DNA of 64,000 nucleotides, taken from a virus. The DNA lies in IMG/VR virus record IMGVR_UViG_3300035688_000002, positions 1 through 64,000 of that record. One strand, written 5' to 3'. Under the pieces are notes generated by a model. That model did no database searches and was not told the DNA's origin. It saw only the letters and a list, made by a program, of their open reading frames with translations. Shown here piece by piece: positions 1 to 64,000 of the stretch. Made by a program: the position numbers and the translations under genes. Every line of letters begins with the position of its first letter. Position 1 is the stretch's first letter.

Positions 1-45
1 AAAATAATCGACTCTGTCTTGCATGATTCTCTCAGAATCTTCCAT
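1..45 (-). CDS. partial CDS, N-terminal 15 codons
   Basis: Only the first 15 codons lie in the window. An ATG at 45 is preceded by AGGAGG with a 5-base spacer, which makes this a convincing start. The peptide begins MEDSERIMQDRVDYF and is too short to assign. It follows the DUF1508-like gene in the same minus-strand run. Confidence 0.7.
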   Translation of the reverse strand, partial: MEDSERIMQDRVDYF

Positions 46-78
46 GATTGCCTCCTAATCGATGATACATGGTTTTTC

Positions 79-297
79 CTACTTGTCCAGCCCCTTCTGC
101 AACTCTTCTACAGGCTCAGGGACTCGGGATGACTTTGTCTTCTTGGCAAAGACCATCTTTAACCCCATCAGTTTGAATGACCTCTCACATTTTGTTGCAG
201 AGGGGAAGGATTCATTCGAAGAAACAATGGACTTTCCGTCCCTAACCAAAACCCAGAAAAATCCGCCTTTTCTGTTTTTCTTGACTACATATTCCAC
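79..297 (-). CDS. DUF1508/YegP-like small protein
   Basis: A 72-residue protein. Residues 10-45 (FFWVLVRDGKSIVSSNESF followed by a Cys and Phe-rich helix) resemble the YegP/DUF1508 beta-beta-alpha unit, in which a strand reading FxFxLxxxxGxxI is followed by a conserved serine-rich turn. Family function is unknown. The start is a GTG with GAGGT five bases upstream. It is the last complete gene after the glycan cassette. The lysine-rich tail (residues 50-72) looks disordered. Confidence 0.6.
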   Translation of the reverse strand: MEYVVKKNRKGGFFWVLVRDGKSIVSSNESFPSATKCERSFKLMGLKMVFAKKTKSSRVPEPVEELQKGLDK

Positions 298-308
298 CTT
301 TCACCTCT

Positions 309-1391
309 TTAAAGGAATTCCAGTGCCATTTCATGCCCCGCAATGCAGTGTTCTATAACCTCATTATAGAGGCACATCCCACACTTGGGGCAGAGCTGTG
401 GCAATATTTTATTGACTTTCTCTCTATGGGAGATTGACCCCCACCTCGATACAAGCTCTTTGAAGTTTGTGTAAGGCCCAAGATGTAGAGTCTCATCCCC
501 ACGTCTGTCTGCACAGAGATAGAAAATGCCATTAGCTGCCAAGACCCCGCTAATTGGTGTAACACAACATTTCTTAAATCTGACTACTTTTTCCCACTCT
601 CTCTCGAACTTCATAACAATACCATAAACATGAAAATTTACATCCTCAAAGTTCTTTCGCGCTTCTCTGAGATAGTATTCTGCTGTCTTCCTCACTCCCC
701 TTGTAAACCGATATTTTGGAATATAGGCGGGCCTATAGTGAATCTCATCGACACCAAGATTCTTTCCCAAATCCGCAAAGGCAAACATCTCCCCGTAATT
801 CAGATGATGAATCAGGAACTTCATAGTTATTCTGGGCTTCTTAGTCTCTCCTCTGTTCTCTACAAGCCACTTAACATTAGCTATGACTTTCTCAAAGGCG
901 TTTGCCGGAGCACGTTTGGCTTTGAGATAGGTATTGGCAGTTGCAGCATCAACAGAAATGCCGATCCAATCACAAAAGGAAAGGACTGCCTTCCGAAGAG
1001 TGGGTTTTGATAGTCCAACAGCGTTTGTCTTTAATCCTATCTGTAATTTAGCTTGACCACAGCCATTTATAAATTCTGTTATCTTAGGATGTAAGAGCGG
1101 CTCACCACCAGAGAGAAGTATGGCTTTCACGCCCCATTCAGCAACACTTTGGGGAATGGAAACAAACTCTCCATCAGGGATAGAAACTCCAAACTGACTG
1201 CGAAAATCCCTGTTTTTGCACCACTTACAATTCACAGTGCAGAGGTTGGTAGGATCGACTGTGAGCATCACTGGCGGAGGGAGTTCTCCATCACCCTCTA
1301 TCCAGCTTAAAATCTTTGTGAGATTCTCCCGCCAGGCTAGGATTTTCATTGCGTTAAAAGAGCTAAAAGGATGCAACGCTTCTTTCCACAT
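309..1391 (-). CDS. radical SAM protein with SPASM-like C-terminal cysteines
   Basis: The 360-residue protein has the radical SAM cluster motif CTVNCKWC (C51, C55, C58) near the N-terminus, a GGEP motif around residue 97, and a cysteine-rich C-terminus (CCVTP, YLCAD and LCPKCGMC) like the auxiliary-cluster SPASM/twitch domains. Such enzymes use S-adenosylmethionine and a 4Fe-4S cluster for radical chemistry on peptides, sugars or lipids; the substrate cannot be read here. It directly follows the epimerase gene (stop TAG next to ATG) and belongs to the glycan-type cassette. The start is ATG at 1391 with GAGGTG upstream. Confidence 0.8.
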   Translation of the reverse strand: MWKEALHPFSSFNAMKILAWRENLTKILSWIEGDGELPPPVMLTVDPTNLCTVNCKWCKNRDFRSQFGVSIPDGEFVSIPQSVAEWGVKAILLSGGEPLLHPKITEFINGCGQAKLQIGLKTNAVGLSKPTLRKAVLSFCDWIGISVDAATANTYLKAKRAPANAFEKVIANVKWLVENRGETKKPRITMKFLIHHLNYGEMFAFADLGKNLGVDEIHYRPAYIPKYRFTRGVRKTAEYYLREARKNFEDVNFHVYGIVMKFEREWEKVVRFKKCCVTPISGVLAANGIFYLCADRRGDETLHLGPYTNFKELVSRWGSISHREKVNKILPQLCPKCGMCLYNEVIEHCIAGHEMALEFL

Positions 1392-2345
1392 CTACCACCT
1401 CTGAATCGCGAGAGAATAATTTTCTCGAAACCAGCAAACAGTCTTTCCAATCCCGTCGTGTATTGATGTTGGTGGGTCCCACTCGAGATGCGTTTTCATT
1501 CTTGAAACATCAAAAACTTTGCGAAGCTGTCCGTCTGGCTTATCACTCTCCCAGACTATCTTTCCTTTAAACTCAGCCGCAGTACCAATGGTTTCGGCTA
1601 ACTCTTTTATAGAGGTGCCAATGCCGGTTCCTATGTTCAAAGGCTCTATTTCGTCATATTTTTCAGCGGCCAGAACTATCGCTTCAGCAGCGTCCCCAAC
1701 ATACAGAAACTCACGAATGGGAGCTCCTGTTCCCCAGCAGTGAACCTCTGGCTCATTCTTCATTGCAGCCTCGGCAAACTTACGGATTAGAGCTGCAACG
1801 ACATGGGAGCGCTCTGGGTTATAGGAATCCCATTCGCCATACAGATTGGCTAATAGAAGGTGAATGCCGTTAAATCCATACTGTTTCTTATATGCCTCAC
1901 ATTGAATCTGCATCATTTTCTTTGTCATTCCATAGCAACGAACACTTTCGTGACAAGGGCCATTCCAGAGACTGCCCTCCGAGAGAGTGCCTTCAAGATA
2001 CCCTGGATATGAGCAGGCCGTTCCTATGCCTATGAATTTCTTTGCGCCAACCTTGACACTCGCTTCTATGACATTTGCTCCCATGACCAGATTCTCAAAG
2101 TAAATCCTGGCAGGGTATTTGGCATTAATTCCCAAACCCCCATAATAGGCTGCTGCGTGAATGACTATATCAGGCTCGATATCGGAGAAGTAACGCAGGG
2201 TTTCCTTAAATTCAATGAGATTTGCTGTGCTAAAGCTTCTAGGGACAAAGACTGTTGCCCCTCTTTTTTCTAACAAAGCACGAATCCTTCTGCCAAGAAA
2301 ACCGCTCCCTCCTGTGAGAATGACCTTTGTCCCTTTAAGATTCAT
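1392..2345 (-). CDS. NAD-dependent epimerase/dehydratase, GDP-L-fucose synthase-like
   Basis: A 317-residue short-chain dehydrogenase of the extended type. The N-terminal Rossmann motif TGGSGFLG (residues 11-18) binds NAD(P). A catalytic YGMTK (YxxxK) lies near residue 138, preceded by the serine region GTACSYPG. The segment NLYGEWDSYNPERSHVVAALI closely follows the GDP-L-fucose synthase pattern. Length matches that family (about 310-320). The likely role is the last steps of a GDP-deoxyhexose for the neighbouring glycosyltransferases; the exact sugar is inferred. Confidence 0.8.
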   Translation of the reverse strand: MNLKGTKVILTGGSGFLGRRIRALLEKRGATVFVPRSFSTANLIEFKETLRYFSDIEPDIVIHAAAYYGGLGINAKYPARIYFENLVMGANVIEASVKVGAKKFIGIGTACSYPGYLEGTLSEGSLWNGPCHESVRCYGMTKKMMQIQCEAYKKQYGFNGIHLLLANLYGEWDSYNPERSHVVAALIRKFAEAAMKNEPEVHCWGTGAPIREFLYVGDAAEAIVLAAEKYDEIEPLNIGTGIGTSIKELAETIGTAAEFKGKIVWESDKPDGQLRKVFDVSRMKTHLEWDPPTSIHDGIGKTVCWFRENYSLAIQRW

Positions 2346-2356
2346 ATTTTTCTCCC

Positions 2357-3301
2357 TTACACATTGGAATACTGTGGTTTTAATTCAAAATCCTGGAATA
2401 AGGCAAGAAGCTGGGTTATTCCTTCCCCGAGCGAAACACTCGTTCTGAATCCAACCCGGTGAATCTTTGCATAGCTAACACCATAATCTCTCTTGTCCTC
2501 ATCGTGTCCTACATCTGCGTAATGGAGATAGAATTTTGTTCGCTTAGCCAGAGCTTCGGCTATCTCCTGCTTCGTCAGATTCAGTCCTTCAGAGCCAACA
2601 TTGAATGTCTCGCCTCTCATCCTCTCGTAATTCTGTAAGCCAAAAATGAAAGACAAGGCCATATCCACTACATGAATGAAAGTGCGTCTAAAGTGCCTCT
2701 CATAGACAATAAGATTGCGATCCCTGATGGCTCGGTAACAGAAATCATTGATAAGCAAATCAAGACGCAGTCTGGGGGACACCCCATAGCCAGTTGCAAA
2801 TCTATAAATGACGGTTTCTGAAAGTTCGGTTCTCATAAGTTTTTCAGCCTCAGCTTTAGTCATACCATAGATGGTTAGTGGATGAAGTGGGGTTTCCTCC
2901 ATGCACAATCCCTCAACATTGCCATAGACAGAGCCAGTAGAGGCAAACAAGAGTTTGGGAGAGGGATTCATTCGCCTGCAGGCGTTTGCCACAATGTTTG
3001 AACCTGCTGTGTTAATATCAAAGGCCCTCTTCTCGTCCTTCTTACATAGTGGGAAACCAACAAGACCTGCCAAGTGAATGACAGCATCACAACCACGCAT
3101 TGTAGCAATGACAGACTCTTGGTTGCGGACATCGCCTCTTACAAACTCAAATCCTTTACGGAGAAAACACCCAAAGAGAGGGTCAAGGCCATATTCAAGG
3201 CTATCGAAGACCCTCACTTTGTAGCCTTTATCCAGAAGAAGCGGAACTAAAACACTTCCTACGAATCCTGCACCGCCTGTAACCAACACTCGCTCACTCA
3301 A
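2357..3301 (-). CDS. NAD-dependent sugar epimerase/dehydratase
   Basis: A 314-residue extended SDR protein. It has VTGGAGFVGS at residues 7-16, an early acidic residue binding the ribose (VFDSLEYG), and YGMTK near residue 144 as the catalytic YxxxK, preceded by FASTGSVYG. It is clearly paralogous in fold to the preceding epimerase but falls nearer the UDP-glucose 4-epimerase/dehydratase side. It overlaps the sulfatase-like gene by 8 bases, so the two are probably co-translated. It likely supplies a nucleotide sugar. Confidence 0.8.
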   Translation of the reverse strand: MSERVLVTGGAGFVGSVLVPLLLDKGYKVRVFDSLEYGLDPLFGCFLRKGFEFVRGDVRNQESVIATMRGCDAVIHLAGLVGFPLCKKDEKRAFDINTAGSNIVANACRRMNPSPKLLFASTGSVYGNVEGLCMEETPLHPLTIYGMTKAEAEKLMRTELSETVIYRFATGYGVSPRLRLDLLINDFCYRAIRDRNLIVYERHFRRTFIHVVDMALSFIFGLQNYERMRGETFNVGSEGLNLTKQEIAEALAKRTKFYLHYADVGHDEDKRDYGVSYAKIHRVGFRTSVSLGEGITQLLALFQDFELKPQYSNV

Positions 3302-4529
3302 TTTCCTCTCCCCAGTTAATCTCTCTAAAAATGGAGTTTCTCATCCCATCCCTGTAAAAAGAGGTGGGAGAGACTCCGGGTCCAATATACAGGTTATTAT
3401 TCTCTTCGGGATCGTCTCTCAGACAGTAAAGCTCCTCCCATTCGTCAGTTTTTGCTCCGTGGGCCGTGCTAAGAATGTATTTGTAATCATTTGTTACGAC
3501 GCCTCTTTTACCGGTATGAATAAATGGAGCAGGGCCACTAACTCTTCTTCTCTTATGAAATTTTCTCTCTCTCTTCATCTCCATAAAAGCCCGATTCCTT
3601 GAGCCATGCATAAGCAGGTTTCTTCCTTTGCCCCAATATCCCACTCGCAACAGAGTCGCTCCAACATCGACTATTGAACAGATTCCTTCATCCTCCCTGG
3701 ATTTGACTCCAGGATAATGAAGTAAAAGTGGTATCCTGACAACTGGCTCATATAAATTGTATCCGTGTCCTCCATACTGATGCTCCCAAAGTTCTTCCCC
3801 GTGATCCGAAAGGAAAACAACAGCAGTGTTCTCTAAGAACTTCCCTGCTTCCAAGAAAGCAAAAATCCTTCCCAGTTTCTTATCATATTGAGAGCAGGCA
3901 TCCTTATAGTAGGTTCTGACAAAATCCTGTCGTTGTGATTCAGAGAAAGCCACAGCTGATGTCTTTTCACCTTCTATTTTCTCATTCCTGACCGAGTTCT
4001 CACGCTTCCAGGGCCCGTAAGGCTCATGACAATCAAAATCCTGAGAGTAGAAGAACCACGCTGTCTTCTGATTACGAATATCATTCATTCCGCCTTCTAA
4101 GACAATCCCTGCAAAGACACTAACATCAAGATAAACCCAATCCCACTGCGAGACACAATGAAATCCATTTGCAAACCCGAATGCGCCTGATACCCACCCT
4201 CCTCCCATTTTAGCCATTGTGTAATAGCCCCACTCTTGAAGTACTGAGGGTAACCACCACCCTTTTTTAAGCTTAGGAGTGAAGAACTTTCGATGTTCCA
4301 TTAACACTCCGTCAAGCACACTCCTTGTAGCGTCTGAAACGCCAATATCTGTCGGATACCGTGATGTCAACAGAGAGGCGTTGGCTGCAAGCGTCCAGGG
4401 AGCGGTAGTATAAGCCCTATTAAATTTAATACAGTGTCTTCTGGCAAATTCATTGAGATTGGGCATAAGCTCAGAGTTATAAGCATGATCAGCTCTGAGT
4501 GAGTCAGTTATCATTAAAATTACATTCAT
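3294..4529 (-). CDS. sulfatase/alkaline-phosphatase-fold hydrolase or transferase
   Basis: A 411-residue protein of the sulfatase superfamily. It has an N-terminal metal site ILMITDSLRADH (D9, D14), a nucleophile region TTAPWTLAANASLLTSRYP near residues 41-60, and the C-terminal metal site LSDHGEELWEH followed by GHG. No CxPxR or SxPxR formylglycine motif is present; a Thr or Ser in the APWTL stretch would have to act. That makes a phospho- or sulfo-transferase or phosphodiesterase as plausible as a true sulfatase. No signal peptide or membrane anchor is visible, so it would act in the cytoplasm. Confidence 0.75.
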   Translation of the reverse strand: MNVILMITDSLRADHAYNSELMPNLNEFARRHCIKFNRAYTTAPWTLAANASLLTSRYPTDIGVSDATRSVLDGVLMEHRKFFTPKLKKGWWLPSVLQEWGYYTMAKMGGGWVSGAFGFANGFHCVSQWDWVYLDVSVFAGIVLEGGMNDIRNQKTAWFFYSQDFDCHEPYGPWKRENSVRNEKIEGEKTSAVAFSESQRQDFVRTYYKDACSQYDKKLGRIFAFLEAGKFLENTAVVFLSDHGEELWEHQYGGHGYNLYEPVVRIPLLLHYPGVKSREDEGICSIVDVGATLLRVGYWGKGRNLLMHGSRNRAFMEMKRERKFHKRRRVSGPAPFIHTGKRGVVTNDYKYILSTAHGAKTDEWEELYCLRDDPEENNNLYIGPGVSPTSFYRDGMRNSIFREINWGEEIE

Positions 4530-4535
4530 GCTGAT

Positions 4536-5084
4536 TTAGCCTTTTATTATCAATCCAATTCCCATCCAGTCTGGTTTGAAGGAGAAAAGAACCTTCAGAT
4601 AGCGACGCTCATCTCTCATTATTTCTCCCCAAAGCCTTTTTACTTCAACGGTGCTGGGATTCTGTTTATTTACGGTCATCGCATCATGGAAAGCAACAAT
4701 GTGCCTGGTTAGTGGCTCATACAGCCTGTAATCCTCCTTTACGGACTCATAAAGATGAGAGGCATCTATAAACAGAAGGTCAATTTGCCTCCCTTTTAGC
4801 CGCTCTTCCAACAGCATCACCGTCCCTGCATTATGGGAATCTCCCGCTATATCAGGGTTAAGATCTTTATGAATATCAATCCCAATGTGTTCAGCGTTCA
4901 AAATTCCCTCATAAAAGAGTTTCTGACGGTTCTTCTCTATCCCTATCTCTACCACTATCGGCTTTACGATGCCCCTGTTGCTAAAATACGCTCCCACAAA
5001 CTCAAGAAAGCCCCTCCATTCCTCTCTCTGCTGACTGGGAGCAAAAGAGTTAAAGAGCTTGTTAAATGTTTCAATATTTAGCAT
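4536..5084 (-). CDS. class I SAM-dependent methyltransferase
   Basis: About 182 residues. Strand 1 carries VVEIGIEKNRQK, strand 2 IGIDIH, and strand 4 IDLLFIDASHLYESVKEDY, the hallmark of the Methyltransf_24 group. HDAM near the end fits a catalytic or metal His. GAGG sits six bases before the ATG at 5084; a GTG at 5096 is an alternative start. The substrate is probably a sugar or small molecule, given the glycosyltransferase neighbours. Confidence 0.7.
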   Translation of the reverse strand: MLNIETFNKLFNSFAPSQQREEWRGFLEFVGAYFSNRGIVKPIVVEIGIEKNRQKLFYEGILNAEHIGIDIHKDLNPDIAGDSHNAGTVMLLEERLKGRQIDLLFIDASHLYESVKEDYRLYEPLTRHIVAFHDAMTVNKQNPSTVEVKRLWGEIMRDERRYLKVLFSFKPDWMGIGLIIKG

Positions 5085-5099
5085 CAATATCCTCACTCT

Positions 5100-5846
5100 T
5101 TAAAATAGCTGGGGGTCATGAAGGTGCCTTTCACATTCACTCCTTATATCTGTCTCAGTAATATGATGGTGTTGCCAAGCCCATCTCCTCTCTAAGTTCT
5201 CCTTGCTTTGTCTGTCACGTTGATTCTTAATCCTCCTCTGCACTGCCATATCAGGGTCTGCCATCTGCCAATGAATTCCATCAAACCTTGTTTCTGAAAC
5301 CTGTATTTTGAGATTCTTCCGATAAGCGTGAAACCCCGGAACCCATTCAATTCCAACCTCAGGCTTTACAATGATTGGCTTCCTATACATAGCGTTTATG
5401 CCTCTGGTTCTATTTGGATCACCATGTCGACGTTGCCATATCGCTGGCGATGATGAGTCTAAGTCCTTATCATTAATGTGCCTATAAACCTGCCACATCC
5501 ACGCATAGAGAAGATTACCATCCGCCTGTCCCAGAGCTTCCCTCCATCCATCTCGGTTTCCCATTGGGAAAATAAGCTCATCAGCATCTGCATATATCAC
5601 CCAATCGCTCTTCAGACCCGAAACTGTCTTATTTATGTTCTCAGATTGTTGGAGACAGTTAAAGAGATTAGGATAGCGAAAATAATCAATTTTGACATTG
5701 GGATAGCGAGAGCAAATTTCGACCGTCTCATCATCCGTGTCAGCATCCACAATGACAAGAATCTCATTAGCAAATCTGTAATGACCAAGAAAAAATGGTG
5801 CTAAAAATGCCTCATTGTACCAAGCCGTAACAACAGTTATTTTCAC
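5100..5846 (-). CDS. GT2-family glycosyltransferase (Glyco_tranf_2_4 type)
   Basis: The 248-residue protein starts MKITVVTAWYNEA, the usual GT2 first strand. The nucleotide region is ILVIVDADTDD and the metal-binding DADE box appears as VIYADADELIF near residue 89. The C-terminal part has HWQMADPDMAVQRR, seen in glycosyltransferases that carry a terminal His/Arg-rich region. It overlaps the upstream radical SAM gene by four bases (ATGA). Confidence 0.8.
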   Translation of the reverse strand: MKITVVTAWYNEAFLAPFFLGHYRFANEILVIVDADTDDETVEICSRYPNVKIDYFRYPNLFNCLQQSENINKTVSGLKSDWVIYADADELIFPMGNRDGWREALGQADGNLLYAWMWQVYRHINDKDLDSSSPAIWQRRHGDPNRTRGINAMYRKPIIVKPEVGIEWVPGFHAYRKNLKIQVSETRFDGIHWQMADPDMAVQRRIKNQRDRQSKENLERRWAWQHHHITETDIRSECERHLHDPQLF

Positions 5847-6751
5847 TTCGATGGTCGTTCTCCTTTATATCTTCCGCCAGGTTGCTCTCGTCTCTTCCAG
5901 CCATGCTTCATATCTGATCTCAAATCCTGACGATAATTGCCTGGATCCCAATTCTCTTTAGCTCTCTCCATCTCTTCGATTGTAAGCTTTTGGTCAAAAA
6001 GACTCACATCTTCATCTGAAAGACACGGAAGCCCGCGGTCTCTAAATAGTTGAAGGAGCCCCGAGGACATCTTCTCCTTTTTCTCGTTAATCTTCTCTCT
6101 CTCCATTGGAATAGCAAAACCGCAATGGCCACAATATCTATCAACCTGATCTCTGAACTCATCGGGGGTTTTGTTCCACCAACCGTGCTCAACAGGAAAA
6201 CCCCCTTCTCCATCAAGCACTAGGTCAAGGGCATAAGCGATTTCACAGAAAAAAGCTCCTTTGGGCCCTATTGTTGGACACCAGGTCCTTTGTGCCCAAC
6301 ACTCATCTATAAGTTTGTCCCGATATGTCTTATTCTCAACGACATCCTGGATAGCAATCGTGATTGGCTGATGGACACAAACATCCAACTGATGGAGGTC
6401 GTGTGGGTTATAGTTGATGTGGGAAAACGAATCTCTTATCACAGATAGACAGTCTTTGTATTTCTGCCCGCCCATCGTGAACAGTTGGGTTTTTGTCTTT
6501 AACCCTCGTTTCTTGATGAGATGGCAGATTTCAACAAATTGAGGGTGAATAGTTGGTTCACCACCTATTATTCCTATCAGTCCTGGCCATCCCTCAAGAG
6601 AGTCCAAGGCGCGTTCAACTTCCTCGAAGGACATGAAAAATTGCTGATCCTTACGAGTATGTCTAATATATCTGTCACAGTAGAGGCAAGCCTTGAGACA
6701 GACATTGGTAATGTCAATGTGACATAGATAGGATTCCCAAAGCGGTTTCAT
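5843..6751 (-). CDS. radical SAM protein
   Basis: A 302-residue protein. The cluster motif is CLKACLYC (C18, C22, C25), followed by the SAM-binding GGEPT around residue 64. An extra cysteine group lies further on (CWAQRTWC, CEIAY, CGHCGF), so an auxiliary cluster is possible. I start it at 6751, where ATGA overlaps the preceding glycosyltransferase stop and GGAG precedes; a longer reading from 6781 lacks this support. The substrate is unknown; it is sandwiched between glycosyltransferases. Confidence 0.75.
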   Translation of the reverse strand: MKPLWESYLCHIDITNVCLKACLYCDRYIRHTRKDQQFFMSFEEVERALDSLEGWPGLIGIIGGEPTIHPQFVEICHLIKKRGLKTKTQLFTMGGQKYKDCLSVIRDSFSHINYNPHDLHQLDVCVHQPITIAIQDVVENKTYRDKLIDECWAQRTWCPTIGPKGAFFCEIAYALDLVLDGEGGFPVEHGWWNKTPDEFRDQVDRYCGHCGFAIPMEREKINEKKEKMSSGLLQLFRDRGLPCLSDEDVSLFDQKLTIEEMERAKENWDPGNYRQDLRSDMKHGWKRREQPGGRYKGERPSK

Positions 6752-7401
6752 TTCTCCAACCTTCCAAAGTCCCTTCCCCATAGCAACCCCCGTTGTGACC
6801 TTGCTAGGTAAACTCTTCGGTCTCTTTCTCGTACTTTATTTGCCAGTTTATATGTCAGGTCTTTGTCCCGATGATGTTCAACACTTATATCTTCCATAAA
6901 GTGAAATCTCTCGATCTTCTGTGCAAACATTCCCATCTCCGTATCAGAACCATAGTGAATGTAATCAGGACAGAAAACCTGATAATTTGGAAACTGATTT
7001 ATGAAGGCCTTTCCCATCAGACCAAAGGCAAACGGCGTGTTTTTTGGAGTAGAGAGCGTATTGAAGCCAATAAGACCCAATTTGTCTGGAAACTCATTCT
7101 CTAACCTATTCACAGCCTGTTTTATAAAACCTTTGGGAAAACAGAGGTCGTCTGAAGCATAAAGTGCTGCATCTGAGACAAAGGGCATAGCTCGGTTCAT
7201 TGAAAAGACATAGTCTCTCCTATACAGATTGAAGAGCAGTCCTACATCCATTTTCGCTACTGTTTCCAACAGCTTTTCATTCCCATCGGCTATAATCAAC
7301 ACTGAGAGGTTGGCATAGCCGTTCTCTAACAGTGAGAGAATAGCTTGTTGGAGGCTCTCAATGCGAGCGTGTGATGCAATAACAGCAGTAACGTGTGTCA
7401 C
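6748..7401 (-). CDS. GT2-like glycosyltransferase
   Basis: A 217-residue protein. It begins with the GT2 signature VTAVIASHARIESLQQAI and has VLIIADG and a DDLCFP motif near residue 79 that replaces the classic DxD. It is shorter than typical GT2 proteins (about 250-300), but both Rossmann half-domains are present. It overlaps its neighbours by four bases on each side. The acceptor is unknown. Confidence 0.7.
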   Translation of the reverse strand: MTHVTAVIASHARIESLQQAILSLLENGYANLSVLIIADGNEKLLETVAKMDVGLLFNLYRRDYVFSMNRAMPFVSDAALYASDDLCFPKGFIKQAVNRLENEFPDKLGLIGFNTLSTPKNTPFAFGLMGKAFINQFPNYQVFCPDYIHYGSDTEMGMFAQKIERFHFMEDISVEHHRDKDLTYKLANKVRERDRRVYLARSQRGLLWGRDFGRLEK

Positions 7402-8222
7402 TTAGCCTCCAATGCCCCACCGATTCCCCACAGTTTCTGTCTGATAGGCTCTATAGTCTCTGGGTGTTCGCCCGTATAAGACACGACACCCGATACGTTA
7501 AACACCTTTGCCCATTCTGGTTCTGCCTTTTCCCTACAAAATCTCTCCCATTCAGTAACCCCATAGCCTGTCTTCCTGAAATCCCCTCGCTCTACATAGT
7601 AACGGAGCTTCCAGAATTTCTTCTCTTTCGAGACTGCATGTCCATAGTGATGGAAAGTCACATCATTAAGATACATACGTGTTGGGCTGAGAGCGTGAGT
7701 CCATTCAGAAACTCCAGGAATTCCTACACGGTTGTGCGTTATGTGTGTCATCCCACCACAAAGCCGCCAGGCTGAAATCTCCCTTGGCCTGCTCCATGCC
7801 CCGCCTGTAATAATATGTTTGTCGTCCCTCCAAAAGTGAATACAATTGTAAGCTAGAGCAAGACAAGTCTGGGGGAGGCTTTTCATATGACTTGAAAGAC
7901 GCTTAATATTTTCTTCTGACCACATCTCATCAGCGTCTTGAAGTACACACCAAGAGTTAATATCTCTTGGCATGAGAGACAGATAAGCTCTTCTCTGAAT
8001 AACCTTATGATCTGTCTGTCCAGCCTCATTCCTAAAAGTCCCGCTAATAACCTGCACTTTGACTCCAATTCTTCTGGCTATCTCTGCCGTTCTGTCTGTA
8101 GATGCACCCCAAGGGGAACCATCCATGACAAAAATACGATCAGCACGGTCATAAACACTCCTAATAGCTGCGTCTATAAAAACTTCCTCATTGTAAGCAA
8201 TCATGCCCACATAAAGTTTCAT
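7398..8222 (-). CDS. GT2-like glycosyltransferase
   Basis: A 274-residue protein with the opening LYVGMIAYNEEVFIDAAIRS, typical of GT2 enzymes. It has IFVMDGSPWGASTDRTAEIA and a QDADEMW metal motif near residue 97. The C-terminal HHYGHAVSKEKKFWKLRYY resembles the region after the acceptor domain in phage-borne GT2 proteins. Four-base overlaps with both neighbours show translational coupling in the cassette. Confidence 0.8.
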   Translation of the reverse strand: MKLYVGMIAYNEEVFIDAAIRSVYDRADRIFVMDGSPWGASTDRTAEIARRIGVKVQVISGTFRNEAGQTDHKVIQRRAYLSLMPRDINSWCVLQDADEMWSEENIKRLSSHMKSLPQTCLALAYNCIHFWRDDKHIITGGAWSRPREISAWRLCGGMTHITHNRVGIPGVSEWTHALSPTRMYLNDVTFHHYGHAVSKEKKFWKLRYYVERGDFRKTGYGVTEWERFCREKAEPEWAKVFNVSGVVSYTGEHPETIEPIRQKLWGIGGALEAK

Positions 8223-10987
8223 CTGTCTGCTTCCAACATCTCTTTTGCCACTTTCAACACCTGCTCTAAGTCCAAATGCGTCATACAGTCAGGAATTCTA
8301 ATATTCTCTTTTGCTCTGTGGGGACCAGAGCCAAGACACGGAGTAAAGAAATCACAATAATTCCTTTTGGGAAAGAGCGAACACTTTCCCTGTATTGGTC
8401 TCATTGACTTAAACATTTTTGAAAAGACACTTCCGTTTCTGTTGCTAAAGAGAGTCAGAACTGGAACATTCAATGCTCCTGCCAGATTAGACAAACCGCT
8501 ATCTGGTGAAACAACTAAGTCTGCTAATGAAACAAGAGCAGCAGCCTGCCGAAAAGTAAAAGAAGTGTCGTCTTCGAATGAGATTACGACACTATGTTGG
8601 TTGGCAAGTTTTATTCCAAGAGACCGAATAGGCTTCCAAACCTTGAGTTTGTTGCTCCCCTTCTCAACTATCAATATCCTCTTTTTCTTCTCCGGCATCT
8701 TCCACAGTCGCTCCGCCCACAATCTCTCTTCGTCCATTACAAAATAATCAGGCTTAAGATTGTCAGAATCTGAATGAATGAGATTGAGATAAATCTTAGT
8801 CCTCGGACTCTTTATCTCCCCGTATTTCTGCATCTCTATCTGTTCTATCCTGAATTCTACATCTGTGATATCAATCGAGTAGGAACAACCCTCAGGAACA
8901 GGATTATCATGAAGATAAATTGCATCTATGTTCGGATTGTTTGTTAAAACACACCGATATCGATCCGGCACTGCGTAAACTACTCTGCATTTCTTACCCA
9001 GAGCTTTTAACTCCCTTGCAATAACAGTCGAAAAGAGAATGTCTCCATAACCACCCATTCCCCTTTTGATTAATACTGTAACACGCCTTTCCTTCTTTAG
9101 AGAGTCTTGGATATCAGAAATAGGCATTCCCCCATGCCACTCAGGGCCTAACTTAGAAAGCTGCTGTCTTTCATGGGGATCAATTCCCCATATCTCACGA
9201 TAGAGTGCCACATTCTTATTCCAATTCTCAATGTGTTTCTTGCCTTCTTCCCGATTCGATTTTACAACTCCACCCAAAGCATGATAGTAAATAGCTCCAT
9301 AATCTTGGACAAACTGCCCCCTCGCAAGTCTTATTCGCAGCGTGTAATCATTGTCTTCGATGTAACGAGGTTTGAAACGCTCATTAAAGAATCCTACTTT
9401 CTCAATACACTCTCTCGAAAAGACCGTACAAGAGTAGGAACCAGCAGGAATATCAGCTATAACTGCTACATCATGAGACTGGGGTTTGGTGCTATTGATA
9501 TCCCAAGGTGCTATCCGCTCCATGGGTGTAGCTGTTATCCCAAAGGCTTTTATCTTCTCGGCAGTTTCCATGAGTCTATTTATCGTATCATATCGGAGAA
9601 CTAGATCATTGTTCAAAAGGACAAGTTTGTCATAGTCTCCCTCCATGAATTTCTTCATAGCTATGTTTTGAGCCTCTGCCACACTGGTTTTCTTTGAGAC
9701 AAAGCTGATTCTCTGTTTTTTAAGCCATTCTTGCGTCCCATCGGTTGACTCATTATCAACAACAAAAATCTCATAGTCATGGAAACTTTGTATCGAGGCC
9801 AAGGCTTTAGAAGTCATCTCTTTGAGATTATAAGTCAACATGGTCATGAGAAGTTTCCTCGGTTTTTTTAAATGACATTCCAAAGTCTCCATAATTTTCT
9901 CTGGAGACAATCGATCGAGACACTTAGCCACTCCTGCCTGCTCCTTCTCCTGATAACTTTTCCCCGGAAGACAATCCACAGTCCACCAACAGGGAGTTTC
10001 CTTCCTTCGCAAGGCACACGGAGCCTGAATGACGAGAGCTTTTTCATAATCTTCCGTGAAAATCTTCCCGTCTGTATTTCCAAAGACACCTATGATTCTC
10101 TTTTTAAGAGCCCCAGCAATGTGGAGGATTGCCGAGTCTACAGAAATTACTACATTACACTGGGAAACTAAGGCTGCCATCTCTCTAAAAGAATAATCAA
10201 ACTTTCCATTTTCTACCTTGTCTAGAATAATAACTCCGAGGCCCTTCTGTTTGATTCTCTCTATCACCTTGGGCATCCCTGGATAAATCTTGCATTTGCC
10301 AACCGAATGCAGACCGACTCCGATAAGTGGCCTGCTAAGTCCTTTTAGAACACTCTTAGCCCACTCCCTTTCTTCGTCACTTATTTCATAGACCGGAATT
10401 CTGTCAATAACAAACAGTCCGAGAGCTTTGAGGAGAATGTCAGAGCGATGCTCATAAGCCTCATTCTGTCCTCGAAGTTGCTTCTCTCTGAATTTGAGTT
10501 CTAGGTCATTGGCATTGATTCTGATGTCGAAGCCAGGAAGTTCAAAGAGTCCTTTTTCTTTGCGAGTGTGAGTAGCATCTACATAGGGATTCCCTCTCCA
10601 TACCGACTCAAATGCTTTCATCACTCCCACCTCAACTGTCACTTTATCTCCGTAAGCATCTTTATACGCCTTTGGGAAAATCGTTGATAAAAGGTGATCG
10701 CCGTATCTGTCCACCAGCCCCACATCTATCAAAACTCTCATGCTTCCTTTAGATGCAGAAATTTCCTGTGTAGCTTTATAAGCGTTCCAGAGCTCAGGAG
10801 AAAGAAAGAACTGACCGAAATCGAGATTGCCTATAATAGCCTCAAACCTTGCCCCTCCAGGAGGAATAACTATGGGCTCCATATTAGAATCATAGAAAAT
10901 CTCCGGAGCCTTTCCTCTATTTACAAACATTCTGCCATGTGGTGTTCTAAACACTGCTCCCTCTGTTTTTCTCAGCGGGTCTTCCAT
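8219..10987 (-). CDS. three-domain glycosyltransferase: GT9 - GT2 - GT9
   Basis: The 922-residue protein is a fusion. Residues 1-60 hold a short module with RGKAPEIFYDSNMEP. Residues about 85-370 are GT9-like (heptosyltransferase fold), ending in SVDSAILHIAGALKK and FGNTDG. Residues about 375-610 are GT2-like (VVDNESTDGTQEW, LLNNDLVL, YIEDNDYTLRIR). Residues about 640-920 are a second GT9 unit with GGYGDILFS and SPDSGLSNLAGALNVP. GT9 enzymes normally add ADP-heptose to lipopolysaccharide, so a surface or virion glycan is plausible, but donor and acceptor are not readable. Confidence 0.75.
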   Translation of the reverse strand: MEDPLRKTEGAVFRTPHGRMFVNRGKAPEIFYDSNMEPIVIPPGGARFEAIIGNLDFGQFFLSPELWNAYKATQEISASKGSMRVLIDVGLVDRYGDHLLSTIFPKAYKDAYGDKVTVEVGVMKAFESVWRGNPYVDATHTRKEKGLFELPGFDIRINANDLELKFREKQLRGQNEAYEHRSDILLKALGLFVIDRIPVYEISDEEREWAKSVLKGLSRPLIGVGLHSVGKCKIYPGMPKVIERIKQKGLGVIILDKVENGKFDYSFREMAALVSQCNVVISVDSAILHIAGALKKRIIGVFGNTDGKIFTEDYEKALVIQAPCALRRKETPCWWTVDCLPGKSYQEKEQAGVAKCLDRLSPEKIMETLECHLKKPRKLLMTMLTYNLKEMTSKALASIQSFHDYEIFVVDNESTDGTQEWLKKQRISFVSKKTSVAEAQNIAMKKFMEGDYDKLVLLNNDLVLRYDTINRLMETAEKIKAFGITATPMERIAPWDINSTKPQSHDVAVIADIPAGSYSCTVFSRECIEKVGFFNERFKPRYIEDNDYTLRIRLARGQFVQDYGAIYYHALGGVVKSNREEGKKHIENWNKNVALYREIWGIDPHERQQLSKLGPEWHGGMPISDIQDSLKKERRVTVLIKRGMGGYGDILFSTVIARELKALGKKCRVVYAVPDRYRCVLTNNPNIDAIYLHDNPVPEGCSYSIDITDVEFRIEQIEMQKYGEIKSPRTKIYLNLIHSDSDNLKPDYFVMDEERLWAERLWKMPEKKKRILIVEKGSNKLKVWKPIRSLGIKLANQHSVVISFEDDTSFTFRQAAALVSLADLVVSPDSGLSNLAGALNVPVLTLFSNRNGSVFSKMFKSMRPIQGKCSLFPKRNYCDFFTPCLGSGPHRAKENIRIPDCMTHLDLEQVLKVAKEMLEADR

Positions 10988-11949
10988 ATCACTTCCTCAG
11001 TAGCTTTTTCAACCATCTCCCAGACTCTCGCTTTTGGGACTTCCTTCAAACATTTAATTGTCATTGAGCATTTCTCGCCTCTCTCAAAGCAGGGCTCACA
11101 GCCTACTTCAGAGCAGAGCTTCACCTCTCTTACCCCATCGGGATACAGTGGATGCCTCGAAAGCCTTACATCTCCTAAAGAAGGCCCCGTAATGAGAACA
11201 ACTGGGGTGCGAGTAAAGTGAGCGAGCCAAAGAGGCATTGTATCAACAGTTACTATCACCCTTGCTCTCTCAGTAAAGCTTAGAAGCTTGAAAGGATCGA
11301 TCCTCCTATTCTCTCCTATGTGAATGAGGGTTTTATATTTCCTTTCAAGATTCTTAGCAATGAATTCTGCTGTATCAGGAGGCAAAGTTTTTCTTTCGTT
11401 AGTCCCTGAAGAACAGAAAAGCACTCCTGCAAGCCCAACTGGGGGCGTCTTTGAAGTCCAAACAACGGGCTTTGAAGAATCTAATTCGAGAAAATCCCGA
11501 TAAATATCAAGCCGATTCTTGTGTGAGTAGCTCTCATCAGTGTGATCTCTTTCAAGGAGACCATCCATCAAAACTCCGACGGTTTTTCCATTACTTATAG
11601 GAGAAAGAGTGTAGCTAATCCCATCCAAAACTCCCTCATTAAAGTTTTGGAGCAACCCCGATTTGTGAATATCAAACGACGTTACAAATGAGAGTCTCCT
11701 TCCCGGATATTCTTCTTTGAATTGCCGAGCTACGGGGAGAAAAATGAGACTGTCTCCCATAGCATATCGTCTGACAAAGATAATGTGACTGTTTTTTTGA
11801 AAAACAGATTTGAAAGCTTTTAAGATTTCAAGTTTGGGACTGTCATAGGCAGTGAAGCGAATGTCTGCCAAAAAACGAGAAGGAATCTCAGTCGGCTCCA
11901 TTTTTTCATCGTAGAAAACCTCTGGGGAGCCTCTATTGAAGACTTTCAA
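10972..11949 (-). CDS. GT9-like glycosyltransferase
   Basis: A 325-residue protein. The GT9 features are RRYAMGDSLIFLPVARQF (donor-loop-type start), FCSSGTNERKTLP, and TVDTMPLWLAHFTRTPVVL near the C-terminus, where heptosyltransferases place their ADP-sugar site. The first 25 residues (NRGSPEVFYDEKMEPTEIP) match the N-terminal module of the adjacent 922-residue enzyme, so the two are related. It is the first gene after the capsid gene, separated by a 100-base gap containing an inverted repeat. Confidence 0.75.
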   Translation of the reverse strand: MKVFNRGSPEVFYDEKMEPTEIPSRFLADIRFTAYDSPKLEILKAFKSVFQKNSHIIFVRRYAMGDSLIFLPVARQFKEEYPGRRLSFVTSFDIHKSGLLQNFNEGVLDGISYTLSPISNGKTVGVLMDGLLERDHTDESYSHKNRLDIYRDFLELDSSKPVVWTSKTPPVGLAGVLFCSSGTNERKTLPPDTAEFIAKNLERKYKTLIHIGENRRIDPFKLLSFTERARVIVTVDTMPLWLAHFTRTPVVLITGPSLGDVRLSRHPLYPDGVREVKLCSEVGCEPCFERGEKCSMTIKCLKEVPKARVWEMVEKATEEVIWKTR

Positions 11950-11974
11950 CCATAACCTCCACCGTGTAAGCTAG

Positions 11975-12021
11975 GACGGCACTACCGCTTCTTTACTTTG
12001 AAAGACCTCAGTAGTGCCGTC
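11975..12021 (-). terminator. inverted repeat after the capsid gene, possible terminator
   Basis: Perfect 11-base arms (GACGGCACTAC and GTAGTGCCGTC) enclose a 25-base loop just after the major capsid gene. There is no clear U tract on the minus-strand transcript, so it may instead be an RNA-processing or attenuation hairpin. It separates the virion genes from the glycan cassette. Confidence 0.4.
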
Positions 12022-12051
12022 TTTCGCTTTATTACGCTTCTATTTTTAAAA

Positions 12052-13245
12052 TCAGCTTGTAGTCAGCGTGACTGTTGCCAGTCCATCTTTGATGAGAGTG
12101 CCATAAGCGAATCTGCTCATCAAGCCTTTTCTCGGAATGAAATCGTCTGCGTCGATGATTTTTGGGGTCACATACAGCGGTATGTAGGGAGAGTAGAACC
12201 CCACAGCGTCTGTCCAATTTTCTCCCTTATAGCCCATTAAGAGCTTGTTTGCAACTGGGAAGAATGGGTCTTTGTAGACCTTGAATCTGTCATTCAAGGT
12301 TCCGACAAGATGCCTTCCGATTGTGTATTCGCCTGGCTGTCCGTTTTCGCTGGTCTTGAACTCTTCGAGCTTTTCGAGCCTGACAACTGCGTCCGGGTGG
12401 CCGATAATCCAGGTGGCATAATTGAATCTCTTTTTGAAAATGAGATTGCTGGCGTCGATGATGGCTTCATAGATTGTCTTTCTGTAGTCTTTTCTGTAAG
12501 TGGTTGTAGTGTCGCCCGCCAAGTAACCGTTAATATTCCAGTTCACGTTTCCAGCACCTGTTCCGAGGCCGGTTCCTGTCCCTGTAGCCCCTGCAAGCAG
12601 GCAAGCAATGATTAGACCGTCGATTTCTCGCACGATCTGGTCCTGCAACACTTTTGTCAACTCAGTCTCTGCTGAGAGCTTATGATAGGCCTGCAAGTCC
12701 TGCTCGAGTTCAACTGTCCATTTTGCCTTGAGCTTCTTCTCAATAGCAGTCACTGTCTCGTCAGTGATTTCCATGTCAATTTCTTTGACGGCCCCTGTCT
12801 CTGCGGATGTAGAATAATCCTTGTCTCTGATGTCTGCAACCGAGTCTCCTGCCGAACCTCCAGCTGGTGCATCATGGTATTTGAAATCGAGATAGAAGAT
12901 TTTGGCTGTAGGCTGGTCAATGGGCTGGACTGAGACCAAGTCCATTGCTATTAGCCTGTTAAAGATTTTCCTTACCAGGGGCATAGCGACTGTTGTGAAG
13001 GTGCTGATCTCTCCTGTTGTGGTTGTAGCTTCGAGAAGGTGCTTTGCTTCGTTTTCCAAAACCTTTGCGATGACGAAGTCACGGCTCATATCACCCGCCT
13101 CGATTTTCCCTGGGTCTAGGTCTGCTATAAGAGCGTTGTAGCTTTCAGCAAAGAATTTGACAGGGTCTTCCATGAGCATCTTCCGCTCTGGACTCTCTCT
13201 GTGACTAACAGCTAGATGTTCTGTCAGTTCCTCAAAAATGTTCAT
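12052..13245 (-). CDS. major capsid protein, T4 gp23-like
   Basis: A 397-residue HK97-fold capsid protein of the T4 gp23 type. Diagnostic stretches are LVRKIFNRLIAMDLVSVQP after the N-terminal region, FYSPYIPLYVTP, and SRFAYGTLI near the C-terminus. A predicted prohead-protease site LLE|A at residues 70-73 would remove a 72-residue propeptide; T4 gp23 loses 65 residues at an equivalent point. An Ala/Gly/Thr-rich insertion (TGTGTGLGTGAGN) lies near residue 220. The gene follows the protease/scaffold gene with an ATGA overlap. Confidence 0.9.
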   Translation of the reverse strand: MNIFEELTEHLAVSHRESPERKMLMEDPVKFFAESYNALIADLDPGKIEAGDMSRDFVIAKVLENEAKHLLEATTTTGEISTFTTVAMPLVRKIFNRLIAMDLVSVQPIDQPTAKIFYLDFKYHDAPAGGSAGDSVADIRDKDYSTSAETGAVKEIDMEITDETVTAIEKKLKAKWTVELEQDLQAYHKLSAETELTKVLQDQIVREIDGLIIACLLAGATGTGTGLGTGAGNVNWNINGYLAGDTTTTYRKDYRKTIYEAIIDASNLIFKKRFNYATWIIGHPDAVVRLEKLEEFKTSENGQPGEYTIGRHLVGTLNDRFKVYKDPFFPVANKLLMGYKGENWTDAVGFYSPYIPLYVTPKIIDADDFIPRKGLMSRFAYGTLIKDGLATVTLTTS

Positions 13246-13919
13246 CTTTTCTCCTCCCTCTTGAGTTTTACACCCCCAAGAGCCTGCACTCTGCTGTGCA
13301 ATTTCTTAACTTCTTCCTCACCTGCACCCTCTATGAAAGTTTTGCCTCTACTTTTTCCCTTTAGGCCACCTGGACCAAGGTCTTTCTGAAGAGTCTCGAC
13401 AAACTCTTTGTAGCTCTTAACAGCCTCATCTACTTCTGCTTTGGTCTTTGGCTTCTGTTCGAGAATCTTGGTCTTCATCAACGCACCAAACTGAAAGTCA
13501 CTTGTCTTCTCTGTGAGATATGTCAGAACGGCCTCCTCGTTCCTCTCGTCCTCGATTTTCTTGACTTTGTCTTCCTTCTCTTTAAGGCTAGTGTTGACTA
13601 CTGTGAGTTTATCTTCCAGTTCGTCGATTTTCTCTCTCATGGCCAGCTTGTCTGTATCCTCTGCTGTCTGATCACCTGCTGGTTTCAGATACTCACCGGT
13701 AGTGAGAATCTCAGCGATGGCATTGATGGTTGTGAGATGGCGCTCGATCTCCGCGTCCTTTTCGTTCAGCTCAGTTTCCAGCTCGGTGACGCGCGTCTTC
13801 TGCTCTGTCAGCTGTTTCTGAAATTCGGCATCGAGGTCAGTTTTAACTTCCTCCCTCAACTCTTTCTTGAGAGCTTCTACGAGATCGGGATGATTTTTCT
13901 TGAGTTCCTCAAGATTCAT
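13242..13919 (-). CDS. nested scaffold protein from internal start
   Basis: Inside the protease-scaffold gene an in-frame ATG at 13919 (codon 198, MNLEELKKNH) is preceded by GGAGG with an 8-base spacer. That is a far better ribosome site than chance predicts in coding DNA. The product would be the 225-residue coiled-coil scaffold without the protease. Lambda C/Nu3 is a known precedent for this layout. A free scaffold in excess over the protease fits head assembly. Confidence 0.65.
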   Translation of the reverse strand: MNLEELKKNHPDLVEALKKELREEVKTDLDAEFQKQLTEQKTRVTELETELNEKDAEIERHLTTINAIAEILTTGEYLKPAGDQTAEDTDKLAMREKIDELEDKLTVVNTSLKEKEDKVKKIEDERNEEAVLTYLTEKTSDFQFGALMKTKILEQKPKTKAEVDEAVKSYKEFVETLQKDLGPGGLKGKSRGKTFIEGAGEEEVKKLHSRVQALGGVKLKREEKR

Positions 13920-14510
13920 AGTTTTAACCTCCGTTTCTGAATTCTGCCCTTCAGAGCTTTCTATGTACTGCTTTATTTGAGCAGTCAGCACTGATGGGTC
14001 AATGACAACATCAAAAGCATTAAACCTATACCCTTTTTCAATCTTTTCTACCTCACCAACGCCCGGCATAGTCAACGGAGCGCTTTTACCCTTGCCTCTT
14101 GAAGAGAGGCCAGGACGGCCACCCGCTCTAAGAATTTCCTTCAGGACGAGTCCTGGAGGAGTATTCAGCACCAGAAGATCAGCCATAAGCTGATTTTCTT
14201 TCCCCTTCAGAGGATTCCACTTAAGGTCAGTGACGAGGTGAGATGTCTCTTTGAGTTTGCCCTTGAATTCAGGATGATCAACCTCACAAAAGACTCTCTT
14301 CTCTTTGATAAGGGGCATCAGAGCTTGAACCGCATCATCCAATGTCTCACGGGGATAAATTCGCTTATTTTTGTTGACTGTGTCCGCTTCCTGAACGACA
14401 GCAGTTACGCGTATCCTAGGCTCACCCTTACCGGATGGGTCAGTGACTTCTTCAAAGTTAAGTTCCTCAAAGAAATCTTCACGTAACTCTTTCCAAAGAC
14501 TTTCAGCCAT
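13242..14510 (-). CDS. prohead protease fused to scaffold protein (gp21-gp22-like)
   Basis: A 422-residue protein. Residues 20-190 match the gp21-type serine protease fold: VFCEVDHPEFKG holds the catalytic His and GLSSRGKG the catalytic Ser. Residues 198-360 are a charged coiled coil (DLDAEFQKQLTEQKTRVTEL, repeated EKDAEIE heptads), typical of head scaffold. The C-terminus carries FIE|GAGEEE, which fits the protease's own consensus. In T4 these are separate genes, so this is a fusion. The start is ATG with AAGGAG upstream; see the internal start at 13919. Confidence 0.85.
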   Translation of the reverse strand: MAESLWKELREDFFEELNFEEVTDPSGKGEPRIRVTAVVQEADTVNKNKRIYPRETLDDAVQALMPLIKEKRVFCEVDHPEFKGKLKETSHLVTDLKWNPLKGKENQLMADLLVLNTPPGLVLKEILRAGGRPGLSSRGKGKSAPLTMPGVGEVEKIEKGYRFNAFDVVIDPSVLTAQIKQYIESSEGQNSETEVKTMNLEELKKNHPDLVEALKKELREEVKTDLDAEFQKQLTEQKTRVTELETELNEKDAEIERHLTTINAIAEILTTGEYLKPAGDQTAEDTDKLAMREKIDELEDKLTVVNTSLKEKEDKVKKIEDERNEEAVLTYLTEKTSDFQFGALMKTKILEQKPKTKAEVDEAVKSYKEFVETLQKDLGPGGLKGKSRGKTFIEGAGEEEVKKLHSRVQALGGVKLKREEKR

Positions 14511-14537
14511 TCAGTCACTCCTTGTTAATTTAATTGA

Positions 14538-14565
14538 ATCGTAGCAGGAAATATTAACTTGTCAA
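14538..14565 (-). promoter_or_regulatory. sigma-70-type promoter before protease/scaffold gene
   Basis: On the minus strand TTGACA (14560-14565), a 16-base spacer and TACGAT (14538-14543) lie in a 69-base gap just upstream of the protease start at 14510. The motif is followed by AG like the similar sites before the portal and small-terminase genes. It would drive protease, scaffold and capsid expression. Confidence 0.55.
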
Positions 14566-14579
14566 GCACCTCCTTTCTT

Positions 14580-14840
14580 TTATGCCTTCCATTCATATGG
14601 CTTAGTAGCTCTGCGGTATCCGCTAGAATAAGCGTATTGCAGATTCTCAAGGAATTTCTCGCCATCTTTCGCACTGAATTTCTTGCCTCTCATTCCAGAA
14701 ATTCCTTTCTTAAGAACAAATGAGGCTAAGCCATTCATTCTGTCTTCAATGACCGAGATAGTCTTGCCATCCCAGCCAAATGCCATAATGACATATTCAT
14801 GACCGGTAGGCTCCACCATAAAGACATCTACTCTTTTCAT
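14580..14840 (-). CDS. small conserved-looking protein of unknown function
   Basis: An 86-residue protein (MKRVDVFMVEPTGHEYVIMA). It starts at 14840 by an ATGA overlap with the 1066-residue head protein. The mix of short strands (YVIMAFGWDGKTISVIED) and a Lys-rich C-terminal half suggests a compact alpha/beta fold. I do not recognise a family. Its place between the head protein and the protease gene suggests a minor head component. Confidence 0.7.
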   Translation of the reverse strand: MKRVDVFMVEPTGHEYVIMAFGWDGKTISVIEDRMNGLASFVLKKGISGMRGKKFSAKDGEKFLENLQYAYSSGYRRATKPYEWKA

Positions 14841-17800
14841 GTTCCTGTCCACCAAGAGTCAAAGACATGATAGTCAAATCTCTTGGATTTCAAAATGTTC
14901 TTTACTCTAGCCCAAAAGTGTTTCATAGCAGAATCTTCAATGCCACACTTCTTTGCGAGAGTGTTTATCTCTTTCCTTCTCTCAACCAATCTTTCAACCC
15001 TTGCTAAGAGTTCTCTAGGAATAGGTTCGCCTCTGACAAGCTCAAATGGAAGACTCTGATACGCATCACTGACGTTCCTAAGAGCCATAGAATAGCCATT
15101 GTCTATTGCCCACAATCTTGCCTGCCCTTCACGCGCCTTTGTAAGAAGAACATTTGCGATGTGCCTGTCGGTGTTTCCAATTAGCATATCAAACAAAGCA
15201 ATTTTCTTTAACTGAAGCTTTGCCTCAACAGTGAGATCGGGAATCGCTCCCATTGCGCTCATGTGTTTCCACTCTTCGAGTGTCATAGCCTCGGCACCTA
15301 GGTGTTTCTGAACTGAGCCAGCACCCCTTGAACCTTCTTTGAGAGCAGTCTCAGGAACGATATTGTAGCCGAGTCTCTTATCCAACTCATAAGAGAAGGT
15401 CTCACGTCTTGCTGCGTCTGTTGATTCGTCAAATAAGTCTAAGCGTCCTCCCCATGTTGGATCCTCGCCCTTAATAGGCTTATAAATTCCGCGAGAGCCA
15501 TCTTCGAGTTCCACTGTTATTGATTCATTAAGTCCGCCTCTTGCAATAGGTGTTTCTCTAACGACCTTTGCATTTTCAAAAGTGAGAGGCAATTGCTCTG
15601 CTGGAGTGGGTTCAGTCAAAAGAACAGAATCTGCGGGTGTCGTCATGAATGTTCCTTGTGGCCTTTTTATTGTGACCATGTTCCCTTCTATCTTCGTCAC
15701 AGTTCCTACTCTAATATTGACTCCTACACACTCCCAGACGACCATCCCAAGCCTTATGCATGGGCCTTTAGCTCTGAACTGCTCCAAGAGGATTTTGCTC
15801 TTTAAGAATCGGAGTCCGGGCATTAGTTTAGCCATATGACTTTCCCTCTCTTCTTCAAGAGATTCAGCCTTTTTAGCAGGAAGTGTAAATTTTACCCACC
15901 AATGAGATTGTTTCTGGGTCAAAGGTCTTCCAGGGCGACGAAAAGTTGACCATCGCTCACCATGATCGATAATCTTAGCACCAGGGATCGCCCTTTGAAT
16001 CTTGAGTGCCTCCTTCTCAGAAGACCCTCCGTGTGAAAGAAAGAATTCTTTATGAGCAATGTAGATCTCTCCCTTTTTTTCGATTGTATTAAAAAGGAAT
16101 CCTTTTGACGCTAAAAGATTCTTTATTTTATCTGGAGAGGCGCCTGCTACTCCCATTACTCCCATTCTGCTATCAGCTCCCCACCTACCTGGTTTGTTGT
16201 GATGCTCACCACTTCCTGGCCCACCTTCTCCTATCACAGCCTTCTCTCCGCTCATTGGAGACAGAACAAAAATGAGAGGAACATAGAAAATGCTTTCGTC
16301 TCCCTTAGCCAACGCTTCCTCTGTTTCATAGTCACCCTTATGGACGGCGGCAATCCAAGAAGGAGGAATACGCCCTTTGACATAATAAGACCCCTTGGGA
16401 GCGTGTATATCTGCGATCATCTCCGTCTTCTTTGGCACTCTCACTTCAAAAACAATGATTTTTGGCTGCTCCCTTAGACTAAATTTCATTCGAAGTTCAT
16501 CACCGATAACCTTGCCCCATGACTTTGCATCAAAGAGTGTAGAACACATAAAAACTGAATTAGCCCTCTCCCCAGTATAGTAATAGTCAGGGAAATTCCG
16601 CTGCCCAAAACCACCAGGAACGCCACCAGGGACAATTCCATTCTTCTTTATGCTATTTACTGCCTCGGCTGTAGTGCTATGATAAAAGATTAAGGCTGTT
16701 CTGTTTCCCCATCTTCCGGGTTTATTATGATGCTGTCCGCTTCCAGGCCCGCCTTCCTCTATCACAGCCTCACCCCAGCCAATGGGACATTTCCAAACTT
16801 CTCTGACTAACTCAAGACCCCGATTCCTCAGTGCTTCTGCCCTCTTAACGACATCCCCTGAGCTCCAACGAGGAACAGCTCTCACATTATAAGACTGCTG
16901 AAGCTGAATAATCTCAGCATTGACAAGCTTCCTAGATGCTGCATACTGGGCAAGCTCATCTCCTGAAGATAAAGACATCTTTGCTCGAAGGAGATTCATC
17001 TCGTCAAAGAGATCAGAAAAGAGGCGCACGACATCAGATGAGACAGGCCCTCCTTCTTCAGTTGCCACTAAGCAAGAGGAACTCTCTAATCCTGTCCTTG
17101 ATACTCCTGTTTCTGGGGCTGCCCCAAACCCTCCAAATCCTCCTGGCTGTTCGGTGCCAAAGCCTGGGTTCACATAAGCAAGCGAGCAATAACAACGAGA
17201 AAGACAAACAGTGTCGCCTGCCCTTGGGACTGTTGGTAGAGTCGATCGGGTGTAGGGACTGCCTGCGTTTAATTCAATGCAATCATCACAGTGATCGGAT
17301 ATAGGATGCCCAAGCTGCCAATGAATGAGCTGTTGCTCAGGAGCACAAGCAACATAGCCATTCCAAAACTGTGCATCTAAGGATTTAGCATATTCCTGCG
17401 CTCTAACCGAAGCTGACAAGGAGGAAAAAACAGCTTCCTGTTTTCTTTGGGTTGAAGTCCCTACCTGAATGTTGGCAAGAAATCGCTGTAAGTATCGCTG
17501 CTCTGCTTGTTGGGCTGTTACTCCGAATTTCATATCGACGGTTGTCAGCCCCATATCTTTGTAATAGGGATTCCCCGTTCTCATTCCGCCATATCTGAAA
17601 GCCTGTTGGTAAGCATCAGTCCCAAAATCTTTGAAGCGCTCTGCTGCTGTTTTTATAGAAAGTCCTCCCTCACCCACAGCTTGCACTATATCCTGAATCT
17701 GAAGCTCAAAACCTTTTCGCAGCTTTTGATATCCTGAAAGGGATGCTCTATAGGCAGTTTTATCAAACCCCCCGACTGAGACAAAAGCCTGCGTGAACAT

Positions 17801-18037
17801 ATCTCGCTCTGGGTCTCCCACAAGCCCTGCCCCCATTAGGGATTTGCTTGACTCATACCAATACCAGTCTATTTCATCAAAGAGTTCTTCGATGAATGGG
17901 CCTTCGTCACTTTCCGCCTTGATTATCCCTTTTGCTAGAAGCCCCCGAAAGACCCTGAGAGCCTTTTCCTTAGAGTCATAGACACACGGGCCTTTCCCGA
18001 TATGCCACTTCCCATTGGAACACTGCCTTATTGGCAT
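14837..18037 (-). CDS. Mu-F-like head protein with ART-like and kinase-like modules
   Basis: A 1066-residue mosaic. Residues 1-38 are a Cys-containing phage N-terminal module. Residues 80-290 resemble the Mu F/SPP1 gp7 head-morphogenesis domain, ending in HCDDC and CLSRCYC (possible zinc site). At 426-444 and 602-620 the sequences IEE|GGPGSGQHHNKPGRWG and IGE|GGPGSGEHHNKPGRWG look like protease sites plus linker. Residues 449-590 (FYHSTTAEAVNSIKKNGIVP) resemble an ADP-ribosyltransferase-like fold. Residues 815-1060 resemble PI3/4- or HipA-type kinases: YKPIKGE (K853), GNTDRHIANVLL (D957, N962) and AIDNG (D979). Enzyme activity is inferred. Confidence 0.7.
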   Translation of the reverse strand: MPIRQCSNGKWHIGKGPCVYDSKEKALRVFRGLLAKGIIKAESDEGPFIEELFDEIDWYWYESSKSLMGAGLVGDPERDMFTQAFVSVGGFDKTAYRASLSGYQKLRKGFELQIQDIVQAVGEGGLSIKTAAERFKDFGTDAYQQAFRYGGMRTGNPYYKDMGLTTVDMKFGVTAQQAEQRYLQRFLANIQVGTSTQRKQEAVFSSLSASVRAQEYAKSLDAQFWNGYVACAPEQQLIHWQLGHPISDHCDDCIELNAGSPYTRSTLPTVPRAGDTVCLSRCYCSLAYVNPGFGTEQPGGFGGFGAAPETGVSRTGLESSSCLVATEEGGPVSSDVVRLFSDLFDEMNLLRAKMSLSSGDELAQYAASRKLVNAEIIQLQQSYNVRAVPRWSSGDVVKRAEALRNRGLELVREVWKCPIGWGEAVIEEGGPGSGQHHNKPGRWGNRTALIFYHSTTAEAVNSIKKNGIVPGGVPGGFGQRNFPDYYYTGERANSVFMCSTLFDAKSWGKVIGDELRMKFSLREQPKIIVFEVRVPKKTEMIADIHAPKGSYYVKGRIPPSWIAAVHKGDYETEEALAKGDESIFYVPLIFVLSPMSGEKAVIGEGGPGSGEHHNKPGRWGADSRMGVMGVAGASPDKIKNLLASKGFLFNTIEKKGEIYIAHKEFFLSHGGSSEKEALKIQRAIPGAKIIDHGERWSTFRRPGRPLTQKQSHWWVKFTLPAKKAESLEEERESHMAKLMPGLRFLKSKILLEQFRAKGPCIRLGMVVWECVGVNIRVGTVTKIEGNMVTIKRPQGTFMTTPADSVLLTEPTPAEQLPLTFENAKVVRETPIARGGLNESITVELEDGSRGIYKPIKGEDPTWGGRLDLFDESTDAARRETFSYELDKRLGYNIVPETALKEGSRGAGSVQKHLGAEAMTLEEWKHMSAMGAIPDLTVEAKLQLKKIALFDMLIGNTDRHIANVLLTKAREGQARLWAIDNGYSMALRNVSDAYQSLPFELVRGEPIPRELLARVERLVERRKEINTLAKKCGIEDSAMKHFWARVKNILKSKRFDYHVFDSWWTGT

Positions 18038-18066
18038 GATTCAAACTGACAGCGTGTCTGTTATAT

Positions 18067-18540
18067 TTATCTCAGGGGTGTCCAAAGTGACTTAGCAGCC
18101 CACATAGAGGGTTTTACTCTCCATCTGGGATTCGCTGGAACGCTCTTAGGTCTCAATGCTCTGACTCTTGCCAATCTCTGATTCCACTTTTGAAGTGCTG
18201 CCTTAGCCCCTGCACTTCCGAACCTTTTTGCTCCAATAGCAGCTCCGGTAGCCTTCTTGACTATGCCCTTCTCGACTCTCTGATATTGTTTCTTATAGGC
18301 ACGGGCGCTTTTTGCCGCAAAGCGCCCAGAATAGGCCCAAAACCTTGGGCGGCCAGCTACCGGTGCCGCTTTGGCAGATACTGGAGCGCGCAAGATTCTC
18401 TCTCCATGACCAGGTGCACCCGCTCCCCCACCCCCTCCCCAGCGTCCGGGCTTATTGTGATGTTGCCCAGAACCAGGGCCTCCCTCGATGAACCCTCGAT
18501 AATCTCTAATAATGTTTGCTAATCTTTCTTCATAAGACAT
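18067..18540 (-). CDS. motif-tagged predicted head cargo protein
   Basis: A 157-residue basic protein starting at ATG 18540 with AAGGAGG five bases upstream. Residues 1-19 (MSYEERLANIIRDYRGFIE) lead into GGPGSGQHHNKPGRWG, with FIE|G as a likely prohead-protease site after residue 19. A Gly/Ala linker is followed by a very Arg/Lys/Ala-rich region, so the released part could bind DNA. Its N-terminus is nearly identical to the nested unit at 18551-18973. No known family. Confidence 0.7.
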   Translation of the reverse strand: MSYEERLANIIRDYRGFIEGGPGSGQHHNKPGRWGGGGGAGAPGHGERILRAPVSAKAAPVAGRPRFWAYSGRFAAKSARAYKKQYQRVEKGIVKKATGAAIGAKRFGSAGAKAALQKWNQRLARVRALRPKSVPANPRWRVKPSMWAAKSLWTPLR

Positions 18541-18550
18541 GAATTCCTCC

Positions 18551-18973
18551 TTACATACTCCCACCATGACCTCTGACTATATCTTTTACTTCCCCCCAAG
18601 AAGCACCGCCTTTTGATCGACCCAGGCGCCTATATGCTCGCATAGCTGAATCAACTGTGGCTTGGGGCTTCCCGCTCTGTTTGAGATAAAATTCGATAGA
18701 AAGTTTCTGACTGCGAGCTATGTGTCCCTTTGGATTTCTATGAACGTCTTGAGCTGCTCTAGTGGCAGCATCAGCAGATCGGATTTTCTGAAAAAGTGAA
18801 TTTAGCTCCGACTTGGGATAGGTTACATCGAGAGGACGGAGACTTTTGTCACTTCCACCCCCGCCTCCTCCCCATCTCCCTGGTTTATTATGGTGTTGAC
18901 CACTTCCTGGCCCTCCCTCTGTAAATCTCTCATAATCAATCACGATATTTGCCAGCTTTTCTCCATAGTCCAT
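18551..18973 (-). CDS. nested cargo unit from internal start
   Basis: An in-frame ATG at 18973 (codon 236, MDYGEKLANIVIDYERFTE) has AAGGAGG with a 5-base AATTC spacer. The same 15-base context precedes the 18540 gene. It would give a 140-residue protein with one motif copy. It may be a relic of the gene's former independence or an active second start; the context argues for the latter. Confidence 0.6.
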   Translation of the reverse strand: MDYGEKLANIVIDYERFTEGGPGSGQHHNKPGRWGGGGGGSDKSLRPLDVTYPKSELNSLFQKIRSADAATRAAQDVHRNPKGHIARSQKLSIEFYLKQSGKPQATVDSAMRAYRRLGRSKGGASWGEVKDIVRGHGGSM

Positions 18974-19678
18974 GAATTCCTCCTTGCCTGTCATTCTCAA
19001 TTTTCTCTGAAGAGACTTATATTGCCAGCTATCGAGACCGTGTTTGTGGCTGGTGTCCCACAAGAGGCTTATCTTTGCCTGACGATATCTTGCTGAATCA
19101 GTGCCATACTTTTTGGCAATCTTATCTATCTTCGAACCTGTTTCTTTTACCCATCCTGAGCGAGCTTCACTTCCACCTCCTCGCTTGCTAGTCCCTCCCG
19201 TTCCCCAACGGCCTGGCTTATTGTGATGCTGTCCGCTACCGAGACCCCCCTCAGCAATATCCTCGTGAGTTCTTTGTGTCTCGATACGGCTCAATAATCC
19301 TGCAAAAGTACTCCTTGTGTTAGCAAGCGGATAAAACCTGCGTGGCTCTTCTCTAGATGAGATAGACTTGAGAGTCTTATCAAGAGCTAACACCTGCCGA
19401 CGTAAATGGTCACCAGTTCTTATCTGATCAGCCCTTGAGATTGTCATCCCCAAATATGTTTTCTTTATCGCACCAAGGTCTTTCTTATCAAGATACGCAG
19501 TGTGCAACAGAACGTCACCTATGTCAGAAGGCAACCCTGCTATGTCGGTTGTCCCTATTCGTTTTCCTGCCCCATCCCCTTTCTCTGGTGCTTTCTCTGC
19601 TCCTCCGCCAGTACCCCACCTTCCGGGTTTATTATGGTGTTGGCCTGAACCTGGACCACCTTCGATAATTGTTTGCAT
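18551..19678 (-). CDS. triple-motif predicted head cargo protein
   Basis: A 375-residue protein with three copies of GGxGSGQHHNKPGRWG, each after a cleavage-like site: IIE|G at residue 6, IAE|G at 143 and FTE|G at 254. The segments between them (about 110-140 residues, helix-rich and basic) share little sequence, so three independent domains could be released. A strong internal ribosome site precedes Met236, and the segment from there repeats the N-terminus of the next gene. This looks like a fusion of once-separate cargo genes. Confidence 0.7.
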   Translation of the reverse strand: MQTIIEGGPGSGQHHNKPGRWGTGGGAEKAPEKGDGAGKRIGTTDIAGLPSDIGDVLLHTAYLDKKDLGAIKKTYLGMTISRADQIRTGDHLRRQVLALDKTLKSISSREEPRRFYPLANTRSTFAGLLSRIETQRTHEDIAEGGLGSGQHHNKPGRWGTGGTSKRGGGSEARSGWVKETGSKIDKIAKKYGTDSARYRQAKISLLWDTSHKHGLDSWQYKSLQRKLRMTGKEEFMDYGEKLANIVIDYERFTEGGPGSGQHHNKPGRWGGGGGGSDKSLRPLDVTYPKSELNSLFQKIRSADAATRAAQDVHRNPKGHIARSQKLSIEFYLKQSGKPQATVDSAMRAYRRLGRSKGGASWGEVKDIVRGHGGSM

Positions 19679-19745
19679 TTTCCCTATGGACCTCCTCTCT
19701 TTAGCCTTCCTCTATAGACTTAATGAGCTCTCCTGTCCTGACTAG

Positions 19746-19949
19746 TCATTTCTCTTCTTCTACGGCTGTCAGAGTCCCTTTGCAATCTTTCTCGGGACAG
19801 GGCTCTCCATCACAGGGTTTATCCCAAGTCACTTCCGCTCCGCATTCGTCACACTCACAGGTGTAAGTTTCTTTGTCATCCTGCTCTCTTCTCTCCCATT
19901 CTACCACATACTCCTTATAGGCAGTTAGAATGTCATTATAGTCTTTCAT
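19746..19949 (-). CDS. small zinc-ribbon-like protein
   Basis: A 67-residue acidic protein starting at 19949 (AGGAGGT six bases upstream). CECDECGAE and PCPEKDC give two close cysteine pairs about 20 residues apart, consistent with a zinc ribbon. The rest is a Tyr/Glu-rich helix. It is the first gene of the motif-tagged cluster in the transcription direction. Function unknown. Confidence 0.65.
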   Translation of the reverse strand: MKDYNDILTAYKEYVVEWERREQDDKETYTCECDECGAEVTWDKPCDGEPCPEKDCKGTLTAVEEEK

Positions 19950-20014
19950 ACTTTCACCTCCTGAAAGATATCTTCTCATGTTATTTTTCTATCTACCTCT
20001 AATACCAAAATTTC

Positions 20015-20377
20015 TTAGTGAATCATAGCCTCTATAATCCGAAAAATCTCAGTTTCCTCATTCTCTATCTCAAGTACAATTTCATAAATCTCATCCTTGC
20101 TCCATTCAATTTGCAGAGCCATAAAATAATCTCCTAGCTGCAAATTAGTATCTGTAGGAGTGAGGTCAATCCTCAAATATCCTTTTGAAGGAACATCCAC
20201 GGCAATCCCATTGCCGACCGTTTTACTGATTTTGGGGGTCGCGTCGCTTTTCTTCTCTTTTACCTGGAACTTAATTGCAGTGGCAGCTATAAGATTTTGA
20301 AGAAGCACTCCCTTCCTATCACAAATCGGTATCTCTTGAACCGACGTTTTGCCTTTTTTCACTTCCCAATTTCCCAT
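20015..20377 (-). CDS. phage virion protein with Ig-like/BppU-type strand pattern
   Basis: A 120-residue protein. The order of strands (IKFQVKEKKSD, YLRIDLTPTDTN, LGDYFMALQIEW, YEIVLEIEN) is the one seen in small phage proteins of the BppU N-terminal type, which form beta-sandwich baseplate or fibre connectors. The match is by pattern only. It starts right after the 44-residue gene stop. Likely a virion accessory protein. Confidence 0.6.
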   Translation of the reverse strand: MGNWEVKKGKTSVQEIPICDRKGVLLQNLIAATAIKFQVKEKKSDATPKISKTVGNGIAVDVPSKGYLRIDLTPTDTNLQLGDYFMALQIEWSKDEIYEIVLEIENEETEIFRIIEAMIH

Positions 20378-20512
20378 TTATCCTCCTCTTGGCAAAAGTT
20401 TTAGAATACCCTTGATTCTTATATTCTTCTCTTTTCTCCCGACAATCTTAACTTCTTTTTCAAGCTGGCTTTCTATTGGTGCTTTCCCTTTGAGAATTCC
20501 CTTGATATTCAT
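20378..20512 (-). CDS. 44-residue small protein, translationally coupled
   Basis: The ATG at 20512 overlaps the stop of the repeat-protein gene (ATGA), and the TAA at 20380-20378 directly abuts the next ATG. That precise fit argues that it is translated. The peptide is Lys/Gly-rich with a repeated core (IKGILKGKAP and IRIKGILKLLP), like the C-terminal RLIKGFLEGKGKIKG of the upstream repeat protein. It may be a detached repeat of that protein. Function unknown. Confidence 0.6.
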   Translation of the reverse strand: MNIKGILKGKAPIESQLEKEVKIVGRKEKNIRIKGILKLLPRGG

Positions 20513-21441
20513 TTCTCCAACCAGCCCTTTATTTTTCCCTTTCCTTCAAGGAATCCTTTAATCAACCTGTCCACATATTTATATACAATTGGCTGGGCCG
20601 CCCTGCCAAGCATAATCAAAGAACCACTAGCAGACATTACAACTATCCCCTCTCCTGCTTTTAAAGCAATTTCTGTTATCAAACCTTTGCCGATGATTAT
20701 CGCCGATGAAAAGCCTGCCTTCCTGCCTTCCAAAGCAAGCAGTCCACCACCTGAAATAAGGGATGATCCACCATGTTCTTCCCCTTCTTTTCTTACTCCG
20801 GATGCAGTTAAAGAGCCGCAACCGGAGATTATGACTGAATCATAAGCAGACTTTTTTCCTTCAGATATTATCAACCCACCAACTGAAGTTGCGAAAGAAT
20901 TCTTAGCACTCTTCCGACCATCGGCTGGAACCACCCCGCCGCCAGAAATAGCTGAACCATCCTTGCCGCCTTTTATCCCTTCGGATGCGAACTCCCCGCT
21001 CCCAGAGACAACCCCGATGCCAGAATGGAATTCAACCGCTGACCCAATAGCTGATAAAGAACCGCCTCCGGATATCGATGCCAATCCCGATGATTCTTTT
21101 TCCCCTATTGCTTCAAGATTCCCAGCACCAGAAATTAACTCTATTCCCTTCGCTTCTTTTCTGCCTATGCCGACGAGTTCACCCTTGCCCTGGATAACAA
21201 TATCGGCCTGGACGGCTTTTTGTCCGATTACAATCTGCTGTCCGTTGCCAGATATTGAGGTAATGCCCAACATTCCGGCAATGGCGAGAACCGTGAGCAA
21301 TCCCTTTCCTGATGTTAAGGCAGAGCCCTTTCCGCCTTTTTGGATAATATTAGCAAGCGACCCGTTTCCAGAAATTACGGCAGAGCCAGAATGTTCTTCT
21401 CCAACAGGCGCTGATTGACCAAAAAATATCTTTAATGACAT
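20509..21441 (-). CDS. 20-residue tandem-repeat virion protein
   Basis: A 310-residue protein built of about 13 repeats of roughly 20 residues with consensus ISGxGxLxAxGxKxAxxSxx, running from residue 18 to about 285. Regular Gly and Ser-Gly turns with short hydrophobic strands suggest a beta-solenoid or fibrous stack. The C-terminal 30 residues (KYVDRLIKGFLEGKGKIKGW) depart from the pattern. Ser/Gly-rich, with no signal peptide. A fibre, capsid decoration or adhesion role is plausible but unproven. Confidence 0.65.
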   Translation of the reverse strand: MSLKIFFGQSAPVGEEHSGSAVISGNGSLANIIQKGGKGSALTSGKGLLTVLAIAGMLGITSISGNGQQIVIGQKAVQADIVIQGKGELVGIGRKEAKGIELISGAGNLEAIGEKESSGLASISGGGSLSAIGSAVEFHSGIGVVSGSGEFASEGIKGGKDGSAISGGGVVPADGRKSAKNSFATSVGGLIISEGKKSAYDSVIISGCGSLTASGVRKEGEEHGGSSLISGGGLLALEGRKAGFSSAIIIGKGLITEIALKAGEGIVVMSASGSLIMLGRAAQPIVYKYVDRLIKGFLEGKGKIKGWLEK

Positions 21442-21448
21442 CGTTTCC

Positions 21449-21763
21449 TTATGCGGTTGTTGGAATACTTAACACAAAATCACACCATTCCTTTGGACTC
21501 GTCTGGTCGATGAAAACCAGCGTCACCACATCGGCATTCATCTCAGCAGCCGACAATTCAACCAGAACACACACGGATGCCGCTGGAACATTCGTTGGTA
21601 TAGTCCCGAGGTTATTCAATCCCGCTCCATCCTTATCTATTTTGAAATCACCAGAGGCCAAAGTCGGCGAGGACTTGAATGAACGCGGATCGTTTGCGTC
21701 CATCAAAGCAATGCGAATCTTGAAATCTTCATTTTTCTTGGGTGGATTATATGGTGCGGCCAT
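21449..21763 (-). CDS. phage virion-associated protein, conserved pattern
   Basis: A 104-residue protein that begins MAAPYNPPKKNEDFKIRIAL and continues with DFKIDKDGAGLNNLGTIPT, AEMNADVVTLVFID and a final SIPTT. I recall this pattern from uncharacterised phage structural-module proteins, where it looks like a small beta-sandwich. It sits in a run of virion genes with only a few bases between them. No enzymatic residues seen. Confidence 0.6.
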   Translation of the reverse strand: MAAPYNPPKKNEDFKIRIALMDANDPRSFKSSPTLASGDFKIDKDGAGLNNLGTIPTNVPAASVCVLVELSAAEMNADVVTLVFIDQTSPKEWCDFVLSIPTTA

Positions 21764-21764
21764 A

Positions 21765-22427
21765 TTAAACTACTCCTATTTGATAATTTGCCTTTCCGGC
21801 GGGCAGAAACTTGAGGTCATTTGAAAGCAAGAGAATTGGAGTGCAAGCCGTATTGTCAGCAGATTGCGGTAAGTTGTTTGCCCCTGTAGCCAACGGGTCA
21901 CCGAAGGCGGCGGAAAAGTTATGCCGTCCTCCACCAGTGACTGGCAACCCGTCTCCTCCAATTTCCAATACCAATCGAAATGGCACATTCAGAATGAGCG
22001 ATGACCCCGCCCTGACTTCGCAATAACCGGTAATGGCAGTCGCCATCTCTGCAATGGCGGATTTAAAGATTGCCACGATGTTCCCCAGCGAAGCTCCTCC
22101 TGCTGCTGGAACTGCATACAGCGTCCAGGCTGCATAAAGATTATTGAGCGCATTCGATTCCAGCATTCTAAGCCCTAAGAGGATTTGCTGTGCAGCAATA
22201 GTCTGCGGAGGGAGGATGTCTGAGATAAATTGTGCAATCATTGTGGCAACATCAGTTAAGTGATCTGCCGCATCTGGAGCATAATCTAATTGTGTTAGTG
22301 CGGTATTCTGCCGAGTCAATTGCATCTTGCGATTCACGGCATTAATGTGTCCATCCCAGATCACTGAACTCGGCGTTACACTAATCTCAGCAGCCCCACT
22401 CGAAGGAAGCCAGAAAACAGTAGCCAT
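21765..22427 (-). CDS. uncharacterised virion-module protein
   Basis: A 220-residue Ala/Leu-rich protein starting MATVFWLPSSGAAEISVTPS. It mixes strands (SLILNVPFRLVLEIG) with an alpha-helical middle (MIAQFISDILPPQTIAAQQI). No family recognised. The gene is one base from the next reading frame on each side and belongs to the fibre/virion cluster. A structural role is inferred from position only. Confidence 0.6.
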   Translation of the reverse strand: MATVFWLPSSGAAEISVTPSSVIWDGHINAVNRKMQLTRQNTALTQLDYAPDAADHLTDVATMIAQFISDILPPQTIAAQQILLGLRMLESNALNNLYAAWTLYAVPAAGGASLGNIVAIFKSAIAEMATAITGYCEVRAGSSLILNVPFRLVLEIGGDGLPVTGGGRHNFSAAFGDPLATGANNLPQSADNTACTPILLLSNDLKFLPAGKANYQIGVV

Positions 22428-22440
22428 TTGTGAAATCTCG

Positions 22441-23031
22441 TTATGCGTTCAAATCCAAGTCCGCATCGGTTAGGGTATATGTTCCCTGAGCTCCGAAAGT
22501 TTCCTGTGTCACATCATCCAGACCCAATAGCACTCCGGCTGTAACCGCGCTAAAGAATCCGACATAATTGACTACTGCACCGGCGGGACAGTCCAGCACG
22601 GGCTGATCAGAACTGTCCATAGAGCCTTCAACGGGGTCGCTGAGTGCGATTGTCTTCCGTGCATAGGCAGGTGACCCACCTGCCAATTCTACCAACTTCA
22701 CCACACTAACGCTACTTACGTCGGTTGTGAAATTATGGGCTGATCCACCCGGGGTTTCAGACAGCTGAAAAGTATTCCCTGCCACGCCAATGACAAAATA
22801 CGGATATTCTTCGCGCAGGCCAGCGCCTCCAACGAGAGTACGCAAGACCACAAGATCCCCGTTAGACAATCCGTGACTTACTTTTGTAAATATATCGGTA
22901 GCAGCAACACCGGTTACTCCGGCGAGCACCGGATTCTCATCATATAATCCTACATGAGTAATTGGAGTTGTCGGATTTGTACCCTTGAGGGCCTTGAGCA
23001 TCTCATGTTTTCCTAATGTGCTATAAGCCAT
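22441..23031 (-). CDS. tail-fibre-like protein
   Basis: A 196-residue protein. The N-terminus (STLGKHEMLKALKG) and the C-terminal beta pattern with AGGSPAYARKTIAL, CPAGAVVNYVGFFSA and FGAQGTYTLTDADLDL match the small fibre/appendage proteins common in phages (a Gly-rich module with conserved Ala-Tyr-Ala-Arg). An inserted segment (residues 35-105) appears to be a beta-rich domain on fluctuating loops. Probably part of the host-contact apparatus. Confidence 0.6.
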   Translation of the reverse strand: MAYSTLGKHEMLKALKGTNPTTPITHVGLYDENPVLAGVTGVAATDIFTKVSHGLSNGDLVVLRTLVGGAGLREEYPYFVIGVAGNTFQLSETPGGSAHNFTTDVSSVSVVKLVELAGGSPAYARKTIALSDPVEGSMDSSDQPVLDCPAGAVVNYVGFFSAVTAGVLLGLDDVTQETFGAQGTYTLTDADLDLNA

Positions 23032-23060
23032 TTTTAATCTCCTTTATTCCATTTTATCAA

Positions 23061-23089
23061 ACTATTTCATCTGAAATAGCACTTGTCAA
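23061..23089 (-). promoter_or_regulatory. possible promoter before the fibre-like gene
   Basis: TTGACA (23084-23089) and AATAGT (23061-23066) with a 17-base spacer lie 30 bases upstream of the start at 23031. The -10 is poor, but the TTGACAAG -35 is shared with the sites at 14560, 26026 and 34941. The rest of the 177-base gap (23032-23208) holds no convincing gene; a 26-codon GTG frame at its left end lacks a ribosome site. Confidence 0.4.
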
Positions 23090-23208
23090 TCTTAAACAAA
23101 AACAGCGGCTACGATAACCGTTGTCTCCACACTACCCAGTCCCCTGACCCGGAGCAAACGTCTGCTTGGACAATATTAGAAATACAATCTGACCCGGCTT
23201 CAAAGGCT

Positions 23209-23709
23209 TCACTCCCTCAGATGCCATCGCCCTTTTGATGATCTGGCATATTTTGACTCAAACCTGAACCATGCCCACTTTCTCGGGTCTGCCTTTTCCA
23301 GACCTTCAATGAAGTACTCCCTCCACTCTTGAATGAGATCAAGCCTGTAATTGAATAAGCGTCTCAGAATGACTGGGACTGTCTGAAGCTTCTCGAATCT
23401 TTCAGCCTGGATTACATAGCCATTGTCTTTGATCCACTTACGGATTTGTGACTGATCCCATTTGTCTTTGGCAAAGAGAAGTGACTGGGTAATCCATTTC
23501 CCTTTCTCGTCTTTGCAGCGTACTGCCTTTAATCCTTTGTCTGCGCTGAGGACGAGCATTGCGTATGTTCCCTTACAGGCTGAGGGAGGTCTCTGTCTGA
23601 CTCTGAAATTATTGGCTGCATCCTGACCCGGATCGATCCCAGGCTCCCAAAAATCCTGTCCGTTTATCTCAAATTTAAGCGGAGGACAATCGAGACATTC
23701 ATCTTTCAT
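23209..23709 (-). CDS. phage protein of unknown function
   Basis: A 166-residue protein. CLDCPPL at the N-terminus could bind metal. The middle (AVRCKDEKGKWITQSLLFAKDKW, then IRKWIKDNGY) resembles a motif found near the C-termini of several phage prohead proteases and minor head proteins, where SxLFxKxxW precedes a Trp-helix and NGY. The C-terminal half is Trp/Arg-rich. Position between portal and fibre genes suggests head or connector function. Confidence 0.55.
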   Translation of the reverse strand: MKDECLDCPPLKFEINGQDFWEPGIDPGQDAANNFRVRQRPPSACKGTYAMLVLSADKGLKAVRCKDEKGKWITQSLLFAKDKWDQSQIRKWIKDNGYVIQAERFEKLQTVPVILRRLFNYRLDLIQEWREYFIEGLEKADPRKWAWFRFESKYARSSKGRWHLRE

Positions 23710-23791
23710 TCTCTTCTCCTATCTCTGACTGAATAAGACCGTTGAAGCAGTCTTACTCACAAAATAACAAGCTAAGTCAAGCTTGGATGAC

Positions 23792-24253
23792 TTAGCCATG
23801 TTTCTTTATCACCCTCTTATGCCCAATCTCATTCTCAAATTCTAAGAATTTGAGCGCACACAGAGCAACCTGTTTGTTAAAGGCCGAATAAAGATCTGCC
23901 ATCCTATTTTGATTTTCTTTGATAGCACCATTCTCTTCCTCAACCTGGCGGGAAAGGAATTCAAGTTTAGTCTTCATTGCTACACACTCTAAAGCAACCC
24001 CATTGATCCCTTCATACAGCTTATCAACCTTTCCCTCTATACGAGCTAAACCTGGAAAAAACTCACTAAATGTTGCTGTTGGATCAGTCTGTAAGGGATT
24101 CTTAAGTTCTGATTTTACTTCCTCTTTTGCCTCCTTCCGTGTCTCATTGATTCGGTTGACAATCCATTTAATAAACCGAAAGACCTTATCAAGAATCAAC
24201 ACAGCTACTCCACCTGCCAATATGTAGGCTAAATAACTAGGTATCTGAATCAT
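23792..24253 (-). CDS. single-pass membrane protein with coiled coil
   Basis: A 153-residue protein. Residues 6-28 (SYLAYILAGGVAVLILDKVF) form one transmembrane helix, followed by a Lys/Glu-rich helix and a long coiled coil (residues 70-120). The bulk would face the cytoplasm or the virion interior depending on orientation. It lies directly after the portal gene. No lysis motif (such as a lipobox) is seen, so a holin or spanin call is not supported. Confidence 0.6.
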   Translation of the reverse strand: MIQIPSYLAYILAGGVAVLILDKVFRFIKWIVNRINETRKEAKEEVKSELKNPLQTDPTATFSEFFPGLARIEGKVDKLYEGINGVALECVAMKTKLEFLSRQVEEENGAIKENQNRMADLYSAFNKQVALCALKFLEFENEIGHKRVIKKHG

Positions 24254-24262
24254 TCTTTCTCC

Positions 24263-25945
24263 TCAGTAATACTCAAATCTCCCACCGGAGAGAGCCGCTT
24301 TTACCGCTTTCTCCGTTTCTCTTACCAGTTTCGTCAGTCTCTCATCTGCTGACATTCTCATCAGTATAGAATCGAGTTCGCTCTCGGAAAGAGGCTTTCC
24401 ATCACCACCTCCAATAGCCCATGCCGTTTGCGGTTGTGGAGCTCCCTTCGACACGGGCGGAGTCTTCCCTGTTAGAGCAGGCCCTGGTGCAGTTTTAGGC
24501 ATTTTTTCTGGTTCAATCTCGGGTGATTTCCCTGGCTCAATGCCAGCCTGGGGGGCTGGTTTCTTTGCTGTAGGCTCTTGCATGCCTTTCATCATATCCA
24601 GAAGCTCGTCCGCTTCATTAGGAGACAGCCCCAACATCAATTTTCTGACTATCCATTCAATAGGGAGAGAAAGTCCCATTCCGCCATACAGAGTCACAAC
24701 TTCCGCTTTCAGCCTCTCGATAGTCCATTTGGCTTCTTCGTCGGGCGACCCTAACGCTGGGAATTTGAGCTTCCAGACAAAGGCTGTAGGATCGACACCG
24801 TTAATCATAAAGTTAAGTCTGTAAAGCTTCCTAAGACCCTGCGCAAGAGAATATCTGTGTCTTCTTACCACTCTCATAAAGGCAATGCCTTGCTGTTGCA
24901 GTGTGGCTTTGGCATTTACGTCTCTTTCATAACCCAGAAAAGCTTTTGGAACCTTTGTGGCACAAAAGAGCTTATTGTGGAAATGTTCCACATCCTCAAT
25001 TTGCCCCAAGTGTCTTTCTCCTCCAACTACCTCATAGTCAGAAGATGGTCTGTCTTTTCTGACTGGAACGTAAATGTCTTCAAGCGGCTGAAGCGGATCG
25101 AGTTCTGTCTTCAGCTTACCGTCGCTGGAAAAATAGAGACGCCTTTTATTCAAGAGCTTAACACGTCTTATGTATTTCAGGGCTTCTCTCTCACCCATAC
25201 CTGTAACATCGATTTTATGCTTGCCTCTCTGATTCGACCGAGCCACTCGGGTAACAACGACAGTGTCTTCGAGCAGCCTTTGGACTCTGAATGTCCTTCT
25301 CAATTTTCCAAACAGAGAGTAATCGACTCCATAGTCATCTTCTCCCACTTTAAAATGTATAATCTCCCACGGAGCAAACTGAGCTACGATGCTCAAGAAG
25401 TCTGCATCTCTTTGGATGTATGGGATGTCTGATTCTATGGAACCGTCTTTTTTGTAATTGATAAAGACCTCTGCAGGAGGGATGAATTTGATTTTGACAA
25501 TCTCGTTATCTGTAGAGCAAATCACTTCATAAAAGGCATCACCATATTTAATGACATTCCTTGACATGAACCACAGTCTGTCTTTGATTTGCAGCCTTTC
25601 ATCCAGTTCCTCAATGAGATTTGCCTCTTTGTCCAGTCCCTCTTTCTCAAACTCGACGTTGTAGGTTTCACTCATTTCGCCGCCTGCCGAAACGACAAAA
25701 TCTGCATGAAGATCGAGAGAAGAGGAAAGCTCAACAATGTCATCATCCATCTCGTCATAATCTTTGTATTTTTCGAGCCTTGCTGGCTTGAGCTCGAAGA
25801 GTTTAGATTTATCCCATGAATATTTGGGTCGCTCTGTTGTTATTCCAGGGAGATCACCTTCAGGCTCGCCTCCCTTTTTGAAGACTGAGGTGAGCCTTTT
25901 GATGAGACTTTTCTTTTCGGCTTCTGTCCCCGATGTGTCAGCCAT
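24263..25945 (-). CDS. portal protein, T4 gp20-like
   Basis: A 560-residue protein. The core from about 85 to 450 has the portal pattern: DRLWFMSRNVIKYGDAFYEV, IKFIPPAEVFINY, PWEIIHFKV, and GIAFMRVVRRHRYSLAQGLR in the long crown helix region. The C-terminal 110 residues are Pro/Gly-rich and probably disordered. The portal ring is the DNA entry vertex and nucleates prohead assembly with protease and scaffold. Gene order portal, then head genes, then protease fits T4-type clusters. A TTGACA promoter lies about 60 bases upstream. Confidence 0.85.
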   Translation of the reverse strand: MADTSGTEAEKKSLIKRLTSVFKKGGEPEGDLPGITTERPKYSWDKSKLFELKPARLEKYKDYDEMDDDIVELSSSLDLHADFVVSAGGEMSETYNVEFEKEGLDKEANLIEELDERLQIKDRLWFMSRNVIKYGDAFYEVICSTDNEIVKIKFIPPAEVFINYKKDGSIESDIPYIQRDADFLSIVAQFAPWEIIHFKVGEDDYGVDYSLFGKLRRTFRVQRLLEDTVVVTRVARSNQRGKHKIDVTGMGEREALKYIRRVKLLNKRRLYFSSDGKLKTELDPLQPLEDIYVPVRKDRPSSDYEVVGGERHLGQIEDVEHFHNKLFCATKVPKAFLGYERDVNAKATLQQQGIAFMRVVRRHRYSLAQGLRKLYRLNFMINGVDPTAFVWKLKFPALGSPDEEAKWTIERLKAEVVTLYGGMGLSLPIEWIVRKLMLGLSPNEADELLDMMKGMQEPTAKKPAPQAGIEPGKSPEIEPEKMPKTAPGPALTGKTPPVSKGAPQPQTAWAIGGGDGKPLSESELDSILMRMSADERLTKLVRETEKAVKAALSGGRFEYY

Positions 25946-26003
25946 TCTTCTTTTGCCTCCTTCGGAAATGAACCTCCACCATCGGGCTTCAAATTCATCT
26001 CCA

Positions 26004-26031
26004 ATCTTACAGCGTTTTTATAACTTGTCAA
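26004..26031 (-). promoter_or_regulatory. sigma-70-type promoter before portal gene
   Basis: On the minus strand TTGACA (26026-26031), a 16-base spacer and TAAGAT (26004-26009) sit in the gap between QueD and the portal start at 25945. The sequence after the -35 reads AAGTTATA, very like the AAGTTAATA after the 14560 site. It is the best of the three 16-bp-spaced promoters. Confidence 0.6.
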
Positions 26032-26034
26032 CCT

Positions 26035-26415
26035 CTACCTCTTGAGATAAAATGTAGCAATAATTCCGCTACCTTCAGAAATAGACACTGAAGAGAGATG
26101 GAGCCCTCGAGGCGCTCCCTTGAGATGGGTTTTAATACCCTCAAAGACATAGCGAGCGAGCAGCTCGGGTGTTGGGTTCACCTCGTTGAAGGGCTCCACC
26201 TCATTGATACAGCGATGCTCAAAGTCAGCGATGACCTTGTTAAGCACTCGCGTCAGGTCTCTTGGATAAGCAATCATCCCCAGCTTGTTTAAGTTTTTGC
26301 TCTGGAAAAGAGCCTCAACTTGCCAAGAGTGACCATGCACATTGGCACAAGGCCCTTTCCAACCTGTAATAAAGTGTGCCGCCTGAAAGCTTGTAGCAAC
26401 CTTTACCTCATACAC
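26035..26415 (-). CDS. queD: QueD-like 6-carboxytetrahydropterin synthase
   Basis: A 126-residue protein of the 6-pyruvoyltetrahydropterin synthase family. Zinc ligands are H14 (FQAAHF) and H27, H29 (NVHGHSW), the catalytic Cys is C23 in GPCANVHGH, and HRC near residue 67 and PTPE at 81-84 are conserved. The usual glutamate of the substrate pocket is E114 (SISEGSG). QueD converts dihydroneopterin triphosphate to 6-carboxytetrahydropterin for 7-deazaguanine synthesis. No QueE, QueC or DpdA is in this window, so modified DNA is only suggested. Confidence 0.8.
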   Translation of the reverse strand: MYEVKVATSFQAAHFITGWKGPCANVHGHSWQVEALFQSKNLNKLGMIAYPRDLTRVLNKVIADFEHRCINEVEPFNEVNPTPELLARYVFEGIKTHLKGAPRGLHLSSVSISEGSGIIATFYLKR

Positions 26416-26428
26416 TTGTTTCCCTCCG

Positions 26429-26617
26429 TCAAGAACGCTTTATCTGGTCTTTCTCATGCCGGTCAGCATTGTCAATCCAGCGTGTAACCGCCGTGTAAGT
26501 GACTCCAAAGCGTTCCGCAATTCTATTTATCGAAAGTCCATCTTCGTGAAGGAGATGTCTTGCTCTGTAGCCAAGACTGATAATCTCTTCCGGTGTTCGA
26601 CGATGTATGCGGGCCAT
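26429..26617 (-). CDS. small helix-turn-helix protein
   Basis: A 62-residue protein. DGLSINRIAERFGVTYTAVTRWIDNADR is a textbook homeodomain-like helix-turn-helix (helices at about 30-37 and 41-52), with a basic N-terminus (ARIHRRTPEE). It is a paralogue of the 63-residue protein at 49899-50090, which shares IHxRxPEE. It may regulate nearby genes, but no operator is identified. Confidence 0.65.
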   Translation of the reverse strand: MARIHRRTPEEIISLGYRARHLLHEDGLSINRIAERFGVTYTAVTRWIDNADRHEKDQIKRS

Positions 26618-26681
26618 GTTCCCTCCTTAGCAGAATTTGATGCCCTTGGGGGCTTAAACCCACTAACACCGCTACCAAAAA

Positions 26682-26876
26682 TCAGCCTGTCTTTGAGCCC
26701 TCCCATTCACGGATAGGCTCTAACCCTTCTCTGAGTTCCCTTGTTTTTATAAAGTCGAGATGTTCTCGCATCTCACTCTCAAACCCGTGATCGGGAATGA
26801 AACGAGCAACACCGTCGCTTCTCTTTACCAGAAAACCATTGTCAACCTGCATTACTTCAAGAGTTTTCTTTCCCAT
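26682..26876 (-). CDS. hypothetical small protein
   Basis: A 64-residue protein starting MGKKTLEVMQVDNGFLVKRS at ATG 26876 (AGGAGA upstream). The strand-turn pattern (VDNGFLVKRSDGVARFIPDH) and a charged helical C-terminus suggest a small alpha/beta fold. Overlaps the next gene upstream by 25 bases. No function recognised. Confidence 0.55.
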   Translation of the reverse strand: MGKKTLEVMQVDNGFLVKRSDGVARFIPDHGFESEMREHLDFIKTRELREGLEPIREWEGSKTG

Positions 26877-27049
26877 AATCTCTCCTCTGCAACCCACATA
26901 AGCTTATTGCCTCGGGTGCCATAAAAAGAGCGAATTAGACCGCGCCTTCTCAGAAGGCGGAGCTCCTGGCGCGTCAGCATCTCACCAGTTCTCAATGCCT
27001 GTCCGTTGTCAAGGGCTGACTGTGCTTTTATAAGCAATTCATCCGTCAA
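26852..27049 (-). CDS. hypothetical small protein
   Basis: A 65-residue protein. MLTRQELRLLRRRGLIRSFY looks like an Arg-rich winged helix, with the short strand NKLMWVAEERLW as wing. It could be a small DNA-binding protein. It sits in a run of five small genes between the terminase and QueD. Not assigned. Confidence 0.55.
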   Translation of the reverse strand: MTDELLIKAQSALDNGQALRTGEMLTRQELRLLRRRGLIRSFYGTRGNKLMWVAEERLWERKLLK

Positions 27050-27051
27050 TC

Positions 27052-27468
27052 TCAGTTTATGACTAATCTTCCGCCTCCCCTTGCTTTATTACCCGGAAAT
27101 ATGATCAACGGTGACACAGAACGCACCATCTTATCCACGCTCTTTCTGAAATCTCCCTCGGCCTTGGGGTCTGTTGCTCTCTCGCTACGAAACTGGGCCA
27201 CTTTGGCAGGCGGGATAAACATACATTGATTGATAATGTTATCCACTGTGCTGATTTGAATCTGAAGGAGCTGTGACTGCTGGGGGTTGAGCCGCCCTGC
27301 CTGATGCAGAGTCTTAAGAGTCTCTTCCAGCATATCTCTGAAGAGAATCGTTCTATAAGCTATCAGATTCACTTGATCAAAGAGAGCAGCATATCTGTTT
27401 TGAAGTTCCTTCCAATCAAGTTTTACAGCCCATGCTGCCGGCCTTTTGGGTGAGTTAGGTGCTCCCAT
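27052..27468 (-). CDS. hypothetical helical protein
   Basis: A 138-residue protein starting at 27468 (MGAPNSPKRP, with GGAGG six bases upstream). Its ATG shares one base with the preceding TAA. Long helices (DWKELQNRYAALFDQVNLIA) and a Gly/Arg-rich tail. No family recognised. Next to the terminase, a packaging accessory role is possible but unsupported. Confidence 0.6.
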   Translation of the reverse strand: MGAPNSPKRPAAWAVKLDWKELQNRYAALFDQVNLIAYRTILFRDMLEETLKTLHQAGRLNPQQSQLLQIQISTVDNIINQCMFIPPAKVAQFRSERATDPKAEGDFRKSVDKMVRSVSPLIIFPGNKARGGGRLVIN

Positions 27469-27674
27469 TATTTCCCTCCTATAATCTGCCAAACATTCTC
27501 TTTGAAAAGATTCACTTTGACCCGAGGGCAGATTACAGTAAGATAGAGCTTTACAAAATCATCCATCCCACACTCTATCCTCATATCAGTTATGCCATCA
27601 ATGACTTCCCCTCCCTCGGTCATAACCTTTGTTCCACGAGAAGTTCCGTCGCTTTCGATCACGAGTTTTGCCAT
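27468..27674 (-). CDS. phage small protein of a recurring type
   Basis: A 68-residue protein. The stretch ESDGTSRGTKVMTEGGEVID, then IECGMDDFVKLYLTV, is a recurring small phage protein pattern (SDGTxxGTxV with a Gly turn) seen beside terminases. Probably a compact beta protein. Function unknown. Confidence 0.55.
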   Translation of the reverse strand: MAKLVIESDGTSRGTKVMTEGGEVIDGITDMRIECGMDDFVKLYLTVICPRVKVNLFKENVWQIIGGK

Positions 27675-27675
27675 C

Positions 27676-29763
27676 TTACCATCCCTCCGTTATTTTCGCT
27701 CGAGGCTTTTTCTTGGCCTTGTCTTCTTCGTCCATTTCTTTCAACAGCTCATCGTCTGTCACCCCATCAAGGAAGTCTTCTTCATCCAGCTCTGCTTCTG
27801 TCTTTTTGTGGGCGGGACGATCAAGGAGCCAATCGCGTGTGCTCTTATCGAGCTCCTCCTTCTCTGACATGGGATGCTCCATCACTCCCTTTTGGACTTC
27901 GTCAACGATGCTTAAATCCATGTTGGTGATAGCATTCCAAACAGCGCCAGCTACTGCATCCGAAACATCTTTGCTTCCGTTTGGAGGGTGATTTACCTTT
28001 CCTGTCTTCTGATCTCTAATGAGCTGCCTGAGTTCACGAAAGAGAGGCTCATAGTAGTAACACTTAAAGCGTCCCTCATAGATAGTCTCTTTGAGGACAT
28101 TGTATTGGTCTGAGGTTCTGTCCACAGACAGATAGCCGACTATGTCTTCGCCAAAGCGCTTTTTGAGAAGCTGCTGTGAGTCGCGGGACTGAAACTGGTC
28201 ATAAGTGATTTTCATAAACCGAAAGCCACATTGATGAGCCAGATCGTGAACGAGCTGACGAACATCCTCTATCTGAATCTCTCCTTCAAGAGGCGGAATG
28301 ATTCTCATGATCAAATCTGCCACAATTACAGGCTGGACTTCCTGAACGACTTCTGCTCTCTCTCCTTCCCTCGTCCTCATCACTTCTTTTATAGAAGCTA
28401 TATGGCAGACTGCTATTCCACACGCATCGTTCGTCAGTCCCAGGTCTATGTGACAGAAACGAGGGGCTTGAGGATTAATCAGAGACTGAGGACCATACTT
28501 TTTCATATTCACTATCGGATTCATCAGTTTGCTGAGCTTCAAAGCTGAGGGAAGGTCAGTGGATACGATTCCATTGCCATAAATCGAACTGAAAGGCATT
28601 GGAATTTTTGTGTCGGCACACTCTCTGATCTTCTCGTCATTCGTCATAAATCGATTGAGAGAGCGAAGATTGATACCGATAAAGTCTCTTATTGCTCCTT
28701 CTAGGTCTTTCACAAAGTAGGGCTTTAGTTCTACAGGCACTGCAATGACTCTGCCTTTTTCTGTGAAAGTCTTAAGCTCTTCTTCACTTTGAATAAGATG
28801 AGGGGAAGACCAAGCATCCCCTACAAAGACATGGAATTTCTCTCCTGAGTAGCGATGCTGCGGCTTTGTTTCCCAAGAAGAGTGAATGATGACTACCGTG
28901 TTTGGGTCATTCTCAGCGATGATTTTCTCCAAGAAGTCATCGGGATACTTAGCAGAGGAGTTTAGAATCAGTATTCCTGGGACTCTGCCGTGTCTCTGAT
29001 AACGAGACTCCATTCTCCTCCACACTGCGTCATGGATTTTCTTAGCCTGATCCCACTCTCTCTCGGCAGGATTGTGAATCTTCTTAGAACCTACTGTTAC
29101 TGGAAAGAAGTTTGCCTCTTCTATGACTCCTCCAAAGAGATTCTCTCCAAGAGGGGCTAATTCTGACGAAGACCCCGGTGCCACTGAAATAGAACGCTGG
29201 GGGAAATACACCAGAGATTGAATGTCTTGCCTTCTTCGCATCCTCTCCGAGAACCAGGGAGATTCGTCAATCATGTCTCTCAGTTGCTCAAAGAGAACTC
29301 TCCTTGCGTGAGTTGCAGTAACAGCGAGATTCATGAAAGCGATTCTCGTCCCTAGGGCAAGACCATAATAGGCCTGTGGGTTTCTAAGGCAGCCTAGCTC
29401 ATAAAGGAGACGGGCGAGGATAATACAGGAAAGGAATGTCTTTCCCCAACCGATTGCCCCACCCAACACTACCCTCAGTGGTCTGGGATTTGCCTCCATT
29501 ATGTCAAGGAAGTCCTTCTTGAGGACATCCCACATTGAGGAGCCAATGTGCCCAAAATAGTATGGGTCACTTATCCATTGAGCACATGAGACTGGGTCTG
29601 TTGGATAGAAGGCATATTTTTCTTTGAGATAAAGGGAAGGTCTGAGATACTTGGCACTCTTGGTCTTAGAGAAGGCATCTATAAGTAGACTAAGAGCCTC
29701 TTCTTCGCTCTCAAAGCCTAGGGCTTTTAAGCTCTCTTTGTCAATGAAGGTCGCTTCGGTCAC
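27676..29763 (-). CDS. terminase large subunit, T4 gp17-like
   Basis: A 695-residue packaging motor. Walker A is GGAIGWGKTF (residues 101-110) and Walker B is LFGGVIEEANF near 210 with catalytic Glu. The nuclease domain carries HIDLGLTNDACGIAV (first Asp), YDQFQSRD and KDVSDAVAGAVW, the three acidic positions of RNase H-like terminase nucleases. The start is a GTG. It cuts concatemeric DNA and translocates it into the prohead through the portal. The C-terminal 80 residues are acidic and likely disordered. Confidence 0.9.
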   Translation of the reverse strand: MTEATFIDKESLKALGFESEEEALSLLIDAFSKTKSAKYLRPSLYLKEKYAFYPTDPVSCAQWISDPYYFGHIGSSMWDVLKKDFLDIMEANPRPLRVVLGGAIGWGKTFLSCIILARLLYELGCLRNPQAYYGLALGTRIAFMNLAVTATHARRVLFEQLRDMIDESPWFSERMRRRQDIQSLVYFPQRSISVAPGSSSELAPLGENLFGGVIEEANFFPVTVGSKKIHNPAEREWDQAKKIHDAVWRRMESRYQRHGRVPGILILNSSAKYPDDFLEKIIAENDPNTVVIIHSSWETKPQHRYSGEKFHVFVGDAWSSPHLIQSEEELKTFTEKGRVIAVPVELKPYFVKDLEGAIRDFIGINLRSLNRFMTNDEKIRECADTKIPMPFSSIYGNGIVSTDLPSALKLSKLMNPIVNMKKYGPQSLINPQAPRFCHIDLGLTNDACGIAVCHIASIKEVMRTREGERAEVVQEVQPVIVADLIMRIIPPLEGEIQIEDVRQLVHDLAHQCGFRFMKITYDQFQSRDSQQLLKKRFGEDIVGYLSVDRTSDQYNVLKETIYEGRFKCYYYEPLFRELRQLIRDQKTGKVNHPPNGSKDVSDAVAGAVWNAITNMDLSIVDEVQKGVMEHPMSEKEELDKSTRDWLLDRPAHKKTEAELDEEDFLDGVTDDELLKEMDEEDKAKKKPRAKITEGW

Positions 29764-29920
29764 TATAATTGGTCGCTACCTTTGTTCCCTCCAGCGGAAA
29801 GCTCCTGCTGGTTATCAAACAATTTGTCTCGCTAAGTGTCCCAGCCTGGACGACGGTTCCTCCCATTCTAGGATTCCTATGCTTCCAGGGAGGGTCTGCT
29901 ACGATCGTCTTATATTTCAA
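29741..29920 (-). pseudogene. truncated MT-A70-type adenine methyltransferase fragment
   Basis: A 59-codon frame from TTG 29920 (GAGGT five bases upstream) begins LKYKTIVADPPWKHRNPRMG. The DPPW motif in that setting is characteristic of MT-A70 N6-adenine methyltransferases (normally 170-250 residues). After about 25 residues the similarity fades and the frame ends inside the terminase gene. I read this as the surviving N-terminus of a deleted methyltransferase. A short functional peptide cannot be excluded. Confidence 0.55.
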
Positions 29921-31487
29921 GATTTACCTCAGGTATGTCCTCAAGATACTTATAGTCTTTGGGGTCACTTCGTTTCTCAGGGTGTCTTTCTGGGCCTCTT
30001 GTCACTACGTATTGTTCCAGTTTCAATGCTATCTTCAAAAGCACCTCATAGTCAATGCCTGAGTCTATCATGTCATTAGGAAGCGACTCTCCTGGAGTCC
30101 ACCCTCTATCATGATCAAAGACACAGTTTGACTCCAGCCATGAGTCAATTTTTATCTTTGATTCACCAGAAGCACTGAGCTGCTGATTGTCCAGGTGATA
30201 AAGCCTGGCCCACTCACGCCCCCTAAATATCGTGCTTCCAACATAGCCGTTTGTAGCACAGAGCATGGCTTTCAGATAGCCACGAGATGAAGTAGAGACA
30301 TTGAAGAATCTGTGTCTCCTATTGCCTCTGAACTTTATTTTCTGATACACATCATCCTTCTGTCCGTTACCCAGAAAGGTTCTGTTATATATCGGACTCC
30401 AAGCCATCGGAGTGTTGTGACATGGATTGAAGTAAGTGAATTTGAAATAGAGCCTTCCTTTGTGTCCGCCCCAGTCTCTGCCCCAGAAGTCTATAAATTC
30501 GTCCATGTCCGATTGAAGAGTGTAAGGAAAGCCGTCGATGTAGAAGACCTTGAATTGACGGTTTCTGTTTGTCATAAACATTTCTTCGAGAAGCTTATTG
30601 GGAAGAGACTTATTGATGATTTTCCTTATCCTCTCAGAGTAGCCCTCTATTCCGGTTCTGACTATCCTAGATTTATGCTTAGAGCGAAGGAAAGAGGTGA
30701 TGGCTGCAGAGGAAGAGGCTGTCGTGATAAGATTGACGAGCTTCCAGTCAGTAAGATTATCTGAAATCCAACTCACATGGCTTCCTCTAAGATTCAAGTT
30801 CTTCTGATAGTAGCAAATCTTATTGGCATCGGCCTCTTCGTCCCAGGTCTCTACCCACCCTGGCTGACAAAAGTAACACTTTCTCTTACACCCTATCGTA
30901 GCAAGACAGGCATAAGAGCCTTCTGCAGTCTCGAAGGCTTTGTTCCTCTTCCAATCCACATAGTGATCATAAGAGATTCTGGGACTTCCTTCTACATAAG
31001 AGTGTTTGAGATTGAGAGGGTCATATCTTCTCCTGTGAATGTCAGGAACATAGGCGTTTGGGATTGTCTTAGCTACTTCCTCCAACAGCCACTTCTTGCT
31101 CTTCTTCTCCATCTTCCAGCGTTTAGCTATCTCCCTGAACTTTGGCATAAAGTTGAAAGCATGACCTACACAGAGGATGTCAAAATAACGCTCAATGGAA
31201 GCGGGAGCCTTTGAAACATTCCCTCCCAGTATCATCAGCTTGTCTTCTGACTTTCTGAAGGTGCGAATGAAATTCAGAAGCTTCTCTCCAGTATTCCCAT
31301 ACATTCCGCCTGCTGGAAAGACCAAGGCTGACCCGCAGCTAAAGGCAAAGATGTCGGCCTGGGAAGGCTCATGAACTCGTTCAAAGAAAGGGTCTTCTTC
31401 AAACAGCTCCCTAATCATGTAATAGCCAATGTCGACCAGCCCTGCTAAGACTGAGGAGGTCATAAAGAAGACTTTGAGTTTTTCCAT
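29910..31487 (-). CDS. B12-binding-type radical SAM protein
   Basis: A 525-residue protein. Residues 1-125 look like a cobalamin-binding-type Rossmann domain (MILGGNVSKAPASIERYFDI matches the usual GGxxxxxxxE pattern). The radical SAM cluster motif is GCKRKCYFC (near residue 200). The C-terminal half contains a long Tyr/Trp-rich region without clear family match. Substrate unknown. It sits directly upstream of the terminase, and a QueD gene lies 3 kb further, so a modification role is possible. Confidence 0.7.
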   Translation of the reverse strand: MEKLKVFFMTSSVLAGLVDIGYYMIRELFEEDPFFERVHEPSQADIFAFSCGSALVFPAGGMYGNTGEKLLNFIRTFRKSEDKLMILGGNVSKAPASIERYFDILCVGHAFNFMPKFREIAKRWKMEKKSKKWLLEEVAKTIPNAYVPDIHRRRYDPLNLKHSYVEGSPRISYDHYVDWKRNKAFETAEGSYACLATIGCKRKCYFCQPGWVETWDEEADANKICYYQKNLNLRGSHVSWISDNLTDWKLVNLITTASSSAAITSFLRSKHKSRIVRTGIEGYSERIRKIINKSLPNKLLEEMFMTNRNRQFKVFYIDGFPYTLQSDMDEFIDFWGRDWGGHKGRLYFKFTYFNPCHNTPMAWSPIYNRTFLGNGQKDDVYQKIKFRGNRRHRFFNVSTSSRGYLKAMLCATNGYVGSTIFRGREWARLYHLDNQQLSASGESKIKIDSWLESNCVFDHDRGWTPGESLPNDMIDSGIDYEVLLKIALKLEQYVVTRGPERHPEKRSDPKDYKYLEDIPEVNLEI

Positions 31488-31501
31488 TAGAGACAGCTTC
31501 T

Positions 31502-31753
31502 TCAGACTTGCTCTTTCAGTGGCTCCTCTGCTGGTGTCTTCTCTGATATAAACCTCACCTGATACTCTACTCCAACCACGAACTCATCGGCTGCTTCTTT
31601 CGCAACAATAACCATCTCTAAATTCGCCACTGGAGTAGCACTACCAAACGGCTCACCTTTCACTCCCACCATCTTGATACGATAAGCAGAACCCTTCTCC
31701 CAATACTCAAACTCCGTCTTTTCACTCACACGAAACTTACATAATACCGTCAT
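31502..31753 (-). CDS. conserved phage small protein
   Basis: An 83-residue protein. The order MTVLCKFRVSEKTE, GEPFGSATPVANLEMVIV and DEFVVGVEYQVRFI resembles a small beta-barrel phage family in which F-x-P-G-x-x-Y-x-V-x-F ends the fold. Pro/Glu-rich tail. Function unknown; common in late gene clusters. Confidence 0.6.
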   Translation of the reverse strand: MTVLCKFRVSEKTEFEYWEKGSAYRIKMVGVKGEPFGSATPVANLEMVIVAKEAADEFVVGVEYQVRFISEKTPAEEPLKEQV

Positions 31754-31767
31754 TGATTCTCTCCTTA

Positions 31768-32202
31768 TTAAGAATTTCTAATAATGTCAAAGGCATTGTC
31801 TAAATCACAGCTCTTTATCAAAAGCTCAAAGGAGCTGAAACCCATGGTTCTCTGTAAGAACTCTGTAAAAGCGTGTCCGCTAGCCTGGATGGCATTCTTT
31901 CCACTAATTGGCTCAAACTGCTCTCCCACGAGGATACATCCATGAGAATCATCGTCAATGTTTCCCTTATGAATGAGGATGCTAATTCTCCCAGAAACAT
32001 TCTTAACTTCAAAAGTATCTCCAAACTTAGGAGACTTAACTCTCTCACAGACATAGAATCCCTCTGGTATGCAACTCACGCCTTGCTCATTGTTCTGCCA
32101 CTTTCTCTCCAGCGTGAGGCAGAAAGGTACTTTCTCATCAAGCATGACACCAAAAGTCCCATCATCTGTAGATGGGACTCTAATGATTGTGATTCTTTTC
32201 AT
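31768..32202 (-). CDS. DUF5675-family protein, L,D-transpeptidase-like
   Basis: A 144-residue protein starting at 32202 (MKRITIIRVP). It has LTLERKWQNNEQGVSCIPEG, KNVSGRISILIHKGN and DDSHGCILVG, the conserved core of DUF5675, which resembles the YkuD-type cell-wall transpeptidase with a His and Cys (H78, C89). It could act on peptidoglycan during lysis or entry; activity is not shown. A longer frame exists upstream, but it overlaps a better-supported gene at 32210-32413. Confidence 0.65.
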   Translation of the reverse strand: MKRITIIRVPSTDDGTFGVMLDEKVPFCLTLERKWQNNEQGVSCIPEGFYVCERVKSPKFGDTFEVKNVSGRISILIHKGNIDDDSHGCILVGEQFEPISGKNAIQASGHAFTEFLQRTMGFSSFELLIKSCDLDNAFDIIRNS

Positions 32203-32209
32203 CTTCGTC

Positions 32210-32413
32210 TCATTTAGGCCATCCTTCATGGGTGGGACAGAGATGCTCCCACTTATCGGTCGCTTCGTCTTTTCTAATTCTCCATCCCCCTTCTTTCGCA
32301 AGACCAATAAAATCCATGAAAGACCCTGCCTCAATGCTTTCAGAACTTGAGCAAAAGTCACAGCAGATTTCCCACTCTCCTCCAGACTCATCTTCACTTA
32401 TCTTCTGAATCAC
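32210..32413 (-). CDS. small zinc-binding protein with CxxC and CPxH
   Basis: A 67-residue protein that reads in a different frame across the region. CCDFC near the N-terminus, GLAKEGGWRI in the middle and WEHLCPTHEGW at the end form a Cys/His pattern seen in small phage zinc proteins. The start is GTG at 32413 with GGAGG six bases upstream, inside the end of the ParB-like gene. The cysteine pattern makes this frame more convincing than the overlapping longer frame. Confidence 0.65.
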   Translation of the reverse strand: MIQKISEDESGGEWEICCDFCSSSESIEAGSFMDFIGLAKEGGWRIRKDEATDKWEHLCPTHEGWPK

Positions 32414-33323
32414 TTACACCCTCCGTCTTTTCAACAGCGGGACGTCCTGCTACCTCTTGCTCTCGATAAGACCTTTTCGTATAGTCAGGCTCACTCTTTT
32501 TCAAATCCTCTGTTGTCATGGTGTCTGCTCTCTTAGCTGCCTGTTTAGCCATTTCACTAGCTGGGGGCAAGACCCACACTGGGCCAATGTTTCTTGAGCG
32601 CTTCCCTGATATTTCAGGAAGAATCAGCTTGATAAAAGCTTTTGGCCCCATCTCTTTAAGTTTCAGACCTATTTCCTCAGCCATGTCGTGATCGACAAAG
32701 AAGTAATAGCGTCCGATTCTGACGTATGCCTTTGAGACTCCCCAGATTGAATTGCCTCCCTGTGAAGCCATGTATTGCATCTCAGAGTCTTCCATGTCTC
32801 TCTGCACTATCTGATATTCGGGTCCCTCTGTCCTGTGGAACATGACCTCCTGAAGATCGACATTTGGTAGTTCAACAAAGCTTCTCAGTTCCTCAGTTGG
32901 AAGCTGTATCTGACCGAGTAGCTCTGCCAGAGCTTCTGGGCTCACATCACCATACTGTGAATTATAGGTAAGAATCATCTCTTTGGCTTGTCTCTCGCCG
33001 TCTGCCTCAATCTCGACATAGGGAAGCTCGTCATTCTCAAGAACCATCTTATCTCTGTTTATCAGAGCTTTGACAGCGAAAATCCTTTGGTGTCCGTCAA
33101 GAATATAATTATGTCCCTTCCAAACAAAGATAGGGGCATTGAATCCGTTTCTCACAATGCTCGCTTTGAGCTTTGAAAGCTGCACTCTGTCCATGGTCTT
33201 TAGGTTTCCCTGAAACCGCTCGAATTCCTCAAGCTTCTTCATTGGAAGATTCCTAACTCGAAGTTGGATTTTTAGCCCAACTAACTCTCCTCCTTCCTGT
33301 TTCTCAATGGCTTCATCATTCAT
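32394..33323 (-). CDS. ParB-like protein
   Basis: A 309-residue protein. Residues 40-115 carry the ParB/sulfiredoxin-fold pattern: RVQLSKLKASIVRNGFNAPI, then YILDGHQRIFAVKAL, equivalent to the ExGHxR box. The second half is a helical region with DVSPEALAELLGQI. Such phage proteins often accompany DNA modification genes and bind or cut DNA. The tail is Lys/Glu-rich. It overlaps the small basic gene upstream by four bases. Confidence 0.7.
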   Translation of the reverse strand: MNDEAIEKQEGGELVGLKIQLRVRNLPMKKLEEFERFQGNLKTMDRVQLSKLKASIVRNGFNAPIFVWKGHNYILDGHQRIFAVKALINRDKMVLENDELPYVEIEADGERQAKEMILTYNSQYGDVSPEALAELLGQIQLPTEELRSFVELPNVDLQEVMFHRTEGPEYQIVQRDMEDSEMQYMASQGGNSIWGVSKAYVRIGRYYFFVDHDMAEEIGLKLKEMGPKAFIKLILPEISGKRSRNIGPVWVLPPASEMAKQAAKRADTMTTEDLKKSEPDYTKRSYREQEVAGRPAVEKTEGVSDSEDK

Positions 33324-33439
33324 TTTGCCCTCCTATTCGAGCCTTTCGCTCTATAATTGTAATTTCTGCGACGGACAGGTTGCTGTCCTAGTATTGAACC
33401 TCGGTTGTGTTTCCGTGCTACATTCGAAGTCTTAGTCAT
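33320..33439 (-). CDS. short basic protein
   Basis: A 39-residue peptide (MTKTSNVARKHNRGSILGQQ, then Arg/Lys-rich). It starts at 33439 with an ATGA overlap to the membrane-protein gene and ends with an ATGA overlap to the ParB-like gene. A net positive charge of about 11 suggests nucleic-acid binding. Recognisable only by its tight coupling. Confidence 0.5.
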   Translation of the reverse strand: MTKTSNVARKHNRGSILGQQPVRRRNYNYRAKGSNRRAK

Positions 33440-33840
33440 TCTTTCTCTCGCTTTTTCCCTCTCCGTCTGACTATAACAGCTACAATCGCTGTAATTAACG
33501 GTGAGAATTTTCCAATGATGCCACCCCAATCTGCCGCTTCACTCTTGAATTTCTCATACTTAGTCGGAGGAAGTGGAGAAGGAACCTCGGGAGGAAGAGT
33601 GGGAATTGGAGCTTCATATAACTTTAAACCCTTGTCATGCTTTGTTGGAGGAGCTGCTTTCTTCTCGCCCTTAATTGGAGGTGGAGGTGGAACTGGCGCT
33701 TTCCAATCCCATTTCTGGGTCTTGTGTAACGGAATAAGCACTTTCACACTTAGGGCCGGAAAGACTATCGGCTTCACCCAGAACCAGGCTGTCAGAGCCA
33801 GAGTCAATGCAACTAGTATCCAAACGATTGTTACTCTCAT
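33436..33840 (-). CDS. two-transmembrane Pro-rich protein
   Basis: A 134-residue protein starting MRVTIVWILVALTLALTAWFW, an N-terminal membrane anchor. A Pro-rich linker (PPPPPIKGEKKAAPPTKHDK) follows, then a C-terminal hydrophobic helix (GKFSPLITAIVAVIV) and RRRGKK. The Pro-rich periplasm-crossing arrangement recalls lysis proteins, but no family match is evident. Start supported by an ATGA overlap. Confidence 0.6.
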   Translation of the reverse strand: MRVTIVWILVALTLALTAWFWVKPIVFPALSVKVLIPLHKTQKWDWKAPVPPPPPIKGEKKAAPPTKHDKGLKLYEAPIPTLPPEVPSPLPPTKYEKFKSEAADWGGIIGKFSPLITAIVAVIVRRRGKKREKE

Positions 33841-34196
33841 TCTCTTACTAGGGAGAGAGGGTGGGTGGCTTGCCACACATCTCCTGATGTGTCGGGATCC
33901 GCCACCCTCTGCTCCTGTTCAATTAATGTAAATCTAATTTTGCGCCGGAGCTTTATGAGCTTCTGGGTAGAAATCCCTACCTTGCCCACAGAAAAGAGCG
34001 AGCCATTCCAGTCATCCCGAACACTCACACTCTCGTTTCCATCTCCCAAACTTCTACGGAACACTCCTCCGTCTGGGAAACTGCTCCAACGACTTCCAAC
34101 TCCGTCTCCAGCCGGCACTACCCCGGCATTTCCGCGTCCCATATTACAGGCACGATCGGTGTCCTGATAATTAGACGATGGTAACAGAGTCGGCAT
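33837..34196 (-). CDS. unassigned 119-residue protein
   Basis: The sequence has Gly/Ser/Arg-rich, strand-like stretches (MPTLLPSSNYQDTDRACNM, VGSRWSSFPDGGVFRRSL, SLFSVGKVG) and no recognised motif. It ends in an ATGA overlap with the next gene, which supports translation. An AGGAGG lies about 13 bases before the start, a rather long spacing. Fits a small beta protein of unknown role. Confidence 0.5.
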   Translation of the reverse strand: MPTLLPSSNYQDTDRACNMGRGNAGVVPAGDGVGSRWSSFPDGGVFRRSLGDGNESVSVRDDWNGSLFSVGKVGISTQKLIKLRRKIRFTLIEQEQRVADPDTSGDVWQATHPLSLVRE

Positions 34197-34201
34197 TCGA
34201 A

Positions 34202-34900
34202 TTACTTATCCTCCTCAGAATCGTCCTCTCCTCCGTCACCTCCCGGGACAGTATCGAGTGACTTTCTTCTGAGAAGCTCCATTAGCTTATCCACTTTCTC
34301 TTCAGCAGCCTCTGGCATTGTGCTTCTCTCTTCAGGCACCTCGGGCTGTTGCTCAAGTATCTTTGAGATTTCAATGTCTAACTCTACCATCTCCCTCAGT
34401 TCCTTGAAGTTCCTTATCTCAATCCGCTCTCTTGCCATCAGCGCGTCTATGCGAGGCTGATCTCCGTGAAGCACGGCTTGCCGAAGCTCTGAAGAGACTT
34501 TGACTTTATCACTGAAGACGATGATAGCCTGCCTTGCTACTCCCTGATAGCCACGGAGAACACGACTGATACTGCCGAGTCGCTCTCTAATCTCAGCTTC
34601 TCGCTTGTGACGCTCTTCGATTTCCTTGCGTTTGACCCACTCACTCCAATTCTCTTTTCTTGCCCAGCGTTTGAATTTTGTGTAGAAAGATTCAAATTTT
34701 GAAGTAAATCTGGGATCGTTTGGGGGACAGTCAGGAGATGTCTGTTGGAATCTGTAATAGGCTGCCGATTTTAATGTTCTGCTCTCACCTAGGAAATAGT
34801 AGGTCTCAAAGGACTCAACGTGATTGGGATACCCCGAGATATCATCTGTAAGTGTAGCTTTTTCTTGCTGCTCGTCTCTGTCTTTTACCTCTTCAGGCAT
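34202..34900 (-). CDS. putative terminase small subunit
   Basis: A 232-residue protein. The N-terminal domain has FLGESRTLKSAAYYRFQQ and then ARKENWSEWVKRKEI, the pattern found in DNA-binding N-termini of phage small terminases (a helix-turn-helix followed by a conserved Trp). A central coiled coil (residues 100-150) could form the ring, and the acidic C-terminus is typical of small terminases. It lies about 4.5 kb upstream of the large subunit, with the ParB-like and radical SAM genes between. Behind a TTGACA promoter. Confidence 0.6.
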   Translation of the reverse strand: MPEEVKDRDEQQEKATLTDDISGYPNHVESFETYYFLGESRTLKSAAYYRFQQTSPDCPPNDPRFTSKFESFYTKFKRWARKENWSEWVKRKEIEERHKREAEIRERLGSISRVLRGYQGVARQAIIVFSDKVKVSSELRQAVLHGDQPRIDALMARERIEIRNFKELREMVELDIEISKILEQQPEVPEERSTMPEAAEEKVDKLMELLRRKSLDTVPGGDGGEDDSEEDK

Positions 34901-34918
34901 TTAACACCTTCAGTTTCC

Positions 34919-34946
34919 TTATCACAGATTTTTAATTGCTTGTCAA
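34919..34946 (-). promoter_or_regulatory. sigma-70-type promoter before small terminase
   Basis: TTGACA (34941-34946), a 16-base spacer and TGATAA (34919-34924) on the minus strand lie about 20 bases before the start at 34900. Same TTGACAAG core and spacing as the sites at 14560 and 26026. The remainder of the 173-base gap (34901-35073) shows no gene. Confidence 0.5.
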
Positions 34947-35073
34947 GCCCTTTCGCAAAAACAGAGAACAACTAGGAACATTTTGACACATAAAAGGAAT
35001 CCCGAGCAATAGTCTTAGGCTCTGCTGGGGACAATCTCTTGGTCAGATAGAATGTTTAAGAGCAAGCGGAAAA

Positions 35074-35424
35074 TCACTTTTTCTTTGGAGGTTCACCCTC
35101 GCTGCTTCCCACTCCAAGAGCTGTTTTTGGATAGGAATCTGGAATAGACATTCTCCTATTGGTCTCCATGATTTCTGCTATGGTTTTAGAGTTTTCGTCT
35201 GAAAGGCGCATAATTTCATTCAGATGCATCTGTATCGAATCGATAGTCACAATCAATCCCTGCAACTTGGCGTTTGTCTCTCTCGACACTGCAATTTCAT
35301 AGTTGATTCTGATATTGGCAACTGTGAGACAAACAATGAAAATGAGAATAAGAACAGCCACATTGAGTAGGAGTATCTTCTGGGAGAAAGATCGGTTGTT
35401 GAAAAAGGTTTGTAACCTCTTCAT
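35074..35424 (-). CDS. single-pass membrane protein with coiled coil
   Basis: A 116-residue protein starting at 35424 (GGAGG four bases upstream and ATGA overlap). Residues 14-40 (KILLLNVAVLILIFIVCL) are a transmembrane helix, followed by a coiled coil (NAKLQGLIVTIDSIQMHLNE) and a Pro/Lys tail. A type II membrane protein; lysis or signalling role possible but unassigned. Confidence 0.6.
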   Translation of the reverse strand: MKRLQTFFNNRSFSQKILLLNVAVLILIFIVCLTVANIRINYEIAVSRETNAKLQGLIVTIDSIQMHLNEIMRLSDENSKTIAEIMETNRRMSIPDSYPKTALGVGSSEGEPPKKK

Positions 35425-35687
35425 TTCACCTCCTCTTCGGACGCCTCCTTTTCTATCGCTATCACGGCTGCCATATCCAACCAAAACTCAAAGTTTTTTA
35501 CAAAATCATCGATAAGCTGTATTTGGGTTTCGTTCTTGAAGGCTTCTCGCTCTAATTCCACTCTCTTCCAGGCTGGGACTGAGCCAGTTCCTAGCTCGCT
35601 CTTTACAATGATAAAGTTTGTCAAAGCCTCGGTTTTCTGCTTAAAGAGCCACCTGGCGACTTCCTGTCTTGAAAACTCTCTCATCAA
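35421..35687 (-). CDS. hypothetical helical protein
   Basis: An 88-residue protein (MMREFSRQEVARWLFKQK) with amphipathic helices and an acidic tail. It overlaps both neighbours by four bases, so it is clearly in the operon. No motif recognised. Confidence 0.6.
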   Translation of the reverse strand: MMREFSRQEVARWLFKQKTEALTNFIIVKSELGTGSVPAWKRVELEREAFKNETQIQLIDDFVKNFEFWLDMAAVIAIEKEASEEEVK

Positions 35688-36046
35688 ACCCTCATGTTAA
35701 GAGTCGGAACTCTGCGTCGTCTCTGGAAGACAGAGATAGCAGTCAATAAATTAGCGATAAAAGCGTCCGATTGTGAATTTAAAAGCCACAACCCTGCCTC
35801 AAGCATCACATTTTTATTTACACAAGTCAAGATACCGGTACTCTTTGCCTTGGCGGCAATGAGATTCCTAAGGATTGGCAGGCGAGAAATGCGTCTCGTC
35901 CTGAATCCCACTTTTGACAGTCTCTTATACTCTACAGAGCGAGCGCTCCCTTTTTGTCGCGCCATTCTCTTGATTGAGCCTCCTGCTTGAACAAGCTGAC
36001 CGGCAACCACAGTCTGTTTCGAGGTGAGCCCCTTAAAAATATCCAT
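35684..36046 (-). CDS. hypothetical basic protein
   Basis: A 120-residue protein with an Arg/Lys-rich N-terminal half (IKRMARQKGSARSVEYKRLS) and a hydrophobic C-terminal segment (NLLTAISVF) next to RRRR. The charge suggests nucleic-acid contact. Ends in ATGA overlap with the next gene. No family recognised. Confidence 0.55.
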   Translation of the reverse strand: MDIFKGLTSKQTVVAGQLVQAGGSIKRMARQKGSARSVEYKRLSKVGFRTRRISRLPILRNLIAAKAKSTGILTCVNKNVMLEAGLWLLNSQSDAFIANLLTAISVFQRRRRVPTLNMRV

Positions 36047-36096
36047 GGTTCCTCCTTATCAAAGGCGATAAATTCTATCAAAAATTGAAATCGACT

Positions 36097-37377
36097 TCAT
36101 GTCTGTTTCCCTCCCCTCGGAGAATAACAAGAGGGAGTCTTACCATTTGATAGCTTTCTTATGAATTTCTCATTCCTCGGAATGTTCTTTTTGCATTTCG
36201 TATTCGATAAGTCATAGGCACAATAATCACAAATGAGCTCCTCTTCGGGAGGGAGATCAGGATTCCCAAAGATTTCTGCCGATTCATCTATAGGAGCGCC
36301 TTCTATCACACCAATCTCCGCTCCTAAGTAGTCCGCAGCCTGTGGCCATAAATCTTTCTGTGGCTCAGTGCTGGAAATTATTGTGTAGCTGGGTGTTCGG
36401 ACTCCAACTTTTTCATTGAATTCAGCCTCCATACGGGCTTTATCTTCGGCAGGAAGATAGTCTTCGATAGTGATTGGAAGATCACTCCAAGTGACAATTT
36501 CAGGGATCATGAGAATTGAGTCTAAATCAGCATTTCGATGTTTCAACTCAGAAATCCTCTTCTGGGCGCTTTTCACACTGACGTCCAGCCTGGCTTTCAG
36601 GGCTCCATTCGTTGTAAGAACCACAGAGACAAGCCATCCTGCAGTCCCAGTCAAATCATGGATAGTGCCAGCATCTATTCCACTCCAAAACACTCCCATT
36701 TGAACATGAGAATGGCACCAGCCGTGTAAATTCTCAGGGTGAGGATGATGAACGAGAAAATCAGCTAAGGCTTGAAGGTCGAAATCTGCCGAAGCTGGCG
36801 AAACTCTCTGTTTGAGCAGATAGAGCTTCGTAAATCGAAAAACATTGTCAACTTTCTCTACTTCTGCCACAAACTGGATTTCATTCGGGGCTGAGAGCCT
36901 TGAGTAATAGAGTAGCTCTTCGAATATCCTTCGCCCTATGAAAACCTTCCACTTTATTTCTGGGGGAGCTGGTTTTCTAGTCTTATCCTCTGCCTTAGCG
37001 GCTAACTCTCCACCTCTGACGACTTCATGCTTCATACAGGCCGGTGTGTCAGGACTGATAAACTTGCCTGTTGACTTATGAAACATGGGAGATAAGGGAT
37101 TGATGCATTTTACACAATTCTCTGTAGCACTCAAACAGCCATAGCAAGTCAGTCGTCCCTCCCTCTCCTCTACAGAGACTTGAGTCTGAGACGCTCTTTT
37201 GGCGATTACCGAGCCTTTTCTCGCTTCGCAAGCAGGATTCCCTTCCATTCTCATAAATCTGTAATTCTTGCTTAGTCTGTAGTTACAGATGCTGAAATTG
37301 TGTCCTCCCCTGAGCTCTTTGACGAGATCATGACAGTCCCCGCAAACCCAAATCTTCTCGGTTTCTTGCTTTTTCAT
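36097..37377 (-). CDS. JAB/JAMM metalloprotease with zinc fingers
   Basis: A 426-residue protein. The JAMM motif is WCHSHVQMGVFWSGIDAG (H222, H224, S232, D235) with an upstream acidic residue in QFVAEVEKV (E172 or E166), so the zinc and water ligands are present. The N-terminus has CGDC, CYGC and CVKC pairs and the C-terminus CDYC, CKK and C, likely zinc ribbons. JAMM proteases cut after the Gly-Gly end of ubiquitin-like proteins. It overlaps the E1 gene by four bases, so this is probably the deconjugation or maturation enzyme of the cassette. Confidence 0.8.
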   Translation of the reverse strand: MKKQETEKIWVCGDCHDLVKELRGGHNFSICNYRLSKNYRFMRMEGNPACEARKGSVIAKRASQTQVSVEEREGRLTCYGCLSATENCVKCINPLSPMFHKSTGKFISPDTPACMKHEVVRGGELAAKAEDKTRKPAPPEIKWKVFIGRRIFEELLYYSRLSAPNEIQFVAEVEKVDNVFRFTKLYLLKQRVSPASADFDLQALADFLVHHPHPENLHGWCHSHVQMGVFWSGIDAGTIHDLTGTAGWLVSVVLTTNGALKARLDVSVKSAQKRISELKHRNADLDSILMIPEIVTWSDLPITIEDYLPAEDKARMEAEFNEKVGVRTPSYTIISSTEPQKDLWPQAADYLGAEIGVIEGAPIDESAEIFGNPDLPPEEELICDYCAYDLSNTKCKKNIPRNEKFIRKLSNGKTPSCYSPRGGKQT

Positions 37378-38099
37378 TTTCCCTCCTTACCCTTACCGAC
37401 CCTCAATTTCATTATCGATAAATCTGCCATAGAAACAGCAAGGTCATATACAAATTTCCCATCTTTGAGAAAGCCTCTCACTTGGCGTGCAATGACTGCG
37501 GCTATGGCAAAACCCACATCGATTATAGCTCTCCCAGTACATGGAAGCTTGGCGCTGTCCTTGTCTTCAAAGAGATTTGTTTCATACCACTGATGCTGAA
37601 AGATGTCTTGAATGGGACGGATTGTCAAGATTCTGAACTCTTGGCCTCCCATACGGCCATCAATGAGCAATTCAATCTTCGGATTTGGTTTCACTGCTTC
37701 CCAAACCTGCTGTCTAACTTTCATTGTGTCAACGGCTGTTATCACTATTCCACTCAGTGGATCTGTTGGCTCCCACATTTTCTCTTTCGGCTTTATTGTG
37801 ATGCCTGTAAGTTGCCGAGCAAGAGACGCTAAGGCTTTCACTTTCGATATTCCCACTGCCTTTACAAGATGGAGTTGATTCGGCACATTGTGAACTTCCA
37901 CATTGTCTCCGTCCCAGACAGTTATCTTTGAAAGCCCCAGTTTTGCGAGAGCCACTGTCGTAAAGGAGCCTATTCCACCAGCTCCAATAACATGGACTTC
38001 GCACCGATCATGTTGGTCTGGGTCAAAAAAGTCCAACTGCCTCAAATAAGTGCTTTCCTTGCCTTCATTGTTTTTTGTCTCTTCTCTTGTTTCACTCAT
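37374..38099 (-). CDS. E1/ThiF-like adenylyltransferase
   Basis: A 241-residue protein. The nucleotide-binding motif VIGAGGIGS (residues 37-45), DGDNVEVHNVPNQ (63-75, like the DxDxVexxNxxRQ box of ThiF/E1) and a candidate catalytic Cys at 187 (KLPCTGR) are present. It would adenylate the C-terminus of the Ub-like protein. It is shorter than typical E1 (no UFD domain), like ThiF or MoeB. Overlaps by four bases with both neighbours. Confidence 0.85.
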   Translation of the reverse strand: MSETREETKNNEGKESTYLRQLDFFDPDQHDRCEVHVIGAGGIGSFTTVALAKLGLSKITVWDGDNVEVHNVPNQLHLVKAVGISKVKALASLARQLTGITIKPKEKMWEPTDPLSGIVITAVDTMKVRQQVWEAVKPNPKIELLIDGRMGGQEFRILTIRPIQDIFQHQWYETNLFEDKDSAKLPCTGRAIIDVGFAIAAVIARQVRGFLKDGKFVYDLAVSMADLSIMKLRVGKGKEGK

Positions 38100-38311
38100 T
38101 TCTCTCCCTTTAACATCCGATTTATAATTTCTAAGCGACTCGCACCAAATTTTTCATACATCTCAAACTGAGCTATTATGTTTCTTAGTTCCTCTATCTG
38201 CTTGAGTATGCGCTCTCTATCTCTTTCAAATGCAACCTTTAGAGTTTTTAGAGTGGGTAGGTCAAACGAGCGATAAACTTCCTCCAGCCCCTTGTCTTTC
38301 TGATTAGCCAT
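38096..38311 (-). CDS. short coiled-coil protein between E1 and E2 genes
   Basis: A 71-residue protein, highly charged and helical (VAFERDRERILKQIEELRNI). It overlaps the E2-like gene by eight bases and the E1 gene by four. It has no cysteine or catalytic residues; it may be an adaptor or scaffold for the conjugation enzymes. Not recognised as any family. Confidence 0.6.
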   Translation of the reverse strand: MANQKDKGLEEVYRSFDLPTLKTLKVAFERDRERILKQIEELRNIIAQFEMYEKFGASRLEIINRMLKGEK

Positions 38312-39749
38312 TGTTTCTCTCCCTCGGAGCCCTCTCGCCCTTAGGGTGGACGTAAGTTGTCATGCTCCGATGCACATTGCGAAACAGGGACTCTATCTCA
38401 GTGAATTTATCATGAGGATTGTATGAACAAATAAAATTCCAGATAAGATGGGCTAAAAGCGCCCAATTCCATTCGACAAAGAGCTTCTCAATTCCAGGTC
38501 TAAGAGTCCCCCAACAAATAGTCTGTCCATCTCTGCCACTCACATGGGGATGCTGTCTCTCTGAGCCTAGCCCAAAATCAAGATTGATGATTTTAACTTG
38601 CCCTCTCTCCACTCCTATATTGAGCCAAACCCTGTATTTCCCTAGGTTCCAGAGCTTTCTGTCATAATCTACAACTGCGTCAACAGTGTCATAAACGAGC
38701 CAAGAATCAGTCATCGTCAGTGCTGTGATGAAGGGAAATCCTCGGATTGTGTCTATTTGTTCCTGGAGTTGCTGACCCAGTTTGTTACGTCTTTCAGCAA
38801 CAGAAACATCGAGCAGCTTGGATGTCGCTACGAGCTTCGCTTCAACCTCTATGAGGGAGTTTATGTATTCATCAAGACGATCAGCTATGGTTTCCTTGGG
38901 CGGAGCAAAAAATGCATTTATTTTCTCTTCAAAGACTGTATTAAACTGTGCTGGGTCTCCACCAAATAATCTTGCATAGACACGAAAGAGACGAAACCTC
39001 GATTTCCTGCTCTGATCAGTTTCAAACTCTGCTTTTAACTCAGGAAGCCTTTTTAAGAGCAATTTCTCTACCTGATACACTCCGGCTGCCTTTCTTATCG
39101 CCTCCGTCAAGTCTCTATGACGGACGCTCAATTCATTGAGTGTATTTTGAACCTGTAAGTTTATCTGGCCCGTTCTTGTCATAAGTAGCGTGAGCATTTT
39201 ATCCGTAATTTCATCTCGAATCTGTATCTGTTGCAACTTCTGTCTGACTTCTGCCTCAGTCTTTTTAGCTGCCACCGTCCCTCTTGAGCCCATCCTTTTC
39301 ATTGTCTCCGTCTCAATCATTATCTCTCCCTGGTCACTGATTCCTATGTCACCTCCAGCAGAGGCAGACGGACGGCGGGACACCCTGCCTCTGATTCTGT
39401 TTAAAGCAACTCTCATTTCACTTCGAGTTCTCGCATTGTGTGCCTCATCAGGGACTGCAACTCTGTCTCTCCAAGGGGCAGGCACGGAATCAATCAAGGG
39501 AGGCCCTGGAACCTGCTCATCTGGCAATTCAGGGGATACTTCTTCGCCTCTCCTACGCACAATCCCGCTGACACCTGCTATCCTGGCCTGGTTTAAGAAT
39601 CTCTCTTCGTCTTCGCGAGCAACAAAAATTGCATCTGCCTCTTGGGCTGGTGCGACAAGGAGGTTCCCATAGTGCATGATGCTCCTTAGGAACTGATCGC
39701 GGGTGCCTTCGATTATCTCGTAGATGACCCAACCAGGGCGTGCAGACAT
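38304..39749 (-). CDS. E2-like ubiquitin-conjugating-type protein
   Basis: A 481-residue protein. The N-terminal half is a long helical region with charged coiled coils (about 160-310). The C-terminal part (about 365-450) reads LGKYRVWLNIGVERGQVKI, then QHPHVSGRDGQTICWGTLRPG and IWNFICSYNPHDKF. This follows the E2 UBC pattern HPNxxxxGxICLxxL and then PNPxDP, with catalytic Cys 412. The match is by eye and distant. It sits between the Ub-like gene and the E1 gene. Confidence 0.65.
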   Translation of the reverse strand: MSARPGWVIYEIIEGTRDQFLRSIMHYGNLLVAPAQEADAIFVAREDEERFLNQARIAGVSGIVRRRGEEVSPELPDEQVPGPPLIDSVPAPWRDRVAVPDEAHNARTRSEMRVALNRIRGRVSRRPSASAGGDIGISDQGEIMIETETMKRMGSRGTVAAKKTEAEVRQKLQQIQIRDEITDKMLTLLMTRTGQINLQVQNTLNELSVRHRDLTEAIRKAAGVYQVEKLLLKRLPELKAEFETDQSRKSRFRLFRVYARLFGGDPAQFNTVFEEKINAFFAPPKETIADRLDEYINSLIEVEAKLVATSKLLDVSVAERRNKLGQQLQEQIDTIRGFPFITALTMTDSWLVYDTVDAVVDYDRKLWNLGKYRVWLNIGVERGQVKIINLDFGLGSERQHPHVSGRDGQTICWGTLRPGIEKLFVEWNWALLAHLIWNFICSYNPHDKFTEIESLFRNVHRSMTTYVHPKGERAPRERNNG

Positions 39750-39764
39750 TCTCTACCTCTCACC

Positions 39765-40094
39765 TTAGATACCGGCCGAGAAACGCTTGATGGCCACAAC
39801 AGCATCACCGTTGCGGACACGAGTAGCAAGATCGGCTGGCATAGAATTAACGAAATACTGATTCGTAGGGTCTCCTGAGACAGCGCCCCGCTCAATCAAT
39901 TGAGCAAGGGACTGTGTCTCTTCTGGACCCAGTTGAATCCAAGAAGGCGGACGCCCAAACTCCATGATTCTGACTCTGTCACCAGGAACCTGCCTGGCTT
40001 CCTCTTCTGTTTCGACCTCAGCGGGCGGACGGTCTCTGAATCTTTCAATTGCGCCACCCTCTCTCCGTCTCTCTCTTTCTTCTCTTTCATTCAT
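39765..40094 (-). CDS. ubiquitin-like beta-grasp (ThiS/MoaD-type) protein
   Basis: A 109-residue protein with a disordered charged N-terminus (residues 1-37) and a beta-grasp pattern: RVRIMEFGRP, WIQLGPEE, SLAQLIERG, YFVNSMPA and then RVRNGDAVVAI. The last strand matches the xLxxGDxVxI box of ThiS and MoaD. The protein ends FSAGI rather than GG, so trimming of the final Ile would be needed to expose Gly. It starts with a GAGGAG site and stands directly upstream of the E2-like gene. Confidence 0.65.
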   Translation of the reverse strand: MNEREERERRREGGAIERFRDRPPAEVETEEEARQVPGDRVRIMEFGRPPSWIQLGPEETQSLAQLIERGAVSGDPTNQYFVNSMPADLATRVRNGDAVVAIKRFSAGI

Positions 40095-40145
40095 TTTCTT
40101 TTCTCCTCTCTGAAAGAAATATTATCACCGTCTGTTACATTTCCT

Positions 40146-40475
40146 CTAATTGGTTCTCCCCTTCCCTGAGTCCAGATTCTTCCAGGCTCTTGCATCTTTC
40201 GCCAGCATCGCCAGGAGTGAACCGGAATCGGTCTCGAAGTGTCTCTCTCCTATTTTCTTTACTGTCTCTGTTATGAGCGCTTCAAAATTTACGAAAGACA
40301 CAGAGAGGAAAATTTCTATCCCTGTCACCATTGCCTCAACGATATTCAAAATTTCCATCTCATTCGTAGGGAGAGGCTCAAAATCCAACTTAGATTTGAG
40401 ATTTGTCATAACCCGACGGTATAAGGCAAGCACATAGATGCCCCTCTCCAACGGGGTAAGGTCTTTTAACTCCAT
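40146..40475 (-). CDS. hypothetical protein, start uncertain
   Basis: A 109-residue reading from ATG 40475 (MELKDLTPLERGIYVLALYR), with GGAG nine bases upstream; earlier ATGs exist within 30 bases. Helical, no clear motif. It lies between the 192-residue gene and the Ub-like gene, so it may belong to the conjugation cassette. Confidence 0.55.
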   Translation of the reverse strand: MELKDLTPLERGIYVLALYRRVMTNLKSKLDFEPLPTNEMEILNIVEAMVTGIEIFLSVSFVNFEALITETVKKIGERHFETDSGSLLAMLAKDARAWKNLDSGKGRTN

Positions 40476-40479
40476 CAAG

Positions 40480-41058
40480 CTATTCTCCATCATCGACCCA
40501 GACATAGGGCTCAGTTCTATAAGCGTTCCAGATTTTTACGGCTTCTGATATCTCCATCTCTCGTCTCACTATAGTCGAAAAAGCCTTGAAATTCTCTGTA
40601 AGGAAGGCTGCCTGCAATGCGAGAAGTTTGGGATTTCTAATTAGACACCTGAGTGCCATCTCTCCTCCAAACAAAAAGGTCGACTTCCCCCATTTTACTA
40701 CGTTGTATAGCACAACTGGGCACCGTTCACAGCCTCCACCAAAAGTGTGGGTCAAATTACACCATGGATTCAAAGAGGGAATCACAAAAAGCTCCTTTAT
40801 CTGCCAGAGATGTGTGCGTGCAGCCCTGAGTGTGGCAATCCGATATGCACAGGCCCAGCGAATAAGATCGAGCCACACTGTCTTGGTTATCTCAAAATCT
40901 CGATCACAGGGCTTTAAAAACTGTTTCATAAGCATTTCTCTATAAGCCCTAATGAACGATGCCAAGGCAGGCTTGGAATCTACATCCGTGCAGAAAGCGT
41001 CGCTACTAACGAGAACATCGCTCATAGAAAGCTTCAGCTCTTTCTCTCTTTGTTCCAT
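40480..41058 (-). CDS. hypothetical protein with Cys cluster
   Basis: A 192-residue protein. A Cys-rich motif with CNLTHTFGGGCERCP (residues 100-114) suggests a metal site. Otherwise helical (LIRWACAYRIATLRAARTHL). I do not recognise a family. It sits between the ParB-like gene and the Ub-like cassette. Confidence 0.55.
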   Translation of the reverse strand: MEQREKELKLSMSDVLVSSDAFCTDVDSKPALASFIRAYREMLMKQFLKPCDRDFEITKTVWLDLIRWACAYRIATLRAARTHLWQIKELFVIPSLNPWCNLTHTFGGGCERCPVVLYNVVKWGKSTFLFGGEMALRCLIRNPKLLALQAAFLTENFKAFSTIVRREMEISEAVKIWNAYRTEPYVWVDDGE

Positions 41059-41094
41059 GTTCTTCTCTCTCAGATATAAAGATTATCTAAGCCC

Positions 41095-41745
41095 TCATTT
41101 TTTCTTGGAGCGTTCGACTTTGATTCTGGGTGAAATGAACCTCATCCCTTCGTATTTCATTATCAGATTGGAAACATCAGACTCTATGTTCCTTCTTTCC
41201 TTCTGCCATGCAGAAATAGGGACAACAAGCACTAATTCCACATACTCTGCTCCTGTCTCTTGTGGCAGTCCCCCTTTCTTGTCAATTAAATCCTCAATAT
41301 CCACAGAGGCTACAGATTCCTGCTGCCATCTCTTAAGGTCTTCGATCTCTTCTGGATTGTATGCAATCACTATCGCCCCGCCTTCCTGTTCCATTTCCTC
41401 AATCCTTTTAATCAAGAGAGCGTAATCCCAAGAAGCGAATTCAGCGATGCGATTGTCAATAATGGCATAGGCAGAGTATTCGCGAGGCTCTATATCAAGA
41501 AGAATTGAGGGAATCTGCTTCTCTCCAAGCCTTTTATAGGCTTCAAGTCTGGCATATCCTGCTACTAAGGTAGAGTCACTCTTCGAGAGCAATACCGGCT
41601 GAGTGAAGCCATAGACTTTGATTGACTCCATCAGCTCCTGAATCTCCCTCTCTGGGTGTAATCTTGGATTCTCAAAGACTTTGATTGATTCAATATCAAT
41701 CAGCTCAACCTTTCTCCCGTGTTGTCTTACTCTCGTTTCATCCAC
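41095..41745 (-). CDS. ParB-like protein (N-terminal nuclease-type domain)
   Basis: A 216-residue protein starting with GTG 41745. Residues 15-95 match the ParB N-domain: IDIESIKVFENPRLHPE, then VAGYARLEAYKRLGEKQIPSIL in the ExGxxRxxA position. Smaller than chromosomal ParB, with a helical tail. ParB and ThiF-type genes are grouped in the named PRTRC cassettes; this operon shares that pairing, but I do not see the other PRTRC proteins. Confidence 0.7.
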   Translation of the reverse strand: MDETRVRQHGRKVELIDIESIKVFENPRLHPEREIQELMESIKVYGFTQPVLLSKSDSTLVAGYARLEAYKRLGEKQIPSILLDIEPREYSAYAIIDNRIAEFASWDYALLIKRIEEMEQEGGAIVIAYNPEEIEDLKRWQQESVASVDIEDLIDKKGGLPQETGAEYVELVLVVPISAWQKERRNIESDVSNLIMKYEGMRFISPRIKVERSKKK

Positions 41746-41899
41746 TTTCCCTCCTCTCTCTTGGAATTTTTAACTTAGGCCAGAGCGTTATTTTCTTTGT
41801 ATTCGGGTCCCTTACGACCTTCTCAGCGTCTTCCATCATGTCATTAATAGAGTCATAATGACGACGCTCCTTCGTCCCATTATGTCTTTCAATATCCAT
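41738..41899 (-). CDS. short protein of unknown function
   Basis: A 53-residue frame from ATG 41899 (MDIERHNGTKERRHYDSIND). It ends eight bases inside the ParB-like gene start, as is common here. A weak AGAG lies upstream. Charged and helical, with a short KKITLWPKLKIP strand. Kept because of its length in an otherwise empty 160-base space and its overlap. Confidence 0.45.
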   Translation of the reverse strand: MDIERHNGTKERRHYDSINDMMEDAEKVVRDPNTKKITLWPKLKIPRERRESG

Positions 41900-41907
41900 T
41901 TCATTCT

Positions 41908-42129
41908 CTATCGAGATGGCGCTTCTGGCTGAGGCCCACCTGATTTGGCTTTGCTCAGTAGTGTGAGTCGCTGCTCATCAAACCAAACCCAATCCTTGGG
42001 TTTGTCATCTTTTAACTTTGTAGAAAGGACAGCAACAGACACACATCCATAGAGATACTCTGTCCTTCCCATCACGACGCCCGTGAAACCAGTAATTTTG
42101 TCTTTAACCTTTTGACCGAGTTTAATCAT
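41908..42129 (-). CDS. conserved phage small protein
   Basis: A 73-residue protein starting at 42129 (AAGGAGG five bases upstream). LGQKVKDKITGFTGVVMGR and then YLYGCVSVAVL, with WFDEQRLTLL near the end, follow a recurrent phage family in which a small SH3-like barrel contains GxVKDxITGxxG. Function not known. Confidence 0.6.
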   Translation of the reverse strand: MIKLGQKVKDKITGFTGVVMGRTEYLYGCVSVAVLSTKLKDDKPKDWVWFDEQRLTLLSKAKSGGPQPEAPSR

Positions 42130-42274
42130 ACTTTCCTCCTTAAAATCAAGAAAGTAAATCTTTGCTAAGGGAGCACCGCGCTTTAAGTATTTAAACTTCA
42201 CCCTAAGCAATCCCTCAAACACCCTTGCCTCCCACCCTCCGCCTTAATGGCGGCTCTCTTCCGAAGCCCGAGTC

Positions 42275-42616
42275 TTATGTCGTTGGATTTGCGATTTTGA
42301 AGAAGCCGTTAGCAACTGCCCAGACAAGGATTGAATAAATGACAAATGGGATTGTTGACCAACCAGCAGAACTGAAATAGAGTGCTGTAGCAATGATCGA
42401 AACGAGCAGTGAGATAGCAATACCGAGCCATCCTGCTTTGTATCGGAGTGTCTTCTCTATCCAATTCTTTATGATTTGAGTCAATGCTGCCACGCTAAAA
42501 CCGCCAGCTCCAGTCACAAGGATTTTCTCAACAATCGCTGTGTTAATCTGTAGGGCAGCTCCAACAAACAGAGTGACTGCCACAATCGCAATTAACAACA
42601 AGACACTGTTTTTCAT
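42275..42616 (-). CDS. multi-pass membrane protein, holin candidate
   Basis: A 113-residue protein starting at 42616 (AAGGAGG five bases upstream). It has three or four hydrophobic helices: residues 3-25 (SVLLLIAIVAVTLFVGAAL), around 38-50, around 62-80 and around 86-105. The size and topology would suit a holin, but no holin motif is seen and no endolysin is next to it. Confidence 0.55.
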   Translation of the reverse strand: MKNSVLLLIAIVAVTLFVGAALQINTAIVEKILVTGAGGFSVAALTQIIKNWIEKTLRYKAGWLGIAISLLVSIIATALYFSSAGWSTIPFVIYSILVWAVANGFFKIANPTT

Positions 42617-42626
42617 ATTTGCCTCC

Positions 42627-44564
42627 TTAATGAATAATTTCCTGAGCCTCTCGGCCCAGTAAAATGACAGAATGGTCTCCCTGTTTCTCAACCATTATGA
42701 CATTTTCCGAGGCCAATTGCAGCCCAGGGTCATGTGTAATGACATATATCGCTCTATCTTGACCCCGCTGAGACAGGAGTTCTAAAAGGGCGTCAGTCCC
42801 AGCTTCGTCAAGGTTTTCAAAAACCTCATCAAAGAATTGAACGCTTGTATCTATCCCGCTCTGATAAATGATAAGATCATGCAGGGCTAAAAGCACAATC
42901 ACATCCACTCGCCTTCGCTCTCCCCCAGAATTCTGAGAGTAACCAACAGAGGAATCGACATCAGCAACCCTAACCTCGAATTTCTCTCTTGTCTCCCCTG
43001 CCTGGGTCATCATCTGGGTGTGAAATGTTATTTTCAAATGACCGTCTGTCAAAAGCCTTGAATATATCTCGGCCGCTTCATCAAGGAAAGGCTTAACAGA
43101 GCTTAAAACTAAGGATTTAATTCCACGATTGCTGAACCCTTCTTCCCAAAAGGCAAGTCCCTCGTGAGAGATTCTTTGGCATAACAGAGCATCCTCATTC
43201 AGAGAGGTTATTTCTGCCTCAGATATCTCTATTTGCTGTTCCCTTTCCAATTTCATCGTAAGAAAGTCATCTCGAACTCTCTGAAGGGAAGCAACAGGCT
43301 CATTGATCTCTGCTTCGAGACGAGAGAGATCAAGAGTCTTTATACGCAAGGTCTCCCTTCTCTCATCGAGAGTGGAACGCATCAAATCAAACGCGCCCTG
43401 GGCCTCTGCAATGGCCTCCCTCAAGGCTATCATGTGTCCTGAGCTAATGTCAACGGCTCTATTAAGATCCTCAATTGCTGATTGAAACCGAAGGAGATTT
43501 GCTTGAACGACTGCGAGCTCTTGGGAAAATTGTGCCACCAACTGTGCGCCCAACTGTCTCCCTATGGGTCTTTTACAGGTTGGACAGATCATTCTTTGCA
43601 CACTGTAACACTGTTCCGACAGCTTGGCTTCGTTCCTCTTTTCTAAATCGATAAGAGAGATAAAATTTGCGAGTTTCGCTCTCTTTGTATTGAGAACATC
43701 TCTCAAATGACCGGCGTCTCGATCCAGACTTGCCTGTTTTGCATGAATCTCCGTTTGTGTTTCTAAAGCTTGGCTGAGCAAGACCTCTGCCGCTGTTACT
43801 CCTTCCCTTGCCTTAACAATCCGCCAATGCCTTGGCGGCGTATCTCTTGCCTCAGAAATTCTCTTTTCATAACCTCCAATCCGACAAGAGAGATCCTGAA
43901 CGAAAACCCGATTTTCATTGATTCGTGCCTGCTTGGTAACTATCTGCATCCCTATCGAAGAGTTTAACTCCTCATAAGTCTTTGCCAGCTTCTTGGCCCT
44001 CATCCAGGCATCACCAGTCCATCCCAGAGCCAGGATTTCATCAAGAATCTCCTTTTTCTCATTGTCAGAGGCCTGCACAAAACGATGAGGGAGACCCTGC
44101 CCAAAGGTTACAGAATTTTTGAAAATATCATAAGAGAAACCCAGAATCTCACAGATGCGCTTCTCTGTCTCCCTGACTGAGCTTCCACTCAAATCTGCTC
44201 GTGGCTCACTGAGTCGCTCAAGAAAGACTCCCGTAACAGAAGGCTCGCCTATGCTTGAAACCCAATTTCTTACTCTGAGGACTGAATAACGTGTTTCACC
44301 CTGCTTAAAAAGCACACATACCCAACAGCCACCAGATCCTGTGGTTCTTATTACTTCGTCGGCTGCCATTCCTCTAAGAGTCCTGCCAAAAAGACAAAAT
44401 GTCAGAGCTTCTATGATGGCACTCTTACCAACACCGTTAGTAGCTTCTTCCTGTCCCTGCGTCCTGCCCTGAATAAAAAACAGACCCCTCTCAGCAAAGG
44501 GAAAGACAACATTCTCAAAGCACATAAACTGTCGCATTTCGACAGACTCAAAGACAATTCCCAT
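42627..44564 (-). CDS. Rad50/SbcC-like recombination ATPase (gp46-like)
   Basis: A 645-residue protein starting at 44564 (AGGAG upstream). Walker A is ATNGVGKSAI (residues 41-50). The zinc hook CPTC is at 327-330 between long coiled coils, then signature NSGGERRRV and Walker B VQFFDEVFENLDEAG. With Mre11 it processes DNA ends in recombination-dependent replication. Directly follows the Mre11-like gene. Confidence 0.85.
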   Translation of the reverse strand: MGIVFESVEMRQFMCFENVVFPFAERGLFFIQGRTQGQEEATNGVGKSAIIEALTFCLFGRTLRGMAADEVIRTTGSGGCWVCVLFKQGETRYSVLRVRNWVSSIGEPSVTGVFLERLSEPRADLSGSSVRETEKRICEILGFSYDIFKNSVTFGQGLPHRFVQASDNEKKEILDEILALGWTGDAWMRAKKLAKTYEELNSSIGMQIVTKQARINENRVFVQDLSCRIGGYEKRISEARDTPPRHWRIVKAREGVTAAEVLLSQALETQTEIHAKQASLDRDAGHLRDVLNTKRAKLANFISLIDLEKRNEAKLSEQCYSVQRMICPTCKRPIGRQLGAQLVAQFSQELAVVQANLLRFQSAIEDLNRAVDISSGHMIALREAIAEAQGAFDLMRSTLDERRETLRIKTLDLSRLEAEINEPVASLQRVRDDFLTMKLEREQQIEISEAEITSLNEDALLCQRISHEGLAFWEEGFSNRGIKSLVLSSVKPFLDEAAEIYSRLLTDGHLKITFHTQMMTQAGETREKFEVRVADVDSSVGYSQNSGGERRRVDVIVLLALHDLIIYQSGIDTSVQFFDEVFENLDEAGTDALLELLSQRGQDRAIYVITHDPGLQLASENVIMVEKQGDHSVILLGREAQEIIH

Positions 44565-44572
44565 TCTCTGTA

Positions 44573-45706
44573 TCACTCCTGATACAGCTTTTCGAGCTGT
44601 TCGCAAACAGAATCTTCGTCAAAGACGCCTTCCCTCGCTAACATAAGCCCCACTCTATAGAGCCGCTCAGCTTGGACGGACGATGAAGGAAGCAGAAATT
44701 TGCTTCCGACATACGATCTAAGCAACTCAGTTCTCTCCGCCTGTGGAATAACTGCGGCTCTCTCAGCATCTTGAGATTGAGGTTTTTTGTAAATGATAAT
44801 GCTTCTTGCACCCACTTCGGGTGGCAGACTAGCTATGACTTGTCTCCTAAGGTCTCTATTGCTCGTTAAAATTCTATAATAATCAAGAACATTAAATGAA
44901 AAGTCCGGATTCTCATCTAAATCAACAGTCTTGAAAAGCGGATGATAAAAGGGAATTTCTATTACTTCATTATGATCATCCAATAGATTTACATCCCAGA
45001 CCGCACCAGAAAGACCCTCATCAGAGAAACTGTGTGGAGAACAGGTTCCTGGGACTAAAACACGCTCAAAAAGGCGAGACTCATGATAATGTCCCACAAT
45101 TGAAAAAGAGAAACGTCTGGCTAAAAAGCGAGGGTCAAGCCCCCTTTCCACCCTCATGTTGCCCCTCAGCCATGAACCTTGAACGTCCCCGTGTGTCAGC
45201 AAAATTTTTGAATCCATCCTTGAATAAACACGATTTGCAACTGACTCGATCGCTTGCTGTAATGCCGTCTGTTCCTGCGTTGGAATACATAGGAATAGCC
45301 AATTTCCCATCCGGACTATACCATCATGATAAAAGCCTCTCTGACCGGCAAAAGCTTCCATTTCATTAATGACACTGCCAGGGTGACTTACAGTCTCAGA
45401 GAACACCGAAAGTGAAGAATACCCAGAGCGAGTAATATCATGCGTCCCTGAACAGGCTATCAAAGGCTTTCTGAGATGAGAAAGAATGGCTTTGGCTTTC
45501 GACACGGAAACGACATCCACTCTCGTCTTTTCCTGAAAGAAGTCACCTGCACAAAGAACAGCGTCATATTGGGGCTGATTCCCTATCTCCACTATTTCAT
45601 TCCATCTCTCAAGGACTTCGAGCCTCCGTGAATTATCCCCTCTTGAATAAGTGGCAAAGGCTCTAAATGGATGAAGATGCAAACAAGAAAAGACTAACAC
45701 TCTCAT
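44573..45706 (-). CDS. Mre11/SbcD-like nuclease (gp47-like), variant motifs
   Basis: A 377-residue metallophosphoesterase. Motif II is GDFFQE, motif IV LLTHGDV and motif V GHYHES, as expected. Motif I reads FSCLHLHP where the family has an Asp-x-His, so the first metal ligand is Cys, and motif III reads GTHD where GNHD is usual. Partner of the Rad50-like protein. The changes may alter metal use or reduce nuclease activity. Confidence 0.75.
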   Translation of the reverse strand: MRVLVFSCLHLHPFRAFATYSRGDNSRRLEVLERWNEIVEIGNQPQYDAVLCAGDFFQEKTRVDVVSVSKAKAILSHLRKPLIACSGTHDITRSGYSSLSVFSETVSHPGSVINEMEAFAGQRGFYHDGIVRMGNWLFLCIPTQEQTALQQAIESVANRVYSRMDSKILLTHGDVQGSWLRGNMRVERGLDPRFLARRFSFSIVGHYHESRLFERVLVPGTCSPHSFSDEGLSGAVWDVNLLDDHNEVIEIPFYHPLFKTVDLDENPDFSFNVLDYYRILTSNRDLRRQVIASLPPEVGARSIIIYKKPQSQDAERAAVIPQAERTELLRSYVGSKFLLPSSSVQAERLYRVGLMLAREGVFDEDSVCEQLEKLYQE

Positions 45707-46026
45707 TTGGGTATCTTCTCCACTTTCAACAGAGAATGTAGCTCCTGCTCAAGCTTCAAAGCAAGAAACTTTGAAAGATAGACGAGATTAAAACTTCCAC
45801 CCATCTGTCCGACATCCACATTCCAAGTACGAGGATTACTGACACTGTAACTTAGACTAATATCACGCCTCATCTGGGTAAACCAATCATTTATCCATAT
45901 TGGCATCTGCGTCTCTCCCAGCAACTTAATAAACTCTCTAATCTCAGTCTTTGAGGGATGGTAAGGGAAGTCAGAAAATTCAGGAGAAAGAATACTCTCC
46001 AAGAAACTCCGTTCCACTTTAGGCAT
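45703..46026 (-). CDS. hypothetical protein
   Basis: A 107-residue protein (MPKVERSFLESILSPEFSDF) with mixed charge and no recognisable motif. It overlaps both neighbours (four and eight bases). Between the Mre11-like and nuclease genes, it may take part in recombination, but there is no direct evidence. Confidence 0.55.
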   Translation of the reverse strand: MPKVERSFLESILSPEFSDFPYHPSKTEIREFIKLLGETQMPIWINDWFTQMRRDISLSYSVSNPRTWNVDVGQMGGSFNLVYLSKFLALKLEQELHSLLKVEKIPK

Positions 46027-46588
46027 TTGGATTCCCTTTCATGACTTTCTTTCCCACAAACCACTTAACGAAATCAACTAGGGAGAGATTAATGAAATCT
46101 CCCTTGGCCTCATCCACCGAGTTAATCACTAAAATTGCTGACTCGCGGGGATAGTTGCCAAAAGAATGAGAAAGAGCATCAAACACACACCCACTCATAA
46201 AGACAAACCAATCTGTCCTATCAGCGCGCCAAACAAGCAGAGGAAACTCAAGAGTGGAAGATTTAGTAAGCATTTCATTATACCATTTTCCCAATATGCC
46301 CGTCCTTCCTGCAAGTAACTCAAAGGGCGCAAAAGTCGCCCTCTTTCTGCGCTTGACTTCCCAATAAAAGGGCCATCGGTCATCAATCTTATCATCTCTG
46401 ATAGGAACTAAATCTCCACATAACACTGGAAGCCCGCCCCACCCACCCGACATCGGAGTCCTTCTTAGAAATCCATCTCCATTCGGATAAAATGCCTTAG
46501 AGAGAAGCTCTGCAACCTCTCTTTCTCCTACTTTTCCCTTTCTCTGAGACTGGCGTGCCTTGCGAGACCGCGCCTCTCTCGTTATCAT
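46019..46588 (-). CDS. PD-(D/E)XK nuclease, putative Holliday-junction resolvase
   Basis: A 189-residue protein. The N-terminus (RKGKVGEREVAELLSKAF) has the conserved Glu helix, then RRTPMSGGWGG, then VLCGDLVPI for the Asp and FYWEVKRRK for ExK. This order matches the Hjc/archaeal-type nucleases. It likely resolves branched DNA in the recombination module. Confidence 0.7.
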   Translation of the reverse strand: MITREARSRKARQSQRKGKVGEREVAELLSKAFYPNGDGFLRRTPMSGGWGGLPVLCGDLVPIRDDKIDDRWPFYWEVKRRKRATFAPFELLAGRTGILGKWYNEMLTKSSTLEFPLLVWRADRTDWFVFMSGCVFDALSHSFGNYPRESAILVINSVDEAKGDFINLSLVDFVKWFVGKKVMKGNPNA

Positions 46589-46641
46589 TTCAATCTCCTT
46601 AATCCCACCCAGTAGCTCCGAGTCCTATCGTCTTTCGTCTC

Positions 46642-47019
46642 CTACCGAATCAACGCTATATCAAGCACTTTCTTGGAATAAAACCAATTCGTCCACAGAC
46701 TCTTAGCCCAGAACTGCTTCGTAGCAAGCTCTGCATTCAACTCGACAGCCTTTTGCTGTATGGCTGCCAATTCAAACTGAGAAATCTGCGAATTAGACCG
46801 GGCCTCGTTCAAAGTACTCTGAACAATGAAATACTTAATGGCCATAGCATCGGCTGAGGGCGACGCCGACACAATTGCCGCCAAACAAGCTGCATACCCA
46901 ATCCAAATGAAAATACCTATCATGACCCAGCCCGTCGGGTCTTTTCCTGCCTTATGGACTAAAATAGCCACACAAAGCATCGCAAGAGAAATAACCGCAA
47001 GAATCAAAATGATAAGCAT
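46642..47019 (-). CDS. two-transmembrane protein
   Basis: A 125-residue protein with AGGAGG six bases upstream of its ATG. Hydrophobic segments at 2-22 (IILILAVISLAMLCVAI) and 31-50 (WVMIGIFIWIGYAACLAAI) are followed by a helical domain to the C-terminus. Role unknown; it splits an otherwise DNA-metabolism cluster. Confidence 0.55.
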   Translation of the reverse strand: MLIILILAVISLAMLCVAILVHKAGKDPTGWVMIGIFIWIGYAACLAAIVSASPSADAMAIKYFIVQSTLNEARSNSQISQFELAAIQQKAVELNAELATKQFWAKSLWTNWFYSKKVLDIALIR

Positions 47020-47033
47020 TGCTTACCTCCTAA

Positions 47034-47306
47034 TCACTTCATCCTTCCTGAACGAAGTGCAAAAGATATATACTTAACAGCCTCTGCTCCAAGCTCTATT
47101 GCCTTCCGCCTCATTGACCCTGTCAAATCGTAATGAGAATGTTTACCATACTTCTTAGCCTGCTGAAACCACTCCGGCTTCAAACCCAAACGAATAGCAA
47201 AGGCGTGCAACTCAGTTGGAGAGTCCGCCGTCAGATGACAGTGTGTCTTATAAGGCCATTTAGCCGATGGTTTTACCTTTCTGACTCTATCGACATAAAC
47301 AGCCAC
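47034..47306 (-). CDS. DUF4031-family protein
   Basis: A 90-residue protein. VYVDRVRKVKP, then CHLTADSPTELHAFAIRLGL, and HYDLTGSMRRKAIELGAEAV are the hallmarks of DUF4031. The conserved His and Asp suggest a small metal-binding or nuclease-like fold, but no function is established. Common in phages and plasmids. Confidence 0.75.
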   Translation of the reverse strand: MAVYVDRVRKVKPSAKWPYKTHCHLTADSPTELHAFAIRLGLKPEWFQQAKKYGKHSHYDLTGSMRRKAIELGAEAVKYISFALRSGRMK

Positions 47307-47307
47307 T

Positions 47308-48339
47308 TTATTTATCTTCCTCTATGCCTTCTTCTGTTACCGCTGGCGGTTGAGCCTCTCCTGCGTCAAATTGCCTCAAAACTTCGAGCATTTCATTCTG
47401 TTTCCCCCTCCAAATCTCCTCAAAGGCAGTCCTCCTGAATCGTTCTGTTTTGAACTCAAACCATCCAGTAGAGGGACGAGCAATCACTCCCTCATTGACC
47501 AGATAGTCCAAGAGGCCGCTGAGAGCAGGGATTCCCTTCCCCAGAAGTAACTCAAATCCTACTCTTTTAAAAGGTATCCCTACTTTGGATTTAACTACCT
47601 CAAAGAGACCCTTAACAGCAAGAACCTTGGTTCTCTCCTTATTTACAATCTTTGCTCCTTTGGTCATTGCCGCCCTTAATCCTGCATAGAATTTTGGAGC
47701 CTTTCCGCCGGTTGTTTCTTCTTTCTCTCCAAAAAGGACTCCGATATTAGCTCTCAATTGATTGACAAAGATGACAACCATCTTTTGGTCGGCAATAAGA
47801 TTTGTCAGCCTCCGCAATCCCTGGGATATTGATCTGGCTCGAAGACCCATTTCCGATTTCCCAAACTCCTGCCCAAGCTCTGCCTTTGCGATAGAGGCAG
47901 CAAGACTGTCTTTGATGTAGAGAATAGGAGTAGTAGCAAAGAGCGGATTTTCCCGAACACTCTTAGTCACCCTCTCAAGGTGCTCAAATCCCTCTTCCAA
48001 AGAAGGAGCGATGTAGTAAATCAACTCATCCAGATTTATTCCCAGTATTCTTGCCCATCTTCTATCAAACGCTCTTTCAGCATCATCGAGAATCGCTATC
48101 CCTCCTACCCTCTGACACTGCGCTATAGTCTGATACATAAGGAGGGACTTGCCTGACTGCCACGGCCCGAAAACCTCGGAGAAGCGAGAAACTGGGAAGC
48201 CCCCTCCCATTGCCAAATCAAAAGCGATAACACCGGTAGAGATGCACTCTGTCGCTTCACTGACCTGGCTGAAGTCTATGGAAGAAAGGTCTTTTCTGAG
48301 TTTTTCTAATTCTCTATCTCTCTCTGTTTCTTGGCTCAT
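47308..48339 (-). CDS. RecA/UvsX-like recombinase
   Basis: A 343-residue protein. Walker A is GPWQSGKS (residues 58-65), followed by AILDDAERAFDRRWARILG as in RecA's substrate segment, a Walker B-like ILYIKDSLAA and VVIFVNQLRANIG loop. RecA family proteins catalyse strand exchange on ssDNA. The UvsY-like and SSB-like genes are next to it, as in T4-type modules. Confidence 0.85.
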   Translation of the reverse strand: MSQETERDRELEKLRKDLSSIDFSQVSEATECISTGVIAFDLAMGGGFPVSRFSEVFGPWQSGKSLLMYQTIAQCQRVGGIAILDDAERAFDRRWARILGINLDELIYYIAPSLEEGFEHLERVTKSVRENPLFATTPILYIKDSLAASIAKAELGQEFGKSEMGLRARSISQGLRRLTNLIADQKMVVIFVNQLRANIGVLFGEKEETTGGKAPKFYAGLRAAMTKGAKIVNKERTKVLAVKGLFEVVKSKVGIPFKRVGFELLLGKGIPALSGLLDYLVNEGVIARPSTGWFEFKTERFRRTAFEEIWRGKQNEMLEVLRQFDAGEAQPPAVTEEGIEEDK

Positions 48340-48345
48340 CTGTCA

Positions 48346-49269
48346 TTATTTCTTTTCTCTCTCAGCTGTTGAGGCTGCGTTTCTTAGAGCCCTAAGTCTC
48401 TGTGTCCTCTCCGAACCCACTGCCGCAGCGGCTTTTGGAGGGGTCTCTTTTTTCGCTGGCTCAGCTTCTTTCTTCTCTTCTGGCAGATCGTCAATAGGAA
48501 TCTCAAGTGTCTCTATGTCAAGCTCATCGAGTCCTTCCTCTAATCCAGCCTCTTTCTCAACGACAGCTGCTTCTTTGCCCGTCTCACCCGCTCCAGCTAG
48601 AATATCCTCGCCTTCCTGCTCCTCGATGTATTCCTCTCCATGCAGAATCGCAAGCACTTCCTCTGAGCTCGGAATTGGATAGATATTGTCGAGGTCGTGA
48701 GCCCTTTCCATGACTTTCTGTGGGACACGAGTCACTGTGCTTGAAGGCATAACATGATAACGTGTGTCAGTCTTGCCCTCTCCCTGTCTGTTGATTATGA
48801 CGTGCCTTCCTGACTCAAGGTTGTCAAGATCGCCATACTCATCATCGAGAAAGAGCAAAAGAACGTCATTAAAAAGCCCTCTGCCCATTTCCCAGACCTG
48901 CACACCTGCCTTTGGGTCTTGCACATCAATCATATTGACTGCGAATCTCTCTCTCGACATGATGTCCTTCGCTATGAAGGCATCTTCCCTTCTTCCCGAC
49001 TGAAGCAGGTCTTTTACATAATCACAGACAGGGCAAGCTTCACTGGCTGAGTTTAAGTTGAGACGGCAAACGACTCTGTTCTTCTCTGGGCCTATCCCAA
49101 AGTGAACCTTGGTCTTCTTAAAGAAAACCTTGCCCATATCCCCTGACCAATGGGGGAGAACACGAGCGACATTTTTTCCTACGGAGGGTCTCCAAAAAGA
49201 GACATCTCTCCGCTCGGAGGCCTTTCTGATACGATCGGACTCCTTCTGTAAAAGTTCTTTCCTACTCAC
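48346..49269 (-). CDS. gp32-like single-stranded DNA-binding protein
   Basis: A 307-residue protein. A GTG start at 49269 has AAGGAGG five bases upstream. FWRPSVGKNVARVLPHW, then HFGIG and CPVC in SEACPVCDYVKDL match the OB-fold and zinc site of gp32. A long acidic stretch (around 200-270, many Glu/Asp) and a basic tail fit a protein-interaction tail. Binds ssDNA during replication. Confidence 0.75.
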   Translation of the reverse strand: MSRKELLQKESDRIRKASERRDVSFWRPSVGKNVARVLPHWSGDMGKVFFKKTKVHFGIGPEKNRVVCRLNLNSASEACPVCDYVKDLLQSGRREDAFIAKDIMSRERFAVNMIDVQDPKAGVQVWEMGRGLFNDVLLLFLDDEYGDLDNLESGRHVIINRQGEGKTDTRYHVMPSSTVTRVPQKVMERAHDLDNIYPIPSSEEVLAILHGEEYIEEQEGEDILAGAGETGKEAAVVEKEAGLEEGLDELDIETLEIPIDDLPEEKKEAEPAKKETPPKAAAAVGSERTQRLRALRNAASTAEREKK

Positions 49270-49291
49270 CTTTACCTCCTTTGAGTGGATT

Positions 49292-49846
49292 TTATTCGCT
49301 GTCGCCTTCTTCGGACGGTTTTTCACGTGCCGGAGACGCAGCGATATCTCTTAATCGGCGCTCGACAAGTTGTTTCTCGTGGATCGCCAAATTTGTGTCC
49401 CATTCATCCCTAAGATTAGCTCCCAATGACATCAGAAGGTCTTTCCTCTGCTGGAAAGCATCTTTTATTGAAGTCAGATGATCGAGCTGTAGGCGAGCCC
49501 TTAGAACTTTGTCTGAAAGTTCCTGGTATTTAACATCGAGGAGAACCTTTGAATCTAAAAGCCTCTCACTGAATTTTTCTCCTCTGGCTTCCATTTCTCT
49601 CCTGATAAAAGAATAGGTTTGCCCAGAGTATTTATCTAGCTCTCTCTTCCACTTCGCATACACAACCTTCGCAAACGCAGTCATTCTTGCCCAAAAGACA
49701 TATCTTACAGGCTGCTTCTTGAGTTCATCGTTTATGTCTTGCTCTTTGATATCCAAATCATTGAGATAGTTGCCTCTGTAAGTCTGGCTTCCAAAGCGGA
49801 TTTCAATCCACCCTTCCACTATGGGCGTAGGTGTAGTTTCAGACAT
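49292..49846 (-). CDS. UvsY-like recombination mediator candidate
   Basis: A 184-residue helical protein. The layout (KWKRELDKYSGQTYSFIRRE, then LDHLTSIKDAFQQRKDLLM, then a final charged helix) resembles UvsY-type mediators and the small helical proteins found beside phage SSB genes. The match is by context and helical pattern, not by a diagnostic motif. Confidence 0.5.
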   Translation of the reverse strand: MSETTPTPIVEGWIEIRFGSQTYRGNYLNDLDIKEQDINDELKKQPVRYVFWARMTAFAKVVYAKWKRELDKYSGQTYSFIRREMEARGEKFSERLLDSKVLLDVKYQELSDKVLRARLQLDHLTSIKDAFQQRKDLLMSLGANLRDEWDTNLAIHEKQLVERRLRDIAASPAREKPSEEGDSE

Positions 49847-49898
49847 TATCTTCCTCCCTTATAGTTATTATAATTCTTACCTAAAGTTTCATTCAGCG

Positions 49899-50090
49899 TC
49901 ATTGTTCCTTTATTTCCCTTATGCTTGGACAACCGCGACTCCTCATAGCATGACTAAGACACGAAGCCGACAATCCAAATCTCCTACAGATGTCAGATAG
50001 GGAAAGACTGGGGTCAGCGCGTAAAAGTGCCTCCGATTTCCTTGCAATTTCATCCAACTCCTCAGGCTGCCGTTGATGAATCTTAGGCAT
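49899..50090 (-). CDS. small helix-turn-helix protein, paralogue of 26429
   Basis: A 63-residue protein. DPSLSLSDICRRFGLSASCLSHAMRSRGCP is a helix-turn-helix, with an N-terminal IHQRQPEELDE matching the sister protein at 26429 (IHRRTPEEII). Overlaps the polymerase gene by eight bases. Probably a small DNA-binding regulator. Confidence 0.6.
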   Translation of the reverse strand: MPKIHQRQPEELDEIARKSEALLRADPSLSLSDICRRFGLSASCLSHAMRSRGCPSIREIKEQ

Positions 50091-52446
50091 CTGGAACCTC
50101 TATCATCTCTCCCCAGTTCCGCCCCGCCATTGTTTCAATCTCCATAGGAACTAACATCCAGGGGAAAACCTCTGGCAATCCTTTCACTATCTCTCTCATT
50201 AGAGAAATGACGGTCATCTCTTCATTATAATTGGGAGCGTCAACGAGATTCTCATCATGCACTTCCGCAATGATTTTTGACTCAAGCTCCATCATTTTCA
50301 TTAACTCTGCCAATTCTCCCAGCGTGAAAATGTTTATATCGACGGCCGCGGACTGGATGGGAAAATTGAAGGCTCTCTTAGCCCTGTCTTCGCCTGTGTA
50401 GCCACTCAAATCCCACCTTCTGCCAAAGAGAGAGACTATCTCCATCCCCCTTTCTGCCCTGCCTCTCTGTCTATCCATCCATCGCCTAACGCCCCCGAAT
50501 CTTTGAAAAAAACGCTCATAGAAAGCGAGAGCTTTTCTGATTGACCATCCTTCCCTGTCAGCGAGAGCCCCAGCCGACATTCCGTAGAACAAACCAAAAT
50601 TCACAGTCTTTGCACTCCGCCTGTCTTCAAATGTCACGTCCTTCAGGTCTTTCATATAGATTGTAACTGCTGTTTCTCTGTGTGGGTCTCTGCCCTCTTT
50701 GAAGATTCTTAATAGCTCTGGGTCTTCAGACTCAATTGCCATCACCCTCATCTCTATATGTCTGAAGTCCATTTTGACTAGGCGACCGGCAGCGCCAAAG
50801 CGGCTAATAAAACACTTCTTCACTTCAGGCGGAACATTCTGGATGTTTGGCCTCCCAGCAGCCGGTCTCCCTCCCTTCGACGCTGTGATATTGTAGCTGG
50901 GATGAATCTTTCCGTTAGCGTCTGACATTTCAATGTAATTGTCATAGTAAGTACCTTTGATTTTCATAAGACTTCTATAGTCCATGATTTGCTTGGCATA
51001 CGGATCACTATGCGAAAGCTCCTCAAAGGTATCTTTATCAATAGACGGAAGCCCTTTCGGAGTGAAATGCCGTGGATCATAACGCAGTCCCTCAAAGAAA
51101 AGCTTTCTGAGGCTGAATGGAGAATCAATCTTAAATCCTGGGATTTTCTGAACCTCGGGGAGGGTAAGGATTTCACTCTTTTTCTGGGCTATGTCAAGCT
51201 CCAGCTCTCGGCTTCTTAGTCTCACGAGAGGAAGATCAAGAGCCATGCCGTTAGCCTCTATTTCAGCCAGAGCTACAGAGCCTGGCATTAGAACCTCATC
51301 ATATAATGTTCCCAGGCCTTTCCTGTCTATCCTGGGTCTAAGGATTTCATAAAGCTTGGCACTGACAAAAGCGTCGGTAGCATTGAGTTGCCACACATTT
51401 GGCTTACTGACATTGCCCATATTCTCATAGTCTATCCCTTTTTCATATCCACCATAGTCTGGAAGATACTGCCAGACCATCTGTTTGAGGCCTACGGACG
51501 TTCCTGTTCCCTCATCAAGGAGATACTTAGCCACCGATGGGTCAAACACAACTCGATTCAACCTAACACCGTGTTTGACTAAGAGCCACACAAATTCAAA
51601 TTTGGCATTTTGGGCTATTTTTGGAGTGTTTCCCTCAAGAAACTCCCGCATCTCTAATGAAACAGTCCCTAAACCCCAAATACTTTCCCAGTCAATGACA
51701 CACGTGTCTTCAGCGTCAGAGATAGCGATGCTCAAAATCCTGGCGTCAGGCTCGAAAGGTGTCTTTGTTGTTGTCTCAAGATCAATGGCTATGGGCCTTG
51801 CTTCTCCCCTCCCCTTAAAGGTTGTAAGCCAGAATGGAACTCGATAAGGACTTTCAACCAGATCGAATCTCACTCTTTTTATGACTCTCTCTCCTTTCCC
51901 TATCAGACTTGGAATAACTGCCATGTCTTTCCGCCAGGTATAAATACTCGAGCGATTCCGAGCTACATACGCTGGGTGCCAGAGTGGGAGATAGGTAATT
52001 TCATCTTTTTCAATCACCCGCCCTCTTACAACTGAAGACGCCTTCCCTACAAACTGACGAATCGGAAGGACTCCGAAGAGAAGAACGACTTTGGATTTCA
52101 TTTCTGCCCACTCCTGGGCATACTGTTTAACACAGTGTTTCCGGGTAATCGCATCCGGCTCAAGGTCACCCCCTTCGTCCTTTGGGCCAGTCCTACATTT
52201 AGCAAGATTTGTGATGTAACAATCTCCCCTCGTAACTCCTAAAGGAGTCAGATTCTCAAAGAGAATCTTGCCGCTTGGGCCAATGAATGGCCGTCCCATC
52301 CTTTCTTCCGTTGCCCCTGGTGCTACTCCTACAATGACAATCTTAGCATTGGCTAGATCTCCTTCGGGTGCGACACGGACGTGCCCCATTAAAGGGCAAC
52401 CTACACACCCTCCGAGGACGGGCTCACTGACTAATCTGTTTGTCAT
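50083..52446 (-). CDS. DNA polymerase A with N-terminal uracil-DNA-glycosylase domain
   Basis: A 787-residue protein. Residues 1-200 match family-4 UDG: GVAPGATEERMGRPFIGPSG and four iron-sulfur Cys (C14, C17, C84, C105), with LWHPAYV as the catalytic loop. Residues about 215-390 are the 3'-5' exonuclease (AIDLETT, D222 and E224). The polymerase part has motif A DFRHIEMRV, motif B RRSAKTVNFGLFYG and motif C AEVHDENLV. SPO1-type phage polymerases also carry an N-terminal UDG. It would copy the phage genome. Confidence 0.85.
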   Translation of the reverse strand: MTNRLVSEPVLGGCVGCPLMGHVRVAPEGDLANAKIVIVGVAPGATEERMGRPFIGPSGKILFENLTPLGVTRGDCYITNLAKCRTGPKDEGGDLEPDAITRKHCVKQYAQEWAEMKSKVVLLFGVLPIRQFVGKASSVVRGRVIEKDEITYLPLWHPAYVARNRSSIYTWRKDMAVIPSLIGKGERVIKRVRFDLVESPYRVPFWLTTFKGRGEARPIAIDLETTTKTPFEPDARILSIAISDAEDTCVIDWESIWGLGTVSLEMREFLEGNTPKIAQNAKFEFVWLLVKHGVRLNRVVFDPSVAKYLLDEGTGTSVGLKQMVWQYLPDYGGYEKGIDYENMGNVSKPNVWQLNATDAFVSAKLYEILRPRIDRKGLGTLYDEVLMPGSVALAEIEANGMALDLPLVRLRSRELELDIAQKKSEILTLPEVQKIPGFKIDSPFSLRKLFFEGLRYDPRHFTPKGLPSIDKDTFEELSHSDPYAKQIMDYRSLMKIKGTYYDNYIEMSDANGKIHPSYNITASKGGRPAAGRPNIQNVPPEVKKCFISRFGAAGRLVKMDFRHIEMRVMAIESEDPELLRIFKEGRDPHRETAVTIYMKDLKDVTFEDRRSAKTVNFGLFYGMSAGALADREGWSIRKALAFYERFFQRFGGVRRWMDRQRGRAERGMEIVSLFGRRWDLSGYTGEDRAKRAFNFPIQSAAVDINIFTLGELAELMKMMELESKIIAEVHDENLVDAPNYNEEMTVISLMREIVKGLPEVFPWMLVPMEIETMAGRNWGEMIEVPDA

Positions 52447-52682
52447 TTTGCCTTTTCAAAACATTCCGGACAGAGATACGGAAAATCCATGGTGGGAGGA
52501 CGAAAAAAATGCAACACAGCCTTTGTCTCATCATCAAGAATCAAACTAAAAATCTTGCTTTTAATTACTCGCATACACTTCATACAGAGAAAATTCCGTT
52601 CCTCACCGACAAGCCTAAAATTCCATGTCGCCGACTCTGGATTGCCTTCATACATCCTAGCCAAGTCTTTTACAATCTCCAT
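52443..52682 (-). CDS. small zinc-finger protein
   Basis: A 79-residue protein. CMKC (near residue 33) and CPEC (near 71) form a four-Cys zinc site across a helical-strand core with FPYLCPECFEKA. Overlaps the polymerase start by four bases. GGAGG precedes the ATG. Confidence 0.6.
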   Translation of the reverse strand: MEIVKDLARMYEGNPESATWNFRLVGEERNFLCMKCMRVIKSKIFSLILDDETKAVLHFFRPPTMDFPYLCPECFEKAK

Positions 52683-53028
52683 TTTTGCCTCCTTCGCGTC
52701 CCACTCTTCTAAACTTCAATCTACTCCCATCAAAGACAGCATCTGGATGGAGTCTATGAAACGCCTTACCCGCCTCCGCAAGAACCACGCTCTTAACCTC
52801 CTCCACCATACTTTTATTCCAGAGCCGCTTGAGCCTGAGTGCCGCTCGTCTCGTCCACGAAGCCATCAGCTGGTGCTTCCGGCCGCATATCTGACAAGGA
52901 TAATAATACACACACACTATCTTGCCCCACTTCTTACCCTTACTCACAACTGCCTCCGGTGCCTCCGGTAAGAAGCTATCTACAACGAACTTCCTAACAT
53001 CACGAAACGTTCTTATCTTTCTTTTCAT
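52657..53028 (-). CDS. basic protein with CxxC
   Basis: A 123-residue protein starting at 53028 (GGAG six bases upstream; the earlier ATG at 53034 touches the site). PCQICGRKHQ is a Cys-pair site. The rest is Lys/Arg-rich (RRAALRLKRLW). No known family. A nucleic-acid-binding role is likely from its composition. Confidence 0.55.
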   Translation of the reverse strand: MKRKIRTFRDVRKFVVDSFLPEAPEAVVSKGKKWGKIVCVYYYPCQICGRKHQLMASWTRRAALRLKRLWNKSMVEEVKSVVLAEAGKAFHRLHPDAVFDGSRLKFRRVGREGGKNGDCKRLG

Positions 53029-53037
53029 CTTCATCTC

Positions 53038-53250
53038 CTACAGTTTTTGGCGCTTTAACTCAGCGAGTTCTCGCTCTTTCTCGGTTATCGTTCGTTTGAG
53101 TTTGAGTTTCTGGCGCTCTCTTTCTAATAGCTTCCCAGTCACATACTTTACCAGAGGAACGCCATACTTTGAAATCATGGACTTGACGGAACGCTCAATC
53201 ATGGTCGCATCCCTTGACCGACCAGGAAACCTACGATTCTTCATTTTCAT
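53038..53250 (-). CDS. short basic coiled-coil protein
   Basis: A 70-residue Lys/Arg-rich helical protein (KLLERERQKLKLKRTITEKE) with GGAGG seven bases upstream. Probably a small nucleic-acid- or protein-binding helix. No motif recognised. Confidence 0.55.
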   Translation of the reverse strand: MKMKNRRFPGRSRDATMIERSVKSMISKYGVPLVKYVTGKLLERERQKLKLKRTITEKERELAELKRQKL

Positions 53251-53416
53251 TATTTGCCTCCTTATTTTCAGGGAAAATGACTAAACCAACCTTTGGCAGA
53301 TTATCTTTGGCAAACTGTCTGATTTCCTCCTGAGTTAGATTTTCTCCCTCAAAATCGACTATGTGAAACGTGCCTTCTTTCTTGCTCTCAAGAAGAGCTG
53401 TCAATTTTACTTTCAT
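53231..53416 (-). CDS. hypothetical small protein
   Basis: A 61-residue protein (MKVKLTALLESKKEGTFHIV) with GGGAG seven bases upstream. Short alpha/beta core followed by an acidic tail (ENKEANNENEES). Overlaps the previous gene by 20 bases and the next by four. Confidence 0.5.
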   Translation of the reverse strand: MKVKLTALLESKKEGTFHIVDFEGENLTQEEIRQFAKDNLPKVGLVIFPENKEANNENEES

Positions 53417-53835
53417 TGTTTCTCTCCCACTTCATAAACTTCAATAGCCTGTTTAAAATAGAATTTTCGCCCACAACTGGGGCACCCATACGGATTCTCG
53501 GTGTAGATGCCTATTACAAACTCCCAAAGCCCAAATGTCTTTCCACAAACACACTGGGTCACTGGCAGAAGCTCATCGTCTGGGTTTCCAAATTTCATTT
53601 TATCAGTGACTTTCCTCACTATGCCCTCCCTTATTCTCATTATCCCTTTATGAAAATCTTTCATCGAGGGTAAAGGAATCACACTTCCTGTCGCCTCCTC
53701 AATTCTAAGCCCAAGCTCTCTGGCAGTCTTTAAGCCTTTCTTTATCGCCTCTGAGCCGCACTTAAAGGACTCGTTGAGTATCCTGATGTCAGAACGCTTA
53801 AGCACCCCTCCGACTGTCTTCTTGACTGCTGGCAT
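53413..53835 (-). CDS. zinc-ribbon protein
   Basis: A 140-residue protein starting at 53835 (GGGAGG five bases upstream; MPAVKKTVGG). CVCGK and CPSCGRK form a four-Cys zinc ribbon at the C-terminus, about 24 residues apart. The N-terminal part is a helical domain. Next to the DnaB-type helicase; a replication accessory role is plausible. Confidence 0.6.
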   Translation of the reverse strand: MPAVKKTVGGVLKRSDIRILNESFKCGSEAIKKGLKTARELGLRIEEATGSVIPLPSMKDFHKGIMRIREGIVRKVTDKMKFGNPDDELLPVTQCVCGKTFGLWEFVIGIYTENPYGCPSCGRKFYFKQAIEVYEVGEKQ

Positions 53836-53836
53836 T

Positions 53837-55240
53837 TTATCCTCCCAAATCTTCCTCTCCCATAGCAAGCTCCTCAGCCGAGGCAAACTCAACATCTTCT
53901 GGCTGTGCCTCACGCGGCTCCTCTGCCTCCAGCTCTTCAAACTTTCCTATATCGAAAGTCTCCCTAAAAGGCACAATTAAATGTCCTTCCTCGTCCCTCA
54001 CCTTGGCAAAATAGAATCTTCCGATGTGTTCTCTCAGTTCCGTCGGTGTCCGGCAGATCGCTATGACTACATCTGCGATTTGTGCCTTAGCAAAAGACTC
54101 TGCCATGTCTGCGATGGTTACAATGTCTTTGCTCATTGATTTCCTGCTTGCCTGGCACCCTGTCCATAAGGGAAGCTCAAACTCCTGAGCCAATCCACGG
54201 AGTCTCTCATAAAGAGCTCCGAGCATTTCATATCGCTTAGCCTCTCTGTATTCGACAGTCATCTTCATAATGTCAGCATAATCTACAATTAGAAGGTCAA
54301 TGTCAAAGCTCTGCCCCGTTCTCACATACGTTATCACTGAGCGAAGCTCATCGAGTGAAAGGCTGCGAGTGGGAAACTCCATCACAAGGACGTCCCCTGG
54401 TGTTACCAGCCTTCGGATTCTTCTTAGGCTGTTTATGACCCGATCCGACTCCTCATGGAGCCTGTCTTTAGGCACTCTCGTCAGATGAGCCTCATATCTG
54501 GCAATGACTTTCCGTTTAGCGAGTTCGAGCGAGACATGCAAGACAGTCTTTTGAAGTTTTACTGCGTGTGCCCCCACTGTATTCAGATAAAATGACTTGC
54601 CGTATCCGGGAGGGGCAAGAACCACTCCCAGCTCTCCAGGCCCCAAACCCCCATTCAGAATGGCATCTGTATGCCTCAGTCCAGTGAGAATCTTATCTGC
54701 CGCGGGGTTTTCTCTCACCCGAGCCTCTGCATCTCTCAAGAGATACTCAGCTTTATGCCTTGCTATCTTTCCTGCCAGGGTATTATAAACCTGATTGACT
54801 GACTCCGTAAAAGTCCTTATGTTTAATTCCCCGTCTCTCGCTGCCTCCGTTGCAGCAGCCTCTGACACACGAGCAAGTTGGGCTCTTATAATGTAGCTTG
54901 AGACTTTGGCAATCAGATACTCCCTCTCTCCCAAAGGAACCCTGTAAATCTTCTCAATCTCTCTCCAGACATAGTCTAAAGGAACGGGGATTTCTTTCCC
55001 TGCCTGCCTTAGAGCCTGAGTCATCTCCCTTTCGAGAATCACTCTTGAACAGGGTCTAAGAAAATGAGAGAAGTGAGTCTTGGCTATTCGATAGACGATT
55101 CTATGGACTGGGTTTTCAAAATACTCTTCATCAATGGCATCCATAAAATGATTCGCTACCTCACGGTCTCTGATGAGATATCCCAGTGCCTCCAATTGAA
55201 ACTCACTCGGGATTATCGAGGTCAGTACATCAACCACCAT
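53837..55240 (-). CDS. DnaB-type replicative helicase (gp41-like)
   Basis: A 467-residue protein starting at 55240 (GGAGG five bases upstream). An N-terminal helical domain is followed by RecA-type core: Walker A APPGYGKS (209-216), HVSLELAKRKVIARYEAHL, Walker B LLIVDYADIM and TGCQASRKSM. DnaB family helicases unwind DNA at the fork. The acidic C-terminal tail is common in phage versions. Confidence 0.85.
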   Translation of the reverse strand: MVVDVLTSIIPSEFQLEALGYLIRDREVANHFMDAIDEEYFENPVHRIVYRIAKTHFSHFLRPCSRVILEREMTQALRQAGKEIPVPLDYVWREIEKIYRVPLGEREYLIAKVSSYIIRAQLARVSEAAATEAARDGELNIRTFTESVNQVYNTLAGKIARHKAEYLLRDAEARVRENPAADKILTGLRHTDAILNGGLGPGELGVVLAPPGYGKSFYLNTVGAHAVKLQKTVLHVSLELAKRKVIARYEAHLTRVPKDRLHEESDRVINSLRRIRRLVTPGDVLVMEFPTRSLSLDELRSVITYVRTGQSFDIDLLIVDYADIMKMTVEYREAKRYEMLGALYERLRGLAQEFELPLWTGCQASRKSMSKDIVTIADMAESFAKAQIADVVIAICRTPTELREHIGRFYFAKVRDEEGHLIVPFRETFDIGKFEELEAEEPREAQPEDVEFASAEELAMGEEDLGG

Positions 55241-56022
55241 AGACTCCTCCAATTCCCAATGTGACCAAACGCCTTCTGAACGCTTTTTAATTCCCTCTCT
55301 GCTACTCCTTTCCTTGCCTCAATCAGCTTTTTAACATAGTTTCCGTCCCGCACCATTCTGGCCCTGACTGGGGCTGCATAGTGAATCACAGCTCTTGCCA
55401 CTTCCGCTCTGACGGTATCCCTGATGCACTTGTCTCTTTGCCAATAATCTTCAAACTTCTCAAAGCGACTGTGGGTTGCTATGAACTCAGGCGTAAAGAC
55501 ATCAGCATAAGCCAAAAAGACGGCAAAGAGAGAAGTGACGTTATTTAATTCTTTCCCTCTTCCAGACTTCAACAAGCTCCAGAGAATCGTGTAGCCGTTA
55601 TAGAAACAGTTTGTAAATCTTGACTGAAAGTTGAGAGGGTTAGAGCTTTTAACAGAGCTAAAAGCGCCCTTTCTCGTCATGAATCTGGATCGCATCCCTC
55701 TCATTCTACCAATAAAAATGCTGAAGCCAGCCTCTGAGGCAAGGAAGGACAGGGGAGGATATTTCCATTTGAGATTTCTGCCTTCCCAACTCTTAGGGTC
55801 TAACATGACGGTAAAGAAATCTTCTACTTTGATCCCCAGAGCGCTACACTTCCTGGCAATGAAGGAAAATTGCTCGAAATTTCTCTTTCCATGGGAAGTA
55901 CTAATATCCTCAGAGTATTTCCGAACCGCATGATAAAACTCTCTGAGCATTTCTTCAAAGAGCCTCTTAACCACAGAAACGATCTGCGGGGCAAATCTTT
56001 CTTTGGAGGGAGTCTTGCTCAT
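55222..56022 (-). CDS. unassigned protein upstream of helicase
   Basis: A 266-residue helical protein without a recognised motif. It has many aromatic residues (FYNGYTILWSLLKSGRGKEL). It overlaps the helicase start by 19 bases. A helicase-loader role (gp59-like) would suit the position but is not supported by any sequence signature. Confidence 0.5.
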   Translation of the reverse strand: MSKTPSKERFAPQIVSVVKRLFEEMLREFYHAVRKYSEDISTSHGKRNFEQFSFIARKCSALGIKVEDFFTVMLDPKSWEGRNLKWKYPPLSFLASEAGFSIFIGRMRGMRSRFMTRKGAFSSVKSSNPLNFQSRFTNCFYNGYTILWSLLKSGRGKELNNVTSLFAVFLAYADVFTPEFIATHSRFEKFEDYWQRDKCIRDTVRAEVARAVIHYAAPVRARMVRDGNYVKKLIEARKGVAERELKSVQKAFGHIGNWRSLWWLMY

Positions 56023-56089
56023 TTTATCTGCACCTCTTCATCATTATCATTCTCAGGGCCCCTAAGTTTTTCATTGAGGGTGCAGGTGG

Positions 56090-56111
56090 GTTTGTTTCTA
56101 TCGAAACAAAC
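56090..56111. promoter_or_regulatory. perfect inverted repeat, possible operator
   Basis: GTTTGTTTC and GAAACAAAC (9-base arms, 4-base loop TATC) in a 214-base gap before the 56022 gene. The gap also has AT-rich repeats at 56160-56180 (GATAAA runs). No gene is visible in it. It may be a regulator site or an mRNA hairpin in the helicase leader. Confidence 0.4.
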
Positions 56112-56191
56112 ACTCTTTCTCCTTTTCTTTCTTCCTTCTGATCTAAGTCTTTTTAAAGAGATCAGATAAAGATAAAGATATTAGTTAGATC

Positions 56192-56220
56192 TGATTCTTT
56201 ATAGAAACTATAAAGAATCA
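56192..56220 (-). terminator. hairpin after small Cys protein gene
   Basis: TGATTCTTTATAG and its complement form 13-base perfect arms around a 3-base loop, 17 bases after the stop of the 56237 gene. No U tract follows, so rho-independent function is uncertain; it could stabilise the mRNA end. Same design as the hairpin at 56507. Confidence 0.4.
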
Positions 56221-56236
56221 TCTCTGTCGTGCAGTT

Positions 56237-56485
56237 TCATTCAGAGTCCTTTACAAACTCATTCCAGGCAACCCTAAAAGTCGGAAAGAGTCCTTCTATG
56301 GCTTTTATTGCTGACTCATAAAGAAACTCTCCGTCTTTGAAACCAGCAGCCACCTCTTCCAGACACTTTCCCTTGAAACATTCTGGACACATCTCTGTAG
56401 CTTTCTGAAAAATAAAATCATAAAAAGCTACCTGAACTCTTATCCAACTTCCACACTTTTTAATTAGCTCACTGTTATCGAACAT
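56237..56485 (-). CDS. small Cys-containing protein
   Basis: An 82-residue protein (MFDNSELIKKCGSWIRVQVA). MCPECFKGKC is a Cys-rich turn. Helical, acidic C-terminus. No family. It is isolated by a hairpin on each side, so it may be separately expressed. Confidence 0.55.
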   Translation of the reverse strand: MFDNSELIKKCGSWIRVQVAFYDFIFQKATEMCPECFKGKCLEEVAAGFKDGEFLYESAIKAIEGLFPTFRVAWNEFVKDSE

Positions 56486-56506
56486 CAGAGCTCCTTTCTG
56501 AGCTAA

Positions 56507-56537
56507 AATTAGAAGATACCAAAGGTATCTTCTAATT
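56507..56537 (-). terminator. perfect 14-bp hairpin with U-rich tail
   Basis: AATTAGAAGATACC and its complement, with a TTT loop on the minus strand, followed by TTTTAG. It starts 9 bases after the stop of the 56546 gene. Stem length and tail suit a weak factor-independent terminator or processing hairpin. Confidence 0.5.
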
Positions 56538-56545
56538 GGCTCTTT

Positions 56546-56971
56546 TTACCCCTTCTCTTTGACCAAGGAATTCAAATCCACATAGACTATCCCCGTTGAT
56601 TTGTCCTGTCTGCAAGCGTAAGTGCGAGTCTTTTCTAAATCGAACCCCCAGGCTTTTGCCTGTGTCCGAAATGAAACAGCGATGACACCTCTGGATAGCT
56701 TAGCCAGGATGAGCTTGTAGGTAATAGGGGCTCCTTCATGCCAGGGAACCGGGCGCAGAGCAAGCAGTTTGGTTCTCAAATTCCATGCCATAAAGACAGC
56801 TTTGTTTTTCAATTGAGACCCTAACAGCCAATTAGAGACTATCAGGCTGAAAATTAAAAACCCAGACTTTCCTATAGTGCAGACCGGCTCACTGCGAGAC
56901 ATAGCTTCTCTGTGTTTGACATCCCTGGTAAAGACCTGGAAGCCAGGCGGGAATAACTGTTCGGTTTTCAA
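56546..56971 (-). CDS. hypothetical protein behind a structured leader
   Basis: A 141-residue protein starting with TTG 56971 (AAGGAGGT eight bases upstream). Hydrophobic and aromatic strands (GFLIFSLIVSNWLLGS) with YACRQDKSTGIVYVDLNS near the C-terminus. No recognised family. Its leader carries a 100-nt structured RNA, so it may be regulated post-transcriptionally. Confidence 0.55.
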   Translation of the reverse strand: MKTEQLFPPGFQVFTRDVKHREAMSRSEPVCTIGKSGFLIFSLIVSNWLLGSQLKNKAVFMAWNLRTKLLALRPVPWHEGAPITYKLILAKLSRGVIAVSFRTQAKAWGFDLEKTRTYACRQDKSTGIVYVDLNSLVKEKG

Positions 56972-57000
56972 CGTAATTCACCTCCTTGTCTGAATGAAAT

Positions 57001-57100
57001 TGACAGGGCAGTGACGGACAATGGAGGTCACTATGAGCGAGCTACGCTTCACAGTACCTTGCACAAGGATTTTCATTGTCACACGCCGGCTGCCCTGTCA
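57001..57100 (-). ncRNA. structured RNA element, branched, 5' leader of 56546 gene
   Basis: On the minus strand, 11-base perfect arms (TGACAGGGCAG, 57090-57100 with 57001-57011) close an inner 7-bp stem (GACAATG, 57074-57080 with 57017-57023). Inside are two hairpins: CCTTGTGCAAGG (57057-57068) and a 10-bp stem with a bulged A and loop TAGCT (57030-57055). Such nested structure over 100 nt, in a noncoding gap of 134 bases, is unlikely by chance. I do not recognise a riboswitch class. Confidence 0.6.
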
Positions 57101-57105
57101 TATTT

Positions 57106-59982
57106 TTATCTCCCTCTCGTCTTTATCTGAGTAGGGATAACATCGAAGCCTTCTTTCCGATACAGGCTGAGTCTATAGACGCTGTGTGCCTCCAAATAAC
57201 GATCACCTCTATCCTCAAAGTCATAGATGCGGACGACATTCTCTCCGCTGGGTTTCTTTCTCATCCCTCTTCCAATTCTCTGTAGGAGTTTCATGTGGCT
57301 TTTGCCTGCTCCCGCAAGAATGAGAACCTTTATTGCTGGCAAATCCATTCCCTCATCAAATATTGGGGTAGCCACGATAGCTGGAATTTCATTCCGTTCC
57401 AGCATAGCCAGTTTCTGGTTTCTCTCTTGTGCTTCTGTCAGTCCCGAAACCAGAATCGTTCCGTTGGTCATTCGAGAAAGAAGCTCCCGGGCGTGCCTAA
57501 AAGTCTGAATGAGTATCAGAACCGGCTCCTTTCTCAGCTTATGCAGTCTGGCAATCCCTGCTATGATGTTGTTTCGGTCATTATTTAACTCTATGCCTGC
57601 AATATATGCAGCCTGCCAGTTTCTGGCCCTCATAAATTTTAGAGAGAAATTCTTAATTCGATATATCTTTGGTGCGGCTGAGAAGCCTCTCATTATCATT
57701 TCTCGGTTGGTAATAGTCTTAATTTCCTCTCCAGTCATTGATATCAGTCTGAGATTCTGGATTTCCTCTCTCATCAGAGGAGTGGCAGAGAGGCCAAAGC
57801 GATAGAAGGCGTTGATGTTCTTGGACACTTTGAACCACGTAGCGGCCGACTGATGATGACAATTAGAGACAACGAATCCATTAGCGAAGAAAAGATGGTC
57901 ATTGCTATCAATCTCAATATCATAAAGCTCTGTCTCATCACAAAACTGAATATTGGTTATCTTAATCTCTTTATAGAGAGACCGTACTGAAACCTTATCG
58001 TGGGAAGACAACCACGACAGCTTCCGAGGCACCAAGAGTTTTTTGGCCTCTCTAATCTTTACAATCTTTAACCCTCTATTCTCAATAATTGGAACATAAT
58101 GATCATCAGAGGCTATCAAATAATTCCCTGAATTAAGCCAATATTTGAATGCTGGTTTTACAGTCTTCCAAACCCTCTTTACATTAGCTACACCCTTCGG
58201 AGTCAAAACTACGTCTCCAACCCTCAACTCCTTTAACAACTTAATCCCTTCTGGAACGGCGATTTCGGTATCTCCATCAAGACATTCGTCAATCAGAAGC
58301 ATATCAACCTCATTCCAGAGCCAGTCTTTAAACATTGCCTTTATTTCTTTATTCTTGCTTGTGACTCGATTAAAGAGGGTCTGAACCATGCCTACAGTCA
58401 CCCTCTTAATGTCCATGGCATTTCGATGAACCACTCCTATATCTTCATTCAATCTAGCTGCTAGCCTATCTCTTGTCTGATAGAGGAGGTTGCCTCTGTG
58501 TGTGAGCCACAGCACTTTTACTGGGGCTATTTTCATTAAGCCAGCGCCTATTTCTGTATTGTGTGTCGGGATAAAGTGATTTGTAAGATACATATGCTCT
58601 GGATGATGTGACGAAATACACCGGCACTCTTTTCTTCCCACATACTCTATCTCCGTAATGACACGGCTCTGATGTTTCTCTCCCACTAATACACGTACCC
58701 ACTTCCTCGGAAGAGAAAAAGCTCTATGGGCTAGCTTGCCGCCAAAAGTCACTACATAGCTTCTCTTTCCTTCTTTAAGCTTTCCAAGATATTTGAATTT
58801 TGGTATCTTGCTACGGATACGGCAAACAGCACCCAAACTCTCTGCCACCTCTTTTACATCCATAGCCAATTGCAAGGAAGTCGAGCAAAACTCGACCCCG
58901 CTTCGCCTGGAAGGAGAGTAGCCATCTGTATCCATTAACCCATTAAGCAACTCCATACGAACAGATCCGGAGTTATACTTATAGACATCTGGAATAAATT
59001 TCTCCCACGACTTTCTATTGCACAGCCCATACTTTCTCAAAGCATCAAGAATGACATTCCCTCCACCCCGTCTCTGTTTGGAAAGGACATAATCTACAAT
59101 CCTTCCTGACTGCTTCAATTGATATCCTCCCGGCAGCAACCGACGAGCTTTGGAAACAATAGCTTTATCTCCACAAGATAGCCTTATTCCATTCTTATCC
59201 AGGCTACCATCCCCGAGAAGAACACCCAACAGATATGGATGGATGACTACAGGGGCAAAAACAAATTCAACAGGTTTCGCAGGATAAATTTGATACTTGG
59301 GCCTCCCAGATTTTTGAAGATGGCTTCCCATTATAGAATTCAATGCAACCACCTTCTCCCTAATTGTCCAATTTATTCTGCTTCCTATCTTCCACAGATG
59401 CTCTAAGGAACACTCCACGGAATCACCGTTCCTAAAAGTGACTCTATAAATATCCAACAATCCCTGCGGATAGACTCCCGTAACAGTTGTCGAGTCTCCC
59501 ATCGGAGTCAAAATCTCATCCCCAACTTTAATTTTCCCCATTTGCACCGGGCCTTTAGTAGTATAAACAAGAGCATCTAAAGGCTGAGATTTTCCTGCGT
59601 TAGTCGGAGCAGTCAAGATACAGCGTTCCATTGCAAAAGCTCTTTGAATCGCGTCTATTTGATAATCTCTGAGTTGGATTCCCTCTAATTTTAACTCTTG
59701 AGTCACAAACTCAGGCTTCCTTCGAGCGTCGTTCATAACGAAACGGTCTTTGAGCTTATCTGGGAAAATGTCAAAGAGACCGGTAGGGAACGTCTGAGAG
59801 AAATCATTATAAAAACAGTAAGTCCCATCCCAGATTCTCTTTCTAAACGATGTCATAAACCAAAAGTTAGGCACGGCAAAAGTCAAAAACTTCCTGATGG
59901 CGTCTTCCTCTGAGGGAACGTCAAAAGATTCAATCTTAATGAAAATATTACCCTTACTTGCCTTTATCAATTCTTTCCTCAA
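57106..59982 (-). CDS. UvsW-like helicase with two inteins
   Basis: A 958-residue precursor; after splicing about 474 residues. The host protein is a superfamily 2 helicase like T4 UvsW (N-terminal DNA-binding region, GIQLRDYQIDAIQRAF, and PTNAGKS-T and DECHH boxes). Intein 1 (133-475) interrupts Walker A and intein 2 (567-707) interrupts the DECHH box. TTG start; a GAGG six bases before TTG 59970 favours the shorter start. UvsW unwinds branched DNA and R-loops. Residue numbers count from 59982. Confidence 0.8.
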   Translation of the reverse strand: MRKELIKASKGNIFIKIESFDVPSEEDAIRKFLTFAVPNFWFMTSFRKRIWDGTYCFYNDFSQTFPTGLFDIFPDKLKDRFVMNDARRKPEFVTQELKLEGIQLRDYQIDAIQRAFAMERCILTAPTNAGKSQPLDALVYTTKGPVQMGKIKVGDEILTPMGDSTTVTGVYPQGLLDIYRVTFRNGDSVECSLEHLWKIGSRINWTIREKVVALNSIMGSHLQKSGRPKYQIYPAKPVEFVFAPVVIHPYLLGVLLGDGSLDKNGIRLSCGDKAIVSKARRLLPGGYQLKQSGRIVDYVLSKQRRGGGNVILDALRKYGLCNRKSWEKFIPDVYKYNSGSVRMELLNGLMDTDGYSPSRRSGVEFCSTSLQLAMDVKEVAESLGAVCRIRSKIPKFKYLGKLKEGKRSYVVTFGGKLAHRAFSLPRKWVRVLVGEKHQSRVITEIEYVGRKECRCISSHHPEHMYLTNHFIPTHNTEIGAGLMKIAPVKVLWLTHRGNLLYQTRDRLAARLNEDIGVVHRNAMDIKRVTVGMVQTLFNRVTSKNKEIKAMFKDWLWNEVDMLLIDECLDGDTEIAVPEGIKLLKELRVGDVVLTPKGVANVKRVWKTVKPAFKYWLNSGNYLIASDDHYVPIIENRGLKIVKIREAKKLLVPRKLSWLSSHDKVSVRSLYKEIKITNIQFCDETELYDIEIDSNDHLFFANGFVVSNCHHQSAATWFKVSKNINAFYRFGLSATPLMREEIQNLRLISMTGEEIKTITNREMIMRGFSAAPKIYRIKNFSLKFMRARNWQAAYIAGIELNNDRNNIIAGIARLHKLRKEPVLILIQTFRHARELLSRMTNGTILVSGLTEAQERNQKLAMLERNEIPAIVATPIFDEGMDLPAIKVLILAGAGKSHMKLLQRIGRGMRKKPSGENVVRIYDFEDRGDRYLEAHSVYRLSLYRKEGFDVIPTQIKTRGR
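57862..58284 (-). other. mini-intein at the DECHH (Walker B) site
   Basis: Residues 567-707 (141 aa). It begins with C567 in CLDGDTEIAVPEG, has IASDDHYV for block B and LFFANGFVVSN at the C-end, followed by C708. Removal joins IDE to CHHQS, recreating DECHH. No homing endonuclease is present. The residue before the terminal Asn is Ser where His is usual. Confidence 0.8.
58558..59586 (-). other. full intein with LAGLIDADG endonuclease at Walker A
   Basis: Residues 133-475 (343 aa). It starts with Gln (QPLDALVYTTKG) after GKS and ends THN before T476. Block B is CSLEHLW. The endonuclease boxes are LLGVLLGDGSL and LLNGLMDTDGYS. Removal gives GKST in the ATP-binding loop. Gln at position 1 is a rare but known class. 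Confidence 0.8.
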
Positions 59983-60763
59983 GAATAAGTCGGTATTTCT
60001 GTTGAATAGTCTCTCCCCAGTCTTTGTAAGGACGGGGAGGATATTTAATCCCTGTCGGCACTATCGATTTCATTTTCTTTCGGAGATCCTCGGCTGCCTC
60101 AGAAGCGTCCCTATCAAAAGCCACAAACAGCCTCCTTGGGTTATGCTGTATGATTCTTTGAAGCTGTCGGTTGGTAGGCTTCTTTCCAAAGACAGCCACT
60201 CCCTTAACTGCCACTGCGTCAAAGACTCCCTCTGTTATATAAATATCACTCTCATCCGGCATCCAGCCCCATAAAGCCTCGCCTTTGCTTATTAATGTCT
60301 CTCCCTCACCCGGAAACAGCCACTTAGGTTCTGTATTCAAGACTGACCTTGCAGCCCAAAAGACATGAGGGCCTCTTGGATCGGGGAAGATAGCTCTGTG
60401 AGCAAGCCTTATACTCATGAGAATATTGAATCTCTTAATGCTTTCCTCATCAATCCCTCTTCGGGTGAGATAACTTTTTATTGTCCAAGCCACAACAGAG
60501 CGATTGTCCATAAGAGAAATAAAATCCTGGTCAGGGACTTGCAAAGATGGGAAGCCTTCTACTACAGTCCATTTCCCTCCCACAAAGGGAAATGTGACGG
60601 CCAAATCTGGATAATCAAGCAGTAGCTTTTTTATTGGTCCGCCTCTCTCACAGTAAAGACAGTGGAAAACTCCCTTTTCTAAGTTTATAGACATATGTTT
60701 GTGATGGCTTGACCCGGGATGGTCCCCCAATGGATACGGACATCTTATGACTATTTCGCTCAT
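59954..60763 (-). CDS. DnaG/TOPRIM-type primase
   Basis: A 269-residue protein. A CHC2-like zinc motif (C8 and C35, C38 with histidines between), then TOPRIM boxes YITEGVFDAV (Glu) and FVAFDRDASE (DxD). It synthesises RNA primers; smaller than DnaG, which is usual in phages. Overlaps the next gene upstream by four bases (ATGA). Confidence 0.8.
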   Translation of the reverse strand: MSEIVIRCPYPLGDHPGSSHHKHMSINLEKGVFHCLYCERGGPIKKLLLDYPDLAVTFPFVGGKWTVVEGFPSLQVPDQDFISLMDNRSVVAWTIKSYLTRRGIDEESIKRFNILMSIRLAHRAIFPDPRGPHVFWAARSVLNTEPKWLFPGEGETLISKGEALWGWMPDESDIYITEGVFDAVAVKGVAVFGKKPTNRQLQRIIQHNPRRLFVAFDRDASEAAEDLRKKMKSIVPTGIKYPPRPYKDWGETIQQKYRLILEERIDKGK

Positions 60764-61050
60764 TTCCTCACTTCAATTGCATAAAGACAACCGACATTGG
60801 GGCAAACGCCTTCTGCATCGGGCTCCAGCTCTCCACCACAGAGTCTAATACCACAATGCCATCCCTTTTTGCCACATTCGGATTCCTTAACCTTTGAATC
60901 GTTTAGATTCTCAAAAACCGTCACCCTCTCTTTAGGAATATGCTTCGAGCAAAAGACTTTCACTTCCTTCCTCGGATAGTCAGAATCACTGATATGAACA
61001 GGGATGAGAGTCTCACATTCCTCACATTTCTGCCAGTAGCAGTCACACAT
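60760..61050 (-). CDS. Cys-rich zinc protein
   Basis: A 96-residue protein starting at 61050 (GGAG five bases upstream). It has CDCYWQKCEEC, CSKHI, CGKKGWHCGIRLCGGEL and CPNVGC, so two zinc sites are likely. Upstream of the primase and possibly co-regulated from the promoter-like repeat at 61062. Confidence 0.55.
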   Translation of the reverse strand: MCDCYWQKCEECETLIPVHISDSDYPRKEVKVFCSKHIPKERVTVFENLNDSKVKESECGKKGWHCGIRLCGGELEPDAEGVCPNVGCLYAIEVRK

Positions 61051-61061
61051 TTTATCTCCTA

Positions 61062-61079
61062 CTATTTTATTATATAAAG
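61062..61079 (-). promoter_or_regulatory. AT-rich promoter-like repeat, copy 1
   Basis: CTTTATATAATAAAATAG (minus strand) lies just upstream of the Cys-rich gene, with 17 of 18 positions shared with a second copy at 61245. The core TATATAATAAAAT resembles late-promoter -10 boxes (T4 type TATAAATA), but no proven match is claimed. Confidence 0.45.
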
Positions 61080-61244
61080 AGGACGAGACAGCCATGGCCA
61101 CCTTCCTACCAAAGCAACCACCCTCCGGTGATGGAACAACATGGAGAAGCTATCTCCATTTGTAGGTTGGAGGTAGTCCAGAGCCCACATCGCCATACTC
61201 ACGGAGCCGCTGCCCGCCTCTTTACTTCTAACATTTCTTACTAT

Positions 61245-61262
61245 CTATTTTATTATGTAAAG
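61245..61262 (-). promoter_or_regulatory. AT-rich promoter-like repeat, copy 2
   Basis: CTTTACATAATAAAATAG (minus strand) directly follows the 61261 hairpin. Between this copy and copy 1 lie about 165 bases with no convincing gene; they contain a 6-bp hairpin (TGGAGA with TCTCCA) on the minus strand. A short RNA could start here. Confidence 0.45.
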
Positions 61263-61287
61263 AAACCCACCTTCATCGTGGGTTTCT
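61261..61287. terminator. hairpin terminator after sigma-like gene
   Basis: AGAAACCCAC and GTGGGTTTCT form a perfect 10-bp stem with a 7-base loop. On the plus strand it is followed by CTTTTTCTT, on the minus strand by TTAC. Placed 8 bases after the stop of the sigma-like gene; likely ends that transcript. Confidence 0.65.
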
Positions 61288-61294
61288 CTTTTTC

Positions 61295-61867
61295 TTACCC
61301 TGTCAGCTCTCTCTGCCATTCCGCTTTTATTTTCTCTGCCGCTCCGTAGGCCAGCCCCTTTGCCCCTTTCACTCCCATTCTCTCCAGTTCCTCCCAAGCC
61401 TCACTTCTACTCCCTCCTTCCAGCATCTTTCTCATTACCATTTTCTCTATCCAGCCCAGCCTCTTTTCGATTTTCTCCCTCACCATCTTTAGGAGCCTTC
61501 GGATTTCTGCCTCTCTCCTTGCCCCTCGGCCTTTCTCCCCCACTTCCAAGAAGTCTTTCAATTCCATCCCCACTTTCAGATTCCCTTTCTTCGCTTCCTT
61601 ATTCACGCTTCCTTCTGGGATACTCAGCACACTCCTCATCTTCAGCTTCCATCTCAGGATTTGGAGCTTTGCGACTCTCCAAACCAGCCCCTCATTCATT
61701 TCTTGCCCCCTTGCCCTTAACCTTTCTCTTGCTTCGAGAATCCCTGCCCAGGCCTCATTCACCAGCTCTTTGAGCTCCTGATTTCTGACGGCATCCCTCA
61801 TTTGGCTTCTGGCTATCACCGTCACGATCTCTTGGATTCTCTCGGCCTCGATTTCTCTCTCTTTCAT
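61295..61867 (-). CDS. sigma-70-like factor
   Basis: A 190-residue protein starting at 61867 (AAGGAGG five bases upstream). ELVNEAWAGILEARERLR and WRVAKLQILRWKLKMRSV resemble sigma region 2. The C-terminus (IEKMVMRKMLEGGSRSEAWE and KGLAYGAAEKIKAEW) resembles region 4, with a helix-turn-helix pattern. Size suits a minimal ECF-type sigma. It may direct RNA polymerase to phage promoters. The call is by pattern. Confidence 0.6.
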   Translation of the reverse strand: MKEREIEAERIQEIVTVIARSQMRDAVRNQELKELVNEAWAGILEARERLRARGQEMNEGLVWRVAKLQILRWKLKMRSVLSIPEGSVNKEAKKGNLKVGMELKDFLEVGEKGRGARREAEIRRLLKMVREKIEKRLGWIEKMVMRKMLEGGSRSEAWEELERMGVKGAKGLAYGAAEKIKAEWQRELTG

Positions 61868-61921
61868 TGACTCCTCCTTTCTCTCGATTTTGCTTTCAGA
61901 TTTGCTTTTCATTATGCTTTC

Positions 61922-61950
61922 ATAATACTCCTATTTTTGCTTTTTGTCAA
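61922..61950 (-). promoter_or_regulatory. near-consensus sigma-70 promoter before sigma-like gene
   Basis: TTGACA (61945-61950), 17-base spacer and TATTAT (61922-61927), the closest to consensus in the window. The predicted start would lie at about 61915, which supports the ATG at 61867 rather than 61912 as the true start. Confidence 0.75.
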
Positions 61951-61980
61951 GCGATATTTTTCATTTTTTTAAAAATAAAT

Positions 61981-62027
61981 GCACAAATTCTGGTCATTTT
62001 TTGCTTTTTTGCACAAAAAGTGGTCAT
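61981..62027. repeat. 30-bp-spaced direct repeat, possible operator pair
   Basis: GCACAAAnnnTGGTCAT occurs at 61981-61997 and again at 62011-62027, exactly 30 bases (about three helical turns) apart, upstream of the strong promoter at 61922. This fits a pair of binding sites for an activator or repressor. The 268-base gap (61913-62180) has no convincing gene. Confidence 0.6.
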
Positions 62028-62032
62028 CTCTT

Positions 62033-62044
62033 TCACTATAGTGA
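62033..62044. promoter_or_regulatory. 12-bp palindrome
   Basis: TCACTATAGTGA is perfectly symmetric and lies six bases beyond the second direct repeat. Could be another regulator-binding site. Confidence 0.4.
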
Positions 62045-62180
62045 TGCCACCCATTATATCTGTGATAATAAATAGAATGTGGAAAAGTCTGAGAAAGAAG
62101 ACAGTCAGAAAGGCAATAAAAAACTGAGGCACAGACAGACAGATGGACATTTAGATTTCAATCTTAGAAAGGGATTCTAA

Positions 62181-62621
62181 TTAGAGCCAAATCTCAAGAG
62201 AGCGCCTTCGAGTCATTCTCCAACGTGTCTCCCTTGAGCGTCTATAAAATCGTAAGATTCTGCGGTCAATGCAGTTCATAGTCTCTCCGGTGCAGCCACC
62301 GTGGCGGGGAGGATCACCATAATGAATCTGATGCCAAACAGTCTTTTTCTCCCGTCGCCTCTTTAGCTCTTTCTTGTGTTTCATTATCCGGTCTCTGTAG
62401 CTCTCTGGATGAAGGAGAAAACTTGCTCCTCCCCAATTAATCTCAACATAAAAGCCCTTCCCACAGTCTTGGCACAGAATCTCTATAAGGAGAACCTCTT
62501 GGGAATAAATGTCTGACGTCAGTTTAGGACTGAATTTTTCATATCTAGGCACCCCGTGGGCATCATACCAGAGAGGCTCTTTATTGATTCGCTTTCTGAT
62601 ATCAGAGTATTCAGGCTTCAT
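62181..62621 (-). CDS. conserved phage hypothetical protein
   Basis: A 146-residue protein. EPLWYDAHGVPRYEKFSP, then LLIEILCQDCGKGFYVEI and IHYGDPPRHGGC, and MNCIDRRILRFY follow a phage family with a conserved CxxC and GDPP motif. Function unknown. Very basic C-terminus. Confidence 0.65.
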   Translation of the reverse strand: MKPEYSDIRKRINKEPLWYDAHGVPRYEKFSPKLTSDIYSQEVLLIEILCQDCGKGFYVEINWGGASFLLHPESYRDRIMKHKKELKRRREKKTVWHQIHYGDPPRHGGCTGETMNCIDRRILRFYRRSRETRWRMTRRRSLEIWL

Positions 62622-62642
62622 TCTTTGTCCTCCTTAGAAAAA

Positions 62643-62734
62643 TGGGGCGGGCGCAGGACTCAAACCTGCTTCGAGGTTCACTTAGCCATGAGCGCTTAGC
62701 CTCAGCGCTTGATTCTCACAGCGCACCACCCGCC
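62643..62734 (-). tRNA. tRNA-like element, class II shape, isotype not assigned
   Basis: GGCGGGT at the 5' end pairs with GCCCGCC at the 3' end (7 bp, one G-U), followed by CCA. A T-arm-like hairpin GCAGG-TTTGAGT-CCTGC is present, and the length (92) fits class II. The anticodon stem is AGCGCT with loop GAGGCTA: no U33, so the anticodon cannot be read. D-arm weak. It may be degenerate or a tRNA mimic. Confidence 0.5.
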
Positions 62735-62748
62735 ATTATTCATTTGTT

Positions 62749-63210
62749 TCATCCCAATTCCTCGTTATTTTTCTTGGAAGTTAAGAGCTTCCCTTCCACA
62801 TATTTCTGATAGAGCGTCCGTCGCCCATCATACAAATAGCCAAAGAATATCTGGAGAGGAACGCCCTGCCCCGAAGCGACAAGACTCAATTGAGAATGAA
62901 TCCAATCCTTGAGAATTCTCCAAGCAACCCTATAAGCCCGCTCATCTCTGTTTTTCATTGAATCCCGCCCATGATAATCCTGCTTGCCAGAATATAAAAC
63001 GGTCTGCACTCCACCGGCATTAGCTGGGAGCTTGAACCCTTTGTCTTCGAGCGTAAAAGCCAGCGACCACACCCTGCCATCAGAACCATACTCTTTCATA
63101 ATCGCCTGAGCGCCAAAAGAAGCCAGAATCGTCTCTATTTCAGCTATGGAACGCTCCGCAGAGATGTCAGTCGTATAGTTTTTCATTTTGAACTTTGATT
63201 TTACAGGCAT
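62749..63210 (-). CDS. conserved phage hypothetical protein
   Basis: A 153-residue protein. ERSIAEIETILASFGAQAIM and RVAWRILKDWIHSQLSLV are the conserved blocks of a widespread uncharacterised phage family. Likely an alpha/beta fold. Basic throughout. Confidence 0.65.
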   Translation of the reverse strand: MPVKSKFKMKNYTTDISAERSIAEIETILASFGAQAIMKEYGSDGRVWSLAFTLEDKGFKLPANAGGVQTVLYSGKQDYHGRDSMKNRDERAYRVAWRILKDWIHSQLSLVASGQGVPLQIFFGYLYDGRRTLYQKYVEGKLLTSKKNNEELG

Positions 63211-63218
63211 TGAAGCTC

Positions 63219-63908
63219 CTATTTTGTCAGTGAGAAAATGACAAAGGCAATACCGGCCCCGCCTCCCACTTTCAAGATTGTGTCAAAGAATCCTGGTTTC
63301 TTAATCTTTTCTACTGTCTTTCTGTATTCCCTAAAAGAGTCTTCAAGAGACACATATTTTATATCCTTTTCTTTCAGCTCGCCACGAAGCTCAGCGATGG
63401 CAACTTTGTGTCCAGAGGCAGCTAATTCAAAGTCTGTTATCAGTTTCTGATACCTAGGCTCCTTCACTAGCGTAAAATTCTCTGCAATAGACAGTTTTAT
63501 TGCGTCAATCCTGAACGCTGCAAGAGAGAAAGTAGCTTCCTTCCTCTCTGCTGAATACCAGACTTCCTGGGTCTCAAGGAGTCTCCTGGTAGCAGTCACA
63601 AGCTCCTCCGGTGCTGCACTCTCTAATCTATCTTTCAGGGAGGCTATCACTTTTTCATTCTTAGCCAGCTTTTCCTTTGTCTCTTTGCTCTCCTTCAGGG
63701 CTTCATCGGCCTTTTTCTCAGCAGTAGCGGCTCTGACATCCCGTTCTTGGATAGATTTCTCGATCGTAGCTGCTACCCTATCAGAGGCTTCTACGATCCC
63801 TTTCATTTGACCCTTGAGGGCTGTGTTTGCTCCCCACTGATAGCCAATAACAATGAGAGCTATAATGATTATCAATCCAATAACCACAAAGAACTTCGTC
63901 TTATTCAT
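63219..63908 (-). CDS. membrane-anchored coiled-coil protein
   Basis: A 229-residue protein. Residues 5-25 (KFFVVIGLIIIIALIVIGYQ) are a transmembrane helix. A Lys/Glu/Ala coiled coil covers about 40-200, and GFFDTILKVGGGAGIAFVIFS is a second hydrophobic end. Function unassigned; a spanin or membrane remodelling role is conceivable. Confidence 0.6.
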   Translation of the reverse strand: MNKTKFFVVIGLIIIIALIVIGYQWGANTALKGQMKGIVEASDRVAATIEKSIQERDVRAATAEKKADEALKESKETKEKLAKNEKVIASLKDRLESAAPEELVTATRRLLETQEVWYSAERKEATFSLAAFRIDAIKLSIAENFTLVKEPRYQKLITDFELAASGHKVAIAELRGELKEKDIKYVSLEDSFREYRKTVEKIKKPGFFDTILKVGGGAGIAFVIFSLTK

Positions 63909-64000
63909 TTTTTGTCTTCACCCTTGTCGGGCTCCCATCCCTCACCGGTAGTGGATTCAACTTTCTGAGGTTCTGAGTCTTTACTCTCAAACTTGAAATC
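63905..64000 (-). CDS. partial CDS, C-terminal 31 codons
   Basis: Reads DFKFESKDSEPQKVESTTG and ends GEDKK at TGA 63905, with an ATGA overlap to the membrane-protein gene. The 5' end lies beyond the window. Acidic, low complexity tail; no assignment possible. Confidence 0.6.
   Translation of the reverse strand, partial: DFKFESKDSEPQKVESTTGEGWEPDKGEDKK

Follow-up and report, generated by a model that had tools for sequence, protein, structure and literature searches.

Ubiquitin-like (Ubl) cascades of bacteria are known mainly from defense operons (CBASS and Bil) and from plasmid operons (PRTRC). Bil operons (BilABCD) encode a Ubl, an E2, a JAB protease, and an E1 as four proteins. In the E2-like proteins of type 6d operons, the histidine is absent at its classical position (PMC1779556). 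Here, we analyze a 64,000-nt stretch of the IMG/VR virus record IMGVR_UViG_3300035688_000002 (hereafter, the window), in which an eight-gene run occupies positions 41745–36097 of the minus strand. Like the type 6d operon (Iyer et al. 2006)/PRTRC, the run has separate genes for a Ubl with a C-terminal Gly, an E2-like protein, a JAB protease, and an E1-like protein, and, like PRTRC, it includes a ParB family gene.

Organization and genomic setting of the operon

A sequence-only reading of the window had claimed an eight-gene run that includes Ubl, E2-like, E1-like, and JAMM genes. This claim held, as all eight ORFs were verified on the minus strand, in the following 5'-to-3' order:

41095..41745, minus strand: ParB-like protein, 216 aa, first gene of the run
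40480..41058, minus strand: orf192
40146..40505, minus strand: orf119
39765..40094, minus strand: Ubl, ubiquitin-like modifier with a beta-grasp domain, 109 aa
38304..39749, minus strand: E2-like protein, 481 aa, with a helical N-terminal part and a UBC-like domain
38096..38311, minus strand: orf71, small protein (71 aa) between E2 and E1
37374..38099, minus strand: E1-like adenylating enzyme, 241 aa, ThiF fold
36097..37377, minus strand: JAMM/JAB-family metalloprotease, 426 aa

The same reading described the junctions as mostly four- or eight-base overlaps, which is correct for only three of the seven: the E2 and orf71 genes overlap by 8 nt, and the orf71/E1 and E1/JAMM pairs overlap by 4 nt each. 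The remaining junctions are a gap of 36 nt (ParB–orf192), an overlap of 26 nt (orf192/orf119), and gaps of 51 nt (orf119–Ubl) and 15 nt (Ubl–E2). Most of the eight ORFs are preceded by a purine-rich, Shine–Dalgarno-like stretch. The operon had also been placed inside a phage late region, and this part of the reading failed: the operon is situated between a replication/recombination block (SbcC, SbcD, RecA, gp32-like SSB, UDG-PolA, and DnaB) and a terminase block.

The ParB-like protein is supported by matches to Pfam ParB_N (1.8e-8), PHROG 620 (1.5e-27), and its counterpart in the related locus L007 (phmmer, 4.6e-36), and its gene occupies the same place in both of the nearest relatives, L007 and L008. 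The orf192 gene is kept at the equivalent place in these two loci (BLASTP against the L007 ORF, E = 3e-10), and its product, in which a cysteine cluster around PWC...CxxCP is conserved, has no family match in Pfam, PHROG, and PRTRC model searches. Pfam and PHROG searches also returned no family match for orf119; the corresponding slot of L007 holds a 102-aa ORF of similar appearance, as judged by eye only. Relatives of orf71 were sought beyond the window operon, and none was found.

Predicted functions of the Ubl, E2-like, E1-like, and JAMM proteins

39768..39980, minus strand: beta-grasp domain of the Ubl, residues 39–109

The Ubl consists of a 38-residue N-terminal extension followed by the beta-grasp domain, an assignment that rests on an AlphaFold2 model, Foldseek comparisons, and an alignment of 28 Ubls. 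The core of the model has pLDDT values of 91–97 and matches ThiS, MoaD, SUMO2, SAMP1, and Urm1 at a Foldseek probability of 1.00, with TM-scores (by target) up to 0.76; the E-value is modest (0.002), but the matches are nonetheless consistent and extend to Caldiarchaeum ubiquitin. The C-terminus reads ...FSAGI, with one residue after Gly108 (an AG-I end instead of GG). Ubls of relatives likewise have a C-terminal Gly and a variable tail, which is 0–6 residues long in most. In the 24 crAss-type Ubls, between 3 and about 200 residues follow K-x-K-S-G or a close variant of it. This conserved motif in front of a long extension resembles a maturation site, although the inference is drawn from sequence alone; such an arrangement is expected of a precursor cut by the JAMM protease. 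The protein meets two criteria of a Ubl, a beta-grasp fold (by the model) and a C-terminal Gly that is exposed or can be exposed by processing. Matches in L007 and L008 that were considered as a second Ubl proved, by their coordinates, to be the operon Ubl itself.

38376..38750, minus strand: UBC-like domain of the E2-like protein, about residues 334–458, with HPH at 400–402
38514..38516, minus strand: codon of the predicted E2 active-site Cys412

Relatives of the E2-like protein were found in 42 ORFs, and the UBC-like domain was delineated from E2 alignments, AlphaFold2, and Foldseek. In the model of residues 243–481 (core pLDDT of 93–98), E2 enzymes account for nine of the ten best PDB matches to the domain, led by UbcH7/UBE2L6/UBE2W, with Foldseek probabilities up to 0.97; again, the E-value is modest (0.028) and the matches are consistent. 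Pfam UQ_con is matched directly by two of 21 relatives (best E-value of 6.4e-4). Searching PDB sequences with the E2 alignments returned mostly coiled coils. The family shares the motif HPH...CLG/CWG, in which the Cys lies behind an HPN-like motif. This motif occurs in 30 of 5,270 locus ORFs versus none in five residue shuffles, and the Cys is present in all 40 aligned distinct relatives, whose N-terminal parts are diverse. We predict from the model that the product has a UBC fold with an active-site Cys; thioester formation is inferred, without biochemistry. The ORF found in the E2 place of a marine group was considered as a further family member and rejected, because neither E2 profile matched it.

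37539..37541, minus strand: codon of the predicted E1 catalytic Cys187

The E1-like protein matches Pfam ThiF (1e-14), and its profile matches PDB structures of MccB, UBA5, ThiF, MoeB, UBA1, and Cap2. The ThiF-type nucleotide-binding residues (G39, G41, D63, D65, N71, K86, D124, and R149) are essentially invariant, and of the 70 distinct relatives in the alignment, 69 have a Cys at position 187. The protein has only two cysteines and therefore lacks zinc CxxC pairs.

36673..36882, minus strand: JAMM catalytic core, E166...H222-S-H224, x7, S232, xx, D235
37036..37344, minus strand: two N-terminal cysteine modules, C12/15/31/50 and C78/81/88/91/114
36127..36231, minus strand: third cysteine module, at the JAMM C-terminus, C383/386/395/417

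The five catalytic residues of the JAMM protein are invariant in the 66–67 aligned distinct relatives, and the motif is found in 79 of 5,270 locus ORFs versus none in five residue shuffles. The match to Pfam Prok-JAB is weak (E = 0.04), yet the motif is complete, and the family profile matches CSN5 (7.5e-6), Rpn11, AMSH, and the Caldiarchaeum Rpn11 homolog. Given the motif, the profile, and the adjacency to E1 in nearly all relatives, we predict an enzyme that processes and deconjugates the Ubl. Judging from their cysteine positions, the N-terminal modules probably bind metal; similar modules are located at the C-terminus of the L007 protein.

The Ubl and E2 calls of the sequence-only reading, which were made by motif only, are now backed by predicted folds, and its residue numbering (E2 Cys412, HPH 400–402, and JAMM H222/H224) is correct.

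Distribution and gene neighborhood

Of the 89 loci examined, 61 have the Ubl, E2, JAMM, and E1 genes clustered on the same strand within 4.5 kb; in 13 further loci, Ubl, JAMM, and E1 genes are accompanied by a large, unmatched ORF that takes the place of E2. The Ubl-conjugation operon that had been proposed is supported by this adjacency, by the predicted beta-grasp and UBC folds, and by the conserved catalytic residues. Two outcomes had been set in advance as refuting it, the absence of these folds and homologs of the four genes that are never adjacent; both were examined, and neither came true.

Cultured phages that carry the set include the gut phage crAss001 of Bacteroides intestinalis (gp76–gp79) and Flavobacterium phage FpV4; in crAss001, gp79 is the Ubl precursor with K-x-K-S-G, and gp77 is the JAMM protein. 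Phage annotations of these genes are limited to 'thiamine biosynthesis', metalloprotease, or hypothetical protein, the first of which reflects the ThiF likeness of E1. Scans of viral contigs with a single E2 or a single E1 sequence returned nothing, whereas the E1 alignment recovered 189 E1 relatives. The lack of tblastn matches of E2 and JAMM in phage isolates is attributable to divergence. The window phage itself has no close relative (nearest E1 with 51 per cent and nearest E2 with about 30 per cent identity). One GTDB genome scan yielded two MAG contigs only (L087 and L088), each with all four genes by profile; whether these contigs are of phage origin is undetermined.

The distribution is patchy over unrelated phages, and most neighbors across loci are genes of replication and recombination (primase, DnaB, Sak4-like annealase, exonuclease VIII, PolA, UDG, SbcCD, and helicases). 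Action on virion proteins, as had been proposed, is not suggested by such a neighborhood. The operon belongs stably to the replication block of crAss-like and Flavobacterium phages, as opposed to a variable accessory region.

The open-access literature searched did not yield any description of a phage-borne Ubl-E1-E2-JAMM operon, and the main texts of papers on crAss001 and crAss-like phages are silent on these genes. Because subscription papers and preprints were outside the scope of this search, the novelty of the phage-borne cascade is provisional.

A proposed conjugation cycle and its alternatives

The operon likely encodes a complete, self-contained phage cycle of Ubl conjugation and deconjugation, with catalytic steps that are inferred from fold, motif, and conservation, and none from biochemistry. 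In the proposed cycle, the JAMM protease would cut off the few residues that follow the C-terminal Gly of the Ubl, and E1 would adenylate this Gly and then take the Ubl onto Cys187. The Ubl would be handed to Cys412 of E2, which would attach it to an amine of the target, and the same JAMM protease could remove it. No E3 was recognized in the operon; the choice of target could lie with the helical N-terminal part of E2, with orf192, or with the JAMM cysteine modules.

Many unrelated phages carry the operon among replication and recombination genes, and we therefore favor proteins of these processes, of phage or host, as targets, but only tentatively, since this inference has no basis other than gene neighborhood. 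A bolder reading, which we cannot yet call the probable one, is that of a large, undescribed family of viral Ubl cascades that regulates replication and recombination proteins during infection and has members in crAss-like phages, in Flavobacterium phages, and in many phages from the environment. The gene set points to ubiquitin-style signaling that some phages would operate themselves during infection. If the cascade is kept by phages including crAss001, then the reversible tagging of proteins would also serve the needs of phages.

Several points weaken the cascade reading: the lack of any experiment, the modest Foldseek E-values, the AG-I end of the Ubl, the missing E3, the unmatched marine-group ORF, and the absence of a close relative.

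Among the alternatives, counter-defense or host takeover by the same chemistry remains possible. Here, the Ubl would tag a host defense or metabolic protein and inactivate it early in infection. The replication-type neighborhood, the patchy spread, and the diverse N-terminal parts of E2, which could aim at different targets, are compatible with this scenario, but it has no direct evidence, and the operon's stable position in crAss-like and Flavobacterium phages argues against it.

A sulfur-carrier pathway is unlikely. In such a pathway, E1 would make a Ubl thiocarboxylate that serves as the sulfur donor for RNA, DNA, or a small molecule, in the manner of ThiS/MoaD/TtuB, and the E2-like protein would be a binding partner. 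The fold of the Ubl is indeed closest to ThiS and MoaD, and the 'thiamine biosynthesis protein' label reflects the likeness to ThiF. However, most loci pair E1 with a UBC-like gene whose Cys is invariant, the JAMM protease is nearly universal, and the listed recurrent neighbors include neither a rhodanese nor a cysteine desulfurase.

Bil-like superinfection exclusion, in which the virion proteins of competitors would be tagged by the same chemistry and their progeny rendered defective, also appears improbable. Published Bil operons have the same four components, but the neighborhood here is one of replication and not of virion genes, and a lytic phage would have to shield its own virions.

A role of the Ubl and JAB domain in tail maturation can be all but dismissed: such a phage pair is known from lambda-type TAPI/TAPK (PMC1779556), but TAPK has an NlpC/P60 domain and no E1 or E2 is found there, while this operon has both and lies more than 40 kb from the tail genes on the contig.

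Comparison with known systems

Like lambda-type TAPI/TAPK, the operon has a phage-borne Ubl gene with a JAB partner; unlike it, TAPI/TAPK acts in tail assembly without E1 or E2. The TAPI/TAPK criterion of an NlpC/P60 domain was not met, as none was matched among the operon products in Pfam and PHROG searches. The archaeal SAMP system shares a Ubl, an E1, and a JAMM protease with the operon, and the Caldiarchaeum ubiquitin operon has an E2 as well, but both are cellular and proteasome-linked, and there is no family-level E2 match.

Kinship with PRTRC, of which the combination of ThiF and ParB had been a reminder, is unsupported. All window proteins score below the cut-offs of the PRTRC models: the scores are weak and generic for A (13.3 bits of 101.8), ThiF (40.7 of 144.75), and ParB (22.7 of 278.6), and the models returned nothing for the window E2 or Ubl. 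Moreover, unlike the 6d E2-like proteins, the phage E2 family has HPH before the Cys, and, unlike 6d/PRTRC, the operon is carried by a phage and located in a replication block.

Similar to CBASS type II Cap2/Cap3, the operon combines predicted E1 and E2 activities with a JAB protease, and the E1 profile matches Cap2 structures. In contrast to CBASS type II, it has its own Ubl gene, and its E1 and E2 are unfused. Neither a CD-NTase nor a Cap2 E1–E2 fusion was detected among the operon products in Pfam, PRTRC-model, and PADLOC searches, and membership in CBASS type II, which requires both, was rejected. Membership in a PADLOC defense system was likewise rejected, as only generic E1–E2 matches were obtained, via the E1 domain.

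Unlike Bil, the operon is phage-carried instead of residing in bacterial defense islands, and it has additional conserved ParB and orf192 genes. By the tests run, among which orthology to Bil was not included, the operon is neither PRTRC nor CBASS and resembles a bacterial Ubl-conjugation operon.

Genes of the Operon and Predicted Folds of Their Products

The eight minus-strand ORFs of the operon (41745–36097), which run from the ParB-like gene to the JAMM metalloprotease gene, were found as described in the sequence-only reading. Its claim that they mostly overlap by four or eight bases held only in part, being true of three of the seven junctions; the others are one 26-base overlap and otherwise gaps of 15–51 bases. 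The identity of the ThiF-like E1 is clear (Pfam match, 1e-14). The JAMM protein has the complete motif, yet its Pfam E-value is only 0.04. Searched singly, the window's UBC-like E2 and beta-grasp ubiquitin-like protein (Ubl) were unrecognized by Pfam, PHROGs, NCBIfam, and PADLOC.

E2 and Ubl had earlier been called by motif only, and both calls stand because the AlphaFold2 models and their PDB matches agree with them. The E2 domain model (28 sequences; mean pLDDT 86.7, core 93–98) has E2 enzymes, including UbcH7, UBE2L6, and UBE2W, as nine of its ten top PDB matches, with probabilities of up to 0.97 but an E-value of only 0.028. Two of 21 E2 relatives match Pfam UQ_con directly (6.4e-4), and UBE2L3 is the top match of the E2 sequence-profile search, coiled coils set aside. 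The Ubl model (26 sequences; core pLDDT 91–97) matches ThiS, MoaD, SUMO2, TtuB, SAMP1, Urm1, and Caldiarchaeum ubiquitin with a probability of 1.00.

Genomic Setting

The window comprises bases 1–64000 of a 100,802-base virus record, and its genes are nearly all encoded by the minus strand. The operon is flanked by a replication/recombination block and a packaging block that also holds a T4-type portal; tail-like genes, identified by eye, sit at the contig's far end.

Features of the contig (L002, its remainder downstream of the window)
42.6–60.8 kb: replication/recombination block (SbcC, SbcD, RecA, gp32-like SSB, UDG-PolA fusion, DnaB, helicase with Hint and LAGLIDADG domains)
27676–29763: terminase large subunit, packaging block; nearest isolates are Vibrio phages (~33% identity)
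50083–52446 (−): DNA polymerase A with N-terminal uracil-DNA glycosylase (UDG) domain (Pfam UDG, 2.3e-24); UDG genes adjoin the operon in crAss-like phages too
57106–59982 (−): helicase with LAGLIDADG and Hint matches; intein-like insertions apparently split it
36097–37377 (−): JAMM protein, with four-cysteine modules on both sides of the JAMM domain
32394–33323 (−): second ParB-like protein, close to the terminase block (PHROG 620, 1.7e-12)
26035–26415 (−): QueD-like 6-pyruvoyl tetrahydropterin synthase between portal and terminase, possibly part of a modified-guanine pathway
14837–19678 (−): peptide EGGPGSGQHHNKPGRWG, repeated several times across neighboring ORFs
309–11949 (−): glycosyltransferase-, epimerase-, radical SAM-, and sulfatase-like gene cluster beyond a capsid-like gene (by eye)
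L002:1205–1459 (−; contig 65205–65459, outside the window): second beta-grasp-like ORF (84 aa; ~30% identity to the operon Ubl; profile E = 2.7e-9), ending PPIMSD without Gly; perhaps a non-conjugated Ubl
L002:12755–13219: unrelated ORF with a cysteine signature resembling the JAMM protein's modules (by eye)
L002:14769–15470 (−; contig 78769–79470): RadC-like ORF with an HNHP...S..D motif, by eye a second JAMM-superfamily protein of this phage

Relatives and Conservation

A search with an alignment of the window E1 and three phage isolates found 189 E1 relatives in IMG/VR, 80 of which were retrieved for study. The two nearest (L007 and L008) share the order SbcC-ParB-orf192-small ORF-Ubl-E2-E1-JAMM. 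The loci represent 46 E1 groups at 70 per cent identity. Ubl, E2, JAMM, and E1 lie on the same strand within 4.5 kb in at least 61 of 89 loci, and at least 13 more have three of the four genes, with a large unmatched ORF at the E2 position; both counts are lower bounds because contig ends cut some loci. Some of these unmatched ORFs bear an HPY...VCVG or FPY...VCLD motif. Iterated profiles found JAMM in 80 ORFs and E2 in 42. A second E2 group, from crAss-like and Flavobacterium phages (H-S-H...F-C-L-G), aligns with the first at the active site (P = 4.7e-4), with an HHalign probability of just 32 per cent.

Counted over distinct sequences, E1 Cys187 is kept in 69/70, E2 Cys412 in 40/40, JAMM E166, H222, and H224 each in 67/67, and S232 and D235 each in 66/66; the E1 glycine loop, D63, D65, N71, K86, D124, and R149 are near-invariant. 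From sequence alone, we infer that this pattern is that of enzymes under selection.

Stand-alone Ubls mostly end in GG, GN, or AG followed by 0–6 extra residues. All 24 crAss-type Ubls carry K-x-K-S-G or a close variant and extend past it by up to ~200 residues; the one in locus L053 ends three residues past the motif. Their tails suggest that the extended crAss-type Ubls may be precursors matured by the JAMM protease.

Cultured Phages and Function

In crAss001, we assign gp79 as the putative Ubl precursor, gp78 as E2, gp77 as JAMM, and gp76 as E1; the set adjoins primase and uracil-DNA glycosylase genes. FpV4 and related Flavobacterium phages carry the same set. Xanthomonas phage PhiXhv-12 has E2, E1, and a Ubl-like ORF with a GG end (by eye); no JAMM gene was seen next to these three. 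Existing annotation of the isolate genes goes no further than 'thiamine biosynthesis', 'metalloprotease', or 'hypothetical'; a single related record is labeled 'E1 enzyme family protein'.

Genes for primase, DnaB-like helicase, Sak4-like annealase, exonuclease VIII, DNA polymerase, and UDG recur beside the operon, as do ParB-like or SbcC genes. The operon is therefore most likely part of the replication and recombination program, an inference from gene neighborhood.

Comparison with Known Systems

Membership in TAPI/TAPK and CBASS was rejected, as was membership in PRTRC, the last on model scores. In its predicted workings, the operon resembles the Ubl-conjugation operons that Iyer et al. (PMC1779556) described in bacteria, and also Bil. 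Because it resembles these operons, yet is not PRTRC, CBASS, or TAPI/TAPK, we provisionally class it as a variant, undescribed so far as the open-access literature shows, of the bacterial Ubl-conjugation operons.
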